DNA of 64,000 nt from Sphingomonas phyllosphaerae 5.2 (GTDB lineage Bacteria > Pseudomonadota > Alphaproteobacteria > Sphingomonadales > Sphingomonadaceae). Location of the stretch: positions 3,382,501 through 3,446,500 of the forward strand of contig NZ_ATTI01000001.1 of assembly GCF_000419605.1 (NCBI RefSeq), read 5' to 3'. This document shows, one piece after another, positions 1-64,000 of the stretch. Both the position numbers and the translations under genes were made by a program. The notes beneath the pieces are model-generated. The model was not told where the DNA came from, did no database searches, and saw only the letters and a list, made by a program, of their open reading frames with translations. The first letter of the stretch is position 1; each line of letters opens with the position of its first letter.

Positions 1-76
1 ATGCGATTGAAATAACCGGCATTGACTTCACTGCGCCGCACCCGCAGCCTCGTGGACACATATAAGGGAGGTGAGG

Positions 77-1168
77 ATGGAGATCGGACGCCGCACGCTT
101 ATCGCGGCCGCGCCGCTGCTTGCGGCCGGCAGTGCCTGCGCACAAGGGCCGCAGCGCAAGCTCGGTTACGCGATCGTCGGGCTCGGCGGCTACGGCCTCG
201 GGCGAATCATTCCCGAGTTCAGGAATTGCACGCACAGCCGGCTGGCGGCAGTCGTCAGCGGCGACCCGGCCAAGGCGAAGAAGGTCGCGGCCGAACATGG
301 CCTGTCCGAGAAAGCGATCTATTCCTACGCCAGTTTCGACAGCATCCGCGACAATCCCGATATCGACATCGTCTATGTCTGCCTGCCCAATTCCATGCAT
401 GCCGAATATACGATCCGTGCTGCGAAGGCCGGCAAGCACGTGATGTGCGAGAAGCCGATGGCGATCTCGGTCGCCGAATGCGAGGCGATGATCGCTGCGT
501 GCAAGGCGGCAAATCGCAAGCTGATGATCGGCTATCGCTGCCATTTCGAGGCTACCAACATCGCCGCGATGCGGCTGGCGAAACAGCCCGACACCGGCAA
601 GATCCGTTACGTCCGCTCCGAACACGGCTTCACGGCCGGCGATCCCAATGCGTGGCGGCTGAAGTGCGCGATGGCCGGCGGTGGCTCGTTGATGGACATG
701 GGCGTCTACAGCCTGCAGGCGGCGCGCTACATGACCGGCGAGGAACCGATCGCGGTCACCGCGCGCGAGTCGACCGACCGCAACGATCCGCGGTTTCGCG
801 AGGTCGAGGACATGATCGAGTGGACGCTGGAATTTCCCTCCGGCGCGCTCGCCGGATGCCAGTCGATGTACTCGGCCAACCAGAACCGCATCCTGCTGAT
901 GGGCAGCAAGGGGCGCGTCGAGCTGGAACCGGCGACGCGTTACGACGGTAACCGGCTGTGGACCGGCCGCGACGGGCGCGAGCAGGAAGTGACCCCGCCG
1001 CCCGGCCCGGGCAAGACGCAGTTCGCGGGACAACTCGACCACCTCTCGCAATGCGTGATCGACGGGCGCACTCCGATCGTGTCGGGGGAGGAAGGATTGC
1101 GCGATCTGCGGATCGTCGAGGCGATCTATCGCTCGGCGCGCGAGGGGAAGACCATCCGGCTGGCGTAG
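77..1168 (+). CDS. Tat-exported Gfo/Idh/MocA family oxidoreductase
   Basis: This 363-residue NAD(P)-dependent oxidoreductase should act on a sugar or sugar derivative. The Rossmann motif GLGGYG sits at residues 35-40 and the family EKP motif at 125-127. The N-terminus (GRRTLIAAAP, then a hydrophobic stretch to ACAQG) is a twin-arginine signal, so the enzyme is probably exported with bound cofactor, as in glucose-fructose oxidoreductase. I chose ATG 77 over an in-frame GTG at 71 because GGAGG at 67-71 is spaced correctly for it. No partner gene is visible on the left. The family is clear; the substrate is unknown. Confidence 0.85.
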   Translation: MEIGRRTLIAAAPLLAAGSACAQGPQRKLGYAIVGLGGYGLGRIIPEFRNCTHSRLAAVVSGDPAKAKKVAAEHGLSEKAIYSYASFDSIRDNPDIDIVYVCLPNSMHAEYTIRAAKAGKHVMCEKPMAISVAECEAMIAACKAANRKLMIGYRCHFEATNIAAMRLAKQPDTGKIRYVRSEHGFTAGDPNAWRLKCAMAGGGSLMDMGVYSLQAARYMTGEEPIAVTARESTDRNDPRFREVEDMIEWTLEFPSGALAGCQSMYSANQNRILLMGSKGRVELEPATRYDGNRLWTGRDGREQEVTPPPGPGKTQFAGQLDHLSQCVIDGRTPIVSGEEGLRDLRIVEAIYRSAREGKTIRLA

Positions 1169-1243
1169 TCCCCGCCCGCATTTGCCCGCCCGTCCCCACG
1201 CTGCTACCCGCGCGGCAACTCCCTATTGCCAAGGACCGCGCGC

Positions 1244-2557
1244 ATGATCCCCCGCTATTCCCGCCCCGACATGGCCGCGATCTGGGAGCCGGAGGCGCGC
1301 TATCGCATCTGGTTCGAGATCGAGGCGCATGCAACCGACGCGCTCGCCGAGTTGGGCGTGGTGCCCGCGAGCGCGGCCGAGGCGCTGTGGCGCTGGTGGG
1401 CGACCAACCCGCGCATCGACGTCGCCGCGATCGACGCCATCGAGGCGGTCACCAAGCATGACGTCATCGCCTTCCTGACGTGGGTGGCCGAACAGGTCGG
1501 CGACGAGGCGCGCTTCATGCACCAGGGGATGACGTCGTCGGACGTGCTCGACACCACCTTGTCGGTGCAGCTCGCGCGTGCGTCGGACATCCTGCTCGCC
1601 GATCTCGATCGCCTGCTGGAGGTGCTGGAGCGGCGCGCGAAGGAACACAGGCTGACCCCGACGATCGGCCGCAGCCACGGCATCCATGCCGAGCCGGTCA
1701 CCTTCGGCCTCAAGCTGGCGCAGGCGCATGCCGAGTTCCGCCGCAACCGCGCGCGCCTCGCGATGGCGCGCGAGGACATCGCCACCTGCGCGATCTCCGG
1801 GGCGGTCGGCACGTTCGCCAATATCGATCCGCGCGTCGAGGCGCATGTCGCGGCCAGGCTCGGCCTCGCGATCGAGCCGGTGTCGACGCAGGTGATCCCG
1901 CGCGACCGCCACGCGATGTTCTTCGCGACGCTGGGCGTCATCGCGAGCTCGGTCGAGCGGCTCGCCACCGAGGTGCGCCACCTGCAACGCACCGAAGTGC
2001 TGGAGGCGGAGGAGTATTTTTCGCCGGGGCAGAAGGGTTCGTCGGCGATGCCGCACAAGCGCAATCCGGTGCTGACCGAGAACCTCACCGGACTGGCGCG
2101 AATGGTGCGCGGTTATGTCACCCCGGCGCTCGAAAACGTCGCGTTGTGGCACGAACGCGACATCAGCCACTCCTCTGTGGAGCGTTATATTGGACCGGAC
2201 GCGACGATCACGCTCGATTTCGCGCTGGCCCGCCTGACCGGCGTGGTCGACAAATTGCTGGTTTATCCGGAGCGTATGCAGAAGAATCTCGACCGGATGG
2301 GCGGGCTCGTCCACTCGCAACGCGTGCTGCTGGCCCTAACCCAAGCCGGCCTCACCCGCGAGGACGCCTACCGCCTCGTCCAGCGTAACGCGATGAAAGT
2401 ATGGGAGTCCGACGGCACGCTCTCGCTTCAGGAATTGCTGAAGGCCGACCCGGAAGTCGCCAACGCACTGTCCGCGACCGAGATCGACGAGAAGTTCGAC
2501 CTCGCCTACCATTATCGGCACGTCGACACGATCTTCGACCGTGTGTTCGGCGTATGA
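1244..2557 (+). CDS. purB: Adenylosuccinate lyase
   Basis: This 437-residue enzyme catalyses two fumarate-releasing steps of purine synthesis, SAICAR to AICAR and adenylosuccinate to AMP, in the cytoplasm. The fumarase/aspartase superfamily signature SSAMPHKRNP lies at about residues 266-275, and the catalytic region GRSHGIHAEP lies near residue 146. The length is normal for the bacterial short form. AAGGA at 1231-1235 precedes ATG 1244, which is preferred over an upstream TTG at 1226. The downstream neighbour is a tiny membrane peptide gene separated by an AT-rich, hairpin-rich gap. Confidence 0.97.
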   Translation: MIPRYSRPDMAAIWEPEARYRIWFEIEAHATDALAELGVVPASAAEALWRWWATNPRIDVAAIDAIEAVTKHDVIAFLTWVAEQVGDEARFMHQGMTSSDVLDTTLSVQLARASDILLADLDRLLEVLERRAKEHRLTPTIGRSHGIHAEPVTFGLKLAQAHAEFRRNRARLAMAREDIATCAISGAVGTFANIDPRVEAHVAARLGLAIEPVSTQVIPRDRHAMFFATLGVIASSVERLATEVRHLQRTEVLEAEEYFSPGQKGSSAMPHKRNPVLTENLTGLARMVRGYVTPALENVALWHERDISHSSVERYIGPDATITLDFALARLTGVVDKLLVYPERMQKNLDRMGGLVHSQRVLLALTQAGLTREDAYRLVQRNAMKVWESDGTLSLQELLKADPEVANALSATEIDEKFDLAYHYRHVDTIFDRVFGV

Positions 2558-2591
2558 CAGTTTAATTGCAAAAGCTGCAACCACGATTGTC

Positions 2592-2618
2592 TTGTTCGAT
2601 TATTGCGCAATCGAGCAA
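2592..2618. promoter_or_regulatory. Inverted repeat in the AT-rich gap after purB
   Basis: The arms TTGTTCGATT (2592-2601) and AATCGAGCAA (2609-2618) flank a 7-nt loop. The single mismatch becomes a G-U pair in RNA, so the stem would be fully paired. There is no T-tract after it. It could be an operator for the small downstream gene or an RNA stem. The surrounding 100 bp is far richer in A+T than the rest of the window, which suits a promoter. Confidence 0.45.
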
Positions 2619-2632
2619 TAAATATCACATGC

Positions 2633-2662
2633 CTCCGTGCCGGTGTAACCCGGCAAACGGAG
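2633..2662 (+). promoter_or_regulatory. Leader hairpin covering a ribosome binding site
   Basis: CTCCGT (2633-2638) pairs with ACGGAG (2657-2662), and inside it GCCGG (2639-2643) pairs with CCGGC (2650-2654). The loop is 6 nt and two A residues bulge out. The 3' arm contains the GGAG Shine-Dalgarno of the 28-residue ORF that begins at 2672. If the RNA folds this way, translation of that ORF is blocked until the hairpin opens. The base pairing is seen directly; the control function is inferred. Confidence 0.5.
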
Positions 2663-2671
2663 ACTATCCCC

Positions 2672-2758
2672 ATGCGCATGTTCGAAACCGCCGCCAGCAC
2701 CGCGCTGGCTCTGGCGGCTCAGGCGCTGGTGGTCGGTATCGTGTTCACCACGCTCTGA
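2672..2758 (+). CDS. 28-residue hydrophobic peptide
   Basis: A short ORF starts at ATG 2672, nine bases after GGAG (2659-2662). The product begins MRMFETAAS and continues as one hydrophobic run of about 20 residues (ALALAAQALVVGIVF), then ends TTL. A single membrane segment with a short N-terminal head is predicted. It has its own AT-rich upstream region and a strong hairpin right behind it, which supports a real transcription unit. I do not recognise a family. It might be a membrane micro-protein that binds a larger complex, or a regulatory leader peptide. Confidence 0.55.
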   Translation: MRMFETAASTALALAAQALVVGIVFTTL

Positions 2759-2770
2759 CCCATCGGCACA

Positions 2771-2792
2771 CCGCCCCTCTGACGAGGGGCGG
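2771..2792 (+). terminator. Perfect 9-bp hairpin before mobA
   Basis: CCGCCCCTC (2771-2779) and GAGGGGCGG (2784-2792) form a perfect 9-bp stem with a TGAC loop, 13 nt after the small ORF stops. The following sequence is pyrimidine-rich but lacks a true T-run, so it is either a weak intrinsic terminator or a 3'-end stabiliser. It also falls in the mobA leader, 18 nt before the mobA start. Confidence 0.5.
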
Positions 2793-2810
2793 CTCGCCCT
2801 TCTCCCGGCC

Positions 2811-3356
2811 ATGAACATCCTGGGTGCGGTCCTCGCCGGCGGTCAGTCGACGCGCTTCGGCAGCGACAAGGCGCTGGCGCTGCTCGATGGCACCGCGTTG
2901 CTCGACCATGCGCTCGCCAGCCTGCAGCCGCATTGCGCGACGCTGGTGGTTGTCGGTCACCCTCACGCGGCGGTGCCGACGATTCCCGACCTGCCGGTGT
3001 CCGGGCTCGGTCCGCTCGGCGGTATCGCCGGGGCACTTGCCTACGCGGCCGATCTCGGCTTCGACGCGGTTCTCACGACCGCCTGCGATACGCCTGAACT
3101 GCCCGCCGCGCTCGTCGCCACCTTGATCGCAGAAGCACCAGCTTATGCTGCTGAGGCACCGACGGTAGCGTTGTGGCCCGTGCACCTCGCCATGCCGCTG
3201 CTGACACATCTGCTCGGAAATGGCCCGCGCGCGATTCGGCACTGGGCCGACGCAATCGGCGCGCGGTCTATCATGCCGGGAATGGCACTTACCAACATCA
3301 ACACCCCGGGCGACCTCGCCACCCTAACGCGCGAACCGCCGTCGCGTCGGGCGTAG
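2811..3356 (+). CDS. mobA: Molybdenum cofactor guanylyltransferase
   Basis: The 181-residue product attaches GMP from GTP to molybdopterin, giving the guanine dinucleotide form of the cofactor. The nucleotide-binding signature LAGGQSTRFGSDKA is at residues 8-21. Further motifs are the LPVSGLGPLGGIAGAL loop and TACDTPEL. Length is typical. No strong Shine-Dalgarno precedes ATG 2811, so it may depend on coupling or on the upstream hairpin region. No other molybdopterin genes are in view. It ends convergently with a small acidic-protein gene, and a hairpin sits between them. Confidence 0.93.
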   Translation: MNILGAVLAGGQSTRFGSDKALALLDGTALLDHALASLQPHCATLVVVGHPHAAVPTIPDLPVSGLGPLGGIAGALAYAADLGFDAVLTTACDTPELPAALVATLIAEAPAYAAEAPTVALWPVHLAMPLLTHLLGNGPRAIRHWADAIGARSIMPGMALTNINTPGDLATLTREPPSRRA

Positions 3357-3382
3357 CGGATCGCTCCACGACCGCTACGCCC
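3349..3382. terminator. Hairpin between convergent genes
   Basis: GGGCGTAGCGG (3349-3359) and CCGCTACGCCC (3372-3382) form a perfect 11-bp stem with a 12-nt loop. The stem includes the mobA stop codon. It lies between mobA and the opposite-strand small gene ending at 3400, so it can serve both strands. There is no T-tract. Confidence 0.5.
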
Positions 3383-3399
3383 GCGAAGCCGATGAGGCG

Positions 3400-3510
3400 T
3401 TATTGGTAGCCGCCCTCTTCCTCACGCTCATGCGCGGCTTCTTCCTGCGCCTCTTCCATCGCCTCGGCCTGATCGTCGTCGGTCTCGCGCTTGTCGGGAT
3501 CGGTCATCAT
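3400..3510 (-). CDS. 36-residue highly acidic small protein
   Basis: The ORF starts with tandem ATGs (3510 and 3507) behind a strong AAGGAG at 3520-3525. The product is almost entirely charged: a TDPDKRETDDD head, then EAMEEAQEEAAHEREEEG, ending GYQ. It should be soluble and probably helical or disordered. The good ribosome binding site and a flanking hairpin argue for a real gene. I know of no function. It lies downstream of tesA on the same strand with a 53-nt gap and could be co-transcribed. Confidence 0.6.
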   Translation of the reverse strand: MMTDPDKRETDDDQAEAMEEAQEEAAHEREEEGGYQ

Positions 3511-3563
3511 GATCGCGTCTCCTTGGACGCCATCAACCCGCGACCACGCCGCACGATCCGTCG

Positions 3564-4220
3564 TCAGCGCAACGCGCGACGCACCGCCGGCGCGATCCGT
3601 CGCACGACGATCGCGACCCCGCGCGGGTTCGGATGCAGGCCATCGGCCTGGAACAGCCCGCGCTGCCCCGCGACGCCTTCGAGGAAGAACGGGTACAGCG
3701 CCGCGCCGTGCTTGCGCGCCAGTGCCGGGTACATGCCCTCGAACGCCCGCGCATAATCGCTGCCCATGTTCGGCGCGGCGCGCATCCCCGCCAGCAACAC
3801 CGGAATCTTGCGTGCCCGCAATTCGGCGAGGATGCGGTCCAGATTCGCCCGCGCCTGCTCCACCGGCAACCCACGAAGCATGTCGTTCGCGCCCAGCTCG
3901 ACAATCACCAGGTCGGGGACAGCCTTCAAACCGCGCAATCCCCAGCGCAGCCGCGCGCGTCCCTGCGCCGCTGTATCGCCCGCGACGCCGCCGTTGCGTA
4001 CCGTTGCCGCCAAGCCTTGCCGCCGCAATTCGGCCTGCAATTGCACGGGAAATCCTTGTGCTGGCGCCAGTCCGTATCCCGCCGTCAAACTGTCGCCGAA
4101 CGCCCATATCAACGGCGCACGCGGCGCGGCCGTCGCGGGCCAGGCCAGCAGCATCAGCAGGATCGGATGGACAAGCCACCACCACCCTCCGTATCGACAC
4201 GTTTGTGACCGGCCCATCAT
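3564..4220 (-). CDS. tesA: SGNH/GDSL hydrolase, arylesterase/thioesterase I (TesA-like)
   Basis: The 218-residue secreted esterase has the SGNH blocks in order: FGDSLTAG with nucleophile Ser44, the glycine block NGGVAGD, GAND with Asn112, and DGLHPN with Asp193 and His196. A hydrophobic segment ending PATAA (residues 16-32) is a signal peptide, so it acts in the periplasm on acyl or aryl esters. Its divergence from an ybbA/ybbP-type ABC system is the same arrangement as in E. coli. The start (4220 or 4217) overlaps the 5' end of the divergent ATPase gene by about 16 nt. A run of G residues directly upstream is the only ribosome-binding candidate. Confidence 0.9.
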   Translation of the reverse strand: MMGRSQTCRYGGWWWLVHPILLMLLAWPATAAPRAPLIWAFGDSLTAGYGLAPAQGFPVQLQAELRRQGLAATVRNGGVAGDTAAQGRARLRWGLRGLKAVPDLVIVELGANDMLRGLPVEQARANLDRILAELRARKIPVLLAGMRAAPNMGSDYARAFEGMYPALARKHGAALYPFFLEGVAGQRGLFQADGLHPNPRGVAIVVRRIAPAVRRALR

Positions 4221-4924
4221 CCCCCCCTGATAGCGCGCCGATCGTCGCGCGCAACGTGCGCCTCGCGCTCGGCAAGCCGCCGGCGCGAGTCGATATCCTG
4301 CACGGAATCGACCTGACGGTCGCGGCGGGCGACACGGTCGCACTTCTCGGCGCCTCCGGTTCGGGCAAGTCATCGTTGATGGCGGTGCTCGCCGGGCTGG
4401 AACGGCCGACTGCGGGCGAGGTGCGCGTCGTCGGGCGCGACTTCGCGGCTTTGGACGAGGATGCGCTGGCGGTGGCGCGGCGTGGACGGATCGGCATCGT
4501 GCTCCAGGCCTTTCACCTGCTGCCGACGATGACCGCACTGGAGAATGTCGCCGTGCCGCTGGAACTCGCGGGCGACGCTGACGCGTTCGAGCGGGCGCGC
4601 ACCGAACTCGCCGCCGTTGGCCTGGGTCAACGGCTCGATCATTATCCCGCGCAGCTCTCGGGCGGGGAGCAGCAGCGTGTCGCGATTGCGCGTGCGCTGG
4701 TCTCGCGCCCGGCGCTGCTTTTCGCCGACGAGCCGACCGGTAACCTCGATACGGCCACCGGAGCGGCGATCATGGACCTGCTGTTCACCCGCGCGATCAA
4801 CGCAGGAACGACGATGCTGGTCATTACACACGATCCGGCGCTGGCGGCGCGGTGCGCGCGCGTCGTCGAGCTGGCCGACGGGCGCATCGTCGCCGATCGA
4901 CGGCACGTGACGATCGAGACGTGA
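4205..4924 (+). CDS. ybbA: ABC transporter ATP-binding protein, YbbA/LolD type
   Basis: The 239-residue ATPase carries Walker A GASGSGKS (49-56), signature LSGGEQQRVAIARAL (from 151), Walker B LLFADEP (171-177, catalytic Glu176), and the TGNLDTATG and H-loop VITHD motifs. It belongs to the MacB/LolD/YbbA subfamily that powers FtsX-type permeases. GTG 4205 is the only reasonable start and lies within the 5' end of divergent tesA. The gene overlaps its permease by 4 nt (GTGA), so the two are translationally coupled. In E. coli this pair is of uncertain substrate and lies beside tesA. Confidence 0.92.
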   Translation: MTGPSSPPDSAPIVARNVRLALGKPPARVDILHGIDLTVAAGDTVALLGASGSGKSSLMAVLAGLERPTAGEVRVVGRDFAALDEDALAVARRGRIGIVLQAFHLLPTMTALENVAVPLELAGDADAFERARTELAAVGLGQRLDHYPAQLSGGEQQRVAIARALVSRPALLFADEPTGNLDTATGAAIMDLLFTRAINAGTTMLVITHDPALAARCARVVELADGRIVADRRHVTIET

Positions 4925-7410
4925 GCACGGCGCTCACCCTGGCGCTGCGCGACTTGCGGCGCGGCGGGCGTGGGCTGCTGTTGCTCGCGATGTGCCTGTT
5001 CCTCGGCACCGCCGCGCTCGCCGGGATCGGCAGCCTGTCCGCCGCGATGCTCGCCGCGCTTGATGCACAGGGTCGCACGATGCTGGGCGGCGACGCCGAA
5101 CTCGTCGTTTCGCAACGCCGCGCCACGCCGGAGGAACTCGCCGCCTTCGCCGCGGCCGGGCCGGTCGCCGAAGTCGTCTCGTTGCGCGCGATGGCGCATG
5201 CCGGCGCCGACAGTGCGCTGGTCGAGTTGCGCGGCGTCGACGGCCGCTGGCCACTGGTCGGGCGTTTCCGCCTTGCCCCCGGCGCGCTCGCCGCCCGACC
5301 CCACGGACGCGAGGTGGCGATCGCCCCCGCTTTGGCGGAGCGGCTGCGCGTCGGCGTCGGCGATACGCTGCGGCTCGGCACCACACCGTTCCGGGTCATC
5401 GGTCTGATCGCCGAGGAGCCGGATCGACTCGGCGCCGGCTTCGCACTCGGCAGCCCTGCGCTGGTCGACATGGCCGGGCTTGACGCCAGCGCGCTGATCC
5501 AGCCCGGCAGTCTCTACCGGAGCGGCTATCGCATCGTGCTGCCCGCGCGCGCCACGGCCGAGGCGACGGCCAGCCGACTGGCGGCGCGCTTCCCCGGCGC
5601 AGGCTGGACGCCGCGCACCACCGATAATGCCGCACGCGGCCTGCGTGGCGGGATCGCGACGTTAGGCCAGTTCCTGCTGCTGGTCGGGCTCGCCGCGCTG
5701 GCGATCGCGGGCGTGGGTGTCGGCAGCGGCGTCGCGGCGTATCTGGCGGCGCGAACGAAGATGATCGCGACACTGAAGGTGCTCGGCGCGCGCTCGCCAT
5801 TGATCGCGCGGCTGTTTCTGATCGAGCTGGGGATCGTCGGCGCCGCGGGAACGCTGCCCGGGCTGGTGCTGGGCGCCGCAGTGCCTTGGATCGTCGTACG
5901 CATCGCCGGCGCCGCGTTGCCGATTGCACCGCGGCTCGCGCTTTACCCGCTACCGCTCGCCACGGCCGCGGCTCTCGCGGTCCTCGTCGCATTGCTGTTC
6001 GCGCTGCCCGCGCTGGCGCAGGCACGACGCGTCCCCGCCGCGACGCTGCTGCGCGACGCATTGGCCGACGCCGGTCGCCCGTCGTGGCGCGTGCTTGCGG
6101 CGATGGCGCTGCTGCTGGCCTTGCTCGTCGCCTTGGCGGTGCTGTCGGCGAGCGACCGGTTGCTGGCACTCGGCTTTGTCGCGGCGATCGCGGCGCTGGT
6201 AGCGGCGCTCTGGGCGATCGGCATTGCGCTGCGGCGTCTGCTCGCGCGCCTGCCGCGCCCGCGTCAGGCGCTGCCCCGACTGGCGCTGGCGAACCTTCAC
6301 CGCCCCGGCGCGGCGACCGACCGACTTGTCGTTGCGCTGGGGCTCGGCTTCTCGCTGTTCGTCGCGCTGGCGGTGATCGACTCGAGCCTGTCGGCCGAGC
6401 TGCGCGGCAGTGCGCCTGCTCGGGCGCCCCGCTTCTTCGCCGCGGACGTGCCGGCGGAGGAAGCCGCGACCTTCCGTGCCGCCGTCCGCACCGCCGCACC
6501 GACGGCGCGGATCGAGGCGGTGCCGTCGCTCCGCGGCGCGATCGTCGCGATCAAGGGTGTTCCGGTCACACAGCTCAAGACGCTGCCCGCCGACGCCTGG
6601 GTGCTGCGCGGCGACCGCACGCTTACCTGGTCGGCGACCGTGCCGCCGCGCAACCAGGTGGTTGCCGGGCGCTGGTGGCCGGCCGACTATCGCGGGCCGC
6701 CGCTCGTCTCGATCGAGGATCGTGCGGCACAGGCGCTTGGGTTGAAGATCGGCGACGCGATCACCGTATCGGTGCTCGGCGTCGACGTCCCGGCGCGGAT
6801 CGCGGCGCTGCGCAAGATCGATTGGCAAGGGCTCGGTCTCAACTTCGCGATCGTCTTCTCGCCCGGCTATATCGAGGAAGCGCCGCACAGCCTGCTCGCG
6901 AGTATCTACGCCCCCCCGACGCACGACGGCGCGATCGCGCGTAGCGTCGGCGCGGCGATGCCATCGGTGACACTGATCCGGACCGGTGACGTCATCGGGC
7001 AGGTGTCCGCGCTGCTTGGGCAGATCGCCACCGCGGTGCGCGTCGCCGCAGCGGCGACGGTGCTCGCCGGGCTGGCGGTGCTCGTCGGCGCGGTGGCGGC
7101 GTCCGGACGAGCGCGCCGCTACGATGCCGTGGTGCTCAAGCTGCTCGGCGGCAGCACGCGGCAGGTGCTGGCCGCACAGGCGATCGAATATGCGCTGCTC
7201 GCCGCGCTGCTGTCGGCCGTCGCGCTGGCGGCGGGCGGGGCGGCGGGCTGGTATGTCGTGACCCACGTCTTCGACATGCATTGGGCACCTGATCCGATGC
7301 GCGTCGCGCTGACGCTCGGCGGCGCCAGCCTCGTCACGCTCGGCATCGGGGTGGCGGGCAGCGTGCCGGCGCTACGCGCGCGTCCGGCACAGATGTTGCG
7401 GACGCTATAG
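4921..7410 (+). CDS. FtsX-like permease of the YbbP type
   Basis: This 829-residue inner-membrane protein has a TM near the N-terminus (about 15-40), a large periplasmic region, an FtsX three-helix block at about 255-385, a further membrane pair at about 405-470, a second periplasmic domain, and a C-terminal FtsX block (about 700-820). That duplicated architecture is the YbbP/MacB-related 10-TM type. It starts at GTG 4921 inside the stop of the ATPase gene. With the ATPase it would form a mechanotransmission or lipid/lipoprotein-handling ABC complex. It ends 2 nt from the convergent GntR gene. Confidence 0.88.
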   Translation: MSTALTLALRDLRRGGRGLLLLAMCLFLGTAALAGIGSLSAAMLAALDAQGRTMLGGDAELVVSQRRATPEELAAFAAAGPVAEVVSLRAMAHAGADSALVELRGVDGRWPLVGRFRLAPGALAARPHGREVAIAPALAERLRVGVGDTLRLGTTPFRVIGLIAEEPDRLGAGFALGSPALVDMAGLDASALIQPGSLYRSGYRIVLPARATAEATASRLAARFPGAGWTPRTTDNAARGLRGGIATLGQFLLLVGLAALAIAGVGVGSGVAAYLAARTKMIATLKVLGARSPLIARLFLIELGIVGAAGTLPGLVLGAAVPWIVVRIAGAALPIAPRLALYPLPLATAAALAVLVALLFALPALAQARRVPAATLLRDALADAGRPSWRVLAAMALLLALLVALAVLSASDRLLALGFVAAIAALVAALWAIGIALRRLLARLPRPRQALPRLALANLHRPGAATDRLVVALGLGFSLFVALAVIDSSLSAELRGSAPARAPRFFAADVPAEEAATFRAAVRTAAPTARIEAVPSLRGAIVAIKGVPVTQLKTLPADAWVLRGDRTLTWSATVPPRNQVVAGRWWPADYRGPPLVSIEDRAAQALGLKIGDAITVSVLGVDVPARIAALRKIDWQGLGLNFAIVFSPGYIEEAPHSLLASIYAPPTHDGAIARSVGAAMPSVTLIRTGDVIGQVSALLGQIATAVRVAAAATVLAGLAVLVGAVAASGRARRYDAVVLKLLGGSTRQVLAAQAIEYALLAALLSAVALAAGGAAGWYVVTHVFDMHWAPDPMRVALTLGGASLVTLGIGVAGSVPALRARPAQMLRTL

Positions 7411-7412
7411 CG

Positions 7413-8108
7413 TCACCGGGCGGTCGGTTCGATCAGCGTCAGTACGTTGACGATCAGCCCGCGCATTGCCGCATGCGCGCCTGCGGCGTCGCCGGCGACG
7501 ATCGCGTCGCGTACCGCGGTGTGTTCGGCGATGTTCGCGCTGCGCCCGGCGATCTGGTTGGTGAAGCGGATCGAGGTCCGCAGCGCGGTGCTCACCATCT
7601 CGCGGAATTGCACGAAGAACGGATTGTTGGATGCGCGCAGCACCGCGACGTGGAAGGCGATGTCGGCATCCAGCGTGTCGTCCTCGCCACGCTCCGCGGC
7701 CACCATCCGCGCCAGTCCTGCGGAGATAGCCGCCTGCTGCTCCGGCGTGCCGCCGCGCGCCGCCAATGCGGCGGCTTCGGGTTCGACGCCGATGCGAAGT
7801 TCGTTGAAGTGGCGAAGCAGGTCGATCGATGCCTCGCGCTCCAGCAACCAGCGTAGTACGTCGGGGTCGAGCAGGTTCCATGCATCCTGCGGCAGTACGA
7901 ACGTGCCCTGCTTCGGACGAGCGCCGAGCAGCCCCTTCGCGGCCAGCATCTTCACCGCCTCCCGCGTCACGGAACGGCTGACGCCGTGCTCGCGCACGAT
8001 GTCCGCTTCGTTCGGAAACGGCCGATCGACATAGTCGCCGACCACGATCGCGCGCCCCAGCTTTTCATGTAATCCGTAGGTCAGGTTGCGACCGAAAGCA
8101 TGCTGCAT
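7413..8108 (-). CDS. GntR-family regulator with FCD domain
   Basis: The 231-residue repressor has an N-terminal winged helix (FPNEADIVREHGVSRSVTREA, split here as FPNEADIVREHGV and SRSVTREA) and a C-terminal all-helical FCD ligand domain (about 85-225) with the metal/ligand pattern EADIAFH-type DADIAFHVAV and EHTAVRDAI. The linker region WNLLDPDVLRWLLE resembles DgoR-type regulators of sugar-acid catabolism. GGAGGGGAGA upstream of ATG 8108 supports the start. Nearby genes are an ABC exporter and an efflux operon, so its target is not obvious. A sugar-acid role is inference by family only. Confidence 0.88.
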   Translation of the reverse strand: MQHAFGRNLTYGLHEKLGRAIVVGDYVDRPFPNEADIVREHGVSRSVTREAVKMLAAKGLLGARPKQGTFVLPQDAWNLLDPDVLRWLLEREASIDLLRHFNELRIGVEPEAAALAARGGTPEQQAAISAGLARMVAAERGEDDTLDADIAFHVAVLRASNNPFFVQFREMVSTALRTSIRFTNQIAGRSANIAEHTAVRDAIVAGDAAGAHAAMRGLIVNVLTLIEPTAR

Positions 8109-8250
8109 CGGCGATTGTCTCCCCTCCGCGCCTGCACGGCACGGCATCGCGATGGGAGAGCGTATCGGCTGCGACACGCCGCTGCGAGCACATTCGGCAA
8201 TCATCGCATTTTTGCGGCATGTTGCACCGCGGCACTTGAAGCATCCCGCT

Positions 8251-8271
8251 AAGCGGACATATTGTCCGCTT
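8251..8271. promoter_or_regulatory. 21-bp palindromic operator upstream of the efflux operon
   Basis: A perfect inverted repeat has arms AAGCGGACA (8251-8259) and TGTCCGCTT (8263-8271) around a TAT centre. A possible -35 TTGAAG (8236-8241) is followed at 16-17 nt by CATATT inside the palindrome, so a bound protein would block RNA polymerase. It lies 52 nt before the adaptor gene. The TetR protein encoded convergently at the far end of the efflux operon is the best candidate ligand, and the GntR protein on the other side is the alternative. Confidence 0.6.
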
Positions 8272-8278
8272 CCAACGA

Positions 8279-8298
8279 CTCGCGGCATCATCCGCGAG
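8279..8298. promoter_or_regulatory. Second inverted repeat in the efflux leader
   Basis: CTCGCGG (8279-8285) and CCGCGAG (8292-8298) are perfect complements around CATCAT. It sits between the putative operator and the efflux start codon, so in RNA it would be a 5'-leader stem. It could equally be a second protein site. Confidence 0.35.
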
Positions 8299-8323
8299 CC
8301 GTCATTGTTGCTGGACCGAATAT

Positions 8324-9493
8324 ATGGCGGAAGAGGCTATATCCCCGAGCGAGCCGCACGGGCAGGCGCAGACCGACGCCGCACCCGCGCCGCGCCGTCG
8401 GCTCAGCGGCCGCGCCAAGGTGATCCTTATTGCCGTTGCGCTCGTGGTATTGATCGGCAGCGCGATCTGGTACGTGCAGTACAAGGCCCACGGCCAGTAC
8501 ATGCAGGAAACCAACGACGCGCAAGTCCGCGCCGACATGGTGACGGTCGCGCCGCGTGTCGCCGGCTATGTCGCCGAAGTGTTCGTCGCTGACAATCAGG
8601 ACGTTCGTGCCGGCCAACCACTGGTGCGGATCGACCCGCGGAACTCGCGCGCGCAGGCTGCGCAGGCGGAGGCGCAGATCGCGGTCGCCGACGCGCAGGC
8701 CGATAGCGCACGCGCCCAGGTTCGCGAGCAATATGCCGCGATCGACCAGGCGCGCGCGCAGCTCGCCTCCGCGCGCGAGAAGGCCGCGCACGACGCGGCC
8801 GAAGTCGCCCGTTACCGACCGCTCGCCGCTTCGGGCGCCGAAACGCGTCAGCAACTCGCCCAACTGCAGCTCGCCGCGCGCCAGTCCGCGCAGGCGGTCC
8901 GCGCGCAGGACGCCGCGGTCGCGATGCAGCAGCGTCGCGTCGCCACGTTCGAGACGCAGGTGAAGCAGGGCTTGGCGCAGGCGCAGGCAGCGCGCGCGCA
9001 GCAAAGCGCCGCCGATGTCGATCTCAACGCCACGCTGATCCGCGCTGCGATCAATGGGCGCGTTGGCGATAGGACGGTCGAGGTCGGCCAATATGCCGGC
9101 ACCGGTACGCGGCTGATGTCGCTGGTGCCGCTCGACAAGCTCTACATCACCGCCAATTTCAAGGAAACGCAGCTGGCGCTGATGCGTCCCGGCCAGCCGG
9201 TCGAGATCAAGGTCGATGCGCTGGACGGCATCGCGCTGAAGGGCCGCGTCGCCAGCTTCTCGCCGGGAACGGGCGCGCAATTCTCATTGCTGCCGCCGCA
9301 GAACGCGACCGGCAATTTCACCAAGATCACGCAGCGCGTACCAGTGCGCATCGCGCTGGAAGCGACTCCGCAGACCCGACGCCTGCTGGTGCCCGGCCTC
9401 TCGGTCGAAGTGACGGTCGATACCAGCAGCGCCAAGGACGATATCGAGCGGTTGCGCGACGAGCAGCGCAAGGCGAACCGGCAGGAGCGCTGA
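8324..9493 (+). CDS. emrA: HlyD/EmrA-family membrane fusion protein
   Basis: The 389-residue periplasmic adaptor has a cytoplasmic head, one TM at about residues 32-50, then lipoyl halves and a long Ala/Gln-rich coiled-coil hairpin (about 110-230), ending in beta-barrel regions containing the LYITANFKE segment. It links an inner-membrane MFS pump to an outer-membrane channel. The three genes are packed (2-nt gap, then overlap). The promoter region holds the 8251-8271 palindrome. The substrate class is probably hydrophobic toxic compounds, as for EmrAB, but is not shown by sequence. Confidence 0.9.
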   Translation: MAEEAISPSEPHGQAQTDAAPAPRRRLSGRAKVILIAVALVVLIGSAIWYVQYKAHGQYMQETNDAQVRADMVTVAPRVAGYVAEVFVADNQDVRAGQPLVRIDPRNSRAQAAQAEAQIAVADAQADSARAQVREQYAAIDQARAQLASAREKAAHDAAEVARYRPLAASGAETRQQLAQLQLAARQSAQAVRAQDAAVAMQQRRVATFETQVKQGLAQAQAARAQQSAADVDLNATLIRAAINGRVGDRTVEVGQYAGTGTRLMSLVPLDKLYITANFKETQLALMRPGQPVEIKVDALDGIALKGRVASFSPGTGAQFSLLPPQNATGNFTKITQRVPVRIALEATPQTRRLLVPGLSVEVTVDTSSAKDDIERLRDEQRKANRQER

Positions 9494-9495
9494 GC

Positions 9496-11079
9496 GTGGC
9501 GAGCGCCGCTCCCCCCGCCAGCGGACACGCGCGGGCCGATCTGCCCGCGGGCGGCGCCGAGCGGGCGGACCTCGCCGCATGGCTGGCGGTCGCGGCGGGC
9601 ACGCTCGGCGCCTTCATGGCGACGCTGGACATCTCGATCGTCAATTCGTCGCTGCCGACGATCCAGGGCGAGATCGGCGCCAGCGGCACCGAAGGAACGT
9701 GGATCGCGACCGCCTATCTCGTCGCGGAGATCGTCATCATCCCGATGGCCGCGTGGTTGGAACGGCTGCTCGGGCTGCGCACCTTCCTGCTGATCGCCGC
9801 GGTGCTGTTCACGATCTTCTCCGTGATCTGCGGCACTGCCGACACGTTGCCGCAGATGATTTTCGGGCGGATCGGCCAAGGCTTCACCGGCGGCGCGATG
9901 ATCCCTACCGCGCAGACGATCATCGCCCAGCGCCTGCCACGCTCGCAGCAACCGATCGGCATCGCTGCATTCGGGATGACCGCGATCCTCGGCCCGGTGC
10001 TGGGGCCATTGGTCGGCGGCTGGCTGACCGAGAACATCAGCTGGCACTATGCCTTCTTCCTCAACCTGCCGATCTGCGGCATCCTGGTCCTGCTGCTACT
10101 GATCGGCCTGAAGCACGAGCCGTCGCGGCTGCATCTCTTCCGTGAGGCGGACTGGCTCGGCATCGCCGGGCTGGCGCTCGGCCTCGGCGGGCTGACGGTG
10201 TTCCTCGAGGAAGGGCAGCGCGAGCAGTGGTTCTCCTCCGAGCTGATCCGCTACATGTTCGCGGTCACCGTCCTCGGCTTCGGACTGCTGATCGCCGGGC
10301 AGTTCCTTGCGCGCCGCCCGGTCATCAAGCTCCGGCTGTTGCTCGACCGGCAGTTCGGGTCGGTGGCGGTAATGGGGCTGGTGCTCGGCGTCGTCCTCTA
10401 CGGCACGTCCTACGCGATCCCGCAGTTCCTCGCCGCGATCGCCAATTACAACGCGCTGCAATCCGGCAAGGTCGTGCTGCTCGCCGGCATACCCAGCTTC
10501 GTGATGATGGCGATCGTCCCGATCCTGCTGGTGCGCGTCGACATCCGGGTCGCGGTGGGGGCGGGATTGCTCATCATGGGGGCGTCGGCGCTGCTCGACG
10601 CGAACCTGACGATCGACTCGGTCGGCAGCGACTTCACCGAATCGCAGTTGCTGCGCGGCGTCGGCCAGATCCTGGCGATGCTGTTTCTCAGCCAGGCCGC
10701 GATCCGCTCGGTCCCGCCTTCCGAAGCCGGTGACGCGTCCGGGCTCTTCAGCGCGATGCGCAATCTGGGCGGCAGCTTCGCGCTGGCCGGCATCGCGATC
10801 ATCCAGGACCAGAGGTCGTGGTTCCACGCACGCCGGATCGAGGAAACGCTCAACGCCAATTCGGTGCACGTGCAGGATTACATGGCCGCAACTGCCCGGT
10901 CGCTCGGCGGGCCGCAAACGGCGCTTCGCGCGCTGGGGCAGCAGATCCAGGGGCAGGCGCTGGTGATGACCTACAACGACATCTTCTGGATCATGGGCAT
11001 GGGCACCTTGGCGGTGCTGCCGCTGGTGATGTTCCTCCGTCCGCTTCCCAAGGGCGCCGCGCCGGCGGCGATGCATTGA
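9496..11079 (+). CDS. emrB: DHA2-family MFS multidrug efflux pump (EmrB-like)
   Basis: The 527-residue pump has the 14-TM DHA2 layout. The helix-1 motif LDISIVNSSLPTIQGEIG sits near residue 40, and the antiporter motif region GPVLGPLVGGWLTE is near 165. It works by proton antiport with the adjacent adaptor and outer-membrane protein. GTG 9496 is the start, behind AGGAG at 9483-9487. Its TGA overlaps the ATG of the next gene. A charged C-terminal tail follows the last helix. Confidence 0.92.
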   Translation: MASAAPPASGHARADLPAGGAERADLAAWLAVAAGTLGAFMATLDISIVNSSLPTIQGEIGASGTEGTWIATAYLVAEIVIIPMAAWLERLLGLRTFLLIAAVLFTIFSVICGTADTLPQMIFGRIGQGFTGGAMIPTAQTIIAQRLPRSQQPIGIAAFGMTAILGPVLGPLVGGWLTENISWHYAFFLNLPICGILVLLLLIGLKHEPSRLHLFREADWLGIAGLALGLGGLTVFLEEGQREQWFSSELIRYMFAVTVLGFGLLIAGQFLARRPVIKLRLLLDRQFGSVAVMGLVLGVVLYGTSYAIPQFLAAIANYNALQSGKVVLLAGIPSFVMMAIVPILLVRVDIRVAVGAGLLIMGASALLDANLTIDSVGSDFTESQLLRGVGQILAMLFLSQAAIRSVPPSEAGDASGLFSAMRNLGGSFALAGIAIIQDQRSWFHARRIEETLNANSVHVQDYMAATARSLGGPQTALRALGQQIQGQALVMTYNDIFWIMGMGTLAVLPLVMFLRPLPKGAAPAAMH

Positions 11080-12521
11080 TGCGCCATCTCGCTTCCCTCC
11101 TCACGCTCGCGCTGCTCGGCGCGTGCACCGTCGGCCCGAACTACAAGGGGCCGCCCGCCGTCGCCTCCGACGCGGCGACGCGCGGCACGTTCGTGCGCGC
11201 ACAGGACAACGCGCTTACACCCGCTCCCGGGCTGGCGCGCTGGTGGGAACCACTCGGCGATGCGACGCTGACCGCCCTGGTCGACGATGCGCTTGCGCAC
11301 AGCCCGACGATCGACGCCGCTGCGGCAAACCTGCGCGCCGCGGAAGCGCAATACCGGCAGCAGCGCGCCGCCCGCCTTCCCAGCGTCAGCGCCAGCGGAG
11401 TCTATCTCGACGCTCGCCTTCCCGGCACCGCGCTGGGCGGCGCGAGCGACGGCGGCAGCGGCGACACCTCGCTCGAATTCTACAACCTAGGCGGCATGGC
11501 ATCATGGGAACCGGACCTGTTCGGTGGCGGTCGCCGCGCGCTCGAACAGCGTCGCGCCACCAGCGAGCAGCGTTTCGCGCAACTCGCCGACGCGCAGGTC
11601 ACGCTCTCGGCGCAGGTGGCGCAGGCCTATGTCGGCTTGCGCGACGCACAGGCACGCGCAGCGCTGAATGCGCAGTCCAGCGCCTTGCAACGCCGCCAGC
11701 TTGCGCTCGTGCAGCAACGCTACACCGCCGGCACCGCCTCCGCTTTGCAGGTCGAACGGCTCCAGAACCAGCTTAACAGCACCGATGCGCAGACCATCCC
11801 GCTCGCCGCGCAGATCGACGAATACAAGGGTCAGCTTGCGATCCTGACGGGTCGCGCGCCCGGCGCGCTCGATGCGACGCTCGCGCCCATTGTGCCGGTG
11901 CCGCTTCCACCCGCGCAGGTGCCGATCGGCAATCCCGCGACACTGATCGCGCACCGCCCCGATATCCGTGCGGCCGAGCGCGCGCTGGCGGCGGGCAATG
12001 CGCAGATCGGCGTCGCCACCGCGCGGAAGTTCCCGTCGCTCAAGCTGCTCGGCGTCGTCGGGCTCGGCGGCACCGGAATCTCCGACGTGCTCGATCCGTC
12101 GAAGCTGGCAACGGTGGCTGCGCCGATGCTCAGCTGGTCGTTCCTGGATTTCGGGCGGAACCGCGCCGCCGTGCGCCAGGCGGAGGCGCAGCGCGACGCC
12201 GCGGAGGCGCAATACCGCCAAACCGTGCTGGAGGCGTTGCAGGATGCCGAGACCAGCCTGTCGCGCTTCGGCAACACGCGCGCGCAACTGGCGCAGTTGC
12301 TGCTCGCCGAGCAATCCGCCGCGCGCGCTGCCCGCCTGAACGGACAGCGTGTCGAAGCCGGGACCAGCACGCTCGTCGATCAACTCGACATCGAGCGTCA
12401 GCGCCTCTCCGCGGCGATCGCGGCCGAGCAGGGCCGTGCGCAGCTCACCGGAAACTACATCGCGATCCAGAAGAGCCTCGGGCTCGGCTGGGCCGAGCCG
12501 CCGGCTTCAGCGCGGCCGTAG
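11079..12521 (+). CDS. Outer-membrane efflux lipoprotein, NodT/OprM family
   Basis: The 480-residue TolC-like channel begins with a lipoprotein signal (lipobox LLGAC) followed by TVGPNYK, the usual start of this family. Two outer-membrane-efflux repeats follow (about 60-250 and 270-470) with long helices rich in Ala, Gln and Arg. It completes the tripartite pump with the two preceding genes, and its start overlaps the pump stop codon. Its 3' end overlaps the convergent tetR gene by 15 nt. Confidence 0.92.
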   Translation: MRHLASLLTLALLGACTVGPNYKGPPAVASDAATRGTFVRAQDNALTPAPGLARWWEPLGDATLTALVDDALAHSPTIDAAAANLRAAEAQYRQQRAARLPSVSASGVYLDARLPGTALGGASDGGSGDTSLEFYNLGGMASWEPDLFGGGRRALEQRRATSEQRFAQLADAQVTLSAQVAQAYVGLRDAQARAALNAQSSALQRRQLALVQQRYTAGTASALQVERLQNQLNSTDAQTIPLAAQIDEYKGQLAILTGRAPGALDATLAPIVPVPLPPAQVPIGNPATLIAHRPDIRAAERALAAGNAQIGVATARKFPSLKLLGVVGLGGTGISDVLDPSKLATVAAPMLSWSFLDFGRNRAAVRQAEAQRDAAEAQYRQTVLEALQDAETSLSRFGNTRAQLAQLLLAEQSAARAARLNGQRVEAGTSTLVDQLDIERQRLSAAIAAEQGRAQLTGNYIAIQKSLGLGWAEPPASARP

Positions 12522-13205
12522 CCCGACGGTCACCAGCGCCAGCGCCTCGTCGAGCAGCGCATCACGGCGCGTGGCCGGGGCCGGCATGATGATCGCGCCC
12601 AGCATCCGCATCGCCAGCATCAGTTCGCGCGCGCCCAGCCCCTCCGCCAGCGTCCCCTCGCGATGGGCCTGCGTCGCCAGCGGCTCGAGCAATCCTTCCA
12701 GCCGCTCGCGCAGGCCGTCGAACGCCGCGCGATCCTCGCCGTCCAGCGGCATGTCGATCGCCAGCCGCGCGAACAGCCGCGTCGCGTCCGCACCCTCGAT
12801 CACGATCCGCGCCAACGCCCGGTCGAGCGGCAGATCGACATCGACCAGTCGCCCGAGCCGATCGACCTCGCGCTCCAGCACCGCGAGCGCCAGCGCCATC
12901 CGATCCTTGAAGTTGCGGTAGAAGGTCCCGCGCCCGACCCCCGCGGCATCGGCCACCTCCTCCAGAGGCACGAAATAGCCGGAGCGCGCGAAGCATATCC
13001 GCGCCGCCTCGATCAGCGCCGAACGCCGCGCGAGCGCATCGCGACGCCGGGTGCGTGGACCCTCGCCACCGGTACCGTCCTCTTCGCTGCCGCGGGCGTC
13101 GCGCCCGTCCGCGGTGCTCAGCGTGCGGAAACGCGCAATGGCGAGTGGCCGATCTTGCGCGCCAGCCCGGCCGGATCGCTCAACCGCACATGCCCGACCC
13201 GCCAT
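12507..13205 (-). CDS. TetR/AcrR-family repressor
   Basis: The helix-turn-helix region reads ARSGYFVPLEEVADAAGVG then GTFYRNFKDR, followed by a helical ligand domain. It probably represses the convergent efflux operon through the palindrome at 8251-8271. ATG 13205 has AAGGGG upstream but gives 232 residues with an unusual 55-residue head, and overlaps the Crp gene by 88 nt. A CTG at 13121 overlaps the Crp stop as CTGA and would give a more ordinary 204-residue protein. No ATG, GTG or TTG lies between them. The start is therefore uncertain. Confidence 0.85.
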   Translation of the reverse strand: MAGRACAVERSGRAGAQDRPLAIARFRTLSTADGRDARGSEEDGTGGEGPRTRRRDALARRSALIEAARICFARSGYFVPLEEVADAAGVGRGTFYRNFKDRMALALAVLEREVDRLGRLVDVDLPLDRALARIVIEGADATRLFARLAIDMPLDGEDRAAFDGLRERLEGLLEPLATQAHREGTLAEGLGARELMLAMRMLGAIIMPAPATRRDALLDEALALVTVGLRPR

Positions 13206-13834
13206 TGCAGGTCCCCTTCGCGACGCGCCTGTTGCAACATGCGATTGACGTGCACCGACGTGAGCCCCAGCGCGTCGGCGAGCGTCTCCTGCGTCAACGG
13301 CAGGTCGAACCCGTCGCCCGCGACCGTCCCGCTCAGCGTCAGCCGCTCATGCAATTCCAGCAACAGGTCGGTGATCCGCTCCTGCGCATTCAGGCGCCCC
13401 AGCCGCGTGATCTGCGCCAGCAGATGTCCCTCGTCCATCGCACGACTGATCGCATAGGCGACATGCAGCGGCGAACCCGGCTCGGCAGCCGGTAACGGGC
13501 ACACCGTCACGTCCGACATCGCTATCACGGTCGCCACCGCCAGCGCATGTGGATGTTCGGAGGAGCCGATCAGGTCGCCGGGCAGCAGGAAGCTGAGGAA
13601 CTGCCGTCGCCCATCGGGCAGCAGCCGCACCCGTGCCGCCCAGCCGGACAGCAGCAGCAACGGCTCCTCGATCTCGCGCCCCTCGGTCACGATGTCGCGC
13701 CGCGGGCGGACGCCGCGGGCGAGTGCCAATGCCGCGGTCAACGCAGCGACCGCCGGGCCGTCCAGCGGTGCAAGCGCCATCAGGCGGGTCAGCGCCGGCT
13801 CACGCATTTCGCTGCGCAATTGTCCCCTGATCAT
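13118..13834 (-). CDS. Crp/Fnr-family transcription regulator
   Basis: The 238-residue protein has a cyclic-nucleotide-binding-type beta barrel (about 25-130: the RRDIVTEG and FLLPGDLIGSSE strands) and a C-terminal winged helix (LTQETLADALGLTSVHVNRM). It lacks an N-terminal FNR-type cysteine cluster, so it is not an Fe-S sensor. Similar proteins sit beside HWE kinases in alphaproteobacteria. ATGA overlap with the receiver gene at 13831-13834 indicates coupled translation. It lies downstream of the aa3 oxidase operon on the same strand, so a respiratory or stress role is possible. Confidence 0.87.
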   Translation of the reverse strand: MIRGQLRSEMREPALTRLMALAPLDGPAVAALTAALALARGVRPRRDIVTEGREIEEPLLLLSGWAARVRLLPDGRRQFLSFLLPGDLIGSSEHPHALAVATVIAMSDVTVCPLPAAEPGSPLHVAYAISRAMDEGHLLAQITRLGRLNAQERITDLLLELHERLTLSGTVAGDGFDLPLTQETLADALGLTSVHVNRMLQQARREGDLQWRVGHVRLSDPAGLARKIGHSPLRVSAR

Positions 13835-14214
13835 CGGACTTCCTCCATCCCGCATAGTGCGTGTACCGCCGCGATCACTGCATCGCTGTCGAACGGCTTG
13901 GCCAGTAGCGGAACATTCCGCAGCGGCTCGGGCAACGTCCAGGCGTCATAGCCGGTCAGAAACAGAAAGGGCACACCCAGCGCCTGCAACCGTTCCGCGA
14001 CCGGAAAAGACATCGCGCTGCCGAGGTTCACGTCGAGCAACGCCACATCCACGCGCTCTCGTTCGACGATCGCGAGCGCGTCGGCCAGTCGACCGACCGG
14101 CCCGACCACCTCCACGCCTTCCGCCTGCAGCACACGCTTCAGGTCGGACGCGATGAAATACTCATCCTCCACGATCAGAAGGCGTCTGCCTGACAGAGTG
14201 CCGTTGATGGTCAG
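13831..14214 (-). CDS. Single-domain response regulator (receiver only)
   Basis: This 127-residue CheY-like receiver has acidic residues in LLIVEDEYF, phospho-acceptor Asp61 in ALLDVNLG, Thr in LTGYD and Lys106 in LAKPF. It has no output domain, as in FixJ/HWE-type phosphorelays where a receiver passes or sinks phosphate. No ATG, GTG or TTG is placed to start it. The best candidate is CTG 14214, which overlaps the kinase stop as CTGA and has AGGAAGGG at 14223-14230 eight bases upstream. The boundary is inferred on that basis. Confidence 0.83.
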   Translation of the reverse strand: MTINGTLSGRRLLIVEDEYFIASDLKRVLQAEGVEVVGPVGRLADALAIVERERVDVALLDVNLGSAMSFPVAERLQALGVPFLFLTGYDAWTLPEPLRNVPLLAKPFDSDAVIAAVHALCGMEEVR

Positions 14215-15803
14215 AACGTGTTCCCTTCCTCGTGCAGCGGCATCGCAATCGAACAGCGTACGCCACCGCCCGCGAACGCCAACTGCGTTTGCGCACCATA
14301 TTGATATGGCAACGCTTCGCAGATCAGTTCCGTACCAAAACCCTGTCGATTCGGCGAGATAGCGATTACCGGCACGCCCCGCTCCGCCCACGTGAGGTGC
14401 ACGCCACGCGTTCCGTCGTCTGCGACGTCGGTGGACCAGACGATCTCCAGTGCGGCGCCCGGCACCTTCAGCGCGCCATATTTGACGGCGTTGATCGCCA
14501 GTTCGTGCACTGCGAGCCCGATCGCCTCCGCGGCGCGCGGCGGCAACGGCACATCCGGGCCGGACAGCGACAAGGCCTCGCCATCCGCGACGCCCACGCT
14601 CAGCAGTTCGTCGCGGATCAGGTTCTCCAGATCGACATGCCCGCTGGCCGTCTGCGTCACGATCGCCTGCGTACGCGCCAGCGCGTCGAGCCGCCCGCGG
14701 AAATGGTCGGCGACATCCTCCAGCGCCCCGCCCGTGTCCGCGGTCCGCGCGAAGACCGAGCGTACCACCGTCAGGATGTTGCGCACGCGATGCTGCAATT
14801 CTGCGACCAGCCGTCGCTGCCGCTCCTCCAGCAGGTGCAGGTCGTGGACGTCGGTCGCCGCACCGAACCAGTGCGTCACGCTTGATTCCGCATCGCGCAT
14901 CGGTGCCTGCCGCATCAGGAACCAGCGATAGGCGCCCTCGCGTCCCCGAATCCGCATCTGCCGTTCCAGCGGCTCTCCGTTGCTGTACGACCGCCGGAAC
15001 GCCTGCTCCGCCCCGGCGCGATCGTCGGGATGAACCGCGTCCAGCCAGCCCCATGCCGCGATCTCGTCTTCGCTCTGCCCGGTCAGCTCGGCCCATTGGC
15101 TGTTCGACATCTTGTTGTGCCCGGCGCCATCGGTCCGCCACAGGATCGCCGGCACCAGTTCGATGCTGACGCGCCGCATCTCCTCGCTCTCACGCAGCGC
15201 CAGTTCGGCACGCTTGCTGTAGAGCGCCTGCACGATGGCGGGCGCGAGTTCCTCTACCGCCAGCCGATCGATCTCGCGGAAGCCGCCGGGTCGGTTACCC
15301 AGTCCAATCACGCCCACCAGCCGCCCCTGCCGGTGCAGCGGCACGCCCAGGAACGAGGCGAGCGGGGGGTGTCCGTGCGGCGTACCGATCGCATCGGGGT
15401 GGCGCGGCGCGTCGTTGGCGATCAGGCTGGCGTCGTCGTGGATCACACGCCCGTACAGCCCATGCAGGTCGAGATGCGTCGGCAACGTCTCTGGCCCGAG
15501 CCCCGGCCACATGCGGTGGAACACCGCCCATGCGCGATCGCTTATCGCCAGGTCGTGGAGCTTGTCGCCCGTCGGGGTCATCTCGGCCATGAAGCTGAAT
15601 TCGGCGCCGGTGACGTCCTCCGCCACCGCCAGACAAAGCCGCCCCAGCGCCTCCTCGGATGTCGCGCCCAGCGCTTCGTGGAAAATGCGGTTGATCGCCT
15701 GCAACACCGCATTCTTCCGCGCGAGCGTCGCCAGCAGGTCGCTCTCGTCGTGCAGCCCGAGCGTCAACCTGGCCTCCTCGCTTCGTGTCCGCCGTCCCCG
15801 CAT
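14211..15803 (-). CDS. HWE-family sensor histidine kinase with GAF and PAS domains
   Basis: The 530-residue soluble kinase has a GAF domain (about 30-190), a PAS_3-type domain (about 208-325) and an HWE catalytic region. The hallmarks are the phospho-acceptor His338 in ELQHRVRN, His433/Asn437 in the N-box HELAIN, and Trp472/Glu474 in LTWAERG. It has no membrane segment, so it senses a cytoplasmic signal. The PAS lacks the cysteine of LOV photoreceptors. Receiver, Crp and tetR genes follow with overlaps. It begins 69 nt after the oxidase operon, so read-through is possible. Confidence 0.92.
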   Translation of the reverse strand: MRGRRTRSEEARLTLGLHDESDLLATLARKNAVLQAINRIFHEALGATSEEALGRLCLAVAEDVTGAEFSFMAEMTPTGDKLHDLAISDRAWAVFHRMWPGLGPETLPTHLDLHGLYGRVIHDDASLIANDAPRHPDAIGTPHGHPPLASFLGVPLHRQGRLVGVIGLGNRPGGFREIDRLAVEELAPAIVQALYSKRAELALRESEEMRRVSIELVPAILWRTDGAGHNKMSNSQWAELTGQSEDEIAAWGWLDAVHPDDRAGAEQAFRRSYSNGEPLERQMRIRGREGAYRWFLMRQAPMRDAESSVTHWFGAATDVHDLHLLEERQRRLVAELQHRVRNILTVVRSVFARTADTGGALEDVADHFRGRLDALARTQAIVTQTASGHVDLENLIRDELLSVGVADGEALSLSGPDVPLPPRAAEAIGLAVHELAINAVKYGALKVPGAALEIVWSTDVADDGTRGVHLTWAERGVPVIAISPNRQGFGTELICEALPYQYGAQTQLAFAGGGVRCSIAMPLHEEGNTF

Positions 15804-15872
15804 TCCGGGACGACTCGCGTCAGCGTCGCTGACCCAAACTGACGATCTCCCCGCGACGATGCAAGCGGGTGA

Positions 15873-16934
15873 TCAGCGGCCTTCGCCGGCCAGATAGCGC
15901 GCAAGCGGATCGATCAACTCCTCGGGGATCCGGCGGGCGATCACCGGCATCACGTTTTGCGGCAATCGCGCGTCGATCTCCTTGCCATCGCCCTTCCAGT
16001 ACCGCAACCGCGCCGCGATGTAACCGGCGCGCTGTCCCGCGAGCACCGGCTGCGGCTTGCCCGCGCCGTGGCAGCTTGCGCACGCCGGCAACTGCCGCTC
16101 GGGCAAGCCTCGCTGGACGATGACCCGCGCCCGCCGATCGCCCCGCGGCCTAGCGCCGAGCCCCGGCAACGCCGCGAAGTGCGTCGCCAGCGTCCGGCGC
16201 TCGGCGGCGGTCAGCGTCGCCGCCACATTCCCCATCACCGCGCTCGCCCGACGTCCGTCGCCATATGCGGCCAGCGCCGCTTCCAGGTAACCGGCGTGTT
16301 GCCCACCGAGGACGGGGATATCCGGCTGCCCGCGTCCACGCCCGTCGCTGCCGTGACATGCGACGCAGCCGGCCAGCACGTTGCTACCCAGCGCACGCAC
16401 GTCGGTGGTGCCCGCTCCCTGTGCCTCGCCACCAAGCGCACGATATTGCGCCGGCGTCATGCCGGGCAAGCGGCGGACGAACGCAACCATGCGCCGGATC
16501 TCGTCGTCACGCCCCGCCGCGCCCCACGCCGGCATCCCGGAATATTTCACGCCGTGCCGCAGGATGTAGAACAACTGCCCGTCGGTCCACGCGCGCGCGT
16601 TGACGGACAGATCGGGCGCGGGCGGCATCGCCTTCTGCATCACTGGCGAAGGGCGTTGTCCCGGTGCGCCGTGGCAGCTGGCGCAGGCGGCGGCGAAATG
16701 CCCGGCCGCACTCACCAGCCGGCCGTCGGTTACGATCGGATCGTCCGGCGAATCGAAGAAGCTGTGGGTCTTCACCGAATTGCGCATCGTCCAGTGCAGG
16801 AACCATTCGGTTGCCGCCCAATGCCCCGACGACGCGGCGATGTTGAAGATGCCCGACCACGCGAACAGCAGCCCCGCCGCCGCCAGCGTCATGAGCGCCG
16901 CGAACGCGCGTTTCCATGTCACCCGGATCGTCAT
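15873..16934 (-). CDS. Triheme membrane-anchored cytochrome c
   Basis: The 353-residue protein has one N-terminal TM (about 10-30) and three CxxCH heme sites: Cys84-Cys87-His88, Cys190-Cys193-His194 and Cys285-Cys288-His289. The second and third units resemble class I cytochrome c domains of the c4 type. As the last gene of the aa3 oxidase operon it probably delivers electrons to the heme c and CuA of subunit II, or comes from an alcohol/sugar dehydrogenase chain. It starts by ATGA overlap with the CtaG-like gene. Confidence 0.9.
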   Translation of the reverse strand: MTIRVTWKRAFAALMTLAAAGLLFAWSGIFNIAASSGHWAATEWFLHWTMRNSVKTHSFFDSPDDPIVTDGRLVSAAGHFAAACASCHGAPGQRPSPVMQKAMPPAPDLSVNARAWTDGQLFYILRHGVKYSGMPAWGAAGRDDEIRRMVAFVRRLPGMTPAQYRALGGEAQGAGTTDVRALGSNVLAGCVACHGSDGRGRGQPDIPVLGGQHAGYLEAALAAYGDGRRASAVMGNVAATLTAAERRTLATHFAALPGLGARPRGDRRARVIVQRGLPERQLPACASCHGAGKPQPVLAGQRAGYIAARLRYWKGDGKEIDARLPQNVMPVIARRIPEELIDPLARYLAGEGR

Positions 16935-17497
16935 GCCGCCGCGCGCTCCTTCAACAACGTTCCCAGCAGCGCCAGGCCGCCCAGGCAATAGGCCGCGCCG
17001 CCTGCCACCAGCATCACCACCCCGCCGAGTTGCTGGTCGGCCAGCGCGTCCAGCCCAGGCGCGGGATGCATTGCCATCATCGCATAGAGCGGCCGCGGCG
17101 CGAGCCCGATCAGCGCACCCAGCAAGGTCATGTGCATCGACGTCAGCAGCAACGCCGCCACCCCCGCAGCGGGATGCGCCAGCGCCGCACGCCACAAGGC
17201 GATGCCGACACCCAGGAACATCGCTTGCTCGACCAGCGCCACGGCCATGTGCGCATCCGCAAGCGCGCGCACCGCGGGCGCGTGCCAGGCCCAGACCACG
17301 ACGAACTCCACCATGGCCCAGCCGAGCGGCGCCCCACCGCTGCCGCCCCCGCCAACCCTCCGCTTCGCCAGCCCGAAGGCCAGGACCGGCGCGGCCACCG
17401 CCACCGCACCCATATGCGCGGCCATGTGCCCGGTCATGCCCAGCCCGGCGAACGCCAGCGCGGTCGTCGCCAGCGCGAGAAGCACCCCCGCGATCAC
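16931..17497 (-). CDS. Cytochrome oxidase assembly protein, CtaG/caa3 family
   Basis: The 188-residue polytopic membrane protein has about five TM segments with conserved histidines in MTGHMAAHMG, WAWHAPAVR and LLTSMHMTLLG, which suits copper handling during CuA or CuB assembly. It corresponds to the Bacillus-type CtaG (caa3) family, not the Cox11 type. GTG 17497 overlaps the stop of the preceding gene as GTGA. The protein appears shorter at the N-terminus than the usual family length, so it may be a compact version. Confidence 0.78.
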   Translation of the reverse strand: MIAGVLLALATTALAFAGLGMTGHMAAHMGAVAVAAPVLAFGLAKRRVGGGGSGGAPLGWAMVEFVVVWAWHAPAVRALADAHMAVALVEQAMFLGVGIALWRAALAHPAAGVAALLLTSMHMTLLGALIGLAPRPLYAMMAMHPAPGLDALADQQLGGVVMLVAGGAAYCLGGLALLGTLLKERAAA

Positions 17498-17901
17498 CGG
17501 CAATCCGTCAGCATCAGCGCGGGCGCGGCGGTGAAGATCACCGCCACGAAGCTCAACCCCGCCAGCAGCAGCGTCGAGGTCGCGAGGAAGCGCAGGCGGT
17601 CGATATCGGTGCCCTCGTCGTGCGGCGCCGGGTCGCCGGGGGTGCGGGATTGCACCCACGCGATCCACCCGGATGCGACGATGATCGCCAGCGCCGCCAC
17701 CGTCCCGATCACGAACGCTGTCGTGAAGCGCGGAAAGGCGCCTTGCTTCGCGCAGCTGACCGCCACCCACAGGTAGCAGAACAGGAAATGTCCCGCCCAT
17801 ACCCCTGGCGGGACGATCAGCGTCCACAGCGTGACGCGCAGCCCGCGGACGCGGTGCCGCAACCCCCGGCGCTCGGGGCCGTGCGGCGTCTCGTTCTTCA
17901 T
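17494..17901 (-). CDS. Membrane protein of the aa3 oxidase operon
   Basis: The 135-residue protein has three predicted TM segments (about 22-50, 62-84 and 108-132). Polar features are a Cys in WVAVSCAKQG and an acidic loop DPAPHDEGTDIDR. It overlaps both neighbours by 4 nt (ATGA start, GTGA end), which places it firmly in the oxidase operon. It may be a small accessory subunit or assembly factor. I cannot assign it to a named family. Confidence 0.75.
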   Translation of the reverse strand: MKNETPHGPERRGLRHRVRGLRVTLWTLIVPPGVWAGHFLFCYLWVAVSCAKQGAFPRFTTAFVIGTVAALAIIVASGWIAWVQSRTPGDPAPHDEGTDIDRLRFLATSTLLLAGLSFVAVIFTAAPALMLTDCR

Positions 17902-20423
17902 GCCGCCCCCGGAAAGAGGCCGATCGTGGCGTAGGTGACCAGCGCCGTCAGCGCCATGAAGTGCTGGTAGACGGTGATGTTACGCACGTCGGCATCGTAT
18001 TTCGGGGTCATCTTGCCCGCCAGGCTGCGCGCCAGCGTGTAGAGCTGCATGATTGCGCCGACGCCGGCATGCGCGGTCGTCCAGATCACCAAGGTCCAGA
18101 CGATCGCCGGATAGACGTGCAGCTTGGGCGCCAGGCCCGACAACCACGGTCCGGCCAGCCCGGCGCCGACCGCTGCCAGCGACGCCAGCGCACCCGCCGC
18201 CAGCAATCCCCGCGCCATGCCGACCGCGCCACGCGCATTCGTCTCGCGCGCCGCGACGGTCGTCAGCCATCCCGCCAGCGACACGCCAAGCGCGACCATC
18301 GGCCAGAACGTACCCGGCCCTTCCATCCCTACGCCGCTGGGCGGGAAGTTCTCATGCCGCGTCCAGAAGAAGAAATATCCGAACACCAGACCGGAAAAGG
18401 CGGTGGCGTCCGCCATCATCGTGATGAACATCGCCCACCAGCCGCTCGCCGAAACGCCGGAGATATAGAGCGGCAGCTCGATGCCGTGGCCGATCGCCTT
18501 GCTATCCTTCTCCGGGATTTCCGCGGTCCCGGTCCACAGCCACCACAGGATCATCGCCAACGTCACGACCGCACCGACGAGCGACGCCCAGTAAAGGTGA
18601 TAGGTGGTCAGGATGAAGACGCTGCCCAGCGCGACCGCGGTCAGCATCGGCTTGATGCTCGGCCCGCCCAGCCGCACCACCTGCACGGGACGCGCATCGA
18701 GCACGCTGGTGACGATCGTCTCGCGCCGTCCCTCTTCGGCGTCCGGCAGGAAGAACCGCCCCTCATCGACCTTGGCGACGAAGTCCTTCTGATCCCAGAT
18801 CGGATAACGGCTCTCGATCAACGGCACCGAACGGACACCCCAATCTTCGTCGTCGGGATGCGCCAGCCATTCCAGCGTGCCAGCATCCCACGGATTGCGC
18901 GGCGACTTCTTTCGTCGCGGGCTCAGCATCAGGTCGACGCACACGATCGCCACGCCGGTTGCGAACACCCACGATCCGATCGTCGAGGCCATGTTCAGCC
19001 CACCGATCCCCAGTTCCGCCGGATAGGTGAACACGCGCCGCGGCATCCCCAGCAGGCCGGAAAAGTGCATCGGAAAGAACGTCAGGTTCGCGCCGCCGAA
19101 CAGGAACCAGAAAGCGGTGCGCCCCATCCGGTCGGACAGCTTCTTGCCGGTGATCAGCGACCAGTAATAATATAGTCCGCCGAACAGCGGGATCAGCGTG
19201 CCGCCGATCAGCACGTAGTGCAGGTGCGCGACGATGAAGTAGGTGTCGTGCGCCTGCCAGTCGAACGGTGCGATCGCCACCATCACGCCGGTGAGTCCGC
19301 CGATCACGAAGATCGCGATCGACCCCGTCACGTACAGCAGCGGCGTCGACCAGACCACGCGCCCGGCCCACATCGTCGCGATGAACGCGAAGATCTGAAT
19401 GCCGGTCGGGATCGCCACCGCCTCCGACGCCGCCGAGAAGAACGCCAGGCTGATCTTGGGCAGCCCGGTCGTGAACATGTGGTGCACCCACAGCCCGAAC
19501 GACAGGAACGCCGTGCCCACCGCCGCCAGCACGATCCACGGGTAACCCAGCAGATGCCGCCGCGCGAAGGTCGGCACGATCATCGCGAACAGCGCGATGG
19601 ACGGCAGGAAGACGATGTAGACTTCCGGGTGGCCGAAGATCCAGAACAGGTGCTGCCACAGGATGGGGTCGCCGCCCTTGGCCTGGTCGAAGAACGGCCA
19701 GCCGAGCAACCGCTCCATCTCGAACAGCACGTCGCCCGCGATCAATGGCGGGAAGGCGAACAGGATCATCACCGCCACAACCAGGATGTACCAGGCGTAG
19801 AGCGGCATCAGGTTCAGCCGCATCCCCGGCGGGCGGCATTTCAGCACCCCGACAATCAGCTCCACCGCCGCCGCCACCGACGACACCTCGATGAAGCTGA
19901 GGCCCAGCATCCAGATGTCGGCGCCCAGCCCGCTCAGGTCGGTGCGGGTCGTGAACGGCGGATACATGAACCAGCCGCCATCCGGCGCGACGTTGAAGAA
20001 GATCGAGCCGGTGACGAACACGCCGCCGATCAGGAAACTCCAGTAACCGAACGCGGACAGTCGCGGGAACGGCAGATCGCGTGCGCCCAGCAGCTGGGGG
20101 AGCAGGATGATCGAGACCGCCTCGAACATCGGCACCGCGAACAGGAACATCATCATCGACCCGTGCAGCGTGAACAGCTGGTTGAAGGTCGCGGGTGAGA
20201 CAAGGTCGTTGTCGGGAACGGCGAGCTGTGCGCGCATGATCATCGCCAGCACGCCCGCGAACAGCATGAAACCGAACGCGGTCAGCGTGTACCACACGCC
20301 GACCTGGTTGTTGTTCGTGTCGGTCCAGCGGAAGAACCAGCCGCTCGGCGGCTTCCACACCGCGCGCAGCCGCTCTTCCTGCGCGGCGCGAAGGGCCGGA
20401 TCGTCCTGCGCGTGGAGACTCAT
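17898..20423 (-). CDS. Cytochrome c oxidase fused subunits I and III
   Basis: The 841-residue protein joins an aa3-type catalytic subunit I (about 25-550) to a subunit III-like domain (about 620-841). Subunit I shows WIFGHPEVYIVFLP with the CuB His and cross-linked Tyr, the HH pair in LWVHHMFTTG, and VAHLHYVLIGG with the heme a3/heme a histidines. The glutamate in HPEVY is typical of A-family proton pumps. The fused C-terminal part carries FSGLVFGYFFFWTRHENFPP, as in subunit III. It reduces O2 to water using electrons from subunit II. ATGA overlaps join it to genes on both sides. Confidence 0.95.
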   Translation of the reverse strand: MSLHAQDDPALRAAQEERLRAVWKPPSGWFFRWTDTNNNQVGVWYTLTAFGFMLFAGVLAMIMRAQLAVPDNDLVSPATFNQLFTLHGSMMMFLFAVPMFEAVSIILLPQLLGARDLPFPRLSAFGYWSFLIGGVFVTGSIFFNVAPDGGWFMYPPFTTRTDLSGLGADIWMLGLSFIEVSSVAAAVELIVGVLKCRPPGMRLNLMPLYAWYILVVAVMILFAFPPLIAGDVLFEMERLLGWPFFDQAKGGDPILWQHLFWIFGHPEVYIVFLPSIALFAMIVPTFARRHLLGYPWIVLAAVGTAFLSFGLWVHHMFTTGLPKISLAFFSAASEAVAIPTGIQIFAFIATMWAGRVVWSTPLLYVTGSIAIFVIGGLTGVMVAIAPFDWQAHDTYFIVAHLHYVLIGGTLIPLFGGLYYYWSLITGKKLSDRMGRTAFWFLFGGANLTFFPMHFSGLLGMPRRVFTYPAELGIGGLNMASTIGSWVFATGVAIVCVDLMLSPRRKKSPRNPWDAGTLEWLAHPDDEDWGVRSVPLIESRYPIWDQKDFVAKVDEGRFFLPDAEEGRRETIVTSVLDARPVQVVRLGGPSIKPMLTAVALGSVFILTTYHLYWASLVGAVVTLAMILWWLWTGTAEIPEKDSKAIGHGIELPLYISGVSASGWWAMFITMMADATAFSGLVFGYFFFWTRHENFPPSGVGMEGPGTFWPMVALGVSLAGWLTTVAARETNARGAVGMARGLLAAGALASLAAVGAGLAGPWLSGLAPKLHVYPAIVWTLVIWTTAHAGVGAIMQLYTLARSLAGKMTPKYDADVRNITVYQHFMALTALVTYATIGLFPGAA

Positions 20424-21256
20424 TTCAACTGCTCCAGCCAGCGCGCGATCGTCGCGGCGTCATCGTTCGTCATCTGCGGATAGGTGGGCATCCGCGCGCC
20501 GGGCTTTACGGTCGGGGCATGCCTGATGAAGCGCACCAGGTTGGCCTGCGTCATCGGCTGGATGCCGGCGCCCAGCGCGGCGCGCGTCCCGATATGCGTC
20601 AGGTCCGGCCCGATCGCGGCCGCGGACAGCCCGCGTACCTGATGGCATCCGCCGCAACCGTTCGCCGCGAACAATCGGGCGCCGTCACCGCCGACGCGCG
20701 CCGGCGCGCGCTGTCCCGCCAGCCACGCGTCGAATGCCGCGGGCTCCATCGCGACGACATCGAACGCCATCAACGCGTGGCTCAGGCCGCAGAACTCGGC
20801 ACACTGGCCGCGAAAGCGCCCGGCACGCGTCGCGTGGACGACCAGCTTGTTCGTGCGCCCCGGCACCATGTCCATCTTGCCGGCAAGCCCGGGCACCCAG
20901 AAACTGTGGAGCACGTCGCCCGCCTCCAGCAGCAGTTCGACGTTCCGGCCGACCGGCACGCGCACTTCGTTGGCGCCGTCGACCGGAATCGCGCCCGACG
21001 GCTGGTATCGGACCCGCCACCAGAATTGCTCGCCTTCGACCTTAATGCGCAGGTCGTCGGCCGCTACCGCGATCGGCCGCATCGCCGGCAACGTGGACAC
21101 CAGCAACGTCAGCAGCACGACGGTCGGCACCACCCCGCCCGCCCACAGCACCAGCCGCATCCCCTGCCGGTGGGTAAGCGCGCCCTCGCGCGATCGACCG
21201 GCGACGATCATCAATCCGGCAAGTGCGGTGGCGATCACCACCGCCCCCAGCACCAT
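20420..21256 (-). CDS. coxB: Cytochrome c oxidase subunit II with C-terminal heme c
   Basis: The 278-residue reading has TMs at about 2-20 and 35-57, the CuA domain (His117, then CAEFCGLSHALM giving Cys152, Glu154, Cys156, His160, Met163) and a class I cytochrome c domain with Cys201-Cys204-His205. It is thus a caa3-like subunit II taking electrons from soluble or membrane cytochromes. The start is doubtful. The frame stays open upstream and encodes GRQSAFTTFGREAAWLAG, which looks like the conserved N-terminus, but no ATG, GTG or TTG is there. An ATT at 21334 with GGGGG five bases upstream is one candidate. Confidence 0.9.
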   Translation of the reverse strand: MVLGAVVIATALAGLMIVAGRSREGALTHRQGMRLVLWAGGVVPTVVLLTLLVSTLPAMRPIAVAADDLRIKVEGEQFWWRVRYQPSGAIPVDGANEVRVPVGRNVELLLEAGDVLHSFWVPGLAGKMDMVPGRTNKLVVHATRAGRFRGQCAEFCGLSHALMAFDVVAMEPAAFDAWLAGQRAPARVGGDGARLFAANGCGGCHQVRGLSAAAIGPDLTHIGTRAALGAGIQPMTQANLVRFIRHAPTVKPGARMPTYPQMTNDDAATIARWLEQLK

Positions 21257-21465
21257 CCATCCCGTCAGCCCGGCCAGCCACGCCGCCTCCCTGCCGAACG
21301 TCGTAAACGCCGATTGCCGCCCCGATCCGAAAATTGTCGCCCCCTGCCAGTGCCAGACAAAGGTCGGTTGTGCAGCGTTGGTTCCTGCGGCGACGATGAC
21401 GAATTGTTGCTCTGCTTGCCGCCCGTCGCCGCGGATCGTCTGCGACAGTGCACGGTTATCCCGGC

Positions 21466-23043
21466 ATGACCGAACGACACGAACATCCCTGGTGGGAAAG
21501 CGGCACCGTCTACCAGGTCTATCCGCGCTCGTTTCAGGACAGCGACGGCGACGGAATCGGCGATCTCGCCGGGATCGAACGTCGGCTCGACCACATCGCG
21601 CGGCTGGGCGTCGACGCGATCTGGCTGTCGCCGATCTTCCCGTCGCCGATGGCCGACTTCGGCTATGACGTCGCCGATTATTGCGCGATCCATCCGATGT
21701 TCGGCGATCTCGCCGCCTTTGACCGGCTGCTTGCCGCGGCCCATGCCCGTGGACTGAAGCTGCTGCTCGATTTCGTCCCGAACCATACGTCGGACCAGCA
21801 TCCGTGGTTCGTGGCGAGCCGCTCGTCGCGCACCGATCCGAAGCGCAACTGGTACGTCTGGCGCGATCCCGCCCCTGACGGCGGGCCGCCCAACAACTGG
21901 ATCAGCGACTTCGGCGGCTCGGCGTGGGAGCATGACCCGGCCAGCGGGCAATATTATCTGCACGCCTTCCTGCGCCAGCAACCCGACCTCAACTGGCGCA
22001 ATCCGGCGGTCAAGACCGCGATGTTCGACGCGATGCGCTTCTGGTTCGAACGTGGCGTGGACGGCTTTCGCATCGACGTACTGTGGCACATCGTGAAGGC
22101 GGCGGACTTCCCCGACAATCCGGCCAATCCCTATTGGCGCCCCGGCATCACCGAGCGTGACCGGCTGATCCAGCAGCATTCCACCGACCAGCCGGAGGCC
22201 CATGCGATCGCCGCGGAGATGCGCAAGCTCGCCGACGGATATGGCGCCAAGGGTCAAGGGCGCGTGCTGATCGGCGAGATCTTCCTCCCCAACGATCGCC
22301 ACGCGCGCTGGTTCGGCACCGCCGACCGCCCGCAGGTCCACCTGCCGTTCAACTTCCAGTTGATCGAGAATGCGTGGGAAGCCGCAACGCTGCGGGAGAT
22401 GATCGCCGCGTACGAGGCGTCGCTGCCGCCGCACGGTTGGCCGAACTGGGTGATCGGCAGCCACGACGCCCCGCGCATCGCGGCGCGGATCGGCGAAGCG
22501 CAGGCCCGTGTCGCCGCAATGCTGCTGCTCACGCTGCGCGGTACGCCGACACTGTACCAGGGCGACGAACTCGGGATCGGCAAGGTCGATATCCCGCCCG
22601 ACCGTGTCCGCGATCCGCAGGAATTGCGCCAGCCCGGCATCGGGATCGGCCGCGACCGGTCACGCACGCCGATGCCATGGGACGATACCGCGCAGGCCGG
22701 CTTCTCCACCGCTGAGCCGTGGCTGCCGCTCAACCCGGACTGGCGGACCCGCAACGTCGCGGCGCAGGAACGCGATCCGGCATCGATGCTGACGCTCTAT
22801 CGCCGACTGCTGGCGCTGCGGCGGGCGCATCCCGCGCTCGCGGTCGGCGACTTCCGGTTGCTTGATGCCGCGGACGGCGTGCTCGCCTATGAGCGATGCC
22901 GTGGCGACGCGGTGCTGCGGGTGGCGCTCAACCTGACGGATGCACCGAAGCCGCTGCCTTTTACCGGCGCGGTCCTGCTGTCGACGCTCGACGGCGCGCG
23001 CGGCGACACGTTAGGTGCGAACGAGGGCATCATCTGCCAATAG
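21466..23043 (+). CDS. GH13 alpha-glucosidase/amylase-family enzyme
   Basis: The 525-residue cytoplasmic glycoside hydrolase has all clan motifs: GTVYQVYPRSF near the start, DFVPNHTS (region I), GFRID with nucleophile Asp204, GEIFLP with acid/base Glu271, and GSHDAPR with Asp334. The GDGIGDLAGI insertion is typical of alpha-glucosidases, sucrose/isomaltose hydrolases and related enzymes. There is no signal peptide. ATG 21466 is preferred over GTG 21448. The GT4 gene follows after 49 nt on the same strand, suggesting linked alpha-glucan or disaccharide metabolism. Confidence 0.9.
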   Translation: MTERHEHPWWESGTVYQVYPRSFQDSDGDGIGDLAGIERRLDHIARLGVDAIWLSPIFPSPMADFGYDVADYCAIHPMFGDLAAFDRLLAAAHARGLKLLLDFVPNHTSDQHPWFVASRSSRTDPKRNWYVWRDPAPDGGPPNNWISDFGGSAWEHDPASGQYYLHAFLRQQPDLNWRNPAVKTAMFDAMRFWFERGVDGFRIDVLWHIVKAADFPDNPANPYWRPGITERDRLIQQHSTDQPEAHAIAAEMRKLADGYGAKGQGRVLIGEIFLPNDRHARWFGTADRPQVHLPFNFQLIENAWEAATLREMIAAYEASLPPHGWPNWVIGSHDAPRIAARIGEAQARVAAMLLLTLRGTPTLYQGDELGIGKVDIPPDRVRDPQELRQPGIGIGRDRSRTPMPWDDTAQAGFSTAEPWLPLNPDWRTRNVAAQERDPASMLTLYRRLLALRRAHPALAVGDFRLLDAADGVLAYERCRGDAVLRVALNLTDAPKPLPFTGAVLLSTLDGARGDTLGANEGIICQ

Positions 23044-23092
23044 CGTCGCCACGGTGTGGACCCGGCACGGGAAGCCGAAGGGATTGTTACCA

Positions 23093-24097
23093 ATGAAGAT
23101 CGCCATGCTTGCCCCGATCGCGTGGCGCACGCCCCCGCGCCACTACGGACCGTGGGAGCTGGTGACGCACCTGCTGACCGAAGCGCTCGTCGAACGCGGC
23201 GTCGACGTCACGCTGTTCGCCACGCTCGACAGCGTCACCGCTGCCACGCTCGACGGCGTGGTACCGGCGCCTTATTCCGAAGACCCGAGCGTCGACGCGA
23301 AGGTGTGGGAACATCGCCACCTGTCGCACCTGTTCGCGCAGGCCGACCGCTTCGATCTCATCCATAACCAGGCCGACTTTCCGGCCCATGCATTCGCGCC
23401 TTTGGTCGACACGCCGATGGTCACCACCATCCACGGCTTTTCCTCGGATCGCATCCTGCCGATGTACGCGCCGTTCCAGGATCGCGTGCATTACGTAGCG
23501 ATCAGCGATGCGGACCGCCATCCGGACCTGCGCTACGCCGCCACGATCCACCATGGCATCCCGCTCGACGACTTCCGCTTCGATCCGGTCGGCAGCGACG
23601 ACCTGTTGTTCTTTGGCCGCCTCCACCCCGACAAGGGTGCCGCGGAGGCGATCGCCGCCGCCCGTGCCGCCGGCCGCGCGCTCGACCTGTACGGGATCGT
23701 GCAGGATCAGGGCTATCACGATCGCGCCGTGGCACCCGAACTCGACGCACGGATCCGCTACCACGGCGCGGTCGGCGGGGAGGCGCGAATCGCGGCACTC
23801 GGCGGCGCGCGGGCGCTCCTCCACCTCATCAACTTCGACGAACCGTTCGGATTGTCGGTGATCGAGGCACTGGCATGCGGCACGCCCGTGATCGCAGCGC
23901 GCCGCGGCTCGATGCCCGAGCTGATCGACCATGGCGTCACCGGTTTCCTGGTCGACAGCCCCGCCGAAGCAGTCGACGCGATCGAGCGCGCCGGCGAGAT
24001 CGAGCGCGCCGCCTGCCGCCGCGCGGTGGCCGAGCGGTTCAGCGTGGGGCGGATGGCCGACGCCTATATCGCGCTCTACCGCGATATCCTCGGCTGA
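23093..24097 (+). CDS. GT4-family glycosyltransferase
   Basis: The 334-residue GT-B fold enzyme has an N-terminal domain starting MKIAMLAPIAWRTPP and containing YGPWELV, and a C-terminal nucleotide-sugar domain with LLFFGRLHPDKG and the EX7E element EPFGLSVIEALACGTPVI. It would use an activated sugar donor in the cytoplasm. Its pairing with a GH13 enzyme suggests synthesis and breakdown of the same glucoside. Acceptor and donor cannot be read from sequence. It ends convergently with regA. A GCGGCC/GGCCGC hairpin (24099-24113) follows directly. Confidence 0.88.
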   Translation: MKIAMLAPIAWRTPPRHYGPWELVTHLLTEALVERGVDVTLFATLDSVTAATLDGVVPAPYSEDPSVDAKVWEHRHLSHLFAQADRFDLIHNQADFPAHAFAPLVDTPMVTTIHGFSSDRILPMYAPFQDRVHYVAISDADRHPDLRYAATIHHGIPLDDFRFDPVGSDDLLFFGRLHPDKGAAEAIAAARAAGRALDLYGIVQDQGYHDRAVAPELDARIRYHGAVGGEARIAALGGARALLHLINFDEPFGLSVIEALACGTPVIAARRGSMPELIDHGVTGFLVDSPAEAVDAIERAGEIERAACRRAVAERFSVGRMADAYIALYRDILG

Positions 24098-24156
24098 GGC
24101 GGCCGCGGGCCGCATCGGCAGCGCGTGCTCGCTTGGGTGCCGTCCCGCCCGCGTCC

Positions 24157-24687
24157 TTACAGATGCCGTTTGCCCAGCTTCCGCGCCAGCGTCCGACGAT
24201 GCATACCCAGCCGTCGCGCCGCCTCGGACACGTTGAACCCGCAATCCGCCAGCGTCTGGTGTATATGCTCCCATTCCAGCGTGCGCAGCGAGGTGGGCGG
24301 CGCGACCAGCTCGACCGACGCGTCACCTTCCTCACCCGCCTGGAACGCCGCCTCGATATCGTCGGAATTCGCCGGCTTCGACAAATAGTTGGTGGCACCC
24401 AGCTTCACGGCCTCCACGGCGGTCGCAATGCTGGCGAAGCCGGTCAGCACCACGATCCGCATCGCCGGATCCAGCGCGTGCAGGCGTGCCACGCATGTCA
24501 GGCCCGACGCATTGCCCAGCCGCAGGTCGACCACCGCATGATCGGGGCGCAGCGCGGCGACGGTCGCGTCCAGTTCCTCCGGGTCGGTGATCGCGCGCAC
24601 CTGATAGCCGCGCCGCTCGAACGAGCGCGCCAGCGTCCGCGCGAGCACCTCGTCGTCCTCGATGATCAGCAGCCGCCGCTCGGTCAT
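24157..24687 (-). CDS. regA: Redox response regulator, RegA/PrrA/ActR family
   Basis: The 176-residue regulator has a receiver (phospho-acceptor Asp54, Lys104) and a C-terminal Fis-type helix-turn-helix (NVSEAARRLGMHRRTLARKL). In alphaproteobacteria RegA controls oxidases, cytochromes and carbon/nitrogen fixation in response to electron flow. ATGA overlap with regB shows coupled translation. Its place next to the cyo operon and close to the aa3 operon suggests both are targets, though no binding site can be proven here. Confidence 0.93.
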   Translation of the reverse strand: MTERRLLIIEDDEVLARTLARSFERRGYQVRAITDPEELDATVAALRPDHAVVDLRLGNASGLTCVARLHALDPAMRIVVLTGFASIATAVEAVKLGATNYLSKPANSDDIEAAFQAGEEGDASVELVAPPTSLRTLEWEHIHQTLADCGFNVSEAARRLGMHRRTLARKLGKRHL

Positions 24688-25985
24688 GCCCCCTCCTCCG
24701 GGATCGAGATCGCGGCGATCGGCAGCGTCAGCGTCACCTCGCCGCCCCCGCCGTCGCGATTGCGCGCCGACACGGTGCCCCCCAGCGTTCGCAGCACGTT
24801 TACCGCGAGGAACAGCCCCAGCCCGGCACCGCGCCGCGTCTTGGTGCTCAGGTAGGGCTTGCCGAGCCCGTCGAGGATCGCGGGCGCGAAACCGCGCCCG
24901 TCGTCGCGCACCGACAGCACCAGCCGGTCGCCGTCCCACCACGCGCACAGTGCCACCTTCCGCCCGCCCGCCTCCACGGCATTGTCGAGCAGGTTGGTGA
25001 TCGTCTGCGCCAGCGCCCGGTCGGCAACGATCCGCGGGTCGCCGGTCATCAGATGTTCGTAGGCGGCCGCGACCTGCGTCTTGCCACGCCAGTCGCCGAC
25101 GATCCCCGAAAGGAACGTCTTCAGTGTCGTGCGCACCGGCGCGTTGCCGCGCACCTCGCCGGATGCGAGCAGCACCTGGCTGAGGATGTCCTTGCAGCGC
25201 GTCACCTCGGTGCGCATGTCCTCGAGGTCGGCGAGCAGTGCCGGCGACGTGGCGATCGCCGGCTCGCGCCGCCAGTCCCCCAGCATCACCGCGATCGAGG
25301 ACAGCGGTGTGCCCAGCTCGTGCGCGGCACCGCTGGCGAGCAACCCCATGCGTACGATATGCTCCTCCTCCGCCGCGCGCTGCCGTAGCGCTGCGAGCCG
25401 CGCATCGTGTTCGGAGACGTTGCGCACGATCCGCGTCACGAACAGCGCCAGCAACGTCGCGGTGAGCGTGAAGTTGAACCAGCTCCCCGCGACATACGGC
25501 CCTGACAATGACGAGGACCAGCCGGCGGGAAGCGCGAACGGCGGCGCGAAATGCGCCAGCCACGCGAACAGCGCGCTGGTCAGCGCGACCATCGCCCAGC
25601 TCGCATGCTCGCGTAGCAGCAGCGCGGCGATCACCACCTGAAGCAGGAACAGCGTCACGAACGGGTTGCCCACCCCGCCGCTCAGGTACAATTGCGTCGT
25701 CAGGCACGCCACGTCGACCAGCAGCGTCGCGAAGAGCGCGCCATAGGTAATCGGCCGCTGGCCCACGAGCTGCCCGATCGCGACGTTCAGCGCGACCAGC
25801 ACCCCAACCGCGCCCAGCATCGGAGCGAGCGGCAGATGCACGCCGACAACGAAATGGACGAGCAGGATCGTGGCAAACTGCCCGCCGACCGCCAGCCAGC
25901 GCAGGATCGACAACAGCCGCACGTTGCGCCGCCCCGCATCCTCGCGCAGCCCGGTTCCGGCGATGATATCCGATGCGGCCATCAC
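24684..25985 (-). CDS. regB: Redox sensor histidine kinase RegB/PrrB/ActS
   Basis: The 433-residue kinase has six predicted TM helices (about 25-190) and then DHp and ATPase domains. Known redox features of the family are present: the quinone-binding heptad GGVGNPF (103-109), phospho-acceptor His222 in AHELGTPLSS, and Cys264 in CKDIL, the redox-active cysteine. Catalytic motifs include NLLDNAVEAG and DDGRGF. It should lower kinase activity when the ubiquinone pool is oxidised. The 172 nt upstream contain no gene and probably its promoter. Confidence 0.94.
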   Translation of the reverse strand: MMAASDIIAGTGLREDAGRRNVRLLSILRWLAVGGQFATILLVHFVVGVHLPLAPMLGAVGVLVALNVAIGQLVGQRPITYGALFATLLVDVACLTTQLYLSGGVGNPFVTLFLLQVVIAALLLREHASWAMVALTSALFAWLAHFAPPFALPAGWSSSLSGPYVAGSWFNFTLTATLLALFVTRIVRNVSEHDARLAALRQRAAEEEHIVRMGLLASGAAHELGTPLSSIAVMLGDWRREPAIATSPALLADLEDMRTEVTRCKDILSQVLLASGEVRGNAPVRTTLKTFLSGIVGDWRGKTQVAAAYEHLMTGDPRIVADRALAQTITNLLDNAVEAGGRKVALCAWWDGDRLVLSVRDDGRGFAPAILDGLGKPYLSTKTRRGAGLGLFLAVNVLRTLGGTVSARNRDGGGGEVTLTLPIAAISIPEEGA

Positions 25986-26157
25986 CGGTCCTTACGGCGG
26001 ATCGGGCACATATTGCCAGCCGCGCATCAATGACGGACCGCGATCCCCGCATGAAGAAATCGGCGGCGCATTATGGGTCCGACGCCAGCCGACATTCCGG
26101 TTCCCGCCTCGGCCGAGTCCGGGGCGAGCGTCGACGCCGCTGCCCGGCAAACGTCTT

Positions 26158-26856
26158 CTAGCGTTCGTCCGCCACGTCCCGAACGCGCGCGATGCGCCAC
26201 GCCAGGAACGCCATCATCGCCGCCAGCGTGAACCACGTCAGCGCATAGACGAGGTGGCTGTTGCGAAACTTGACGACCGTCAGCCCGCCGCGCGGCCATG
26301 GCGTGCCCGGCGCCGCATCGGCGTCGATGAAATATGACGCCACAGGCCCCAGCCGCCTCGCGCGCGCGATCGCGGCGACGTCGCGCGAATACCAGCGGTC
26401 AGCGGCGGGATCGTTGTCGCGCAGGAAGCCGCCGTCGGGCTCGGTGATACGCAACAATCCGGTGACCGTCGCGGTGCCGCGGGGGACCGGCAGTGCGGCG
26501 CGGCGCTCGGGTGGCACGAAGCCGCGGTTGACCAGGATCGTGCCAGAAGGCGTGTCCAGCGGCGACAGCGCCCAGAACCCGCCGCCGAGATCGGTCACCG
26601 CCTGCACGAACACCGGCGGCACCGCGCGCCACGTCCCGCTGGCGCGCAGGCGGCGGTAGGCATCGTCATCCGAAATCGCCGCCCCGCGTCCAGGCGGTGC
26701 CTCGGGGGCGGCGGCGAGGCGCGCCTCGACCCGCGCGATCAGCGCCAGCTTCCACGCACGACGCTCGACCTGCCAGACGCCCAGCGCCGCCAGCCCGATC
26801 GCCAGCAGCGCCGCTAGCGCGACAAGGGCGAATCGGGACCGGCGGCGCGTGGCCAT
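26158..26856 (-). CDS. SURF1-family oxidase assembly protein
   Basis: The 232-residue protein has TMs at both ends (about 8-28 and 205-225) around a periplasmic domain with FWALSPLDTPSGTILVNRGFVP, split as FWALSPLDTP and ILVNRGFVP, the family core. SURF1 proteins help place heme a or heme o in oxidases. It is the fifth gene of the cyo operon, starting by 1-nt TGATG overlap with cyoD. Being here instead of in the aa3 operon, it may serve both oxidases. Confidence 0.9.
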   Translation of the reverse strand: MATRRRSRFALVALAALLAIGLAALGVWQVERRAWKLALIARVEARLAAAPEAPPGRGAAISDDDAYRRLRASGTWRAVPPVFVQAVTDLGGGFWALSPLDTPSGTILVNRGFVPPERRAALPVPRGTATVTGLLRITEPDGGFLRDNDPAADRWYSRDVAAIARARRLGPVASYFIDADAAPGTPWPRGGLTVVKFRNSHLVYALTWFTLAAMMAFLAWRIARVRDVADER

Positions 26857-27278
26857 CACATCCCGCCGCTCGATTGCTCCATCTGCATGCCGGGCATCAT
26901 GTTCAGGTTCATGTGGTACATGACCCACAGCGATCCGGCGATCACGATCAACACGATGATCGCGGTGAAGATCAGCGCCAGCATCGTCCAGCCGTTCTCG
27001 GACTTGGTGTTCATGTGCAGGAAGTAGATCATGTGGACGACGATCTGCACCATCGCCAGCGCCATCACGATCCCGGCGGTGACGCGCGGATCGGTGATCA
27101 CGCCGCTCATCACCAGCCCGAAGGCGGGCGCCGTCAGCAGCACCGACAGGATGAAGCCGATCCAATAGCCGCGGCGCGAGCCATGTGCCGCGCCGCCGTG
27201 ATGATCGTGCGCGTCATGCGTGCCGTGCGCGCCGTGCACCGGCGAATGATCGTGACCGTGATGCGTCTCGGCGGCCAT
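26856..27278 (-). CDS. cyoD: Cytochrome o ubiquinol oxidase subunit IV
   Basis: The 140-residue subunit has three TM helices (about 38-60, 68-90, 103-125), as expected for CyoD, which helps CuB binding and assembly. The N-terminal 35 residues are striking: eleven histidines in short Gly/Asp/Ala-spaced clusters (HHGHDH, HDAHDHH), which should bind metal ions. The start ATG 27278 overlaps the cyoC stop by one base (TGATG). Confidence 0.9.
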   Translation of the reverse strand: MAAETHHGHDHSPVHGAHGTHDAHDHHGGAAHGSRRGYWIGFILSVLLTAPAFGLVMSGVITDPRVTAGIVMALAMVQIVVHMIYFLHMNTKSENGWTMLALIFTAIIVLIVIAGSLWVMYHMNLNMMPGMQMEQSSGGM

Positions 27279-27910
27279 CAGCGCAGCACTCCCAGCAGGT
27301 AGACGAAGGTGAAGACGCCGATCCAGATGACGTCGAGGAAGTGCCAGAACAGCGACAGGCACTGCAACCGGCGCAGGTTCGCCGGCTCCAGCCCGCGGCG
27401 CATCACCTGCACCATCAACGTCACCAGCCAGATCAGGCCGAAGGTGACGTGCAGGCCGTGCGTACCGACCAGCGTGAAGAACGATGACAGGAATGCCGAG
27501 CGCTGCGGCCCCGCGCCTTCGTGGATCAGGTTGCTGAACTCGTAGAGCTCGATCGCGAGGAACGCCGCGCCGAACACGCCGGTGATCGCGAGCCAGCCGA
27601 GCACCGCGCCCTGCTTCTTCTCGTCGGCGTTGATCATCGCGAAGCCGTAGGTGATCGACGACAGCAGCAGCATCGTCGTGTTCACCGCCACCAGCGGCAG
27701 CTCGAACAGCTCCTTCGGCCCTGGCCCGCCGGCATAGCTGCCGCCGTAGACGCCGTACGCCGCGAACAGCATCGCGAAGATCAGGCAGTCGCTCATCAGA
27801 TAGAGCCAGAACCCCAGCATCGTGCTGGCACCCGGCGGATGCTCGTGCTCGTCCAGATCGTAATAGGACGGAGCCTCCGTCCCCGGGGCAGTCTGCGTCG
27901 TCGTGCTCAT
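27278..27910 (-). CDS. cyoC: Cytochrome o ubiquinol oxidase subunit III
   Basis: The 210-residue protein has five TM helices with the family sequences FGFWLYLMSD-like TMLGFWLYLMSDCLIFA, GTHGLHVTFGLIW and LSLFWHFLDVIWIGVFTFVY. It is the non-catalytic subunit III of the bo3 oxidase. ATG 27910 was chosen. A GTG at 27919 overlapping the cyoB stop (GTGA) would add three residues. The GGGGG run upstream is better spaced for the ATG. Confidence 0.93.
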   Translation of the reverse strand: MSTTTQTAPGTEAPSYYDLDEHEHPPGASTMLGFWLYLMSDCLIFAMLFAAYGVYGGSYAGGPGPKELFELPLVAVNTTMLLLSSITYGFAMINADEKKQGAVLGWLAITGVFGAAFLAIELYEFSNLIHEGAGPQRSAFLSSFFTLVGTHGLHVTFGLIWLVTLMVQVMRRGLEPANLRRLQCLSLFWHFLDVIWIGVFTFVYLLGVLR

Positions 27911-27915
27911 CGTGC

Positions 27916-29916
27916 TCACACCCCCGCCGTCTGGAGCGCGTGGGTGCGCGCGTCCTCGGCCTTGATCACATCCTCGGCGGGAATGTGGAAGTCGCGGTCG
28001 TAGTTGAAGGTGTGCCCGATCGCGGTCGCGATCAGCGCGACGAACGACACCGCCGCCAGCCACCAGATGTACCAGATCATCGCCACGCCGAAGACGGTCG
28101 CCAGGCCGGCAAGGATGATCCCGGCGCCGGTGTTCTTGGGCATGTGGATCGCGCGGAAGCCGCTTGTCGGCCGTTCGGCGTTCTTCGACTTCATGTCGTG
28201 CCAGGCGTCGAGATCGTGGACGACCGGCGAGAAGGCGAAGTTGTAGGCCGGCGGCGGCGAGGAGGTCGCCCACTCCAGCGTGCGCCCGTTCCACGGATCG
28301 CCCGTGACGTCGCGCAGCTTCTCGCGGTCGCGGATGCTGACGTAGAATTGCATCAGCATGGCGCCGATCCCGGCGGCGATGATGACCGCGCCGATCGCGG
28401 CGACCACGAACCAGATCTGCAGGCTCGGATCCTCGAACGCGCGCAGCCGGCGGGTCACCCCCATCAGCCCCAGCACGTACAGCGGGGCGAACGCGACCCA
28501 GAAGCCGACGACCCAGCACCAGAAGCTGATCGTGCCCCAGAATTTGTCCAGCTTGAACCCGAAGGCCTTCGGCCACCAATAGTTCACGCCCGCGAACATC
28601 CCGAACAGCACGCCGCCGATGATGACGTTGTGGAAGTGCGCGATCAGGAACAGCGAGTTGTGGAACTGGAAGTCGGCCGGCGGCACCGCCAGCATAACCC
28701 CGGTCATGCCGCCGATCACGAACGTCAGCATGAACGCGACCGCCCACATCATCGGCAGCTCGAACCGGATCCGCCCGCGATACATCGTGAACAGCCAGTT
28801 GAAGATCTTCGCACCCGTCGGGATCGAGATGATCATCGTCGTGATGCCGAAGAAGCTGTTGACGCTGGCGCCCGAACCCATCGTGAAGAAGTGATGCAGC
28901 CAGACGAGGTACGACAGGATACAGATCACGATCAGCGCGTAGACCATCGAGGTGTAGCCGAAGAGCCGCTTGCCCGAGAAGGTCGAGACGACTTCGGAGA
29001 ACACGCCGAACGCCGGCAGGATCAGGATGTAGACCTCCGGGTGACCCCAGATCCAGATCATGTTCACGTACATCATCGGGTTGCCCCCGCCGGTGTTCGT
29101 GAAGAAGTTGGTGCCGACGTAGCGATCGAGGCTGAGCATCGCGAGTACCGCAGTCAGCACCGGGAAAGCCGCGACGATCAGGACGTTGGTAACGAGTGCC
29201 GACCAGGTGAAGATCGGCATCTGCATCAGGCCCATCCCCGGCGCGCGCATCTTGATGATCGTCGCCAGCAGGTTGACGCCCGACAGGAGCGTGCCGACTC
29301 CCGCGATCTGCAAGGCCCATATGTAATAGTCGACCCCGACATCGGGCGAATAGTCGAGCCCCGACAGCGGCGCCATCGCCAGCCACCCGGTCCGGGCGAA
29401 CTCGCCGACGAACAGGCTCATCATCACCGTCACGGCACCGCTGACCGTCATCCAGAAACTGAAGTTGTTCAGGAACGGGAAGCTGACGTCACGCGCGCCG
29501 ATCTGGAGCGGGACGACGAAGTTCATCAGGCCGGTGACGAACGGCATCGCCACGAAGAAGATCATGATGACGCCGTGGGCGGTGAACACCTGGTCATAAT
29601 GGTGCGCGGGCAGGAAGCCCTCGCTGCCGTTGAAGGCAATCGCCTGCTGGGCACGCATCATCAACGCATCGGCAAACCCGCGCAGGAACATGATGATCGC
29701 CAGCACGATGTACATGATGCCGATCTTCTTGTGATCGACACTCGTGAACCACTCTTTCCAGAGATAGCCCCACAGTTTGAAATAGGTGAGCGCGCCCAGC
29801 ACCGCCGCGCCGCCGAGCGCCACCATGGCGAACGTGGCGACGAGGATCGGCTCGTGGATCGGGAAGCTCTCGAGCGTCAGGCGCCCGAAGATCGTCTTGA
29901 TGAGATCGTCCGACAT
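27916..29916 (-). CDS. cyoB: Cytochrome o ubiquinol oxidase subunit I
   Basis: The 666-residue catalytic subunit oxidises ubiquinol and reduces O2, pumping protons. It has the extra N-terminal TM of quinol oxidases, [27 protein letters not shown] (CuB His, cross-linked Tyr), HHFFTMG, and the heme ligand pair in [13 protein letters not shown]. The C-terminus has the additional helices typical of CyoB. It is 7 nt after cyoA. Length and order match cyoABCD. Confidence 0.97.
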
Positions 29917-29923
29917 GGTGTCC

Positions 29924-31057
29924 TCAACCCTCCTTCGAGGGGTTGGCGCGCAGTGGCGCAGGGATTTCCAGCTTGGTCATGTTGCGGTTCGCTTCCGATC
30001 CGGTGTCACCGGCGCCCGGCGACTGGCCGTGCGGCGCGCTGAGATGCTTGCCCTCGCCCTTCTCGGAGGCGTCGCGGGTCAATGCTCCCTTCGCCTCGCC
30101 GTCACGCTGCGGGCGATCGTTCGCTGCCGGACCGGCGTTCGACATGTTCTCCATGCAATCGGTGCCGGGCTTCACGCACATCGCGACGACGCGCTTGAAC
30201 AAGGCCGGATCGATCGCGCCGAAGCCGATCGGACGCACCTTCTCGCTGGGCTTCTCCAGCTTCAGGTAGGTCGCGTTGTCCAACTGCCAGCGGTTGCGCT
30301 TCACGCCCGCGGCCCATTGCTCGAAGCGCGCCGGCGACACCGAATGCGTCCAGAAGGTCATGTGCGAGAAACCGGCGCCCGAGTAGTTGCCGGAGCGGCC
30401 CTCGAACTTGCCGGTGCGGTTCAGCACGCCGTACAGCACCGTCTGCATCCCGGGCATCGTGTACACCATGCCCGCCATCGTCGGCACCCACAGCGTGTTC
30501 ATGACGCTAGACGAGGTCATGGTGAACTTCACCGGGCGATCGACCGGCACGACCAGCTCGTTGACCGTCGCGATCCCCTGCTCGGGGTAGATGAACAGCC
30601 ATTTCCAGTCGAGCGAGACGACCTGCACCTCCAGCGGGCGAACGCCGGCGGCGATCGGCTTGCCGGGTGCGGTGCGCGCCAGCGGGCGATACGGGTCGAG
30701 CGTGTGCGTGCCGACCCAGGTCAGTGCGCCCAGCGCGATGATGATCAGCAGCGGCGCGGCCCAGATCACCAGCTCGAGCCCCGTCGAGTGATCCCAGTCG
30801 GGCTCGTAGCTCGCCTCGGTGTTCTGCGCGCGGTAACGCCACGCGAACAGCACGGTCAATGCCATCACGGGAAGGATGATGAGCAGCATCAGCACCGTCG
30901 ACCAGATGATCAGACTCGACTGCTGCACCGCGACATCGCCGGCCGGATGCATCACGACGGTGTTGCACCCGCCCAGCGCGAGCAGCGCAGCCGCGGCGGT
31001 CAAGTGACGGACGAGAGGCGTGCGGCCGGGCGCACGTCGAGCGAGGCGACGGGTCAT
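29924..31057 (-). CDS. cyoA: Cytochrome o ubiquinol oxidase subunit II
   Basis: The 377-residue lipoprotein subunit has lipobox LALGGC, two TM helices (about 48-72 and 92-114) and a cupredoxin domain without CuA ligands, as in quinol oxidases, followed by the COX_ARM region ([10 protein letters not shown]). After about residue 310 comes a polar, low-complexity tail of some 60 residues ([19 protein letters not shown] and beyond). That tail is not present in E. coli CyoA. ATG 31057 is the first gene start of the operon. An in-frame upstream ATG (31111) would interrupt the lipoprotein signal logic. Confidence 0.94.
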
Positions 31058-31095
31058 GGTGCCGCAGCTAGGCTTTGCTGCGTCGCAGCGGAATA

Positions 31096-31108
31096 GGACA
31101 TTTTGTCC
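31096..31108. promoter_or_regulatory. GGACA-N3-TGTCC inverted repeat in the cyoA/MFS divergent promoter
   Basis: GGACA (31096-31100) and TGTCC (31104-31108) flank TTT, 38 nt upstream of cyoA and 60 nt upstream of the transporter gene. The core is identical to the centre of the palindrome at 8251-8271, but the outer bases differ. It could be a regulator site for either divergent gene, or a chance 10-base match. Confidence 0.35.
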
Positions 31109-31168
31109 CATCTACGCGGCCGATCGTTTAGGGTAGGGAATTGCCGGAATACGTCCGACCGATCGGGA

Positions 31169-32497
31169 ATGAATATGGCCACCGCTTCGTCCACGTCGCT
31201 CGAGCAGGATGCTCGCGCCCTCCATAGCAAGGGGGACCATGACGTGCGCCCCGGTGAGATCGCGATCGGCGTCATCATCGGGCGCACCTCGGAGTTCTTC
31301 GACTTCTTCGTCTACGCGATCGCCTCGGTGCTCGTCTTCCCGGCGGTGATCTTCCCCTATATGCAGCCAATCGCCGCGACGCTGTGGTCGTTCGCGCTGT
31401 TCCCGCTCGCGTTCATCGCGCGCCCGATCGGAACGCAGCTCTTCATGAAGCTCGACCGCCGCTATGGCCGCGGGACGAAGCTGACGATCGCGCTGTTCCT
31501 GCTCGGCACCTCGACGGTGCTGGTCGCGTTCCTGCCCGGCTATGACACGATCGGTTCGTCCTCGGCGGTGCTGCTCGCGTTGTTCCGCGTCGGACAGGGC
31601 ATCGCGCTGGGCGGCGCATGGGACGGACTGCCGTCACTGCTGGCGCTCAACGCCCCGGAAAAGAAGCGCGGCTGGTGGGCGATGGTGCCGCAGCTCGGCG
31701 CGCCGCTCGGCCTGATCGTGGCCAGCGCGCTGTTCGCGTTCTTCGTCTCGACGCTCCCGGCCGAGGATTTCATCTCGTGGGGCTGGCGCTACCCGTTCTT
31801 CGTCGCGTTCGCGCTCAACGTCGTGGCGCTGTTCGCGCGGCTGCGCATCGTCGTCACTCCGGAATACAGCAAGCTGTTCGACAGCCGCGAACTGACGCCG
31901 TCGCGCGTCACCGCGACCGTCAAGGCGCAGTGGCGCAACATCATCATCGGGGCGTTCGCGCCACTGGCCAGCTTCGCGCTGTTCCACATGGTCACCGTGT
32001 TCCCGCTGTCGTGGGTCAAGCTGTACACACGCGAAGACATCTCCACCTTCCTCATGATCGAGGTGCTGGGCGGCCTGGTCGGGCTCGGCGCGATCGTGGT
32101 GTCGGGGTTGCTTGCCGACCGCATCGGGCGACGCAGCGTGCTGGGCTATACCGCCGCCGGCATCGCGGCGTTCAGCGGCTTCGCACCGCAGTTGCTCAGC
32201 GGCGGCCGCCCGGGCGAGATCATGTTCATGGTGATGGGCTTCATCCTGCTCGGCCTGTCGTTCGGCCAGTCTTCGGGCGCGGTGACCAGCAACTTCCCGA
32301 AGCGTGCGCGCTATACCGGCGCAGCGCTGACGTCGGATCTCGCCTGGCTGTTCGGCGCCGGCTTCGCGCCGCTCGCCGCACTGGCGCTGACGCAGGCGTT
32401 CGGGCTGGCGGCGGCGGGCGGCTACCTGCTGTCGGGTGCGCTCGGCACGTTGGCGGCACTCGGCCTCAACGTCGAACTGGCTCGCCGACTCGACTGA
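31169..32497 (+). CDS. MFS metabolite:proton symporter, MHS type
   Basis: The 442-residue, 12-TM carrier has the MHS signature at helix 1 (GRTSEFFDFFVYAIASVL), the loop motif DRRYGRG between helices 2 and 3, and a second half starting around ADRIGRRSVLGY. MHS carriers import small carboxylates, shikimate, proline/betaine and similar solutes. The start is ATG 31169 or ATG 31175. It diverges from cyoA over a 111-nt shared promoter. A bidirectional terminator follows at 32602-32642. The substrate is not readable. Confidence 0.87.
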   Translation: MNMATASSTSLEQDARALHSKGDHDVRPGEIAIGVIIGRTSEFFDFFVYAIASVLVFPAVIFPYMQPIAATLWSFALFPLAFIARPIGTQLFMKLDRRYGRGTKLTIALFLLGTSTVLVAFLPGYDTIGSSSAVLLALFRVGQGIALGGAWDGLPSLLALNAPEKKRGWWAMVPQLGAPLGLIVASALFAFFVSTLPAEDFISWGWRYPFFVAFALNVVALFARLRIVVTPEYSKLFDSRELTPSRVTATVKAQWRNIIIGAFAPLASFALFHMVTVFPLSWVKLYTREDISTFLMIEVLGGLVGLGAIVVSGLLADRIGRRSVLGYTAAGIAAFSGFAPQLLSGGRPGEIMFMVMGFILLGLSFGQSSGAVTSNFPKRARYTGAALTSDLAWLFGAGFAPLAALALTQAFGLAAAGGYLLSGALGTLAALGLNVELARRLD

Positions 32498-32601
32498 GGC
32501 GCGCCGGCGGCGTCTCGAAGGGCAAGCGCGGCAGTACGCCGATCCGCAACGCGCGACCGCTTCATCACGGACGATCAGTTACCCGAATGCCGTAGCGCAT
32601 G

Positions 32602-32642
32602 GAAAAGGGCGGGCGCGGTGGGAACCGCGACCCGCCCTTTTC
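32602..32642. terminator. Bidirectional intrinsic terminator
   Basis: GAAAAGGGCGGG (32602-32613) pairs with CCCGCCCTTTTC (32631-32642), and inside it CGCGGT pairs with ACCGCG. One A bulges and the loop is 4 nt. A-tract and T-tract on the two sides make it a terminator for both strands, fitting its place between the convergent transporter and grpE genes. Confidence 0.9.
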
Positions 32643-32655
32643 TCTACTTGGAACG

Positions 32656-33222
32656 TCAGTCCGGCTTCTTCGCCACACCGACCAGTGCCGGCCGCAGCAG
32701 GCGATCCTTGATCATCCAGCCGGCCTGCATCTCCTGCACGACCGTGCCCGCCGGCTGGTCGCTCGGCATCTCCATCATCGCCTGGTGGCGGTTGGGGTCG
32801 AGCGGCTGGCCCATCGCCTCGATCTTGGTCAGCCCGTGCCGGCCGAACACGTTCGCCAGTTCGCGCCCGGTCGCCTCCAGCCCGGTGACCAGCCCCTTGA
32901 ACTTGTCGTCGTCGCGCAGATCCGCGGGGATCGCCGCCAGTGCGCGTTCGAGATTGTCGGCCACCGACAGAACGTCGCGCGCAAAGCCGGTCGCGGCATA
33001 GGCGCGCGCGTCGGCGGCATCCTTCTCGGCGCGGCGGCGGACGTTCTGGATGTCGGCCTGCGCGTACAGCGTCTCCTGCCGCGCGGTGGCCAGTTGTTCC
33101 TCCAGCTCGGCGATGCGCGCCGCGGCGCCATCGTGTTCTGCGACCTCGGGCGCGGCACCGGCGGTCGCTTCGCGCAGGTCGTCGGCGCCCAGATTGTCAA
33201 CGGGGGTGGCGTTGTCGGTCAT
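32656..33222 (-). CDS. grpE: Nucleotide exchange factor GrpE
   Basis: The 188-residue DnaK cochaperone has an acidic disordered head, a long coiled coil (about 35-95, AELEEQLATARQETLYAQAD then IQNVRRRAEKD) and the C-terminal beta wing with the family segment LDPNRHQAMMEMPS and AGTVVQEMQAGWMIKDRLLR, split here. It releases ADP from DnaK. It lies 39 nt after hrcA and before a strong terminator, the common alphaproteobacterial order. dnaK and dnaJ are not in the window. Confidence 0.96.
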   Translation of the reverse strand: MTDNATPVDNLGADDLREATAGAAPEVAEHDGAAARIAELEEQLATARQETLYAQADIQNVRRRAEKDAADARAYAATGFARDVLSVADNLERALAAIPADLRDDDKFKGLVTGLEATGRELANVFGRHGLTKIEAMGQPLDPNRHQAMMEMPSDQPAGTVVQEMQAGWMIKDRLLRPALVGVAKKPD

Positions 33223-33261
33223 GTCGGTCCTGTTCGTTATTCCGTAGTCGATTGCCGCGCC

Positions 33262-34305
33262 TCACCCGAGCAGGCGGGTCAGCGTCGCGGCCGTGAAATC
33301 CACCATGGGCACGACGCGCGCGTAGTTCAACCGCGTCGGGCCGATCACGCCGACGACGCCGACCACGCTGCCATCGCGTCCGCGGAACGGCTTGGCGATC
33401 ACCGACGAGCCGCTGAGCGTGAACAACTTGTTCTCCGCGCCGATGAAGATTCGGGTCGCATCCCCGGCGCGCGCCGAGTCGAGCAGCGCCGCGACCTCCT
33501 GCTTGCCGTCGAGATCGTCGAGCAACGCCCGCACCCGCTCGACGTCCGCCGCCTCGGCATCGTCCAGCAGCCGCCCGTGCCCGCGCACGATCAGCACCGG
33601 GCGCCGTGCACCGTCCTCGCTCCACACCGCCAGCCCGCGCTCCACCAGCGCCCGCGCCGCCGCATCGAGTGCCGAGCGCCCGGCCGACAATTCGCGGTCG
33701 ACGCGCGCGCGCGCTTCCGCCAGCGTCAGCCCGGCGAGCGTCGCGGTCATGTAATTCCCAGCCTCCACCAGCGCGCCGGGCACGACGCCGGGCGGCAGCT
33801 CCAGCACGCGGTTCTCGACGGCGCCGTCTTCGCCGACCAGCACCGCCAGCGCCTGCGTCGCGCCCAGCGGCACGAACCCGATCGAGCGCAGCACCGCCTC
33901 ACGCTTGGGCACCATCACCAGCCCCGCGCACGCCGACAGCCCGGAAAGCGCGGCGGTGGTCGCGGCCAGCGCCTCCTCGACCGGCCCGCCCGCACCGGCG
34001 CGCGCCTCGATCTGCTTGCGCTCCTCGTCGCTCGGCGCATGCGCCTGCATCATCCCGTCGACGAACAGCCGCAGCCCACGTTCGGTCGGCATCCGTCCGG
34101 CCGACGTGTGCGGCGCCGCGAGCAACCCCGCCATCTCCAGTTGCGCCAGCACCCCGCGGATCGAGGCCGGTGACAGGTTCAGCCCGGCCTGCGCCAGGGT
34201 GCGCGACCCGACCGGCTGCCCACTCTCCAGATAGCCGTCGACGACGCGACGGAAGATGTCGCGGGCGCGGTCGGTGAGTTCGGTGATGGGCGGCGACGGG
34301 GTCAC
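33262..34305 (-). CDS. hrcA: Heat-inducible transcription repressor HrcA
   Basis: The protein is 347 residues from GTG 34305. It has an N-terminal winged helix (SGQPVGSRTLAQ, LSPASIRGVLAQLE, HTSAGRMPTERG) and the GAF-like ligand domain ending RLNYARVVPMVDFTAATL, all diagnostic of HrcA, which represses groESL through CIRCE and needs GroEL. ATG 34359 is an in-frame alternative with a weak AAAG upstream that would add 18 polar residues. I prefer the GTG because the protein then begins right before the conserved ITELTDRARDIF. I see no CIRCE element upstream, so autoregulation is not supported. Confidence 0.93.
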   Translation of the reverse strand: MTPSPPITELTDRARDIFRRVVDGYLESGQPVGSRTLAQAGLNLSPASIRGVLAQLEMAGLLAAPHTSAGRMPTERGLRLFVDGMMQAHAPSDEERKQIEARAGAGGPVEEALAATTAALSGLSACAGLVMVPKREAVLRSIGFVPLGATQALAVLVGEDGAVENRVLELPPGVVPGALVEAGNYMTATLAGLTLAEARARVDRELSAGRSALDAAARALVERGLAVWSEDGARRPVLIVRGHGRLLDDAEAADVERVRALLDDLDGKQEVAALLDSARAGDATRIFIGAENKLFTLSGSSVIAKPFRGRDGSVVGVVGVIGPTRLNYARVVPMVDFTAATLTRLLG

Positions 34306-34406
34306 GCCCGCCGATGTATGCGCGTGGACGCCGCGGCTCAACCGCTTGCGCTCTTTCATCTTTCCGCAACGCTGCGCTGGCAGGATGATGCCGAGGTCTT
34401 TCAACG

Positions 34407-34757
34407 ATGTACGACGTTTCACTGGATACCGACGCGCACCTGCTGGCGATCCGCTGGCATCGGATCTTCACGCCGGCGGAGGTCGCTCCCTATACGCAGG
34501 ACGTGATGCGCCGCTTCCTCGCCGCGCGCTTTCGTCCCGGTTATCGCCTGCTGATCGACATGAGCGCGTGCGGCCCGCAGCCGCAGGACACGCTGGCGGC
34601 GTTCGTACGCCACATGAGCCCCTTCCCCAAGGCCAGCCGCATCGCGATCGTCGCGGCGGGGGCGGTCGCCCGCGCGCAGGTCCGCCGCGTGATGACGCAG
34701 CCGTACATGCAATTGTTCGACGATCCGGCCTCCGCGCGGACGTGGGCCATCGCCTGA
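34407..34757 (+). CDS. Small hypothetical protein with SpoIIAA/STAS-like features
   Basis: The 116-residue soluble protein, beginning MYDVSLDTDAHLLAIRW, alternates strands and helices with a central LLIDMSACGPQPQ and SRIAIVAAGAVARAQ. This pattern resembles SpoIIAA-like or lipid-binding STAS proteins of Sphingomonads, but only at the fold level. It sits alone between hrcA (divergent) and a minus-strand lipoprotein. Its start overlaps the region where the hrcA promoter should be. The function is unknown. Confidence 0.6.
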   Translation: MYDVSLDTDAHLLAIRWHRIFTPAEVAPYTQDVMRRFLAARFRPGYRLLIDMSACGPQPQDTLAAFVRHMSPFPKASRIAIVAAGAVARAQVRRVMTQPYMQLFDDPASARTWAIA

Positions 34758-34782
34758 CGGCGATGACCCCGTGCCACCCCGG

Positions 34783-34816
34783 GACCATCATTGCGAGCGC
34801 CAGCGAAGCGATGACG
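34783..34816. repeat. Partial copy of the short intergenic palindromic repeat
   Basis: The stretch begins ATCATTGCGAGCGC, continues CAGCGAAGCGATGACGG, and matches one arm of the larger element at 36817-36883 and the element at 51587-51657. It is within the gap between two genes and encodes nothing visible. It looks like a degraded copy. Confidence 0.5.
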
Positions 34817-34850
34817 GACTCCGCGTGCCGCCACCGCCCTGCACCTGCCG

Positions 34851-35351
34851 CTACTTCTTCCCGATCAACGCCGCGATCGGCAGCCCCGCCGGCGCCTCCC
34901 GCAACGCCGCCGCCATCGCCGCATTCCCCATCCGGCAGCCGTAGTAGAAGCGAAGGTGCCCCGCACCGCCGCTCGCCTGCGTCCAGCCGACATCGACACT
35001 CGGCATGTCGGTCGGCGCCGGCCCGCAATCGGGCGACCCCATCTCAATGATGCGCTCGCCATCCGGCCGGTACGGCTCCAGCAGCGCCGCGAAGCGCCGG
35101 TAGGCCTCCGGCGAAGCGCGGAATTCCCGCGTCCCCGTCACCGCGGTGAACCGCTCGCCCTCGAACGTGCCCGTGCCGTCGGGGCGTACCGACACCTTGT
35201 AGACCGGGCATGTCCCGTAGCATGGCCCGGTCGCATAGCTGATCGAATCGCCCTCGATCGCCACCGGCACGCCCGCCGCGGGCCCCGCAGCGCCGCGCGT
35301 GCATCCCGCCGCAGCCAGCATTACCAACATCATCGCCATCGTCGTGCGCAT
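34851..35351 (-). CDS. Lipoprotein with DUF6438-type domain
   Basis: The 166-residue protein has a lipoprotein signal (LAAAGC) and a domain that begins GPCYGTCPVYKVSV, with two cysteines likely in a disulfide, followed by PDGTGTFEGERF. That opening is characteristic of DUF6438 proteins. Two more cysteines occur in SPDCGPAP and FYYGCRMG. GGGGAGG six bases before ATG 35351 supports the start. It is an outer-membrane or periplasmic lipoprotein of unknown role. Confidence 0.75.
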   Translation of the reverse strand: MRTTMAMMLVMLAAAGCTRGAAGPAAGVPVAIEGDSISYATGPCYGTCPVYKVSVRPDGTGTFEGERFTAVTGTREFRASPEAYRRFAALLEPYRPDGERIIEMGSPDCGPAPTDMPSVDVGWTQASGGAGHLRFYYGCRMGNAAMAAALREAPAGLPIAALIGKK

Positions 35352-35440
35352 ATCCGCCTCCCCGTTTCGCCGTGCTTGTCGCTGGCGCGCCATCACCAAC
35401 CCGGCTAGGGCGTGGACGATCCGACCTTGAGGAGAGTTGA

Positions 35441-36154
35441 ATGCGCCCCAGCGGCCGCACCCCCGACCAGATGCGCCCCATCACGATCGAGCCGCGCTTC
35501 ACGCGCCATGCCGAGGGCTCGGTGCTGATCGGCTTCGGCGATACCAAGGTGCTCGTCACCGCCTCCGTGGAGGAGCGCGTGCCGCCGTTCCTGCGCGGCA
35601 AGGGCCAGGGCTGGGTAACCGCCGAATACGGGATGCTTCCGCGCGCCACTCACACCCGCAGCAGCCGCGAGGCCGCGAAGGGCAAGCAGTCCGGTCGCAC
35701 GCAGGAGATCCAGCGGCTGATCGGCCGTTCGCTGCGCGCGGTCACCGACATGACGCTGCTGGGCGAGCGGCAGATCACGCTCGATTGCGACGTGATCCAG
35801 GCCGACGGCGGCACGCGCACCGCGTCGATCTCTGGCGCGTGGGTCGCGTTGCGGCTTGCGGTGAATTCACTGCTGGCCAGCGGAAAGCTGACCGCGGACC
35901 CGATCAAGCAGAAGGTCGCGGCGGTTTCGTGCGGCATCTACAAGGGCGATCCGGTACTCGATCTCGATTACGACGAGGATTCGAACGCCGACGCCGACGC
36001 CAATTTCGTGCTGCTGGAAAACGGCCATATCGCCGAGGCGCAGGCCACCGCCGAGCACGCCACCTATGACGAGGAGGCGCTGCTCCGCCTGCTGCGCCTC
36101 GCGCGGATCGGCTGCACCGACATCTTCGCGGCGCAGGCGCGCGCGATCGCATGA
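35441..36154 (+). CDS. rph: Ribonuclease PH
   Basis: The 237-residue phosphorolytic 3'-5' exonuclease trims tRNA 3' ends. It begins [14 protein letters not shown], the family start, and has [38 protein letters not shown] (phosphate-binding) and [23 protein letters not shown] upstream fits ATG 35441. The order rph-rdgB-hemW divergent from hrcA-grpE is common in alphaproteobacteria, but here two small genes separate rph from hrcA. It overlaps rdgB by ATGA. Confidence 0.97.
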
Positions 36155-36777
36155 GCGGCGAGAGCAAGGAACCGCAGGCGATCCGCACGCTCCATCCCGG
36201 CAAGCTGGTGATCGCCAGCCACAATGCCGGCAAGGTGCGCGAGATCGGCGCGCTGCTGGAAGGGCGCGGGCTGGAGGTCATCTCCGCGGCCGCGCTCGAC
36301 CTGCCGGAGCCGGAGGAAACCGGCACCACCTTCGTGATGAATGCCGAACTTAAGGCACGCGCCGCGGCGGACCTGTCGGGGCTGCCCGCGCTGGCCGACG
36401 ACAGCGGACTGTGCGTCGAGGCACTGGGCGGCGACCCCGGCATCTTCTCGGCGCGCTGGGGCGGGCCGCAAAAGGATTTCGGGCACGCGATGCGGCTGGT
36501 CGAGGACAAGCTCGCCGAAACGCCCGACGCGCCGCGCGACGCGCATTTCGTCTGCGCACTGGCGCTGGCGTGGCCCGACGGACACGTCGAATGGTTCGAG
36601 GGGCGGGTCGACGGCACGCTCGTCTGGCCGCCGCGCGGCGACAAGGGGCATGGCTACGATCCGGTGTTCCAGCCGGTCGGGCACGACGTGACCTTCGGCG
36701 AGATGGACGAACCGGCCAAGAACGAGATCAGCCACCGCGGCGACGCCTTCCGACAGCTGGTAGCAGCAGTCTTCTGA
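36151..36777 (+). CDS. rdgB: Non-canonical purine NTP pyrophosphatase (RdgB/HAM1)
   Basis: The 208-residue enzyme hydrolyses dITP, ITP and XTP to monophosphates, keeping them out of nucleic acids. Motifs are [14 protein letters not shown] near the N-terminus, [13 protein letters not shown] with the metal-binding Asp, and [10 protein letters not shown] and [12 protein letters not shown] at the end. The start overlaps the rph stop (ATGA), so translation is coupled. Length is standard. Confidence 0.97.
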
Positions 36778-36811
36778 GCGGCTTTCCGGGTACAATGACC
36801 TCAAGTTGATC

Positions 36812-36883
36812 CGTCATTGCGAGCGGAGCGAAGCAATCCAGAGCCGGATCGGGACGCGCTGGACTGCTTCGCTCCGCTCGCAA
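36812..36883. repeat. REP-like palindromic intergenic element
   Basis: Two 25-nt arms (36817-36841 and 36859-36883) are complementary with one mismatch around a 17-nt loop. The left arm contains TTGCGAGCGGAGCGAAGCA and the right arm ends CGCTCCGCTCGCAA. It lies in the gap between convergent rdgB and the CAP-domain gene. Related copies occur at 34783, 48415 and 51587. This type of short GC-rich repeat is scattered through many alphaproteobacterial genomes. Confidence 0.75.
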
Positions 36884-36965
36884 GGACGGGCTTGGTCAAT
36901 CTCTTCGCCCGATCGGGCTCGGCAACGCGGCCCACATCCGGCACCACCGGATTACCCGCTGGCAG

Positions 36966-37514
36966 TCAGTACGCGCGCCGTCCCGCCACCTCGCCGCCGG
37001 GGAAATAGCGACACACCAGGAAATCCTGTGCCTGCCCCTGCTCCATCGCGCAGCCGACCTCGGTCGTATCGCGCCACACGATCTGCGCGTAGTGCGCGGC
37101 ATCCTGCCAGCGACCGGTGCGGCTGAACCGCGGGCTCGGGCCGTTGCGGAAGTTGCGGCGCTCGGCCAGCCAGTACCGCGCCATCTCGCCATAGTCGTAG
37201 CCGCCGCGGGTGCCTGCGAACAGGTTTTCCCCCTGCCACCCGCTGCCTGCGGGCTGCTGCGCATGAAACAGTCGCCCGCTCCGCGCCAGTTCCTGCGCGT
37301 GGACGGCCGCAGCCGACGCCAGCGTGCGGCTCCACGCCAGCGGCGCCAGACCCAGTTCGCCACGCGCGCGATTGTGCACCTCGAGCATGGCGCGCTGGAG
37401 CACGCGGACATCGCGCGGCGGGGTCGGCTGGCGAATCCGCCACTCTCCGCCGGCCGCCGCGGCGGAGGCGCAAGTGAGGACAAGAATCAACGCGACGAGG
37501 CGACGTACAAGCAT
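36966..37514 (-). CDS. Secreted CAP/SCP-domain protein
   Basis: The 182-residue protein has a signal peptide (LVRRLVALILVLTCASAAAA) and a CAP domain. The conserved pieces are MLEVHNRARGELGL with the first His, HAQELARSG, the WQGENLF turn, HYAQIVWRDTTEVGCAM and FLVCRYFPGGE. Bacterial CAP proteins are extracytoplasmic and of mostly unknown activity. It lies on the opposite strand between rdgB and hemW, which are often adjacent elsewhere. Confidence 0.88.
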   Translation of the reverse strand: MLVRRLVALILVLTCASAAAAGGEWRIRQPTPPRDVRVLQRAMLEVHNRARGELGLAPLAWSRTLASAAAVHAQELARSGRLFHAQQPAGSGWQGENLFAGTRGGYDYGEMARYWLAERRNFRNGPSPRFSRTGRWQDAAHYAQIVWRDTTEVGCAMEQGQAQDFLVCRYFPGGEVAGRRAY

Positions 37515-37583
37515 CGTCGCCGTGAATGGCAAAGACGTTGCGCAACCGCAATGTGACTCGGGGGCGTGGTGGCCTTTGCTGCG

Positions 37584-38828
37584 ATGAACCGCCATATGCG
37601 CGCGACCATGGCCATCATCGACCTCGCCACTCCCGCCGCCGCCGCCGCCGACAGCAGCGCGGATGCCGCCGCCTTGCGTGACCGCGCAGCGCGCGCCGAT
37701 GCACCGCTAGCGCTGTACATTCATTGGCCGTTCTGCGTCTCCAAGTGCCCGTATTGCGATTTCAACAGCCACGTCCGCGCCACCGTGGACGAGGCGCGAT
37801 GGCATGATGCGCTGCTCGCCGACCTCGCGCACGAGGTGGCGCTGCTACCTGGACGGCGGCTGGGATCGATCTTCTTCGGCGGCGGTACGCCCTCGCTGAT
37901 GCCGCCCGCTACCGTGGCTGCACTGATCGACGCCGCCACCGCGGCCTGGGCGCCGGTCGGCGATGTCGAGATCACATTGGAGGCCAATCCTTCGTCGGTC
38001 GAGGCGGCGCGCTTCGCCGATATCGCCGCCGCGGGCGTCAATCGCGTGTCGCTGGGGTTGCAGGCGCTCGACGACGACGCGTTGCGCTTCCTCGGCCGCG
38101 CGCACGATGTGACAGAAGGTCTCGGCGCGCTCGCGGTCGCGCAAAAGGCGTTCGCGCGCGTCAGCTTCGACCTGATCTACGCGCGCCCCGGCCAGTCGCC
38201 CGCGCATTGGGATGCGGAGCTCGCGCGCGCCTTGTCGTTCGGAACCGAGCATCTGTCGCTCTATCAGCTGACGATCGAGCCCGGCACGCGCTTCGCGACC
38301 GAGGCGGCGGCGGGGCGACTGGCGATCCCCGACGGCGACGACGCCGCGGACCTGTTCGAGCTGACCCGCGCGCGCACCGCCGCCGCCGGCTTGCCCGCTT
38401 ATGAGATCTCCAACCACGCGCGTCCGGGCGCGGAAAGCCGCCACAACCTCGCTTACTGGCGCTACCGCGATTATGCCGGCGTCGGTCCCGGCGCGCATGG
38501 ACGACGCGACCATCTCGCTACCTTTCGTCGCCGCAAGCCGGAGAACTGGCTCGCCGCGGTCGCGCGCAACGGCCACGGGCTGGAAAGCGAGGAGCCGCTG
38601 GACGCCCGAACGCGTGTCAGCGAGGCGCTGCTGATGGGGCTGCGGCTTGCCGAGGGCGTCGACGTCGAGGCGATCGCGGCCGCGGGAGGCGCGCGCGTCG
38701 AGGAGATCGTCGACCTGCGCGCGGTCGCCTCGCTACCCGAACTGATCGTCTGCGAAGGCCCGCGGCTGCGCGTCACCGATGCGGGCATGATCCTGCTCGA
38801 CGCGATCCTGCCGAAGGTGGTGCGATAG
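37584..38828 (+). CDS. hemW: Radical SAM heme chaperone HemW
   Basis: The roughly 414-residue protein has the radical SAM cluster CVSKCPYCDF (Cys51, Cys55, Cys58) behind ALYIHWPF, then FFGGGTPSLM, LEANPSSVE and NRVSLGLQAL. The C-terminal HemN-type domain includes HNLAYWRYRDYAGVGPGAHG. HemW binds heme and delivers it to target proteins. It lacks the extra cysteine and length of true HemN. Four in-frame starts exist (GTG 37566, ATG 37584, 37596, 37608). 37584 is a guess based on GGTGG upstream. Confidence 0.9.
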   Translation: MNRHMRATMAIIDLATPAAAAADSSADAAALRDRAARADAPLALYIHWPFCVSKCPYCDFNSHVRATVDEARWHDALLADLAHEVALLPGRRLGSIFFGGGTPSLMPPATVAALIDAATAAWAPVGDVEITLEANPSSVEAARFADIAAAGVNRVSLGLQALDDDALRFLGRAHDVTEGLGALAVAQKAFARVSFDLIYARPGQSPAHWDAELARALSFGTEHLSLYQLTIEPGTRFATEAAAGRLAIPDGDDAADLFELTRARTAAAGLPAYEISNHARPGAESRHNLAYWRYRDYAGVGPGAHGRRDHLATFRRRKPENWLAAVARNGHGLESEEPLDARTRVSEALLMGLRLAEGVDVEAIAAAGGARVEEIVDLRAVASLPELIVCEGPRLRVTDAGMILLDAILPKVVR

Positions 38829-38831
38829 GAG

Positions 38832-38885
38832 GGGTCCGTTCCCCGAGAAGCACGGGAGCGACACGCCGGGCGTTTGCACGGACCC
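38832..38885. terminator. Long-loop hairpin after hemW
   Basis: GGGTCCGT (38832-38839) and ACGGACCC (38878-38885) are perfectly complementary, with smaller CCCG/CGGG complements inside. It begins 3 nt after the hemW stop and lies in the 257-nt gap to the convergent oxidoreductase gene. That gap also contains the self-complementary GCCTGCGCGCAGGC (39044-39057). Neither structure has a T-tract. Confidence 0.35.
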
Positions 38886-39085
38886 GCCGTCTCAGGACCC
38901 CGGCCTCCGCCGGCGAAACCGCAGGTCCCGCCCGACCGGCTCCCGCATCCTGTCCGTTCCGAGGAGACATCCGGCTTGTCGACGCGTCGTCTCGAAGCAC
39001 ACCGGTGGCGCGCATCCCTCGCGACGACGCCTCGACCGGCTCAGCCTGCGCGCAGGCGAACGGCGGTGGCGGGTAGCCGCGGCGC

Positions 39086-40246
39086 TTAATCCGCCAGACC
39101 GCTCCACTTCTCGCCGGACGTCGCATTCGCGACCACCGCCTCGACGAACGCCATCGTCCGCACGCCGTCCCCGGCACCCGGAAACCACGCCGCACTGCCA
39201 CGCGCCGCCACCGCATCACCGCCGCGGATCGTCGCCGCAACCGCGCGATAGAGATTGGCGAACGCCTCGATATACCCCTCCGGATGCCCGGCCGGCGTCC
39301 GCACCCGCGCCATCGTCGTGTCGGCAAGCCCCGGCCCGCCGGTGCGCACTATCTCGGCAGGGCGATCCAGCCACCGCAGCGTCAGCGTGTTGGGCTCCAT
39401 CTGCGCCCAGTCCAGCCCGCCCTTCTCGCCGTGGATGCGCAACCGCAAGCCGTTCTCGTCGCCGGCCGCGACCTGCGTCGCCTTCAGCACGCCGCGCGCG
39501 CCGCCTTCGAAGCGCAGCAGCACGCTGACGTCGTCGTCCAGCCGCCGCCCCGGCACATGCGTGGTCAGGTCGGCGCACAGTGCCTCCACCCTGACCCCGC
39601 CGACATGCTCGGCAAGCTGGAAGGCGTGGGTGCCGATATCGCCCAGGCAACCGCCGAGCCCGGCGCGCGCCGGATCGGTGCGCCATTCCGCCTGCCGGTT
39701 GCCCTCACGGTCCAGCGCGCTGCTGAGCCAGCCCTGCGAATATTCCACCTGCACCAGCCGGATCGCGCCGAAGTCGCCGCGCGCCACCCGCGCGCGCGCT
39801 TCCTCGATCAGCGGATAGCCGCTGTAGGTGAACGCCAGCGCATAATGCCGCCCGCTACGCTCAGCCGCCGCTGCGATCGCGCGCGCTTCGTCGAGGTTCA
39901 GCGACATCGGCTTCTCGCACACGACGTGGAAGCCTGCCTCCAGCGCGGCGATCGACATCGGCGCATGCAGGTGATTCGGCGTGACGATCGCCACCGCGTC
40001 GATGCGTTCGTCCGCCGGCAGCGCACGCTCCGCGGCCAGCATCGCATCGAGCGAATCATAGACGCGGCGCGCGTCCAGCCCCAGCAGGTCGCCGGTGCGC
40101 CGGTTGCGGCCGTCGTCGGTGCTGAACGCGCCCGCAACCAGCCGCCAGTCGCCGTCGATGCCGGCTGCCATCCGGTGCACCGCACCGATGAACGCGCCTT
40201 CTCCGCCGCCGACCATGCCGAGCTTAAGTGGTTCTACCCGCGCCAT
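39086..40246 (-). CDS. Gfo/Idh/MocA family oxidoreductase (cytoplasmic)
   Basis: The 386-residue NAD(P)-dependent sugar oxidoreductase has Rossmann segment LGMVGGGEGAFIG, AIVTPNHLH, and CEKPMSL with the family lysine. There is no signal peptide, unlike the homologue at 77-1168. GGGAGG directly upstream of ATG 40246 is a strong ribosome site. It diverges from the sugar-oxidation operon and shares a 143-nt promoter with it, with a LacI-type operator near the middle, so they are probably co-regulated. Relatives reduce or oxidise C3 of keto-sugars and inositols. Confidence 0.9.
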   Translation of the reverse strand: MARVEPLKLGMVGGGEGAFIGAVHRMAAGIDGDWRLVAGAFSTDDGRNRRTGDLLGLDARRVYDSLDAMLAAERALPADERIDAVAIVTPNHLHAPMSIAALEAGFHVVCEKPMSLNLDEARAIAAAAERSGRHYALAFTYSGYPLIEEARARVARGDFGAIRLVQVEYSQGWLSSALDREGNRQAEWRTDPARAGLGGCLGDIGTHAFQLAEHVGGVRVEALCADLTTHVPGRRLDDDVSVLLRFEGGARGVLKATQVAAGDENGLRLRIHGEKGGLDWAQMEPNTLTLRWLDRPAEIVRTGGPGLADTTMARVRTPAGHPEGYIEAFANLYRAVAATIRGGDAVAARGSAAWFPGAGDGVRTMAFVEAVVANATSGEKWSGLAD

Positions 40247-40310
40247 TCATCCTCCCGTCATCCGCATACCGTCATTACGAAGACCGTAACGCCAGCCGCC
40301 TTGCTATCCC

Positions 40311-40330
40311 CCGGTTTAGCGGTAAACTGG
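40311..40330. promoter_or_regulatory. LacI-type operator in the divergent promoter
   Basis: CCGGTTTAGC (40311-40320) followed by GGTAAACTGG (40321-40330) is a 20-bp palindrome with mismatches only at two symmetric positions. Its core differs by one base from the classic LacI-family GTTTACCGGTAAAC. It is about 60 nt from both divergent start codons. The LacI gene at 47368-48402, at the end of the plus-strand operon, is the likely binder. Confidence 0.6.
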
Positions 40331-40389
40331 CGGCAATCAAATCGGCTTTGCCACGTTGAGTTTGGCCACATTGGATTTGGAGAGATGCG

Positions 40390-40770
40390 ATGAAATTGAT
40401 CGCCGGGCTGGTTGCAGCCCCGATCGCCGCTACGGTGGCGCTGGCCCTGTCGGCTCCCGCCCCCGCGCAGCAGAGCGGACCGCAGGCATTCGCCGCCTGC
40501 AAGGCATGCCACACGCTGAACAAGGGCGGTCGCAACGGCATCGGCCCGAACCTGAGCGGCCTGTTCACGCGTCCCCCCGCATCCGCGCCGGGCTTCAACT
40601 ATTCGGCGGCGCTCAAGAAGGCGCAGATCAAGTGGGACGACAAGTCGCTCAACGAATTCCTTGCCGCCCCGCAGAAGAAGGTGCCCGGCACGCGGATGCC
40701 GATCGCCACGCCTGATCCTGCCAAGCGCGCCGCGATCATCGCCTATCTCAAGGCCGAGACCGTAAAGTGA
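40390..40770 (+). CDS. Periplasmic class I cytochrome c
   Basis: The 126-residue protein has a Sec signal (to APAPAQ, about residue 27), a single heme site Cys37-Cys40-His41 in CKACHTLNKGG, the GIGPNLSG loop and axial Met103 in PGTRMPI, all as in small mitochondrial-like cytochromes c. GGAGAG precedes ATG 40390. As the first gene of the operon it is the likely electron acceptor for the GMC dehydrogenase encoded at its end, passing electrons to the oxidases. Its stop overlaps the next start (GTGA). Confidence 0.93.
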   Translation: MKLIAGLVAAPIAATVALALSAPAPAQQSGPQAFAACKACHTLNKGGRNGIGPNLSGLFTRPPASAPGFNYSAALKKAQIKWDDKSLNEFLAAPQKKVPGTRMPIATPDPAKRAAIIAYLKAETVK

Positions 40771-41831
40771 GCGACACGCCTGCCGTGATGCGTGGTCCGG
40801 GCGTCTTCCTGGCGCAGTTCATGGGTGACGCCGCGCCGTTCGACACGCTCGACACGGCAGCGCGCTGGATGGCGGAGGCCGGCTACGAAGGGGTGCAGCT
40901 TCCCAGCGGTGATGCGCGTTGCATGGATCTCGCGCGCGCCGCCGAGAGCCAGGATTACGCTGACGAGCTGGTCGGGCGCTGCCGCGAGGCCGGTGTCGCG
41001 ATCACCGAATTGTCGACGCATCTGCAAGGCCAGCTGGTCGCGGTGCATCCGGCCTATGACGCCGCGTTCGACGTGTTCGCGCCGAAGGAACTCCGCGGCA
41101 AGCCCGCCGCACGGCAGGAATGGGCGGTCGAACAGCTCAAGCTCGCCGCAAAGGCCAGCCGCCGGCTCGGGCTCGACGCGCATGCGACCTTCTCGGGCGC
41201 GTTCGCGTGGCCGTTCGTCTATCCGTGGCCGCAACGCCCCGCCGGCATGGTCGAGGAAGCGTTCGGCGAGCTCGGCAAGCGCTGGCGCCCGATCCTCGAT
41301 GCGTTCGAGAACGAGGGCGTCGACCTCTGCTTCGAGCTGCATCCCGGCGAGGATCTGCACGACGGTACCACGTTCGAGCGGTTCCTTGATGCGGTCGGCG
41401 GGCACAAGCGCGCCAATATCCTCTACGATCCCAGCCATTTCGTGTTGCAGGCGATGGATTATCTCCAGTTCATCGACTTCTATCACGACCGCATCCGCAT
41501 GTTCCACGTCAAGGACGCCGAGTTCAACCCGACCGGCAAGGCGGGCGTCTACGGCAGCTATTCGGACTGGATCGATCGTCCGGGCCGTTTCCGCTCGCTC
41601 GGCGACGGGCAGGTCGATTTCGGCGCCATCTTCTCGAAGCTGACGCAATACGGGTATCGCGGCTGGGCGGTGCTCGAATGGGAATGCTGCCTGAAGAACG
41701 CCGAGGATGGCGCGCGCGAGGGTGCGCCGTTCATCGCCGCGCACATGATCCGTCGTCCCGAGCGCGCATTCGACGATTTTGCGGGCGGGTTCGATCCGTC
41801 GGCGAACCGACGGTTGCTTGGGCTCGATTGA
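40767..41831 (+). CDS. Sugar phosphate isomerase/epimerase-like TIM barrel
   Basis: The 354-residue xylose-isomerase-like (AP endonuclease 2 superfamily) protein has metal-site residues in FELHPGED (Glu), YDPSHF (Asp/His), MFHVKDAEF (His/Asp) and VLEWECC (Glu). No signal peptide is present. Homologues in glycoside-oxidation clusters isomerise or cleave 3-keto sugars. GTG 40767 overlaps the cytochrome stop, so it is translationally coupled. The exact reaction is inferred from context only. Confidence 0.87.
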   Translation: MSDTPAVMRGPGVFLAQFMGDAAPFDTLDTAARWMAEAGYEGVQLPSGDARCMDLARAAESQDYADELVGRCREAGVAITELSTHLQGQLVAVHPAYDAAFDVFAPKELRGKPAARQEWAVEQLKLAAKASRRLGLDAHATFSGAFAWPFVYPWPQRPAGMVEEAFGELGKRWRPILDAFENEGVDLCFELHPGEDLHDGTTFERFLDAVGGHKRANILYDPSHFVLQAMDYLQFIDFYHDRIRMFHVKDAEFNPTGKAGVYGSYSDWIDRPGRFRSLGDGQVDFGAIFSKLTQYGYRGWAVLEWECCLKNAEDGAREGAPFIAAHMIRRPERAFDDFAGGFDPSANRRLLGLD

Positions 41832-41888
41832 TCGGCCAAGCTGTCGAATAATACGACAAAAAGAATCATGTGGATAAAGGGGTAGAGG

Positions 41889-43196
41889 GTGCAGGCTGAG
41901 GCAGCGTTCACGGGACAGCATCGTTCCCGATTGTTCTGGCTGAGCGTCCTGGCGCTGACCACCGCGGCGGTCAGCGCGTCGCTGCGGGCGGCGATCGCCA
42001 GCAGCCTGAAGGCGCAGTGGATCGATCCGATCGCGCCGGTCGAGGCGGGCGAGCTGATCGGCGCGGCGCTCGGCTCGGCGTTCCTCGGCTTCGCCATCAC
42101 CCTGTTCGTCGCCAGCGCACTGCTCGACAAGATCGGCGCCAAGCGGATCGTGATCGGCTCGGGCGTGTGCTTCATCCTCGGTACGGCGTTGATCGTCGGC
42201 GCGGGCGCGATCGCATCGGGCATGACGATCTATTCGCTCGTCTGGCTGGGCATGATGCTCAGCGGGATCGGCTGGGGCCTGGCCGAATCGTCGATCAACC
42301 CGCTGACCGCGCGCCTGTATCCGGACGAGACCACCCACCGCCTCAACGTGCTGCACGCCTGGTATCCCGGCGGGCTCATCATCGGCGGACTGGCGGGCGT
42401 ATTCCTCGCCAACGTCCTGCCGTGGCAGGCGATCATGGCGCTGGTGTTCCTGCCGGCGATCGGCGTCGTCGTGATCGGCGCCACCACCACCTTCCCGCCC
42501 GCCCCCGCCGCGGTCGAGGGCGAGAGCTTCGGCACGATGATCGGCGAGGTGTTCCGTCGCCCCAGCTTCTTCGTCTGGTTCGGCGCGATGTTCCTCACCG
42601 CCTCGTCCGAGCTGGCACCCGGCCAGTGGCTCGACGTCGCGCTCACCAACCGCGTCGGAATGCGCGGTATCCTGCTGCTGGTCTATGTCAGCGCGTTGAT
42701 GTTCGTCTTCCGCCACTTCGCGGGCCGGCTGGCGGGCAAGCTCTCCAACCCGGGCCTGCTGTGGATCTCCAGCCTGCTCGCCGCGATCGGGCTGTTCATG
42801 CTGTCGCGCGCGCAGTCGCCGGTCGCGGCGCTCGTCGCCTCGACCGTCTGGGGTCTGGGCGTGTGTGCGATGTGGCCGACGATGCTCGCCTCGGTCGCGG
42901 AGCGCTATCCGCGCGGCGGCGCCTGGGCGCTCGGGCTGGTCGGCTCGGCTGGTGCGCTCGCCAGCTTCTTCGTGCTTCCCGCGCTGGGCGGCATGTTCGA
43001 CGAGGCCAAGGTGCGGCTCGCCGGCGGGCCGGAGGCGTTCAGGCAGTTGACCGGCGAAGCGTTGCGCCAGGTCGAGGACGCCGCCGCATCGCAATCGTTC
43101 GCGAAGCTGGCGCTGGTGCCGATCGTGCTGCTGGTCGTCTTCGGGCTGGTCTGGCTGTCGGAACGTCGCCGCCGTACCCCGGTCACCGCCGCATGA
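41889..43196 (+). CDS. MFS sugar transporter
   Basis: The 435-residue protein has 12 TM helices (first helix SRLFWLSVLALTTAAVSASL). It has GIGWGLAESSINPLTARLYP and HAWYPGGLIIGGLAG, motifs resembling FGHS/FucP-type sugar porters. It begins at GTG 41889, 57 nt after the isomerase gene, the only sizeable gap in the operon. It probably imports the oxidised sugar or its product from the periplasm. The next gene starts within its stop codon (ATGA). Confidence 0.87.
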   Translation: MQAEAAFTGQHRSRLFWLSVLALTTAAVSASLRAAIASSLKAQWIDPIAPVEAGELIGAALGSAFLGFAITLFVASALLDKIGAKRIVIGSGVCFILGTALIVGAGAIASGMTIYSLVWLGMMLSGIGWGLAESSINPLTARLYPDETTHRLNVLHAWYPGGLIIGGLAGVFLANVLPWQAIMALVFLPAIGVVVIGATTTFPPAPAAVEGESFGTMIGEVFRRPSFFVWFGAMFLTASSELAPGQWLDVALTNRVGMRGILLLVYVSALMFVFRHFAGRLAGKLSNPGLLWISSLLAAIGLFMLSRAQSPVAALVASTVWGLGVCAMWPTMLASVAERYPRGGAWALGLVGSAGALASFFVLPALGGMFDEAKVRLAGGPEAFRQLTGEALRQVEDAAASQSFAKLALVPIVLLVVFGLVWLSERRRRTPVTAA

Positions 43197-44113
43197 CGCC
43201 GTCGCGGCGCTCGGTACTGGCCGGCAGCGTCGCCGCCGCCTTGTCGTCGTCCGCGTCCTCGGCGACGCCGGGCGCCGCGACCGTGAGCAACGCCGCGACC
43301 TTCTCGCTCAACTTCGCGCCGCATGAGGGCAGCTTCGCCAGCCGTGGCGACCGCCTCGAACAGATCGCCTATGCTGCCGACCAGGGCTTCCGCGCCTGGG
43401 AGGACAACGAGGCGCGCGGCCGCTCGGTCGCCGAACAGAATGCGATGGCCAAGGCGCTGCAACAGCGCGGCATGACGATGGGCGTGTTCGTCGCATCGAT
43501 GCCGAGATGGTCGACGTTCCGCCCGATCTTCGGCAGCGACGACGGTGCGGAGCGCGAGGCGTTCCTCGCCGACGTCCGCGCCTCGATCGAGGTCGCCAAG
43601 CGTCTCGATGCCAGGCACATGACCGTCGTCACCGGGTTCGTCGACCACAAGGTGCCGATCGAGATCCAGACCGGCCGGGTCATCGACCTGATGCGCCGCA
43701 CGGCCGACATCCTTGCACCGCACGGTCTGGTCGCCGTGATGGAGCCGCTCAACACCCGCACCGACCACCCCAACATCTACATGCGGTCGTTCGCGGCCGG
43801 CTATGCGGTGGCGCGCGGGGTGAACAGCCCGGCGCTGAAGGTGCTGACCGACTGCTATCACGAGCAGATCCAGTCCGGGAACGTCATCCGTTCGCTCGGC
43901 ATGGTCTGGGACGAGATGGGCTATATCCAGTTCGGCGACAATCCCGGCCGCAAGGAGCCGGGAACCGGCGAAGTCAATTATCACAACGTCGTGCGCTTCC
44001 TGCGCGAGCGTCGCTACGGCGGCGTCATCGGCATGGAGCATGGCAATTCGGTGCCGGGCCGGGCGGGCGAGGAGCGGCTGATCGCCGCTTACCGCGCGAT
44101 CGACGCGGCATGA
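43193..44113 (+). CDS. Exported hydroxypyruvate isomerase-like TIM barrel
   Basis: The 306-residue protein opens with a Tat-type signal (PSRRSVLAGSVAAAL). The TIM barrel is of the Hyi family: FSLNFAPHEGSF, MEPLNTRTDHPN with a metal Glu, LTDCYHEQIQSGN, and GMEHGNSVPG. It should act in the periplasm on a small keto or aldehyde sugar. ATGA overlap couples it to the transporter. Tat export of a Hyi-type protein is uncommon and fits the other exported enzymes of this operon. Confidence 0.85.
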   Translation: MTPSRRSVLAGSVAAALSSSASSATPGAATVSNAATFSLNFAPHEGSFASRGDRLEQIAYAADQGFRAWEDNEARGRSVAEQNAMAKALQQRGMTMGVFVASMPRWSTFRPIFGSDDGAEREAFLADVRASIEVAKRLDARHMTVVTGFVDHKVPIEIQTGRVIDLMRRTADILAPHGLVAVMEPLNTRTDHPNIYMRSFAAGYAVARGVNSPALKVLTDCYHEQIQSGNVIRSLGMVWDEMGYIQFGDNPGRKEPGTGEVNYHNVVRFLRERRYGGVIGMEHGNSVPGRAGEERLIAAYRAIDAA

Positions 44114-44145
44114 GCGCGCGCCGCAGCAATTTTGGGAGAGGGTGA

Positions 44146-44727
44146 GTGATCGACAGACGACATGCCTTGGCGGGGGTCGCCGCCATGTTCGGGGCGCAAT
44201 TGTTCGCCCCGCTCGCGCGCGCCGCGACCGCGTCGGCGTCCAAGGTGAAGGGTGGCGGCATCCCCGTCATCAACGAAGGGCCGCCCAGCATGCAGGTCTT
44301 CACCGCGCCGCAACGCGCGTTGATGACCGCGCTCAGCGACCGGGTGGTGCCGGTCACCGACACGCCGGGCGCGATCGCCGCGGGGGTGCCGGAATATATC
44401 GAGAAGCTGCTCGCCGACTGGGGCACGCCGGACGATCGCGTGCCGATCGTCGCCGGGCTCGATTCGATCGAGATGCGCGCCAGGGCCGACTACAAGAAGC
44501 CGAGCGCGCAGCTGACCCCCGTCCAGCTCGACGCGCTGCTGACGCTTGCGATGGACGACAAGCTGCCCGGCGGGAAGGCGTTCTTCGAGCCGTTCCGCCA
44601 GATGGTGATCGCCGGCTATTACACGTCGGAAATCGGCATCACGCAGGAGCGCGAATATCTGCCCGTTCCCGGCGGCTATGACGGCGCCTTCCCCTATTCC
44701 AAAGTCAACAAGGTCTATTCCTCATGA
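44146..44727 (+). CDS. Gluconate 2-dehydrogenase subunit 3-family protein (small subunit of the GMC dehydrogenase)
   Basis: The 193-residue protein has a Tat signal (IDRRHALAGVAAMFGAQL) and the subunit 3 domain (RALMTALSDRVVPVTDTPGA, TPVQLDALLTLAMDDK, GYYTSEIG, EREYLPVPGGYDG). Such proteins carry a GMC flavoprotein through the Tat pathway as a complex. The flavoprotein at 45587-47266 lacks its own signal peptide, so this is its probable escort. GTG 44146 has GGGAGAGGG upstream. The stop overlaps the next gene. Confidence 0.9.
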   Translation: MIDRRHALAGVAAMFGAQLFAPLARAATASASKVKGGGIPVINEGPPSMQVFTAPQRALMTALSDRVVPVTDTPGAIAAGVPEYIEKLLADWGTPDDRVPIVAGLDSIEMRARADYKKPSAQLTPVQLDALLTLAMDDKLPGGKAFFEPFRQMVIAGYYTSEIGITQEREYLPVPGGYDGAFPYSKVNKVYSS

Positions 44728-45560
44728 TGACCAACCGTCGCAATGTCCTCGCCGGCGCCGGCGGCCTCGCCGCACTGGGCCTGTTCGGGGCGTCGGCGCA
44801 GGCCGCGCAGCTCGGCGCGGTCGGGCTCCAGCTCTACACCATCCGCGAGCTTTTCGGGCCGGACCCGATGGGCACGCTCGAGAAGGTTGCGAAGATCGGC
44901 TATCGCGAGGTCGAGTACGGCGGCGGCGGCTATGACAAGATGGACCATGCCGCGCTTCGCCGTACGCAGGACCGGCTCGGGCTGAAGGCGCCGTCGGTGC
45001 ACGTCCCCTACGAGTGGCTGCAGGCCGATTTCGCCGGCGTGGTGAAGATGGCCAAGACGCTGGGTGCCGACACCGTCATCCTGCCGTACATGACCGACCA
45101 GCATCGCAACGAGGCCGGCTGGAACGCGGCGCTGAAAGACTTCAACCGCTTCGCACGCGATCTGAAGAAGGCCGGCCTGGCGTTCGCCTATCACAACCAC
45201 GACTTCGAGTTCACCGTGAAGCCGGGCGGCGTGTCGCTCTACGATCGGCTCCTGAAGGAGACCGACCCGGCGCTGGTGAAGCTGGAGATCGACCTGTTCT
45301 GGGCGATCACCGCGGGGCAGGATCCCGCGGCGCTGATCCGCCAGCACGCCGGGCGCATCTACGCCTATCACGTCAAGGACAAGCGCGCCGACGGCAGCAT
45401 GTGCGCGGTCGGTGAAGGCAAGATCGACTTCGGGGCGATCTTCAAGCTGAACAGCATCGCCGGGGTGAAGCACTTCTACGTCGAGAACGACGAGTGCCCC
45501 GCCCCCTACCTGCCCGACATCACCACCAGCTTCCGCACGCTGCGCGCCCTGCGCTTCTGA
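44724..45560 (+). CDS. Exported sugar phosphate isomerase/epimerase-like TIM barrel
   Basis: The 278-residue xylose-isomerase-like protein has a Tat signal (TNRRNVLAGAGGLAALGLFG). Barrel motifs are GLQLYTIREL, GYREVEYGG, YHNHDFEF (metal His), LEIDLFW (Glu/Asp) and YAYHVKDKR. The family contains 3-keto-sugar processing enzymes, and export suggests the substrate is modified in the periplasm. Tandem ATGs at 44724 and 44727 overlap the previous stop. Confidence 0.87.
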   Translation: MMTNRRNVLAGAGGLAALGLFGASAQAAQLGAVGLQLYTIRELFGPDPMGTLEKVAKIGYREVEYGGGGYDKMDHAALRRTQDRLGLKAPSVHVPYEWLQADFAGVVKMAKTLGADTVILPYMTDQHRNEAGWNAALKDFNRFARDLKKAGLAFAYHNHDFEFTVKPGGVSLYDRLLKETDPALVKLEIDLFWAITAGQDPAALIRQHAGRIYAYHVKDKRADGSMCAVGEGKIDFGAIFKLNSIAGVKHFYVENDECPAPYLPDITTSFRTLRALRF

Positions 45561-45586
45561 TCGCGCCGACGGAGAGGACAATACAC

Positions 45587-47266
45587 ATGGCAGCGACCGA
45601 TACTTTCGACGCAATCGTCATCGGCTCCGGCGTCAGCGGCGGTTTCGCCGCGAAGGAGCTCACCGAAAAGGGCCTCCGCGTCCTGATGCTGGACCGCGGC
45701 ATCATGGTCGAGCACGGCGAGGGCTATGATTACGACGGCAAGCCCGCCTACGAGGTGCCCGCGCGCAACTCGATGCCCAAGGAGCTGATGGAGAGCGATT
45801 ACTTCATCTCCAAGCACGGCTATGTCACGCCCAGCAACCGCAAGTTCTACAACGACGACCGGCTGAACCCCTACGCCTTCGACGAAGGCAGCAAGTTCTA
45901 CTGGATTCGCCCGGCCGCCGTCGGCGGCAAGTCGCTGATCTGGGGCCGCTGGTCGTTCCGTTGGGCGCCGGAGGATTTCGAGGCGAACAAGCGCGAGAAC
46001 GTCGGCGGCGCCTGGCCGATCACGTACGACGACGTGCAGCCGTGGTATGATTACGTCGAGAAGTATATCGGCGTCTCCGGCTCGCGCGAGAATCTGCCGC
46101 AACTGCCCGACAGCCAGTTCCAGCCGCCGATGGACATGAACATCGCGGAAAAGTGGATCAAGCCGCGGCTGGAGAGCAAGTTTCCGGGCCGCAAGCTGAT
46201 CAACACCCGCCTGTCCAACATGACCGAGGACAAGCCGGACCAGAACCGTACCAAGTGCCAGTATCGCAACCAGTGCGGCAACGGGTGTTCGTTCGGCGCG
46301 TATTTCTCGACGCAGGCGGTGACCCTGCCGGCGGCGCGGGCGACCGGGCGGCTGACGCTGCGTTCCGACGCGGTGGTCACCAACCTCGATTACGATCCCA
46401 AGACGAAGCGCGTGACCGGCGTTCGCTACATCGATGCCACGACCGGGCAGGCGCAGACCGTCAGCGCGCGCATGGTATTCCTGTGCGCTTCGACGCTCGC
46501 TTCGGTGCAGATCATGATGAACTCGAAGGGGCCGGACGGGCGCAGCTGGTTCGACAACAGCGGCACGCTGGGCCGCTACGTCATGGACCACATCTTCCGG
46601 GTCAGCATCGGCGGCAACATCCCCGGGATGACCGACTTCATCGAATATGGCCGTCGCCCCGGCGGCGTCTACATTCCCCGTTTCCGCAACGTCGGCGGTG
46701 AGGAAGGCGTCGGCTTCAAGCGCGGCTATGGCTATCAGGGTTCGGCGTTCCGCGCGCCGGCTGCGCCGGTCGGGTTCGGCAAGTCGATGAAGGACGGCAT
46801 GCGCCGCTACGGCAACTGGCAGTTCGGGATGACCGCGTTCGGCGAGTGCCTGCCGTACGAGGACAATCGCGTGTCGCTGACTCCCGGCAAGGTCGACCGG
46901 TTCGGCGTGCCGTTGATGAAGTTCGACGTCACCTTCCGCGACAACGAGCTGAAGATGATGGCGGACGCGCGGGCGCAGGGCGAGGCGATGCTGCGCGGCG
47001 CCGGACTGACCGACGTGCGCAGCAGCGAGGGCGAGCATGTCCCCGGCGACGCGATCCACGAGATGGGCGGTGCGCGCATGGGTGCGGACCCGCGCCAGTC
47101 GGTGCTCAACAAGTGGAACCAGGCGCATGACGCCGCCAACCTGTTCGTCACCGACGGTGCGCAGATGGCGTCGGTCTCGTGCGTCAACCCGTCGCTGACC
47201 TTCATGGCGATGACGGCGCGTGCCGCCGACACCGCGGTGAAGATGATGAAGGCCGGCACGATCTAG
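45587..47266 (+). CDS. GMC-family FAD-dependent sugar dehydrogenase (large subunit)
   Basis: The 559-residue flavoprotein has an N-terminal FAD motif VIGSGVSGGF (Gly13, Gly15, Gly18), FYWIRPAAVGGKSLIWGRWS, a C-terminal HEMGGARMG and the active-site end VNPSLTFMAMTARAAD. A Cys cluster (CQYRNQCGNGCSFG) is similar to one seen in membrane-linked sugar dehydrogenases and may bind an Fe-S cluster. It has no signal peptide and should hitch-hike with the Tat-bearing subunit. With the cytochrome it matches glucoside 3-dehydrogenase (LacA/B/C-like) composition. GGAGAGGA precedes ATG 45587. Confidence 0.92.
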   Translation: MAATDTFDAIVIGSGVSGGFAAKELTEKGLRVLMLDRGIMVEHGEGYDYDGKPAYEVPARNSMPKELMESDYFISKHGYVTPSNRKFYNDDRLNPYAFDEGSKFYWIRPAAVGGKSLIWGRWSFRWAPEDFEANKRENVGGAWPITYDDVQPWYDYVEKYIGVSGSRENLPQLPDSQFQPPMDMNIAEKWIKPRLESKFPGRKLINTRLSNMTEDKPDQNRTKCQYRNQCGNGCSFGAYFSTQAVTLPAARATGRLTLRSDAVVTNLDYDPKTKRVTGVRYIDATTGQAQTVSARMVFLCASTLASVQIMMNSKGPDGRSWFDNSGTLGRYVMDHIFRVSIGGNIPGMTDFIEYGRRPGGVYIPRFRNVGGEEGVGFKRGYGYQGSAFRAPAAPVGFGKSMKDGMRRYGNWQFGMTAFGECLPYEDNRVSLTPGKVDRFGVPLMKFDVTFRDNELKMMADARAQGEAMLRGAGLTDVRSSEGEHVPGDAIHEMGGARMGADPRQSVLNKWNQAHDAANLFVTDGAQMASVSCVNPSLTFMAMTARAADTAVKMMKAGTI

Positions 47267-47367
47267 GTCCGGCCCTTGCCCCTGCCGTCATCGCGCATGC
47301 CGCGGGCCGGGCGGGCCTCACCGCCCCCCCGTCCCGCCCGTCGCGATGGCGGCCGGATCGTGCCGTC

Positions 47368-48402
47368 GTGACCAAGCGTCCCCGCGAGGGCGTCACGATC
47401 CGCGCGGTCGCGGCGCGCGCCGGCGTCTCGGCGATGACCGTGTCCAACGTAATCAACCGGGCCGGCCGCGCCAGCCCCGCCACCGCCGCCGCCGTCCACG
47501 CCGCGGTCGCGGAGCTCGGCTACGTCCCCAACGTCGCGGCGCGGCGCCTCGCCCGTGCCCGCGCGACCACCGTGGGGTTGCTGTACAGCGGCCGACGCGC
47601 ACCGTTCCTGGACGCGATCCTCGTCGGCGCACTGCGCGCCACCAACGCGCGCGGGCTGCAATTGCTGCTCCATCAGGAAGAGCCGTCGTCGCGCGCCGCG
47701 GCCGAGACGGCGGTCGGCGCACTCGCGCGCGGCGGTGCCGATGCGCTACTGCTCGTCCCGCCGTTCGCCGAGTTGCTGAGCGGTTCGGACGTGCTCGCCG
47801 CGCTCCGCCTGCCGGTCGCGGCGATCGCTACCGGGCACGTCCTCCCCGATATCGCGACGGTGCGGATCGACAATCGTGCCGCCATGGCCGAGCTGACCGC
47901 CTCGCTGATCGCGCGCGGCCACCGCCGCATCGCGCTGATCGCGGGCAACCCCGGCCATTCCGACAGCGCCGAGCGCGTGCGTGGCTATCACGACGCCCTC
48001 GCCGCGCACGGCATCTGCGCCGATCCGACGCTGTTGATCGCCGGGCGCTACGATCAGCCGTCCGGCGAAGCGGCCGCGCGGCTGCTGCTGGAGCGATCGC
48101 CGCGCCCCGACGCGATCATGTGCAGCAATGACGACATGGCCGCCGGGCTGATCGCGCAGGCGCACCGCGCCGGGCTGCGGCTGCCGCACGATCTTGCGGT
48201 GACCGGTTTCGATGACACGACGCTCGCCGCGCGCATCTGGCCGCCGCTGACCACCGTCCGCCAGCCCGCCGAGGACATGGCGTTTCGCGCCGCCGAGCAG
48301 CTGATCGGCACCGGCGACGGCGACGCCCCACCCTTCGACCTGATCGTCCCGCACGCGATCGTCGAGCGCGAGTCGACCTCCTGCCCACCGGCGTCCCCCT
48401 GA
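47368..48402 (+). CDS. LacI-family transcriptional regulator
   Basis: The 344-residue protein has the N-terminal helix-turn-helix (TIRAVAARAGVSAMTVSNVI), the hinge VAARRLARAR and a periplasmic-binding-like core with TATGHVLPDI-type and CSNDDMAAGL and GFDDTTLAARIWPPLTTV segments. It starts at GTG 47368, 101 nt after the GMC gene. It is the likely repressor acting at 40311-40330, with a sugar or keto-sugar as inducer. The effector is unknown. Confidence 0.93.
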   Translation: MTKRPREGVTIRAVAARAGVSAMTVSNVINRAGRASPATAAAVHAAVAELGYVPNVAARRLARARATTVGLLYSGRRAPFLDAILVGALRATNARGLQLLLHQEEPSSRAAAETAVGALARGGADALLLVPPFAELLSGSDVLAALRLPVAAIATGHVLPDIATVRIDNRAAMAELTASLIARGHRRIALIAGNPGHSDSAERVRGYHDALAAHGICADPTLLIAGRYDQPSGEAAARLLLERSPRPDAIMCSNDDMAAGLIAQAHRAGLRLPHDLAVTGFDDTTLAARIWPPLTTVRQPAEDMAFRAAEQLIGTGDGDAPPFDLIVPHAIVERESTSCPPASP

Positions 48403-48445
48403 CGCCGGATCACCCGTCATCCCGAGCGTAGCCAGGCGATCCGGT
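48403..48445. repeat. Diverged copy of the intergenic palindromic repeat
   Basis: CGTCATCCCGAGCG begins at 48415 and continues with GTAGCCAGGCGATCCGG. CCGGATC before it and GATCCGG after it can pair across the element. It follows the LacI gene immediately and may work as a transcript end. Confidence 0.45.
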
Positions 48446-48566
48446 GCCGGACCGGTACACCCCCGGTCGCAGCACGCCGCCCACTGACCGGACGAGCCGG
48501 ATGGCCGTTATGCCCGCAGACCGGCCCGCGAGCCTCGATCCGAGGCATCGCCGGCCACCTCCCGCC

Positions 48567-49094
48567 CTAGGGATGCACCCGCCCGCTCAGCACCGGATCG
48601 TCGAGCTCGATCGTCACCCGCCGCGACCGATCGGGTTTGCGCTTCCCCGCGCGCCCGGCTGCACCGACGAGATCGCCGATCAGCATCCCGGTGTTGGTCG
48701 CCTCACCGTCCCGCTCGCAACAACTTCCCGGCGCGACCAGCTTCTGCACGCCACGTACCAACGCCGTTCCCAACCCCAGTACGTCGAGCCCGGTCTGGCA
48801 CCCGCCGACGCGGGTCGCACACGGGGATGAATCCGCGCGTAGCGCGCCCATCCCGGTCATGTCGCGATTGACCGCCACCGGCCGTGACGACACGGCCTCC
48901 GCGGGCAGCGGCAGATCCTGCGCCGGCAACGGGTCCGCACATACCACCACTTCGCCCGTCACCGGACGCGCGCACGGCTGGCCCGCCACCGGGACGAGGA
49001 TGGAGTGCACGGCCGGCACGTCGGGCGCGGACGCAATCGAAGTCGCGACCGGCGGGGCGGACGAAGCTTGAAGCAGGAGCGCGACGATCAACAT
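48567..49094 (-). CDS. Secreted hypothetical protein, cysteine-containing
   Basis: The 175-residue protein has a short hydrophobic N-terminus (MLIVALLLQASSAPP) that may be a signal peptide, several cysteine pairs (GQPCARP, VVVCADPLP, SPCATRVGGCQ, PGSCCERDG), and a basic C-terminus (RAGKRKPDRSRRVTI). I recognise no family. It has a GAGGGG upstream of ATG 49094. The acidic-protein gene upstream on the same strand starts its own unit 49 nt away. Confidence 0.6.
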   Translation of the reverse strand: MLIVALLLQASSAPPVATSIASAPDVPAVHSILVPVAGQPCARPVTGEVVVCADPLPAQDLPLPAEAVSSRPVAVNRDMTGMGALRADSSPCATRVGGCQTGLDVLGLGTALVRGVQKLVAPGSCCERDGEATNTGMLIGDLVGAAGRAGKRKPDRSRRVTIELDDPVLSGRVHP

Positions 49095-49143
49095 CGCGTC
49101 AGCCTGCCCCTCGCCTTGCCGACCGTCAATCGGTCACACCAGC

Positions 49144-49482
49144 TTACGGGCGCAGCGCCGTGTCGTCGCGGTCGTCGAGTTCGTCGTCCTCGACGCTACC
49201 GTCGTCGAACTCTTCCTGGACTTCGTCTTCCTCGACGTCGGCATCGTCGGCGTCCGCCTCGCCGTCGACGGTCGCGACCTGGTCGTCGGTCATGACCAGC
49301 TCGTCCTCGTCCTCCTCGTCGTCGTCGCTGCCGATGTCGGGATCGAGGTCGACGATGATCGTGCCGTCACCCGGCCCGTCGCGCGTCGCCTCCAGGATCT
49401 CGGCGCGCTGACTCTCGTCATAGCCTTCCTCGTCATAACCGTCGTCGCCCGAACCCTGGCCATGCACCTGATGCCCGCCCAT
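49144..49482 (-). CDS. Very acidic 112-residue protein
   Basis: Starting at ATG 49482 (GAGGAA seven bases upstream, better than ATG 49497), the product has a short GGHQVHGQGSGDDG head with a GYDEEGYDES repeat. It continues with one ordered-looking segment TIIVDLDPDIG and a long Asp/Glu tract (GSDDDEEDEDEL, ADADDADVEEDEVQEE). Net charge is extremely negative, suggesting a disordered, cation-binding or nucleic-acid-mimic protein. No family is recognised. Confidence 0.6.
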   Translation of the reverse strand: MGGHQVHGQGSGDDGYDEEGYDESQRAEILEATRDGPGDGTIIVDLDPDIGSDDDEEDEDELVMTDDQVATVDGEADADDADVEEDEVQEEFDDGSVEDDELDDRDDTALRP

Positions 49483-49614
49483 CGCGAAGTTCCTCATCCG
49501 TTGAGCCAACGCAACGGTAGACGCGCCCGCCCGGTTCCCCATCGGCGCGCCTGTGCTGGCATCCCGGCATCGCAACGCCTAACTGGAGGCACGCAGAATA
49601 ACGGAGCCCGCTTC

Positions 49615-50571
49615 ATGCTCGATACGCCCGCCGCCGAAGTCCCGACGCTCAGCCTTGCCGACGAAGCGCGCGATCCCGCCGCATTCGCCGCCGCGCTGGG
49701 CGGTTCGTTCGAGCGCTTCGGCTTCGCGATCGTCGCTGACCACGGCGTGCCGCAGCCGCTGATCGAGCGTGCCTGGGCCGAGACCGCCGCACTGTTCGCG
49801 CTGCCCGAGGAGGAGAAGCGCCGCTATCACACGCCGGGCGGCGGCGGCGCGCGTGGTTACACGCCGTTCAAGACCGAGATCGCCAAGGATGCGCGCCACG
49901 TCGATCTCAAGGAGTTCTGGCACGTCGGTCGCGAATTGCCGGCCGGCCACCGCTTCGCCGATCAGATGGCACCCAATATCTGGCCCGATCGCCCGGAAGG
50001 CTTCCGCGCGACGTTCATCGACCTGTTCGCTGCCTTCGACCGCGCCGGGGACCGTTTGCTCGCCGCGATCGCGCGCCATCTCGGCCTCGCTCCCGACTGG
50101 TTCGATCCGGCGGTGAAGGACGGCAATTCGGTGCTGCGGCTGCTCCATTATCCCCCGATCCCGGCCGATGCGGAGGGCGTGCGCGCCGGCGCGCACGAGG
50201 ACATCAACCTCATCACGCTGCTGCTCGGCGCCGAGGAAGCGGGCCTCGAACTGCTCGACCGCGCCTCGGGCCAGTGGCTGGCGGTAAAGCCGCCGGAGGG
50301 GGCGATGGTCGTCAACGTCGGCGACATGCTGCAACGGCTGACCAACCACGTCCTGCCCTCGACCACGCACCGCGTCGTCAACCCGCCGCCCGAGCGCCGC
50401 GGCCATTCGCGCTATTCGATGCCGTTCTTCCTGCACCCCGCGCCCGATTTCCTGATCGAGACGCTGCCGCAGACGATCTCCGCGGCGAACCCGAACCGCT
50501 ATCCCGAGCCGATCACCGCGCATGGTTACCTCCACCAGCGGCTGGTCGAGATCGGGCTGATCAAGCCATGA
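49615..50571 (+). CDS. 2-oxoglutarate/Fe(II)-dependent oxygenase, isopenicillin-N-synthase family
   Basis: The 318-residue enzyme has the N-terminal DIOX_N region (FERFGFAIVADHGVP) and the catalytic jelly roll with the iron ligands His194, Asp196 (AGAHEDINL) and His252 (STTHRVVNPP). Arg266 and Ser268 of RYS bind 2-oxoglutarate. Such enzymes hydroxylate or otherwise oxidise small molecules. The stop overlaps the start of a bactofilin-like gene by ATGA. The substrate is unknown. Confidence 0.9.
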   Translation: MLDTPAAEVPTLSLADEARDPAAFAAALGGSFERFGFAIVADHGVPQPLIERAWAETAALFALPEEEKRRYHTPGGGGARGYTPFKTEIAKDARHVDLKEFWHVGRELPAGHRFADQMAPNIWPDRPEGFRATFIDLFAAFDRAGDRLLAAIARHLGLAPDWFDPAVKDGNSVLRLLHYPPIPADAEGVRAGAHEDINLITLLLGAEEAGLELLDRASGQWLAVKPPEGAMVVNVGDMLQRLTNHVLPSTTHRVVNPPPERRGHSRYSMPFFLHPAPDFLIETLPQTISAANPNRYPEPITAHGYLHQRLVEIGLIKP

Positions 50572-50810
50572 GGGACCTGTCGGGCATCGTCACCGGCGCG
50601 ATCCGGCTCGACCACGATGGCGAGATATCGGGCATCGTCAGCGGCGACATCACGGTCGCCGCCGGCTGCCGCGCGCTGATCTCCGGCATGATACGCGGCG
50701 ACATCACCGCCGAGCCGGGCGCGGAGGTGGTGATCACCGGCATCGTCAACGGCGCGGTTCACGCCGAAGGCGCCACGGTGCACGTGACGGGAATCGTGAC
50801 GCTGCCGTAA
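50568..50810 (+). CDS. 80-residue bactofilin-like beta-solenoid protein
   Basis: The protein consists of five repeats of 16-18 residues, each beginning with Gly-Ile/Met-Val/Ile-x-Gly: SGIVTGAI (5), SGIVSGDI (21), SGMIRGDI (39), TGIVNGAV (57) and TGIVTLP (74). This is the pattern of a right-handed beta-helix as in bactofilins and polymer-forming domains, but only about half the usual domain length and with no tails. ATGA overlap links it to the oxygenase gene. Polymer formation is inferred from the repeat pattern. Confidence 0.7.
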   Translation: MRDLSGIVTGAIRLDHDGEISGIVSGDITVAAGCRALISGMIRGDITAEPGAEVVITGIVNGAVHAEGATVHVTGIVTLP

Positions 50811-51803
50811 GCGGGACACGGCGGCTTACGCCATCCCCGCGCAAGTCGGGTCCAGATCGCGCGGGCGCGGCCTCGACCGGGCGAAGCCGACGATGAAACA
50901 TGCCTCCTGTCATAACCCGCTTCCGCTCGTGCCGCGCTCGCCCGAATAAAGATGCGGCGAACCCGCACGTCGACCGGCTTCAGGCGAACGATGCGAGAGG
51001 GCCGCCCCACCCGGCGGCATGATGCATGCGTCACGTCATCGGCGAGCACGGCTGCGGCTCGCCACAGCACCCACCACGTGGAAGCGCCGCCGTGCCCACC
51101 CTTCCCGGCCGACACCCCTTTGAAGATCCGCCCTGCTACCCACCACAGCGGCAAACAAACCGCCGGAGCGCCCGTACCCGACCATCACGCCGACGCGCGA
51201 CGGATGAAGTCGCTGCGGCTCACCACAACAGCGCCACGCAAAAGAGCGGTCGTCGCGCGCCGATCTGCCATGTGACAGCCGACCGGACACGAGCAGCGGG
51301 GCGGCTCGGCGCACCATCACGTGCACGGACAGGGCGTGCTCCGCCGCTCAGCGACAGACGAACCACGCCTGCTGCTCACCGCCGCGCCCGGCACATGGTC
51401 AGCCCGGCTCGCCACCCTTTGGATGTGCGCAAGAAGCGGAACCGGCCATGCCCGATGACGGTCGACATTCGGTTACCCAGCCACCGCCTCCGAAGGCATC
51501 CGGCGGGGCTGACCTCTCCCGACAACGGAAAACACCGCGCGTGACGGCCCGCCCGTCGTAACCTCAGCGACTCGCCACCACGCACCCGTCACTGCGAGCG
51601 CAGCGCAGCAATCCAGGGCGTCCGGCGCAGGAATGTCTTCATACCCTCGCAATGACGAAAGATCGCGAGCACAGATCGACACGCCGCCGCGATCGGCCAT
51701 TACCCAATCGGTCGCCCCGCATCCGACCGCTGCCGCAAAAGGCAGGGCGGAAGCTCAAGCCGGCGACCGGCTCACCCGAACCGCCAACCCCCGCGCGACC
51801 GGC
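50811..51803. other. About 1 kb with no convincing gene
   Basis: Only short, overlapping, arginine-rich or low-complexity frames without good ribosome sites are present. The third-codon GC pattern of the neighbours is missing. The motif GGCTCGCCAC or GGCTCACCAC recurs at 51057, 51217 and 51416, with a looser GACTCGCCAC near 51570. The stretch also contains the palindromic repeat at 51587-51657. It may be a decayed gene, a non-coding RNA locus or simply spacer. Confidence 0.5.
51587..51657. repeat. Copy of the intergenic palindromic repeat
   Basis: CGTCACTGCGAG (51587-51598) and CTCGCAATGACG (51646-51657) are complementary except for one position, enclosing GCGCAGCGCAGCAATCCAGG. It is the same family as 36812-36883, here with a longer loop. 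Confidence 0.65.
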
Positions 51804-52328
51804 TCAGGCGGTCCGCTCCGGCACCGCCGCCACATCCGCCGCGATCGACGTCGCAGGGGCCAGCGCTTCCCACGGGAACACGAACCAGTCCTTGGTCACC
51901 GCGCGGTCGATCGTCCGCGCCGCCCACTCGACGCGCGCCGCGGAGCCACGGTTGTCGATCAGCGTCGCAAAGCGGACTGCGCCGCGCGGTGCGCCGGCCT
52001 GTTCCAGCAGCGTCCGCAACTGGGCGATCGTGCGCCCCGAATCGTTGATGTCGTCGACGAACAGCAATCGCGCACCGTCACGCGTCAACGCCGCCAACCG
52101 CGTGATCGCCGGCGCGACGCGCGCATCGTCATGTCCGGAATAATCGACCGACTCCATCGGCACCCCGGCGGCATGGCTGAGGTACACCGCCGGCACCAAC
52201 CCGCCGCGCCCGACGCCGACCAGCAGCGTGGGGCGCCAGGCGGCGTCGCGGTCGATCAGCGCGGCCAGCGCGCGGACGTCGGAAATCAGGTCGGCATGGG
52301 TGACGGCGGTAAGGATCGGCATCGTCAT
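51804..52328 (-). CDS. Phosphoribosyltransferase
   Basis: The 174-residue type I PRTase has the PRPP-binding motif RLLFVDDINDSGRT and LLVGVGRGGLVPAVYLSH near the N-terminus, like xanthine-guanine phosphoribosyltransferase. It would convert a purine base plus PRPP to the nucleotide. The hood region differs, so base specificity is not assigned. A small GCGCG/CGCGC hairpin (52366-52380) separates it from lppC upstream on the same strand. Confidence 0.88.
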   Translation of the reverse strand: MTMPILTAVTHADLISDVRALAALIDRDAAWRPTLLVGVGRGGLVPAVYLSHAAGVPMESVDYSGHDDARVAPAITRLAALTRDGARLLFVDDINDSGRTIAQLRTLLEQAGAPRGAVRFATLIDNRGSAARVEWAARTIDRAVTKDWFVFPWEALAPATSIAADVAAVPERTA

Positions 52329-52384
52329 GCCTTACACGACCGTCGCTTCGGTAACATACCCCCGCGCGCGATTTTCGCGCCCGG

Positions 52385-53584
52385 TTACTTCCCGAACCCG
52401 GTCGGCGCCGGCGACACCGTCACCGTGTCGCCACCGCGGACCTCCTGCACCTCCAGCGCACGCTCGGCGACGTTGTCGCGCCCGAAGCGGAACGCGCCGT
52501 CGATGCCCGAGAAGCCGTCGTCGTCGCGCAGCCGGCTCTCCGGAAACGGCGTGCCCGGTCGCCAGTCGCGCGCGATCCGCACCACCAGCAGCACCGAATC
52601 GTAGCCGAGGCTCGACAGCCGGTAGGGCGCGGCATTGAAGCGCGCGCGGTAATTGCGCGCATATTGGCGGTACAGCGTGTCCGGCACGCTGGCGAACCAC
52701 GCCCCGTTCAGCGCCGCCGACGATCGCGCCGCGCCGTCCGAGTTCCACAGCTCGGTGCCCAGGATCTGCGTCGACGGGCTGCTGCGCCGCACCAGCGGCA
52801 CCGCGGTGGCGGCGGTCGATGCGCCATCGGCGATCAGCACCGCCCCGAACGGCGCATCCTTCGCCATCCGCTGCACCGCGACGCCCAGCGCGCCCGGCCC
52901 GCGGTCGTAGGTCTGCAACGAGACGACGCGCCCGCCAGCCTGCTCCACCGCGCGCAGGAAGGCGGTGGACGCGCGGCTGCCGTACAGCGCGTTCGGCACC
53001 AGCCCGCCGAAATTGTCGACACCGCGGCCACGCGCATAGGCGACGACGCGCTCGATCGCCTGCGCCGGGGCATAGCCCAGCACATAGGCGCCGTTCCCGG
53101 CCACGCCGGTGTCGTTCGAGAACGACAGCACCGGCACCTTCGCGGCGCGTGCGATCGGCGCGACCGCGCGCACGTCCTCGGCCAGCAGCGGGCCGAGGAT
53201 CAGCTGCGCGCCTTCGCGGATCGCGCGTGCCGCCGCGGCGCCCGCGCCGGTCGCGGTATCGTAGCTGGTGATCCGCACCTGCTGGTTGCGGGTATCGAGC
53301 AGCGCGAGCTGCGTGGCATTGGCAAGGCTCCGTCCGACCCCGCCGTTGCTGCCGGTCAACGGCACCAGCAGCGCGACACGGTTGCGCGCGACGTCCTGCG
53401 GCAGGCCGTTCACCACCTCCGGCGCGGTGTCCCGCACCGGCGGTGCGACCGGGGCGGTCGGCGCATTCTGCACCGGCCCGCGCGGCACCACCGTCGAACA
53501 GGCCGCCAGCAACAGCGCCCCCGTGACGGTGACCAGCCGCGATAATGCGTTCGACCATTGCGAACGCCCGATCGCCTCTGCCAT
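52385..53584 (-). CDS. LppC-family penicillin-binding protein activator lipoprotein
   Basis: The 399-residue protein has a lipoprotein signal (TGALLLAACST, lipid-modified Cys) and a periplasmic-binding-protein-like fold. Motifs include NRVALLVPLTGSNGGVG, GAQLILGPLLAEDV, PVLSFSNDTG, and SPSTQILGTELWN. The family includes the outer-membrane activators of peptidoglycan synthases. GGGAG five bases before ATG 53584 supports the start. Its start codon overlaps that of divergent rsmI within a CATG. lppC next to rsmI is a widespread arrangement. Confidence 0.9.
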   Translation of the reverse strand: MAEAIGRSQWSNALSRLVTVTGALLLAACSTVVPRGPVQNAPTAPVAPPVRDTAPEVVNGLPQDVARNRVALLVPLTGSNGGVGRSLANATQLALLDTRNQQVRITSYDTATGAGAAAARAIREGAQLILGPLLAEDVRAVAPIARAAKVPVLSFSNDTGVAGNGAYVLGYAPAQAIERVVAYARGRGVDNFGGLVPNALYGSRASTAFLRAVEQAGGRVVSLQTYDRGPGALGVAVQRMAKDAPFGAVLIADGASTAATAVPLVRRSSPSTQILGTELWNSDGAARSSAALNGAWFASVPDTLYRQYARNYRARFNAAPYRLSSLGYDSVLLVVRIARDWRPGTPFPESRLRDDDGFSGIDGAFRFGRDNVAERALEVQEVRGGDTVTVSPAPTGFGK

Positions 53585-54437
53585 GACTACTCCCGTGAAC
53601 CCGTTGACCCCCGGCCTGTACATCGTCGCCACCCCGATCGGCAATCTCGGCGATCTTTCCCCCCGCGCAGCCCAGGTGCTTGCCGGAGCGGACATTATCG
53701 CCGTGGAGGATACGCGCGTCACCGCCGGTCTGCTCCGCCACATCGGCACAAAGCGCCCGATGACCCCCTATCACGATCATAATGCCGAGCATGTCCGACC
53801 GCAGTTGATCGCCCGGATGGCAGGCGAGATCGTCGCCTTGGTGTCGGACGCGGGGACGCCGCTGATCTCCGATCCGGGCTTCAAGCTGGTGCGGGACGCG
53901 CGCGCCGCCGGGCATCAGGTCGTCACCATCCCCGGCCCGTGCGCCGCGGTCGCCGCGCTGACGCTCGCCGGCCTGCCGACCGACCGCTTCTTCTTTCTCG
54001 GCTTCCTGCCGCCCAAGGAACAGGCACGTGCCACCGCAATCGCGGAGGTCGCGAGCGTCCGCGCGACACTGGTGATCTACGAATCCGGGCCGCGGCTTGC
54101 CGCCTGCCTCTCGGCGCTCGCCGCCGGGCTCGGCGACCGCGAGGCGGCGGTCACGCGCGAAATCACCAAGAAGTTCGAGGAAGCGGTCACCGGCAGGCTT
54201 TCCACGCTCGCCACGCGGTACGCAGACGCACCGCCAAGGGGTGAAATCGTCGTCGTCGTGGCACCGCCCGATCCCCCGGCGCCCGCGGGGGCCGAGGACG
54301 CGGACGCCGCGCTCGCCGAGGCGCTGACCCGCCTTCCCGCCTCGAAAGCGGCCGGCGAGGTCGCCAAAGCGCTCGGTCTCGACCGCAAGGCGCTCTATGC
54401 CCGCGCGCTCGAGATGAAGGAACGCGACCAGGCGTGA
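53583..54437 (+). CDS. rsmI: 16S rRNA C1402 2'-O-methyltransferase
   Basis: The 284-residue SAM-dependent tetrapyrrole-methylase-fold enzyme has LYIVATPIGNLGDLSPRA, AVEDTRVT, ALVSDAGTPLISDPG and VVTIPGPCAAVAAL, then the C-terminal RsmI tail domain (LPASKAAGEVAKALGLDRK). It methylates C1402 in the decoding centre of 16S rRNA. ATG 53583 shares two bases with the opposite start of lppC. No Shine-Dalgarno is visible, and a GTG at 53595 is a possible alternative. Confidence 0.95.
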   Translation: MTTPVNPLTPGLYIVATPIGNLGDLSPRAAQVLAGADIIAVEDTRVTAGLLRHIGTKRPMTPYHDHNAEHVRPQLIARMAGEIVALVSDAGTPLISDPGFKLVRDARAAGHQVVTIPGPCAAVAALTLAGLPTDRFFFLGFLPPKEQARATAIAEVASVRATLVIYESGPRLAACLSALAAGLGDREAAVTREITKKFEEAVTGRLSTLATRYADAPPRGEIVVVVAPPDPPAPAGAEDADAALAEALTRLPASKAAGEVAKALGLDRKALYARALEMKERDQA

Positions 54438-54509
54438 TCGCGGCAGGCGTTGCCGCGCCGCCGCGACGACGATAGCACCGCCGCCATCCTTTCCCCCCGT
54501 GGAGCCGTC

Positions 54510-55277
54510 ATGAAGAAGCTGCTGATCCTCTCGTGCCTGCTCCTCGCGGCCGCCGCGCCCGCACCGGCTCCCAAGTGGGAGCGGATCTTCGACGGGCGCA
54601 CGCTCGCCGGCTGGACGCCAAAAATCACCGGCCGCGCCGTCGGCGAAGATCCGCTCCGCACGTTCGTCGTGAAGAACGGCGCGATCACCGTCAGTTACGA
54701 CAACTACAAGGCCTTCGACGGCGCGTTCGGACATCTGTTCTGGAAGGCGCCGCTCACCGCCTATCGCCTGCGCTTCGACTATCGAATGACCGGCCCGTCG
54801 ATGCCGGGGATCGAGGGGTGGCAGAACCGCAACTCCGGGCTGATGCTGCACGCACAGGCACCCGCGACGATGACCCGCGACCAGCAATTCCCGGTCAGCC
54901 TCGAATTCCAGCTGCTCGCCGTGCCGCGCCCCGATCGTGAGCCGAGCGGCAGCCTCTGCACGCCGGGCACCACCGTCGAAGTGGCAGGAACGCGCCCGAC
55001 CCGCCACTGCATCACCGGCGCCGGCCCGCTCGTCCCGCTCGGGCAATGGACGCATGCCGAGGTCGAAGTCACGCCCGACGGTCGCATCACGCAGATCGTC
55101 GGCGGCAAGCCCGCGATCAGCTACCGCGGTGCGCAGCTCGACCCCGACGACAAGGACGCGCAGCCGGTGATCGCAGCGGCGGGCGGCGCGCTGGCGCTCC
55201 GCGGCGGATATGTCGCGCTGCAAAGCGAGGGCCAACCGACGCAGTTCCGCAACATCGAAATCCTGCGGCTCGATTGA
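54510..55277 (+). CDS. Exported DUF1080 (3-keto-disaccharide hydrolase family) protein
   Basis: The 255-residue protein has a Sec signal (KKLLILSCLLLAAAAPAPA) and a concanavalin-like DUF1080 domain. The family opening WERIFDGRTLAGW is followed by AYRLRFDYRM, NSGLMLHA, SLEFQLL and GQWTHAEVEV, and the typical ending RNIEILRLD. Characterised members hydrolyse 3-keto-glucosides. That would be the natural next step after the GMC system at 40.4-47.3 kb. GGAG precedes ATG 54510. It interrupts the usual rsmI-yraN adjacency. Confidence 0.85.
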   Translation: MKKLLILSCLLLAAAAPAPAPKWERIFDGRTLAGWTPKITGRAVGEDPLRTFVVKNGAITVSYDNYKAFDGAFGHLFWKAPLTAYRLRFDYRMTGPSMPGIEGWQNRNSGLMLHAQAPATMTRDQQFPVSLEFQLLAVPRPDREPSGSLCTPGTTVEVAGTRPTRHCITGAGPLVPLGQWTHAEVEVTPDGRITQIVGGKPAISYRGAQLDPDDKDAQPVIAAAGGALALRGGYVALQSEGQPTQFRNIEILRLD

Positions 55278-55392
55278 TTTGCAAGTACCGCCAGCGGGAT
55301 AGCTGCCCCGGCGCACGCCGCGACGGCGCTTGCCCCGCTCTACCTGCCACCCTACACCGGAGTGCAATACCAATAGAGTACCGGAGAACATC

Positions 55393-57324
55393 ATGACGCG
55401 CCGCGCCCGCCGCATCGGCCTGCCCCTGCTCGCCGCCACGCTGTTGTTCTCCACGCCGCTCGCCGCACAGGTCGCGACGCGCCCGGCGATCTTCCCTGCG
55501 CCCACCGATGTGGCGCTCGGCACCGGCACCCTGACGCTTGGCCGCACCGTTTCGCTCGTCGCCGCGCCAGGCACCGATCCCGCTACCGTTGCGCTGGTCG
55601 AGCGGATCCTCAAGAAGGGCGGCGTCACGACGATCACCCCCGCACGCCGCGCGACCCGCAATCCCGCGCAGGTGCAGATCGTGCTCGGCACCACCGACGC
55701 CGCTTCGGTTCGCGATGCACTCGCGGGCACCACCCCCGACACCAACGCCGAGGGCTACACCCTCACCGTCGCGCCGCTCGCGAACACGATCACGCTCGCC
55801 GGCCACGATGCCGACGGCCTGTTCCACGCCGTGCAGACGCTTCGGCAGCTCGTTCCGCATACGACGCTCCCGGCGCTCACGATCCGCGACCACCCCGCGA
55901 TGCCGGTGCGCGGCACGATCGAGGGCTTTTATGGCACGCCGTGGACCATGGCCGAGCGCGAACGGCACCTCGACTTTCTCGCGACGGTGAAGGCCAATAC
56001 CTACGTCTACAGTCCAAAAGACGATCCATTCGCCCGGGCGCGATGGCGCGATCCCTATCCCGCCGCGACGCTGACGCAGCTCCGCGCGCTCGCGGTCGCA
56101 GCGAAACGCAACCACGTCGACTTCGTCTACGCGATCTCGCCGGGACCGAGCGTCTGCTTCTCCGCGCCCGCCGACGCGCAGGCGCTCGACGCCAAGTTCG
56201 ACGCGCTGCGCGGGATCGGCGTGCACCGCTTCTACGTCGCGCTCGACGATATCGAGTATAAGAAGTGGAATTGCGACGCCGATCAGGCGACCTATGGCGC
56301 ATCCGGTGCGGCCGCCGCAGGCAAGGCGCAAGCGCTGCTGCTCAACGCGGTACAGGCCAGTCTCACGCGTCGCGACCCGCAGGCGCCACCGCTCATCATG
56401 GTTCCGACCGAATATTACGACGCGAAGGAAACGCCCTACAAGGCCGCACTGCGCGAGTATCTCGATCCGAAGGTGGTGGTGCAATGGACCGGCACCGACG
56501 TGGTCCCGCCCGCGATCTCGATCCCCGATGCGAAGACCGCGACCAAGGCGTTCGGCCGCAAGACGCTGCTCTGGGACAATTATCCGGTCAACGATTATGC
56601 GCAGACCACCGGACGACTGTTGCTTGCCCCCTATGCGCGCCGCGAGGCCGGGCTGTCGGGCGAGTTGACCGGCATCCTCTCCAATCCGATGAACCAGGAA
56701 GCGCCCAGCCGCATCGCCGTCACGGGCGTCGCAGCCTTCGCGTGGAACGATCGCAACTACGACCCCGACCTTACGCAGGTATTCGCGGCACGTGAACTCG
56801 CCGGCGGCGACCCGCGCGCGACGGATGCGCTGCTGACCTTCTTCGACACGCAGCATATCGCCCCCACCTTCGGCAGCCAGCCGTGGCAGGAACAGGCGCC
56901 CCGCCTGCACGCGCTGCTGAACCACGTCCGCGACACGCTGGCGAACGGCGACGCCGACGCGCGCCGCGCCGCCCTTGCCGATCTCGTCCGCGCCGCCGAC
57001 GATCTCGCCGCCGCGCCCGACACGATCCGCGCCGCCGTCTCTGACCCGACATTCGCCGCGCAATCGCGCCCGTGGCTCGACGCGACCGCGCTATGGGGCC
57101 GCGCGCTGCGGCAGACCGCCGCCGGCCTCACCGCCGCTTCCGAAGCAAGCCCCGCCGCCGCCGGCTATTTCGCCACTGCCGGCGATCTTGCCACGCAGGC
57201 CGCCACGATCCAGTCGATCCCCGGCGCGACGCGCTTCGACGGCCCGATCAAGATCGCGGACGGTGTGCTCGACGCCTTCATCGCGGAGGCGCCGAAAATG
57301 GTGGCGCCGACCAGCACGCGGTAA
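55393..57324 (+). CDS. Secreted GH84-like beta-N-acetylglucosaminidase
   Basis: The 643-residue protein has a signal peptide (to TPLAAQ), a GH20b-like N-terminal domain (PAIFPAPTDVALG, LAGHDADGLFHAVQTLRQL) and a catalytic barrel beginning GTIEGFYGTPWT, YVYSPKDDP, then YVALDDIEYK with the paired Asp285-Asp286 used by GH84 for substrate-assisted catalysis. A helical C-terminal region follows. It should release GlcNAc from glycans or peptidoglycan fragments. GGAG upstream of ATG 55393. The 116-nt upstream gap shows no clear promoter, so co-transcription with the DUF1080 gene is possible. Confidence 0.87.
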   Translation: MTRRARRIGLPLLAATLLFSTPLAAQVATRPAIFPAPTDVALGTGTLTLGRTVSLVAAPGTDPATVALVERILKKGGVTTITPARRATRNPAQVQIVLGTTDAASVRDALAGTTPDTNAEGYTLTVAPLANTITLAGHDADGLFHAVQTLRQLVPHTTLPALTIRDHPAMPVRGTIEGFYGTPWTMAERERHLDFLATVKANTYVYSPKDDPFARARWRDPYPAATLTQLRALAVAAKRNHVDFVYAISPGPSVCFSAPADAQALDAKFDALRGIGVHRFYVALDDIEYKKWNCDADQATYGASGAAAAGKAQALLLNAVQASLTRRDPQAPPLIMVPTEYYDAKETPYKAALREYLDPKVVVQWTGTDVVPPAISIPDAKTATKAFGRKTLLWDNYPVNDYAQTTGRLLLAPYARREAGLSGELTGILSNPMNQEAPSRIAVTGVAAFAWNDRNYDPDLTQVFAARELAGGDPRATDALLTFFDTQHIAPTFGSQPWQEQAPRLHALLNHVRDTLANGDADARRAALADLVRAADDLAAAPDTIRAAVSDPTFAAQSRPWLDATALWGRALRQTAAGLTAASEASPAAAGYFATAGDLATQAATIQSIPGATRFDGPIKIADGVLDAFIAEAPKMVAPTSTR

Positions 57325-57422
57325 GCCGCTGCTTCGGGTTGAGCGGTTCGCGCCGACCGATCCCGTCCGCCGCACGGAATTCGCCGCTTGCCGCGCCGGC
57401 ATCTCGCCGCCATCCTCGCGCC

Positions 57423-57803
57423 ATGCGCTCGCCCCAGCCCCGCTCTGCCGCCACCCGTCGCGCCGCGGAGGAAAGCGGGCGCCGCGCCGAACGGCTGGCG
57501 GCGTGGTGGCTGCGGCTCAAGGGTTGGCAGATCCTGGATCGCCGCGTCCGCACGCCGGCCGGCGAAGTCGATCTGGTCGCGAAACGCGGCGCGCTCATCG
57601 CCTTCGTAGAGGTCAAGGCACGCCGGACGTCTGTCGAGCTCGACCACGCCATCGACCAGCGCCGCCTGTCGCGCGTCGCCGCGGCGGCGGAAGTGTTGAT
57701 GCCGCGCTACGCCACCGCCGGCGAGGATATCCGGGTCGACGTGATCCTGCTCGCCCCCGGCATGCGCCCGCGACATATCGAGAATGCGTGGATCGGCTAC
57801 TGA
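57423..57803 (+). CDS. yraN: YraN/UPF0102-family putative endonuclease
   Basis: The 126-residue protein has the restriction-endonuclease-like core GEVDLVAKRGALIAFVEVKAR (catalytic Asp and Glu-x-Lys), preceded by GRRAERLAAWWLRLKGW. The family is universal but poorly characterised, possibly acting on branched DNA or in recombination. It precedes gshB by 32 nt, the normal order in this lineage. Confidence 0.92.
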   Translation: MRSPQPRSAATRRAAEESGRRAERLAAWWLRLKGWQILDRRVRTPAGEVDLVAKRGALIAFVEVKARRTSVELDHAIDQRRLSRVAAAAEVLMPRYATAGEDIRVDVILLAPGMRPRHIENAWIGY

Positions 57804-57835
57804 CAGCCGCGCACCCCGCCCCTACATCCACGCAC

Positions 57836-58801
57836 ATGACCAAGCCGCTTACCGTCGCCGTCCAGATGGACCCGCTCGACCAGATCAACATCGCGGGCGA
57901 CAGCACGTTCGCGCTGATGCTCTCCGCGCAGGCGCGCGGCCACCGGCTGTTCCACTACGACGCCACCGCGCTCAACTGGTCCGACGGGAAGCTGTGGGCA
58001 AAGGCACATCCCGTCACCGTCCAGCGGGTGGCAGGGGACCATTTCAGCGTCGGCGACCCGGTAGCGCTGGATCTCGGCGCGGAGGCGGACGTGGTGCTGA
58101 TGCGGCAGGATCCGCCCTTCGACCTCGGCTATATCACTGCCACGCACCTGCTGGAGCGCATCGCCGACCGCACCCTGGTGGTCAACGATCCGGTCAGCGT
58201 CCGCAACGCGCCCGAGAAGATGTTCGTGCTCGATTACGCGCACTTCATGCCGCCAACGCTGATCACGCGCTCGCTCGACGAAGCGCGCGCGTTCCTGAAG
58301 CAGCATGGCGAGATCGTCGTGAAACCGCTGCACGGCAACGGCGGCAAGGCGATCTTCCACGTCCGCAGCGCCGGCGAGAACCTGTCGGCGCTGATGGAGG
58401 TCTTCAACCAGACATGGCGCGAGCCGCACATGGTGCAGGCATTCCTCCCCGATGTCGCGAAGGGCGACAAGCGTATCGTGCTGGTCGACGGCGAAGTAGC
58501 GGGCGCGATCAACCGCCTGCCGGGCGAGGGCGAGATCCGCAGCAACCTTGCGGTCGGCGGCTCGGCGCAGAAGACCGAACTGACCCCGCGCGAGCGCGAG
58601 ATCTGCGCAGCGCTCGGCCCGGAGCTGAAGCGTCGTGGGCTGATCTTCGTCGGCATCGACGTAATCGGCGGGGAATGGCTGACGGAGATCAACGTCACCT
58701 CCCCGACCGGCATCGTCGCGATCGAGGCGTTCGACGGCACGGACGTCGCCGGGCTGATCTGGGACGCGATCGACCGCAGGCTGGCGGAACGCGCCGCCTG
58801 A
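57836..58801 (+). CDS. gshB: Glutathione synthetase
   Basis: The 321-residue ATP-grasp enzyme joins gamma-glutamylcysteine and glycine. Sequence marks are VAVQMDPLDQINIAGDSTFA at the start, LMRQDPPFD, VVKPLHGNGGKAIFHV (ATP site), NRLPGEGEIRSNLAVGG and TEINVTSPTG at the end. Length is standard. The start ATG 57836 has no strong Shine-Dalgarno. Confidence 0.97.
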   Translation: MTKPLTVAVQMDPLDQINIAGDSTFALMLSAQARGHRLFHYDATALNWSDGKLWAKAHPVTVQRVAGDHFSVGDPVALDLGAEADVVLMRQDPPFDLGYITATHLLERIADRTLVVNDPVSVRNAPEKMFVLDYAHFMPPTLITRSLDEARAFLKQHGEIVVKPLHGNGGKAIFHVRSAGENLSALMEVFNQTWREPHMVQAFLPDVAKGDKRIVLVDGEVAGAINRLPGEGEIRSNLAVGGSAQKTELTPREREICAALGPELKRRGLIFVGIDVIGGEWLTEINVTSPTGIVAIEAFDGTDVAGLIWDAIDRRLAERAA

Positions 58802-58820
58802 GCGGGCCGTTGGCGCCGGC

Positions 58821-59420
58821 GTGACCGACTTCATCATCCACTGGATCGTCGCGGGCGGTTATTTCGGCATCTTCCTGCTGATGGCGCTAGAGAATGTCGT
58901 GCCGCCGATCCCGTCGGAAGTCATCATGGGGCTCGGCGGGATCGCAGTGGCGCGCGGGCAGATGGAGATGCTCCCGCTGCTGCTGTGGGGCACTGCCGGC
59001 ACCACCGCCGGCAACGTGTTCTGGTACGCGATCGGCCGCCGGCTCGGCTACGCACGCTTCCGCCCGTTCGTGGAGCGGCACGGGCGCTGGCTGACGATTG
59101 AATGGGACGATGTCGAGCGCGTGCGCGGCTTCCTTCACGATCATGGCGGCTGGGTGATCTTCGTCTTCCGCTTCATGCCGACGTTCCGCACGATGATCTC
59201 GCTGCCGGCCGGCATGGCCGCGATGCCGATGCCGCGTTTTCTGGTGATGACCTTCGCGGGCAGCATCATCTGGAATGGCGTGCTGGCCGGTGCCGGCTTC
59301 TATCTCGGCAGCCGCTTCGCCGAGCTCGACCGTTACGTTGGTCCGGTCGGGATCGCGCTGACCGCGCTGGCGCTCGCCTGGTATGCCTGGCGGGTCGCGA
59401 CCTGGAAGCCGCGCGGCTGA
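58821..59420 (+). CDS. DedA-family membrane protein
   Basis: The 199-residue polytopic protein begins at GTG 58821. It has the signature LMALENVVPPIPSEVIMGLGG with the conserved Glu and prolines, GNVFWYAIGRRLG, and the FRFMPTFRTMISLPAGMAAM segment (Arg and Gly of the reentrant region). DedA proteins are proton-driven undecaprenyl-phosphate or phospholipid flippases. It is 19 nt after gshB, so probably the same transcript. It ends convergently with xerC. Confidence 0.92.
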   Translation: MTDFIIHWIVAGGYFGIFLLMALENVVPPIPSEVIMGLGGIAVARGQMEMLPLLLWGTAGTTAGNVFWYAIGRRLGYARFRPFVERHGRWLTIEWDDVERVRGFLHDHGGWVIFVFRFMPTFRTMISLPAGMAAMPMPRFLVMTFAGSIIWNGVLAGAGFYLGSRFAELDRYVGPVGIALTALALAWYAWRVATWKPRG

Positions 59421-59442
59421 TCGCGAAGGCCGACCGCGTCGC

Positions 59443-60351
59443 TTACCCGCGCGGGTGCGCGTTGCGGTACACGTCGAGCAGGTGCGCCGCATCCACCCCT
59501 GTGTAGACCTGGGTCGAGCTAAGGCTGGCATGCCCCAGCAACTCCTGCAGCGCGCGCAAATCGGCGCCGCGACCCAGCAAGTGCGTCGCGAAGCTGTGCC
59601 GCAATGCGTGCGGCGTCGTCCGGTCCGACAGGCCCAGCCGCCCGCGTGCCGCCCGCACCCGCATCCGCACGATCCCGCCGTCCAGCGTCCCGCCGCGCAC
59701 GCCGCGGAACAGCGCGGCGTCCCGCGTCATCGGCCATGGGCAGCGCGCCACATAATCCTCTACGGCCGCGCGTACCGGCGGCAACAGCGGAACGATCCGC
59801 GTCCGGTCGCGCTTGCCGGTCACGCGCAAAGTCTCGCCCAGCGGCAGCGCCGCACCCGTCAGCCCCAGCGCCTCGCCGATCCGCAACCCTGCGCCGTAGA
59901 GCAGCATCAGCACCGCCCAGTCGCGCGCCGCCACCCACGGCTCGTCACTCTCTTCCATGACGTCGGTGGCCAGCGCCACCACTTCGTCCGGGGAGATGGG
60001 TCGCGGCATGCCCTTTTTCACTCGCGGCCCTTTCAGCCGCGGCGCTGCCCCCGCGCCCCCCGCCCAATCGAGGAAGCCGCGCACCGCCGACAGTTCGCGC
60101 GCCGCCGAGGCATTGCCCAGTCCGCGTCCGCGCCGCTGCGCCAGATAGGCGCGCAGGTCGCCCGCACTCACTCTCGACAGCGTTGCACGGTCCACCGACT
60201 CGCCCCAATGCACGCTCAGGAACGCCAGCAGCCGCTCCGCCGTCGCCCGATAGGCGCGCACCGTGTGCTCGGAGCGGCGCCGGTCGCGCGCCAGATGGAT
60301 CGACCACTGCACCGGCAGCGGCAGCGGCAGCAGGGCAGGATCATCGCTCAC
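59443..60351 (-). CDS. xerC: Tyrosine recombinase XerC
   Basis: The 302-residue recombinase has an N-terminal SAM-like core-binding domain and a catalytic domain with the full set Arg157 (GAGLRIGEAL), Lys180, His248 and Arg251 (HALRHSFATHLL), His274 (LGHASLSS) and Tyr283 (QVYTG). With XerD it resolves chromosome dimers at dif. No attachment sites or cargo flank it, so it is the housekeeping enzyme and not an integrase. It diverges from the GGDEF gene over a 70-nt AT-richer promoter. Confidence 0.94.
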   Translation of the reverse strand: MSDDPALLPLPLPVQWSIHLARDRRRSEHTVRAYRATAERLLAFLSVHWGESVDRATLSRVSAGDLRAYLAQRRGRGLGNASAARELSAVRGFLDWAGGAGAAPRLKGPRVKKGMPRPISPDEVVALATDVMEESDEPWVAARDWAVLMLLYGAGLRIGEALGLTGAALPLGETLRVTGKRDRTRIVPLLPPVRAAVEDYVARCPWPMTRDAALFRGVRGGTLDGGIVRMRVRAARGRLGLSDRTTPHALRHSFATHLLGRGADLRALQELLGHASLSSTQVYTGVDAAHLLDVYRNAHPRG

Positions 60352-60421
60352 TTCGCCGCTTTCCCGCGCGTGACCGACATTGGCAAATCAAAATTAACGT
60401 TACCCGCGCTAGATTGCCTGC

Positions 60422-61867
60422 ATGACACGTACCGGTACCACCTACGACCGTGCCGTTGAATCCGGCCGTGCTGCCGCGTTGCAGGCGCTGGCACTACTCG
60501 GCACCGAGACCGAGAAGGAGTTCGACGCGCTCGTCGCGCTTGCCGCCGAATTGCTCGGCTGCCCCACGGCGTTGCTCAACCTGGTCGGCGAAGACCGCTT
60601 GTTCGTGAAAGCGCGGACGACGCCTGGCGCGATGTCGTTCGAACGTGACACCGCCTTCTGCGATCGCACCGTCGTCGACGACCGGATGACCGTGATCGAC
60701 GATACGCTTGCCGACGAACGCTTCCGCGAAAGTCCGTTCGTCATCGACGCGGGCGTTCGCTTCTACGCCGGCGCCCCGCTCCATGTTCCTGATCCGGACG
60801 GCATCCGCCGGGCGGTCGGCACGTTGTGCGTTGTCGACGATCGCCCGCGCCACGCGGACCCGCGCGAATTGGCCGCACTGGCACACCTCGCCACGCTCGC
60901 CGAGGCACTGCTTGACGCGCGCCGCACCGCGCTGAAGGCGATCCACATCGCCACCACCGGCGAGGAACTGGTGACGCGCCTCGGCCGTCAGGACCATATC
61001 TTTCGCCAGGCCGAACAGATCGCCGCGATCGGATCGTGGCGGCTGTCGATCGTCGACCAGACGCTCGAATGGTCGGACAACGTCTATCGCATTCACGGGC
61101 TGCCGGTCGGTGACGGGCCACAGCTCGACGACGCGCTGCGCTTCTACCCGCAGCACATCCGCCCGACCGTGCAGACCTCGCTCGACAAGTCGATCGCGCG
61201 TGGCCAGCCGTTCGGGATCGAAAGCGACTTCGTTACGGCCGACGGTCGCCTCCGGCGCGTCCGCGCAATGGCCGATCCGGAGATTGTCGACGGCCGCGTG
61301 GTCGCGATGGTGGGCGTCTTTCAGGATGTCACCGATCGTTATGCGCTGGAGCAGCAATTGCGTCGCTCGGCGGACACCGACGCCTTGACCGGCATCGCCA
61401 ACCGCGCCGCCTTCGATCGCGAGTTGCAGGCGGCGATGGAGCGCGCCCGCCGTGACGGCACCCGGCTACACCTCGCGCTGATCGACCTCGACGGATTCAA
61501 GGCGATCAACGACACGCTTGGCCACGGCGCCGGCGACGACGTGCTGCGGCTGACCGGCGCTGCGCTTGCCGAGCCATGGCTGATGGGCAGCATCGCGGCG
61601 CGGATCGGCGGCGACGAATTCGCGGTCATCGTCGAGCATCCGGCGTTGGCCGCCGATATCGACGGCCTGCGCGATCGGCTCGAGTCGGTGCTGCGCGTGC
61701 CGGTGGAGGCGAACGGGGTGGTCATGACCAGCGCGGGTTCGGTCGGGATTGCGGCGTTCGACGACGACTGCCACTCGCTGCGCGATCTCGCGCGTCGCGC
61801 CGATACGATCCTCTACTCCGCGAAGCGCGCCCGCGTCGGCACCCGCAACATGCGCCGCGCTGCATAA
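60422..61867 (+). CDS. GAF-PAS-GGDEF diguanylate cyclase
   Basis: The 481-residue soluble protein has a GAF domain (about 25-165, with FCDRTVVDD), a PAS domain (about 200-305, IGSWRLSIVDQTLEWSDNVY) and a GGDEF domain (315-481) with an intact active site in RIGGDEFAV. It should make c-di-GMP under control of small-molecule or redox signals. The RxxD inhibitory site usually five residues before GGDEF is missing, so product inhibition there is unlikely. ATG 60422 has no clear Shine-Dalgarno. Confidence 0.92.
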   Translation: MTRTGTTYDRAVESGRAAALQALALLGTETEKEFDALVALAAELLGCPTALLNLVGEDRLFVKARTTPGAMSFERDTAFCDRTVVDDRMTVIDDTLADERFRESPFVIDAGVRFYAGAPLHVPDPDGIRRAVGTLCVVDDRPRHADPRELAALAHLATLAEALLDARRTALKAIHIATTGEELVTRLGRQDHIFRQAEQIAAIGSWRLSIVDQTLEWSDNVYRIHGLPVGDGPQLDDALRFYPQHIRPTVQTSLDKSIARGQPFGIESDFVTADGRLRRVRAMADPEIVDGRVVAMVGVFQDVTDRYALEQQLRRSADTDALTGIANRAAFDRELQAAMERARRDGTRLHLALIDLDGFKAINDTLGHGAGDDVLRLTGAALAEPWLMGSIAARIGGDEFAVIVEHPALAADIDGLRDRLESVLRVPVEANGVVMTSAGSVGIAAFDDDCHSLRDLARRADTILYSAKRARVGTRNMRRAA

Positions 61868-62085
61868 GGTCGCCGCTCGCGGCGGTCTTCGACGCGGGAT
61901 TCGTACGCAGCGTCTGATCGATCGCGTCGAACGGCATTCGCGACGATCTCCGGTCCGACCGCTCGTGACGAAGATCATCTGCTCGCTTCTGGGACCAGTG
62001 ATGCTCGAACACGCCTGAGCGGCCGCGCGAGGCGAGCATCGTGCCCGCTTCCCTCCGACTCGCGCACGCCCCATATGTCGCCGCG

Positions 62086-64000
62086 ATGTCTTCCCGCGCG
62101 CGCGTCCTTGTCCTCAACTCCGCCCTGGGCCCGCTCGACTACCGCGTGCCGCACGGGATGAGCGTAGAGCCCGGCTCCGTGGTCGTCGCACCGCTGGGCC
62201 CGCGCCAGCTGCTTGGCGTCGCCTGGGAGCCGGAACGCATGCCGTCCGATGCGGAGGTCGGCGACAACCGCCTGCGCAACCTGCTCGCGGTCGCCGACGT
62301 GCCGCCGCTGCGCGCACCGTTGCGCCGGTTGATCGAATGGACCGCGGATTATTACCTCGCGCCCCCCGCCGCGGTCGTGCGCATGGCGCTGTCCTCCACG
62401 TCCGCGCTGGAGGGCGGGCGCAGCGTCGTCGAATATCGCGCCACCGGCGACGTGCCCGATCGTCTTACCCCGCAGCGCGCGCAAGCACTCGAGCGGATCG
62501 GCGAACGACGGGGATTGATCCGCGAGCTGGCACAAATCGCCGACGTCAGCGACGCGGTGATCCGCGGGCTGGTGAAGACCGGCGCTTTGGAGGGGGTGCC
62601 GGTGGACATCGACAGTCCCTTTCCGGTCCCCGACCCCGACCATGCCCCTCCGACGCTCTCCGACGACCAGCGCGCCGCCGCCGCGACGCTCGTGGCCGAC
62701 GTCGACGCCGCGGCCTTTCGCCCGACCCTGCTCGACGGCGTCACCGGCTCCGGGAAAACCGAGGTCTATTTCGAGGCGGTCGCTGCCGCGCTCCGCTCGG
62801 GACGGCAGGTGCTGGTGCTGCTCCCCGAGATCGCGCTGACCGAACCGTTCCTGAAACGCTTCCACGACCGCTTCGGCTGCGAACCCGTGGCGTGGCATTC
62901 CGGACTACGCGCTACGCAGCGGCGACGCGCGTGGCGCGCGATCGCCGGCGGCGAGGCGCGGGTGACGGTCGGCGCGCGCTCGGCGCTGTTCCTGCCTTAT
63001 GCGAACCTCGGGCTGATCGTCGTCGACGAGGCGCACGAAACCAGCTTCAAGCAGGAGGACGGCGTCCATTATCACGCGCGCGATGTCGCGGTGATGCGCG
63101 GGCTGTTCGAGGCGTGCCCGGTGATCCTCGCCAGCGCCACGCCCGCGATCGAGACCCGTCACCAGGTCGCGCTCGGCAAATATGCCGAGGTGAAGCTGCC
63201 GGGTCGCTTCGGGGTCGCGCAGATGCCGACCATCGAGGCGATCGACCTGATCGCCGAACCGCCGGAGCGCGGCCGTTGGATCAGTCCCCGGCTGGTCAAG
63301 GCGCTCGAAGACACGCTGGAGCGCGGCGAACAGTCGCTGCTGTTCCTCAATCGTCGCGGTTATGCGCCGCTCACCTTGTGCCGCACGTGCGGGCACCGCT
63401 TCCAATGCCCGAACTGCACCGCGTGGATGGTCGAGCACCGCCTGACCCGCCGTCTGGCTTGCCACCATTGCGGCCATATCGAACCGGTGCCGCGGCTGTG
63501 CCCGGAATGCCAGAACGAGGATACGCTCGTCGCGTGCGGGCCGGGGGTGGAGCGGATCGCCGACGAGGTCGCGGCGCTGTTCCCGACGGCACGCGTCGCC
63601 GTGGTCACCTCCGACACGATCTGGAGCCCCGCCAAGGCGGCCGAATTCGTCGCGCGGATGGAGGCGGCCGATATCGACATCGTCGTCGGCACGCAGCTGG
63701 TGACCAAGGGCTATCACTTTCCCAACCTGACCAACGTCGGCGTCATCGATGCCGATCTCGGGCTGGACGGCGGCGACCTGCGCGCGGCGGAACGCACCTT
63801 CCAGCAGATCCGCCAGGTGTCGGGCCGGGCCGGGCGCGGGGCCAAGCCTGGCCACGTCTTCATCCAGACGCACAGCCCGAAGGCGCCGGTGATGCAGGCG
63901 CTGATCACCGGCGATGCCGACGCGTTCTACGCCGCCGAAACCGAAGCCCGCCAGGAAGCGGACGCGCCACCTTATGGCCGCTACGCCGCGATCATCGTGT
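62086..64000 (+). CDS. priA: Primosomal protein N' (replication restart helicase PriA), 3' end cut off
   Basis: The first 638 residues are present. They show the N-terminal 3'-DNA-binding domain (RVLVLNSALGPLDYRVP), Walker A GVTGSGKTEVY, VDEAHETSFKQ (DEAH box), a zinc-binding insert with eight cysteines (CRTCGHRFQCPNC and CHHCGHIEPVPRLCPEC), and the helicase motifs VGTQLVTKGYHFPNLTNV and QVSGRAGRG. PriA reloads the replicative helicase at stalled forks. About 80-100 C-terminal residues lie beyond the window. ATG 62086 is chosen over ATG 62075, which is in another frame. The 218 nt upstream carry no gene. Confidence 0.96.
   Translation, partial: MSSRARVLVLNSALGPLDYRVPHGMSVEPGSVVVAPLGPRQLLGVAWEPERMPSDAEVGDNRLRNLLAVADVPPLRAPLRRLIEWTADYYLAPPAAVVRMALSSTSALEGGRSVVEYRATGDVPDRLTPQRAQALERIGERRGLIRELAQIADVSDAVIRGLVKTGALEGVPVDIDSPFPVPDPDHAPPTLSDDQRAAAATLVADVDAAAFRPTLLDGVTGSGKTEVYFEAVAAALRSGRQVLVLLPEIALTEPFLKRFHDRFGCEPVAWHSGLRATQRRRAWRAIAGGEARVTVGARSALFLPYANLGLIVVDEAHETSFKQEDGVHYHARDVAVMRGLFEACPVILASATPAIETRHQVALGKYAEVKLPGRFGVAQMPTIEAIDLIAEPPERGRWISPRLVKALEDTLERGEQSLLFLNRRGYAPLTLCRTCGHRFQCPNCTAWMVEHRLTRRLACHHCGHIEPVPRLCPECQNEDTLVACGPGVERIADEVAALFPTARVAVVTSDTIWSPAKAAEFVARMEAADIDIVVGTQLVTKGYHFPNLTNVGVIDADLGLDGGDLRAAERTFQQIRQVSGRAGRGAKPGHVFIQTHSPKAPVMQALITGDADAFYAAETEARQEADAPPYGRYAAIIV

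Follow-up and report, generated by a model that had tools for sequence, protein, structure and literature searches.

Agrobacterium enzymes of the non-hydrolytic route of glycoside breakdown are reportedly the subject of an Angewandte paper, and a gut-bacterial pathway of this kind is said to have been presented in a 2024 paper. For Agrobacterium tumefaciens, the available part of Bitter et al. 2023 (PMC10628242) gives the order of the steps as oxidation, elimination, hydration and reduction, describes the eliminase AtOGE as active on 3-keto-phlorizin, names H132, H134, D163, H189 and E233 as its active-site residues, and provides preliminary evidence for the hydratase AtHYD. Bacillus smithii degrades levoglucosan through the same four steps (LgdA-B1-B2-C, PMC7676230), the first of which is NAD-dependent and involves no GMC protein. 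In the Caulobacter crescentus lacABC/DUF1080 locus (Price et al. 2022, PMC9007349), a three-component lactose 3-dehydrogenase is accompanied by a transporter, two epimerase-like genes and a nearby reductase, and a DUF1080 hydrolase has been proposed to carry out the cleavage.

The locus discussed here lies in a window of 64 kb from Sphingomonas phyllosphaerae 5.2, the whole stretch of DNA that was analysed, and its gene content suggests that it is likely to be a complete operon for the non-hydrolytic breakdown of glycosides, with its steps divided between the two sides of the inner membrane. As far as the A. tumefaciens GlycDH-OGE-HYD-Gfo operon is described in the available part of PMC10628242, both loci contain a GMC dehydrogenase with a Tat-pathway partner, an AtOGE-type eliminase, an AtHYD-type hydratase and a Gfo/Idh/MocA oxidoreductase. 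The window differs in the Tat signal of its eliminase and in the addition of a cytochrome c, an MFS carrier, an exported Hyi-like barrel and a LacI gene with a predicted operator; judging from the numbering of 8bvk and a 25-residue offset, AtOGE would have no room for such a signal. The four steps proposed here are shared with the levoglucosan pathway, unlike the NAD-dependent start. The likeness to the Caulobacter locus extends to the composition of the oxidase, the transporter, the reductase and perhaps the epimerase-like genes, with a probable eliminase in the window where the DUF1080 hydrolase was proposed. The Caulobacter locus with its two 'epimerases' was not found via genomes of the class or the texts PMC9007349 and PMC4391529, and the locus L123 was not recognisably of that kind. 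An earlier note on this DNA had suggested chemistry beyond the LacABC system; this chemistry is largely published as the Agrobacterium route. In the literature searchable here, no counterpart was found for the exported Hyi-like barrel or for an eliminase that is exported.

Gene order, recurrence and probable divergent control

All nine genes listed in the earlier note, namely the barrels, GMC, subunit 3, cytochrome c, MFS, Gfo and LacI, are present where it had placed them, each above its Pfam gathering score. Neighbouring genes of the operon overlap by 4 bases at three junctions, the other internal gaps measure 57, 32 and 26 bases, and 101 bases precede LacI. Scans for sigma-70 promoters (1 promoter-like site against a shuffle mean of 0.8) and terminators (2 terminator-like sites against 4.7) gave no excess, and no tRNA was found at positions 36000-52000 of the window.

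The comparison of cluster content across relatives, which the earlier note had proposed as a check, revealed that the gene set recurs in order, and thus that the grouping goes beyond chance. A tblastn search with the Hyi-like barrel (E 1e-15, identity at least 30%) gave 219 relatives, the best 80 of which were compared; these loci are therefore selected for this barrel, unlike the samples from 199 genomes of the family. Of the 80 loci, 79 have subunit 3 and 77 have Gfo; GMC, cytochrome c, hydratase and eliminase each occur in 78, and the window-type MFS occurs in 33. With regard to regulation, a LacI-family gene was found in 59 of them, at least 55% identical to the LacI of the window in 26. 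Several of the fetched sphingomonad strains are leaf isolates according to their record titles.

The LacI-family repressor gene (47368..48402, plus strand; PF00356 and PF13377; start inferred, with the reading frame open from 47179) would repress both divergent units via an operator located between them. The probable operator, GTTTAGCGGTAAAC (40314..40327, no strand assigned), is found inside the 143-base region that separates the Gfo and cytochrome c genes; nowhere else in the window is GTTTANCGNTAAAC matched. The related pattern TTTANCGNTAAA is present in the Gfo/cytochrome gap of all 24 loci with the window's layout and a LacI of at least 55% identity, in one of the nine without, and only once elsewhere in 671225 bases. 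The association has a Fisher p of 6e-7, although the loci are not independent. Control by LacI, already put forward in the earlier note, is thus strengthened, since the predicted operator is kept in every LacI-bearing locus of this layout.

The proposed oxidase and the cytoplasmic enzymes

The oxidase appears to have three components. The GMC flavoprotein (45587..47266, plus strand; PF00732 and PF05199), which has no signal of its own, is proposed as the catalytic subunit of a C3 dehydrogenase, and it is accompanied by a subunit 3 with a twin-arginine signal (44146..44727, plus strand; PF13618, E 8.8e-31). A GMC catalytic subunit with a Tat-exported partner, in the window a PF13618 protein, is also what the Agrobacterium-type glucoside pathway has; export signals here were read from the sequence by eye. 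The third component is a cytochrome c (40390..40770, plus strand; PF00034, E 2.5e-9) with a signal peptide, the probable electron acceptor of the dehydrogenase. The set as a whole is of the LacABC type, in which we take LacA, LacB and LacC to be these three families.

The solved relatives found for the GMC protein are the large subunit of fructose dehydrogenase (7w2j, E 2.6e-38), to which three cysteines in one segment align, and glucose dehydrogenases. The window protein belongs to the same family as the FAD subunits of these enzymes (7w2j, 6a2u), and the assignment of C3 chemistry rests on the partner genes. The cytochrome is unlike theirs, being a 126-aa protein with a single CxxCH motif (CKACH), while the cytochrome of fructose and glucose dehydrogenases is a multi-haem membrane subunit. 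These relatives would be in keeping with oxidation of a non-sugar alcohol or of a sugar carbon other than C3, with the barrels engaged in unrelated steps, but the constant linkage with an AtOGE-type site and with the hydratase described below makes this very improbable.

That hydratase is the signal-less, cytoplasmic TIM barrel (AP_endonuc_2; 40767..41831, plus strand), whose start may be the GTG at 40767 or the ATG at 40788. It is identical to the solved structure 8ro4, titled '2-hydroxy-3-keto-glucal hydratase' in the PDB listing, at 252 of 347 aligned columns (73%; E 9.3e-179), a strong homology that points to the same function. The divergent Gfo/Idh/MocA gene (39086..40246, minus strand; PF01408, PF22725 and PF02894; best PDB match 3v5n, E 4.6e-101) carries no signal and probably encodes a cytoplasmic 3-keto-glucose reductase, judging from its family and its linkage to the hydratase. 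Of 27 places found in the class, 20 neighbourhoods (19 genomes) were compared, and 19 of them show a Gfo relative next to the hydratase. A GMC and subunit 3 of the window type were near it in only one of these 20 (L121), so that finding hydratase and Gfo together is not enough to predict this oxidase. The MFS transporter (41889..43196, plus strand; PF07690, E 3.4e-21) probably carries the keto-glycal or keto-sugar, once released, into the cytoplasm; in both of the loci checked that have the other layout, the gene ahead of the hydratase encodes a Nuc_H_symport carrier (PF03825).

Two exported barrels

The third barrel of the operon (AP_endonuc_2; 44724..45560, plus strand) has a twin-arginine signal and is related to AtOGE, the O-glycoside beta-eliminase of Agrobacterium, most likely with the function of a 3-keto-glycoside lyase. 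Overall similarity to AtOGE is modest (8bvk, E 2.2e-24, 89.9 bits); structures titled 'sugar phosphate isomerase/epimerase' score little less, at 70-73 bits. H157, H159, D190, H216 and E254 align to all five active-site residues of AtOGE, in the order in which these are given above, and each is conserved in at least 98% of 87 sequences. The Tat motif is likewise kept in at least 98% of these, which suggests that the imported molecule is probably a keto-glycal.

The role of the other exported barrel, which is Hyi-like (AP_endonuc_2; 43193..44113, plus strand; PF01261, E 2.1e-31; twin-arginine signal), is more tentative. Databases name it 'hydroxypyruvate isomerase' or 'TIM barrel protein'. Hydroxypyruvate isomerase (TIGR03234; 115.8 bits against a curated cut-off of 353.45) and the 2-oxo-tetronate isomerase OtnI (NF043033; 107.6 bits against 325) were both rejected as names for it. 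Distant relatives of 36-40% identity in three genomes from other families of the class were set aside, as their loci (L091-L093) lack the window's other eight proteins.

Within the family, a barrel of at least 67% identity is found in 10 of 199 genomes, every time at most 2.5 kb from the eliminase. The gene is absent from 4 of the 14 eliminase-bearing genomes, and in one relative it is reduced to a decayed remnant. Downstream of it, 57 of the 80 loci compared have a DUF1080 hydrolase gene as the neighbour, and the genome of the window has six PF06439 matches. The DUF1080 neighbour and the PF06439 matches, together with the like oxidase composition, would also suit a LacABC-type operon for lactose or other disaccharides, in which cleavage is hydrolytic and the barrels only process 3-keto-hexoses. 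This seems improbable, as the window's own cluster has no DUF1080 gene in the 32 bases after the Hyi-like gene or elsewhere, the nearest one seen in the window (54510-55277) lies outside the operon, and all 23 of the 80 loci without DUF1080 retain the eliminase. An exclusive tie of the Hyi-like barrel to the window-type oxidase was weakened by one genome (G333) with the Hyi-like/DUF1080 pair and no PF13618 match.

Six residues of the Hyi-like barrel, E184, D220, H223, Q246, R253 and E282, do not vary among 37 aligned sequences; an alignment with one row in the wrong frame (L085, 25% identity) was set aside. The solved structures closest to this barrel belong to isomerases and epimerases, and it shares with 3ngf a set of E-D-Q-E positions that we presume to be metal-binding. 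The favoured, still tentative, reading makes it an accessory enzyme, a metal-dependent epimerase or isomerase whose action on 3-keto-sugars or 3-keto-glycosides would broaden the range of substrates. The E. coli 3-keto-D-glucoside 4-epimerase YcjR (6wn6), which is named for such substrates and may work in a like manner, proved to be a distant relative rather than a close one (E 2.2e-8, 37 bits over 120 residues). YcjR is cytoplasmic, unlike the exported barrel.

It is unlikely, though conceivable, that the Hyi-like barrel is instead another lyase, one that releases groups bound in alpha linkage or leaving groups of other kinds, in which case the operon would have two eliminating enzymes and the epimerase idea would be wrong. 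The barrel is exported and sited among cleavage and oxidation genes, and the frequent DUF1080 neighbour suggests that the cluster gathers cleavage enzymes. When the two exported barrels are aligned by profile, weakly (probability 81%), D220, Q246 and the invariant H192 stand opposite D190, H216 and the catalytic H159 of the eliminase, but E184 falls in a gap, so that the H192/H159 pairing is not secure; the solved relatives and the 3ngf-like positions also argue against a lyase. A glutamate ligand does not exclude one, since C-glycoside eliminases carry Glu at the position of the AtOGE ligand His132, according to the available part of PMC10628242.

A somewhat less likely role is that of a repair isomerase, which would return spontaneously formed 2-keto (or 4-keto) glycosides to the 3-keto form. 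Enzymes of the Hyi type move a carbonyl group from one carbon to the next, and the absence of the gene from some eliminase-bearing genomes indicates that it is not essential to the core. PMC10628242 deals with 3-keto-nothofagin turning spontaneously into the 2-keto form, but nothofagin is a C-glycoside, and the DUF1080 pairing would be left unexplained.

A proposed route divided by the inner membrane

The proposed pathway would begin in the periplasm, where, judging from their families, GMC and subunit 3 would oxidise the C3 hydroxyl of the glycosyl moiety and pass electrons to cytochrome c, with GMC co-exported on the Tat signal of subunit 3. The exported eliminase-like barrel would then abstract the proton at C2, beside the ketone, and expel the aglycone, yielding 2-hydroxy-3-keto-glucal, as its homology and five conserved residues suggest. 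From the location of the preceding and following enzymes, this keto-glycal would probably be imported by the MFS carrier. In the cytoplasm, the hydratase would add water to give 3-keto-glucose, which the Gfo reductase may reduce to glucose. The route of periplasmic oxidation, cleavage, import and reduction drawn in the earlier note stands as an outline; it was incomplete in that the cleavage is most likely a beta-elimination followed by hydration.

A more doubtful extension is a sphingomonad periplasmic 'oxidise, epimerise, cleave' module, of which no description was found in the literature searchable here. In such a module, the eliminase would act outside the membrane and the reactive 2-hydroxy-3-keto-glycal would be imported, while the exported metal-dependent Hyi-like 3-keto-sugar epimerase/isomerase, commonly with DUF1080, would feed glycosides of galacto, gulo or manno configuration into the gluco route. 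The Hyi-like barrel would thereby gain a testable function, for which the genomes with the eliminase and without the Hyi-like gene are natural comparisons.

Through this locus, an alternative to glycosidases that was described only recently would extend to sphingomonads, where it comes with a clear predicted regulatory site and an accessory gene separable from the rest. Should the eliminase be periplasmic, the aglycone need not reach the cytoplasm, and a carrier for the keto-glycal should exist. In these bacteria, sugar conjugates of the plant type would thus most likely be broken outside the inner membrane by oxidation and elimination, not by hydrolysis.

Operon architecture and predicted LacI control

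All nine genes claimed in the earlier note at 39086-48402 were found, in the order it gave: Gfo on the reverse strand, then cytochrome c, hydratase, MFS carrier, Hyi-like barrel, subunit 3, eliminase, GMC and LacI, each with a Pfam match above the gathering score. Neighbouring genes overlap by 4 bases at three junctions (cytochrome c/hydratase, MFS/Hyi-like barrel and subunit 3/eliminase), the remaining intra-operon gaps measure 57, 32 and 26 bases, and LacI is preceded by 101 bases. Inspection by eye shows twin-arginine motifs at the beginning of the three exported proteins (SRRSVL, DRRHAL and NRRNVL), an ordinary signal in cytochrome c, and no signal in GMC, the hydratase or Gfo.

The 143 bases that separate Gfo from cytochrome c contain GTTTAGCGGTAAAC, the sole such site in the window. 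Among 33 loci with the MFS_1-bearing gene order of the window (layout A), TTTANCGNTAAA is found in the Gfo-cytochrome c gap in 24 of the 24 with a LacI relative at no less than 55%, and in one of the nine without, L041, whose contig ends before the LacI position; it occurs once elsewhere in 671225 bases. This association is strong indirect evidence that LacI controls both divergent units via the predicted operator.

The eliminase, the hydratase and the predicted route

The Agrobacterium pathway comprises four enzymatic steps, namely C3 oxidation, beta-elimination, hydration and reduction (Bitter et al. 2023, PMC10628242), and the levoglucosan pathway follows the same logic (PMC7676230). In Agrobacterium the oxidation step uses a flavin dehydrogenase whose partner belongs to the Tat pathway, AtOGE carries out the beta-elimination, AtHYD the hydration (the evidence there is preliminary) and a Gfo enzyme the reduction; the operon includes two barrels (PMC10628242). 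Each of these described parts has a relative in the window cluster, which differs in the Tat motif of its eliminase and in its extra exported Hyi-like barrel.

The best PDB match of the eliminase (44724-45560) is 8bvk (E 2.2e-24), the structure of AtOGE, an O-glycoside beta-eliminase from Agrobacterium (PMC10628242); the runner-up structures, at 70-73 bits, are named sugar phosphate isomerase/epimerase. The same source gives His132, Asp163, His189 and Glu233 (the last weak) as metal ligands; His134 is its catalytic residue, and the H134A variant has no activity (PMC10628242). In the HMMER alignment, H157, D190, H216 and E254 fall on these ligands and H159 on His134, and each of the five, like both arginines of the Tat motif, is retained in at least 98% of 87 sequences. 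The 8bvk alignment has a 25-residue offset to the eliminase and its numbering matches that of the paper, so that AtOGE would have no room for a signal. If the eliminase is indeed exported, cleavage would be periplasmic here and the imported molecule a keto-glycal. A carrier lies beside the hydratase both in layout A (MFS_1) and in a second gene order, layout B (Nuc_H_symport in the two loci checked), which fits such import despite the different families.

The hydratase (40767-41831) has a PDB match in 8ro4 (E 9.3e-179), an entry that bears the name 2-hydroxy-3-keto-glucal hydratase, with identity in 252 of 347 aligned columns. Of 289 class genomes sampled, 25 contain its relatives, at 27 places, of which 20 neighbourhoods (19 genomes) were fetched. 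A Gfo relative adjoins it in 19, the exception (L124) being a short contig, and window-type GMC and subunit 3 genes are near in only one (L121), so that the hydratase-Gfo pair looks like the terminal steps common to several glycoside routes. On a Sphingobium plasmid (L118:1797-10083) the pair occurs with TIM barrel, DUF6379, MFS, GMC and GH43 genes; the TIM barrel and DUF6379 make-up is that of C-glycoside eliminases, and the cluster is possibly a C-glycoside counterpart with the same end.

At sequence level, the evidence covers gene content and order, signals, conserved active sites, hydratase identity and the operator. Oxidation would take place at C3, elimination would be performed by the barrel at 44724-45560, and the keto-glycal would be imported and finally reduced to glucose.

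Candidate activities of the exported Hyi-like barrel

The structures nearest to the Hyi-like barrel (43193-44113) are 3ngf (AP endonuclease family 2) and E. coli YgbM, followed by tagatose 3-epimerases and the 3-keto-D-glucoside 4-epimerase 6wn6. As a hydroxypyruvate isomerase or a 2-oxo-tetronate isomerase it scores below the curated cut-offs. Across 37 sequences, with identities as low as 38%, no substitution is seen at E184, D220, H223, Q246, R253 or E282, and the protein therefore looks catalytically intact. Our tentative hypothesis is that it acts as a 3-keto-sugar epimerase or isomerase. A second lyase is rather unlikely; compatible with it is the weak direct profile comparison with the eliminase (probability 81%, E 1.3e-5), which sets D220 opposite D190, Q246 opposite H216 and the invariant H192 opposite the catalytic H159, but leaves E184 in a gap. 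A role as a repair isomerase is more doubtful still.

Distribution and pairing with DUF1080

Of 199 genomes sampled from the family, 10 have the Hyi-like barrel at an identity of at least 67% and 14 have the eliminase; one further barrel match (43%) lies elsewhere, in genome G333. All 10 also carry the eliminase, on the same contig and by coordinates within 2.5 kb. If G333 is scored as lacking the barrel, the Fisher p is about 5e-14, a value that overstates independence, the genomes being related. In the four with the eliminase alone (G329, G408 and G467 of genus g264, and G358), a neighbourhood search at E 1e-4 found only 26 codons of the barrel's 3' end at L095:11084-11161 (G329), the expected place between the MFS and subunit 3 genes. 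This fragment (residues 278-303, E282 changed) is the degenerate relic of a gene that has been lost, and the Hyi-like barrel is thus accessory, outside the four-step core. In the phylum sample of 398 genomes, the close family (E 1e-50) was found in six, all from the taxonomic family of the window; in the class sample, relatives at 36-40% identity occur in three genomes outside that family, and no matches to the window's other proteins were found near them.

Among the best 80 of 219 relatives, a gene for a DUF1080 3-keto-disaccharide hydrolase (PF06439; E 1.3e-40 for the L115 copy) comes next after the Hyi-like gene in 57 loci, and in 56 of these it precedes subunit 3, the L041 contig ending there. 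The other 23, among them the window's closest relatives, have no DUF1080 at that place and all keep the eliminase; in L097, DUF1080 is present without the barrel, so that the two genes are separable. The pairing extends beyond this operon, since an uninterrupted row of Hyi-like (41%), haem protein, DUF1080, GMC and subunit 3 genes occurs in the gammaproteobacterium Catenovulum adriaticum, and in G333 (L099:9148-10916) the Hyi-like and DUF1080 genes adjoin amid sulfatases, GH43 and an alpha-galactosidase-like gene. Named relatives of the Catenovulum protein, among the 120 listed, include Verrucomicrobia.

Further DUF1080 and oxidase genes were observed. The window itself has, roughly 6 kb from the operon, a DUF1080 gene (54510-55277) and next to it a beta-N-acetylglucosaminidase gene (55330-57324; PF07555, PF02838). 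One genome holds a compact DUF1080, GMC and subunit 3 set resembling a hydrolytic 3-keto-glycoside system (L090:6271-9427), an orphan subunit 3 and GMC pair (L089:10222-12514, C1 about 2022 kb; GMC 72% identical to the window's) with proline dehydrogenase and a Na+/H+ antiporter among its surroundings, and another twin-arginine Hyi-like barrel (L105:1447-2286, PF01261) next to a gene that, judged by eye, resembles GH43.

The pairing speaks for a step of sugar processing alongside the cleavage of 3-keto-glycosides. Genome G333, which has no match to PF13618, indicates that the pair can exist without a window-type oxidase, and this counts against the epimerase or isomerase reading. An epimerase would agree, at the level of gene descriptions, with Caulobacter data in which lactose use depends on genes upstream of lacB for a transporter, a reductase and two epimerases (PMC9007349). 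The open-licence papers searched yielded none on an operon of this kind with an exported Hyi-like barrel. If the barrel is a C4 epimerase, it would convert 3-keto-galacto or gulo forms to the gluco form, the same type of conversion that E. coli YcjR, by its name and the title of its paper, is said to perform.
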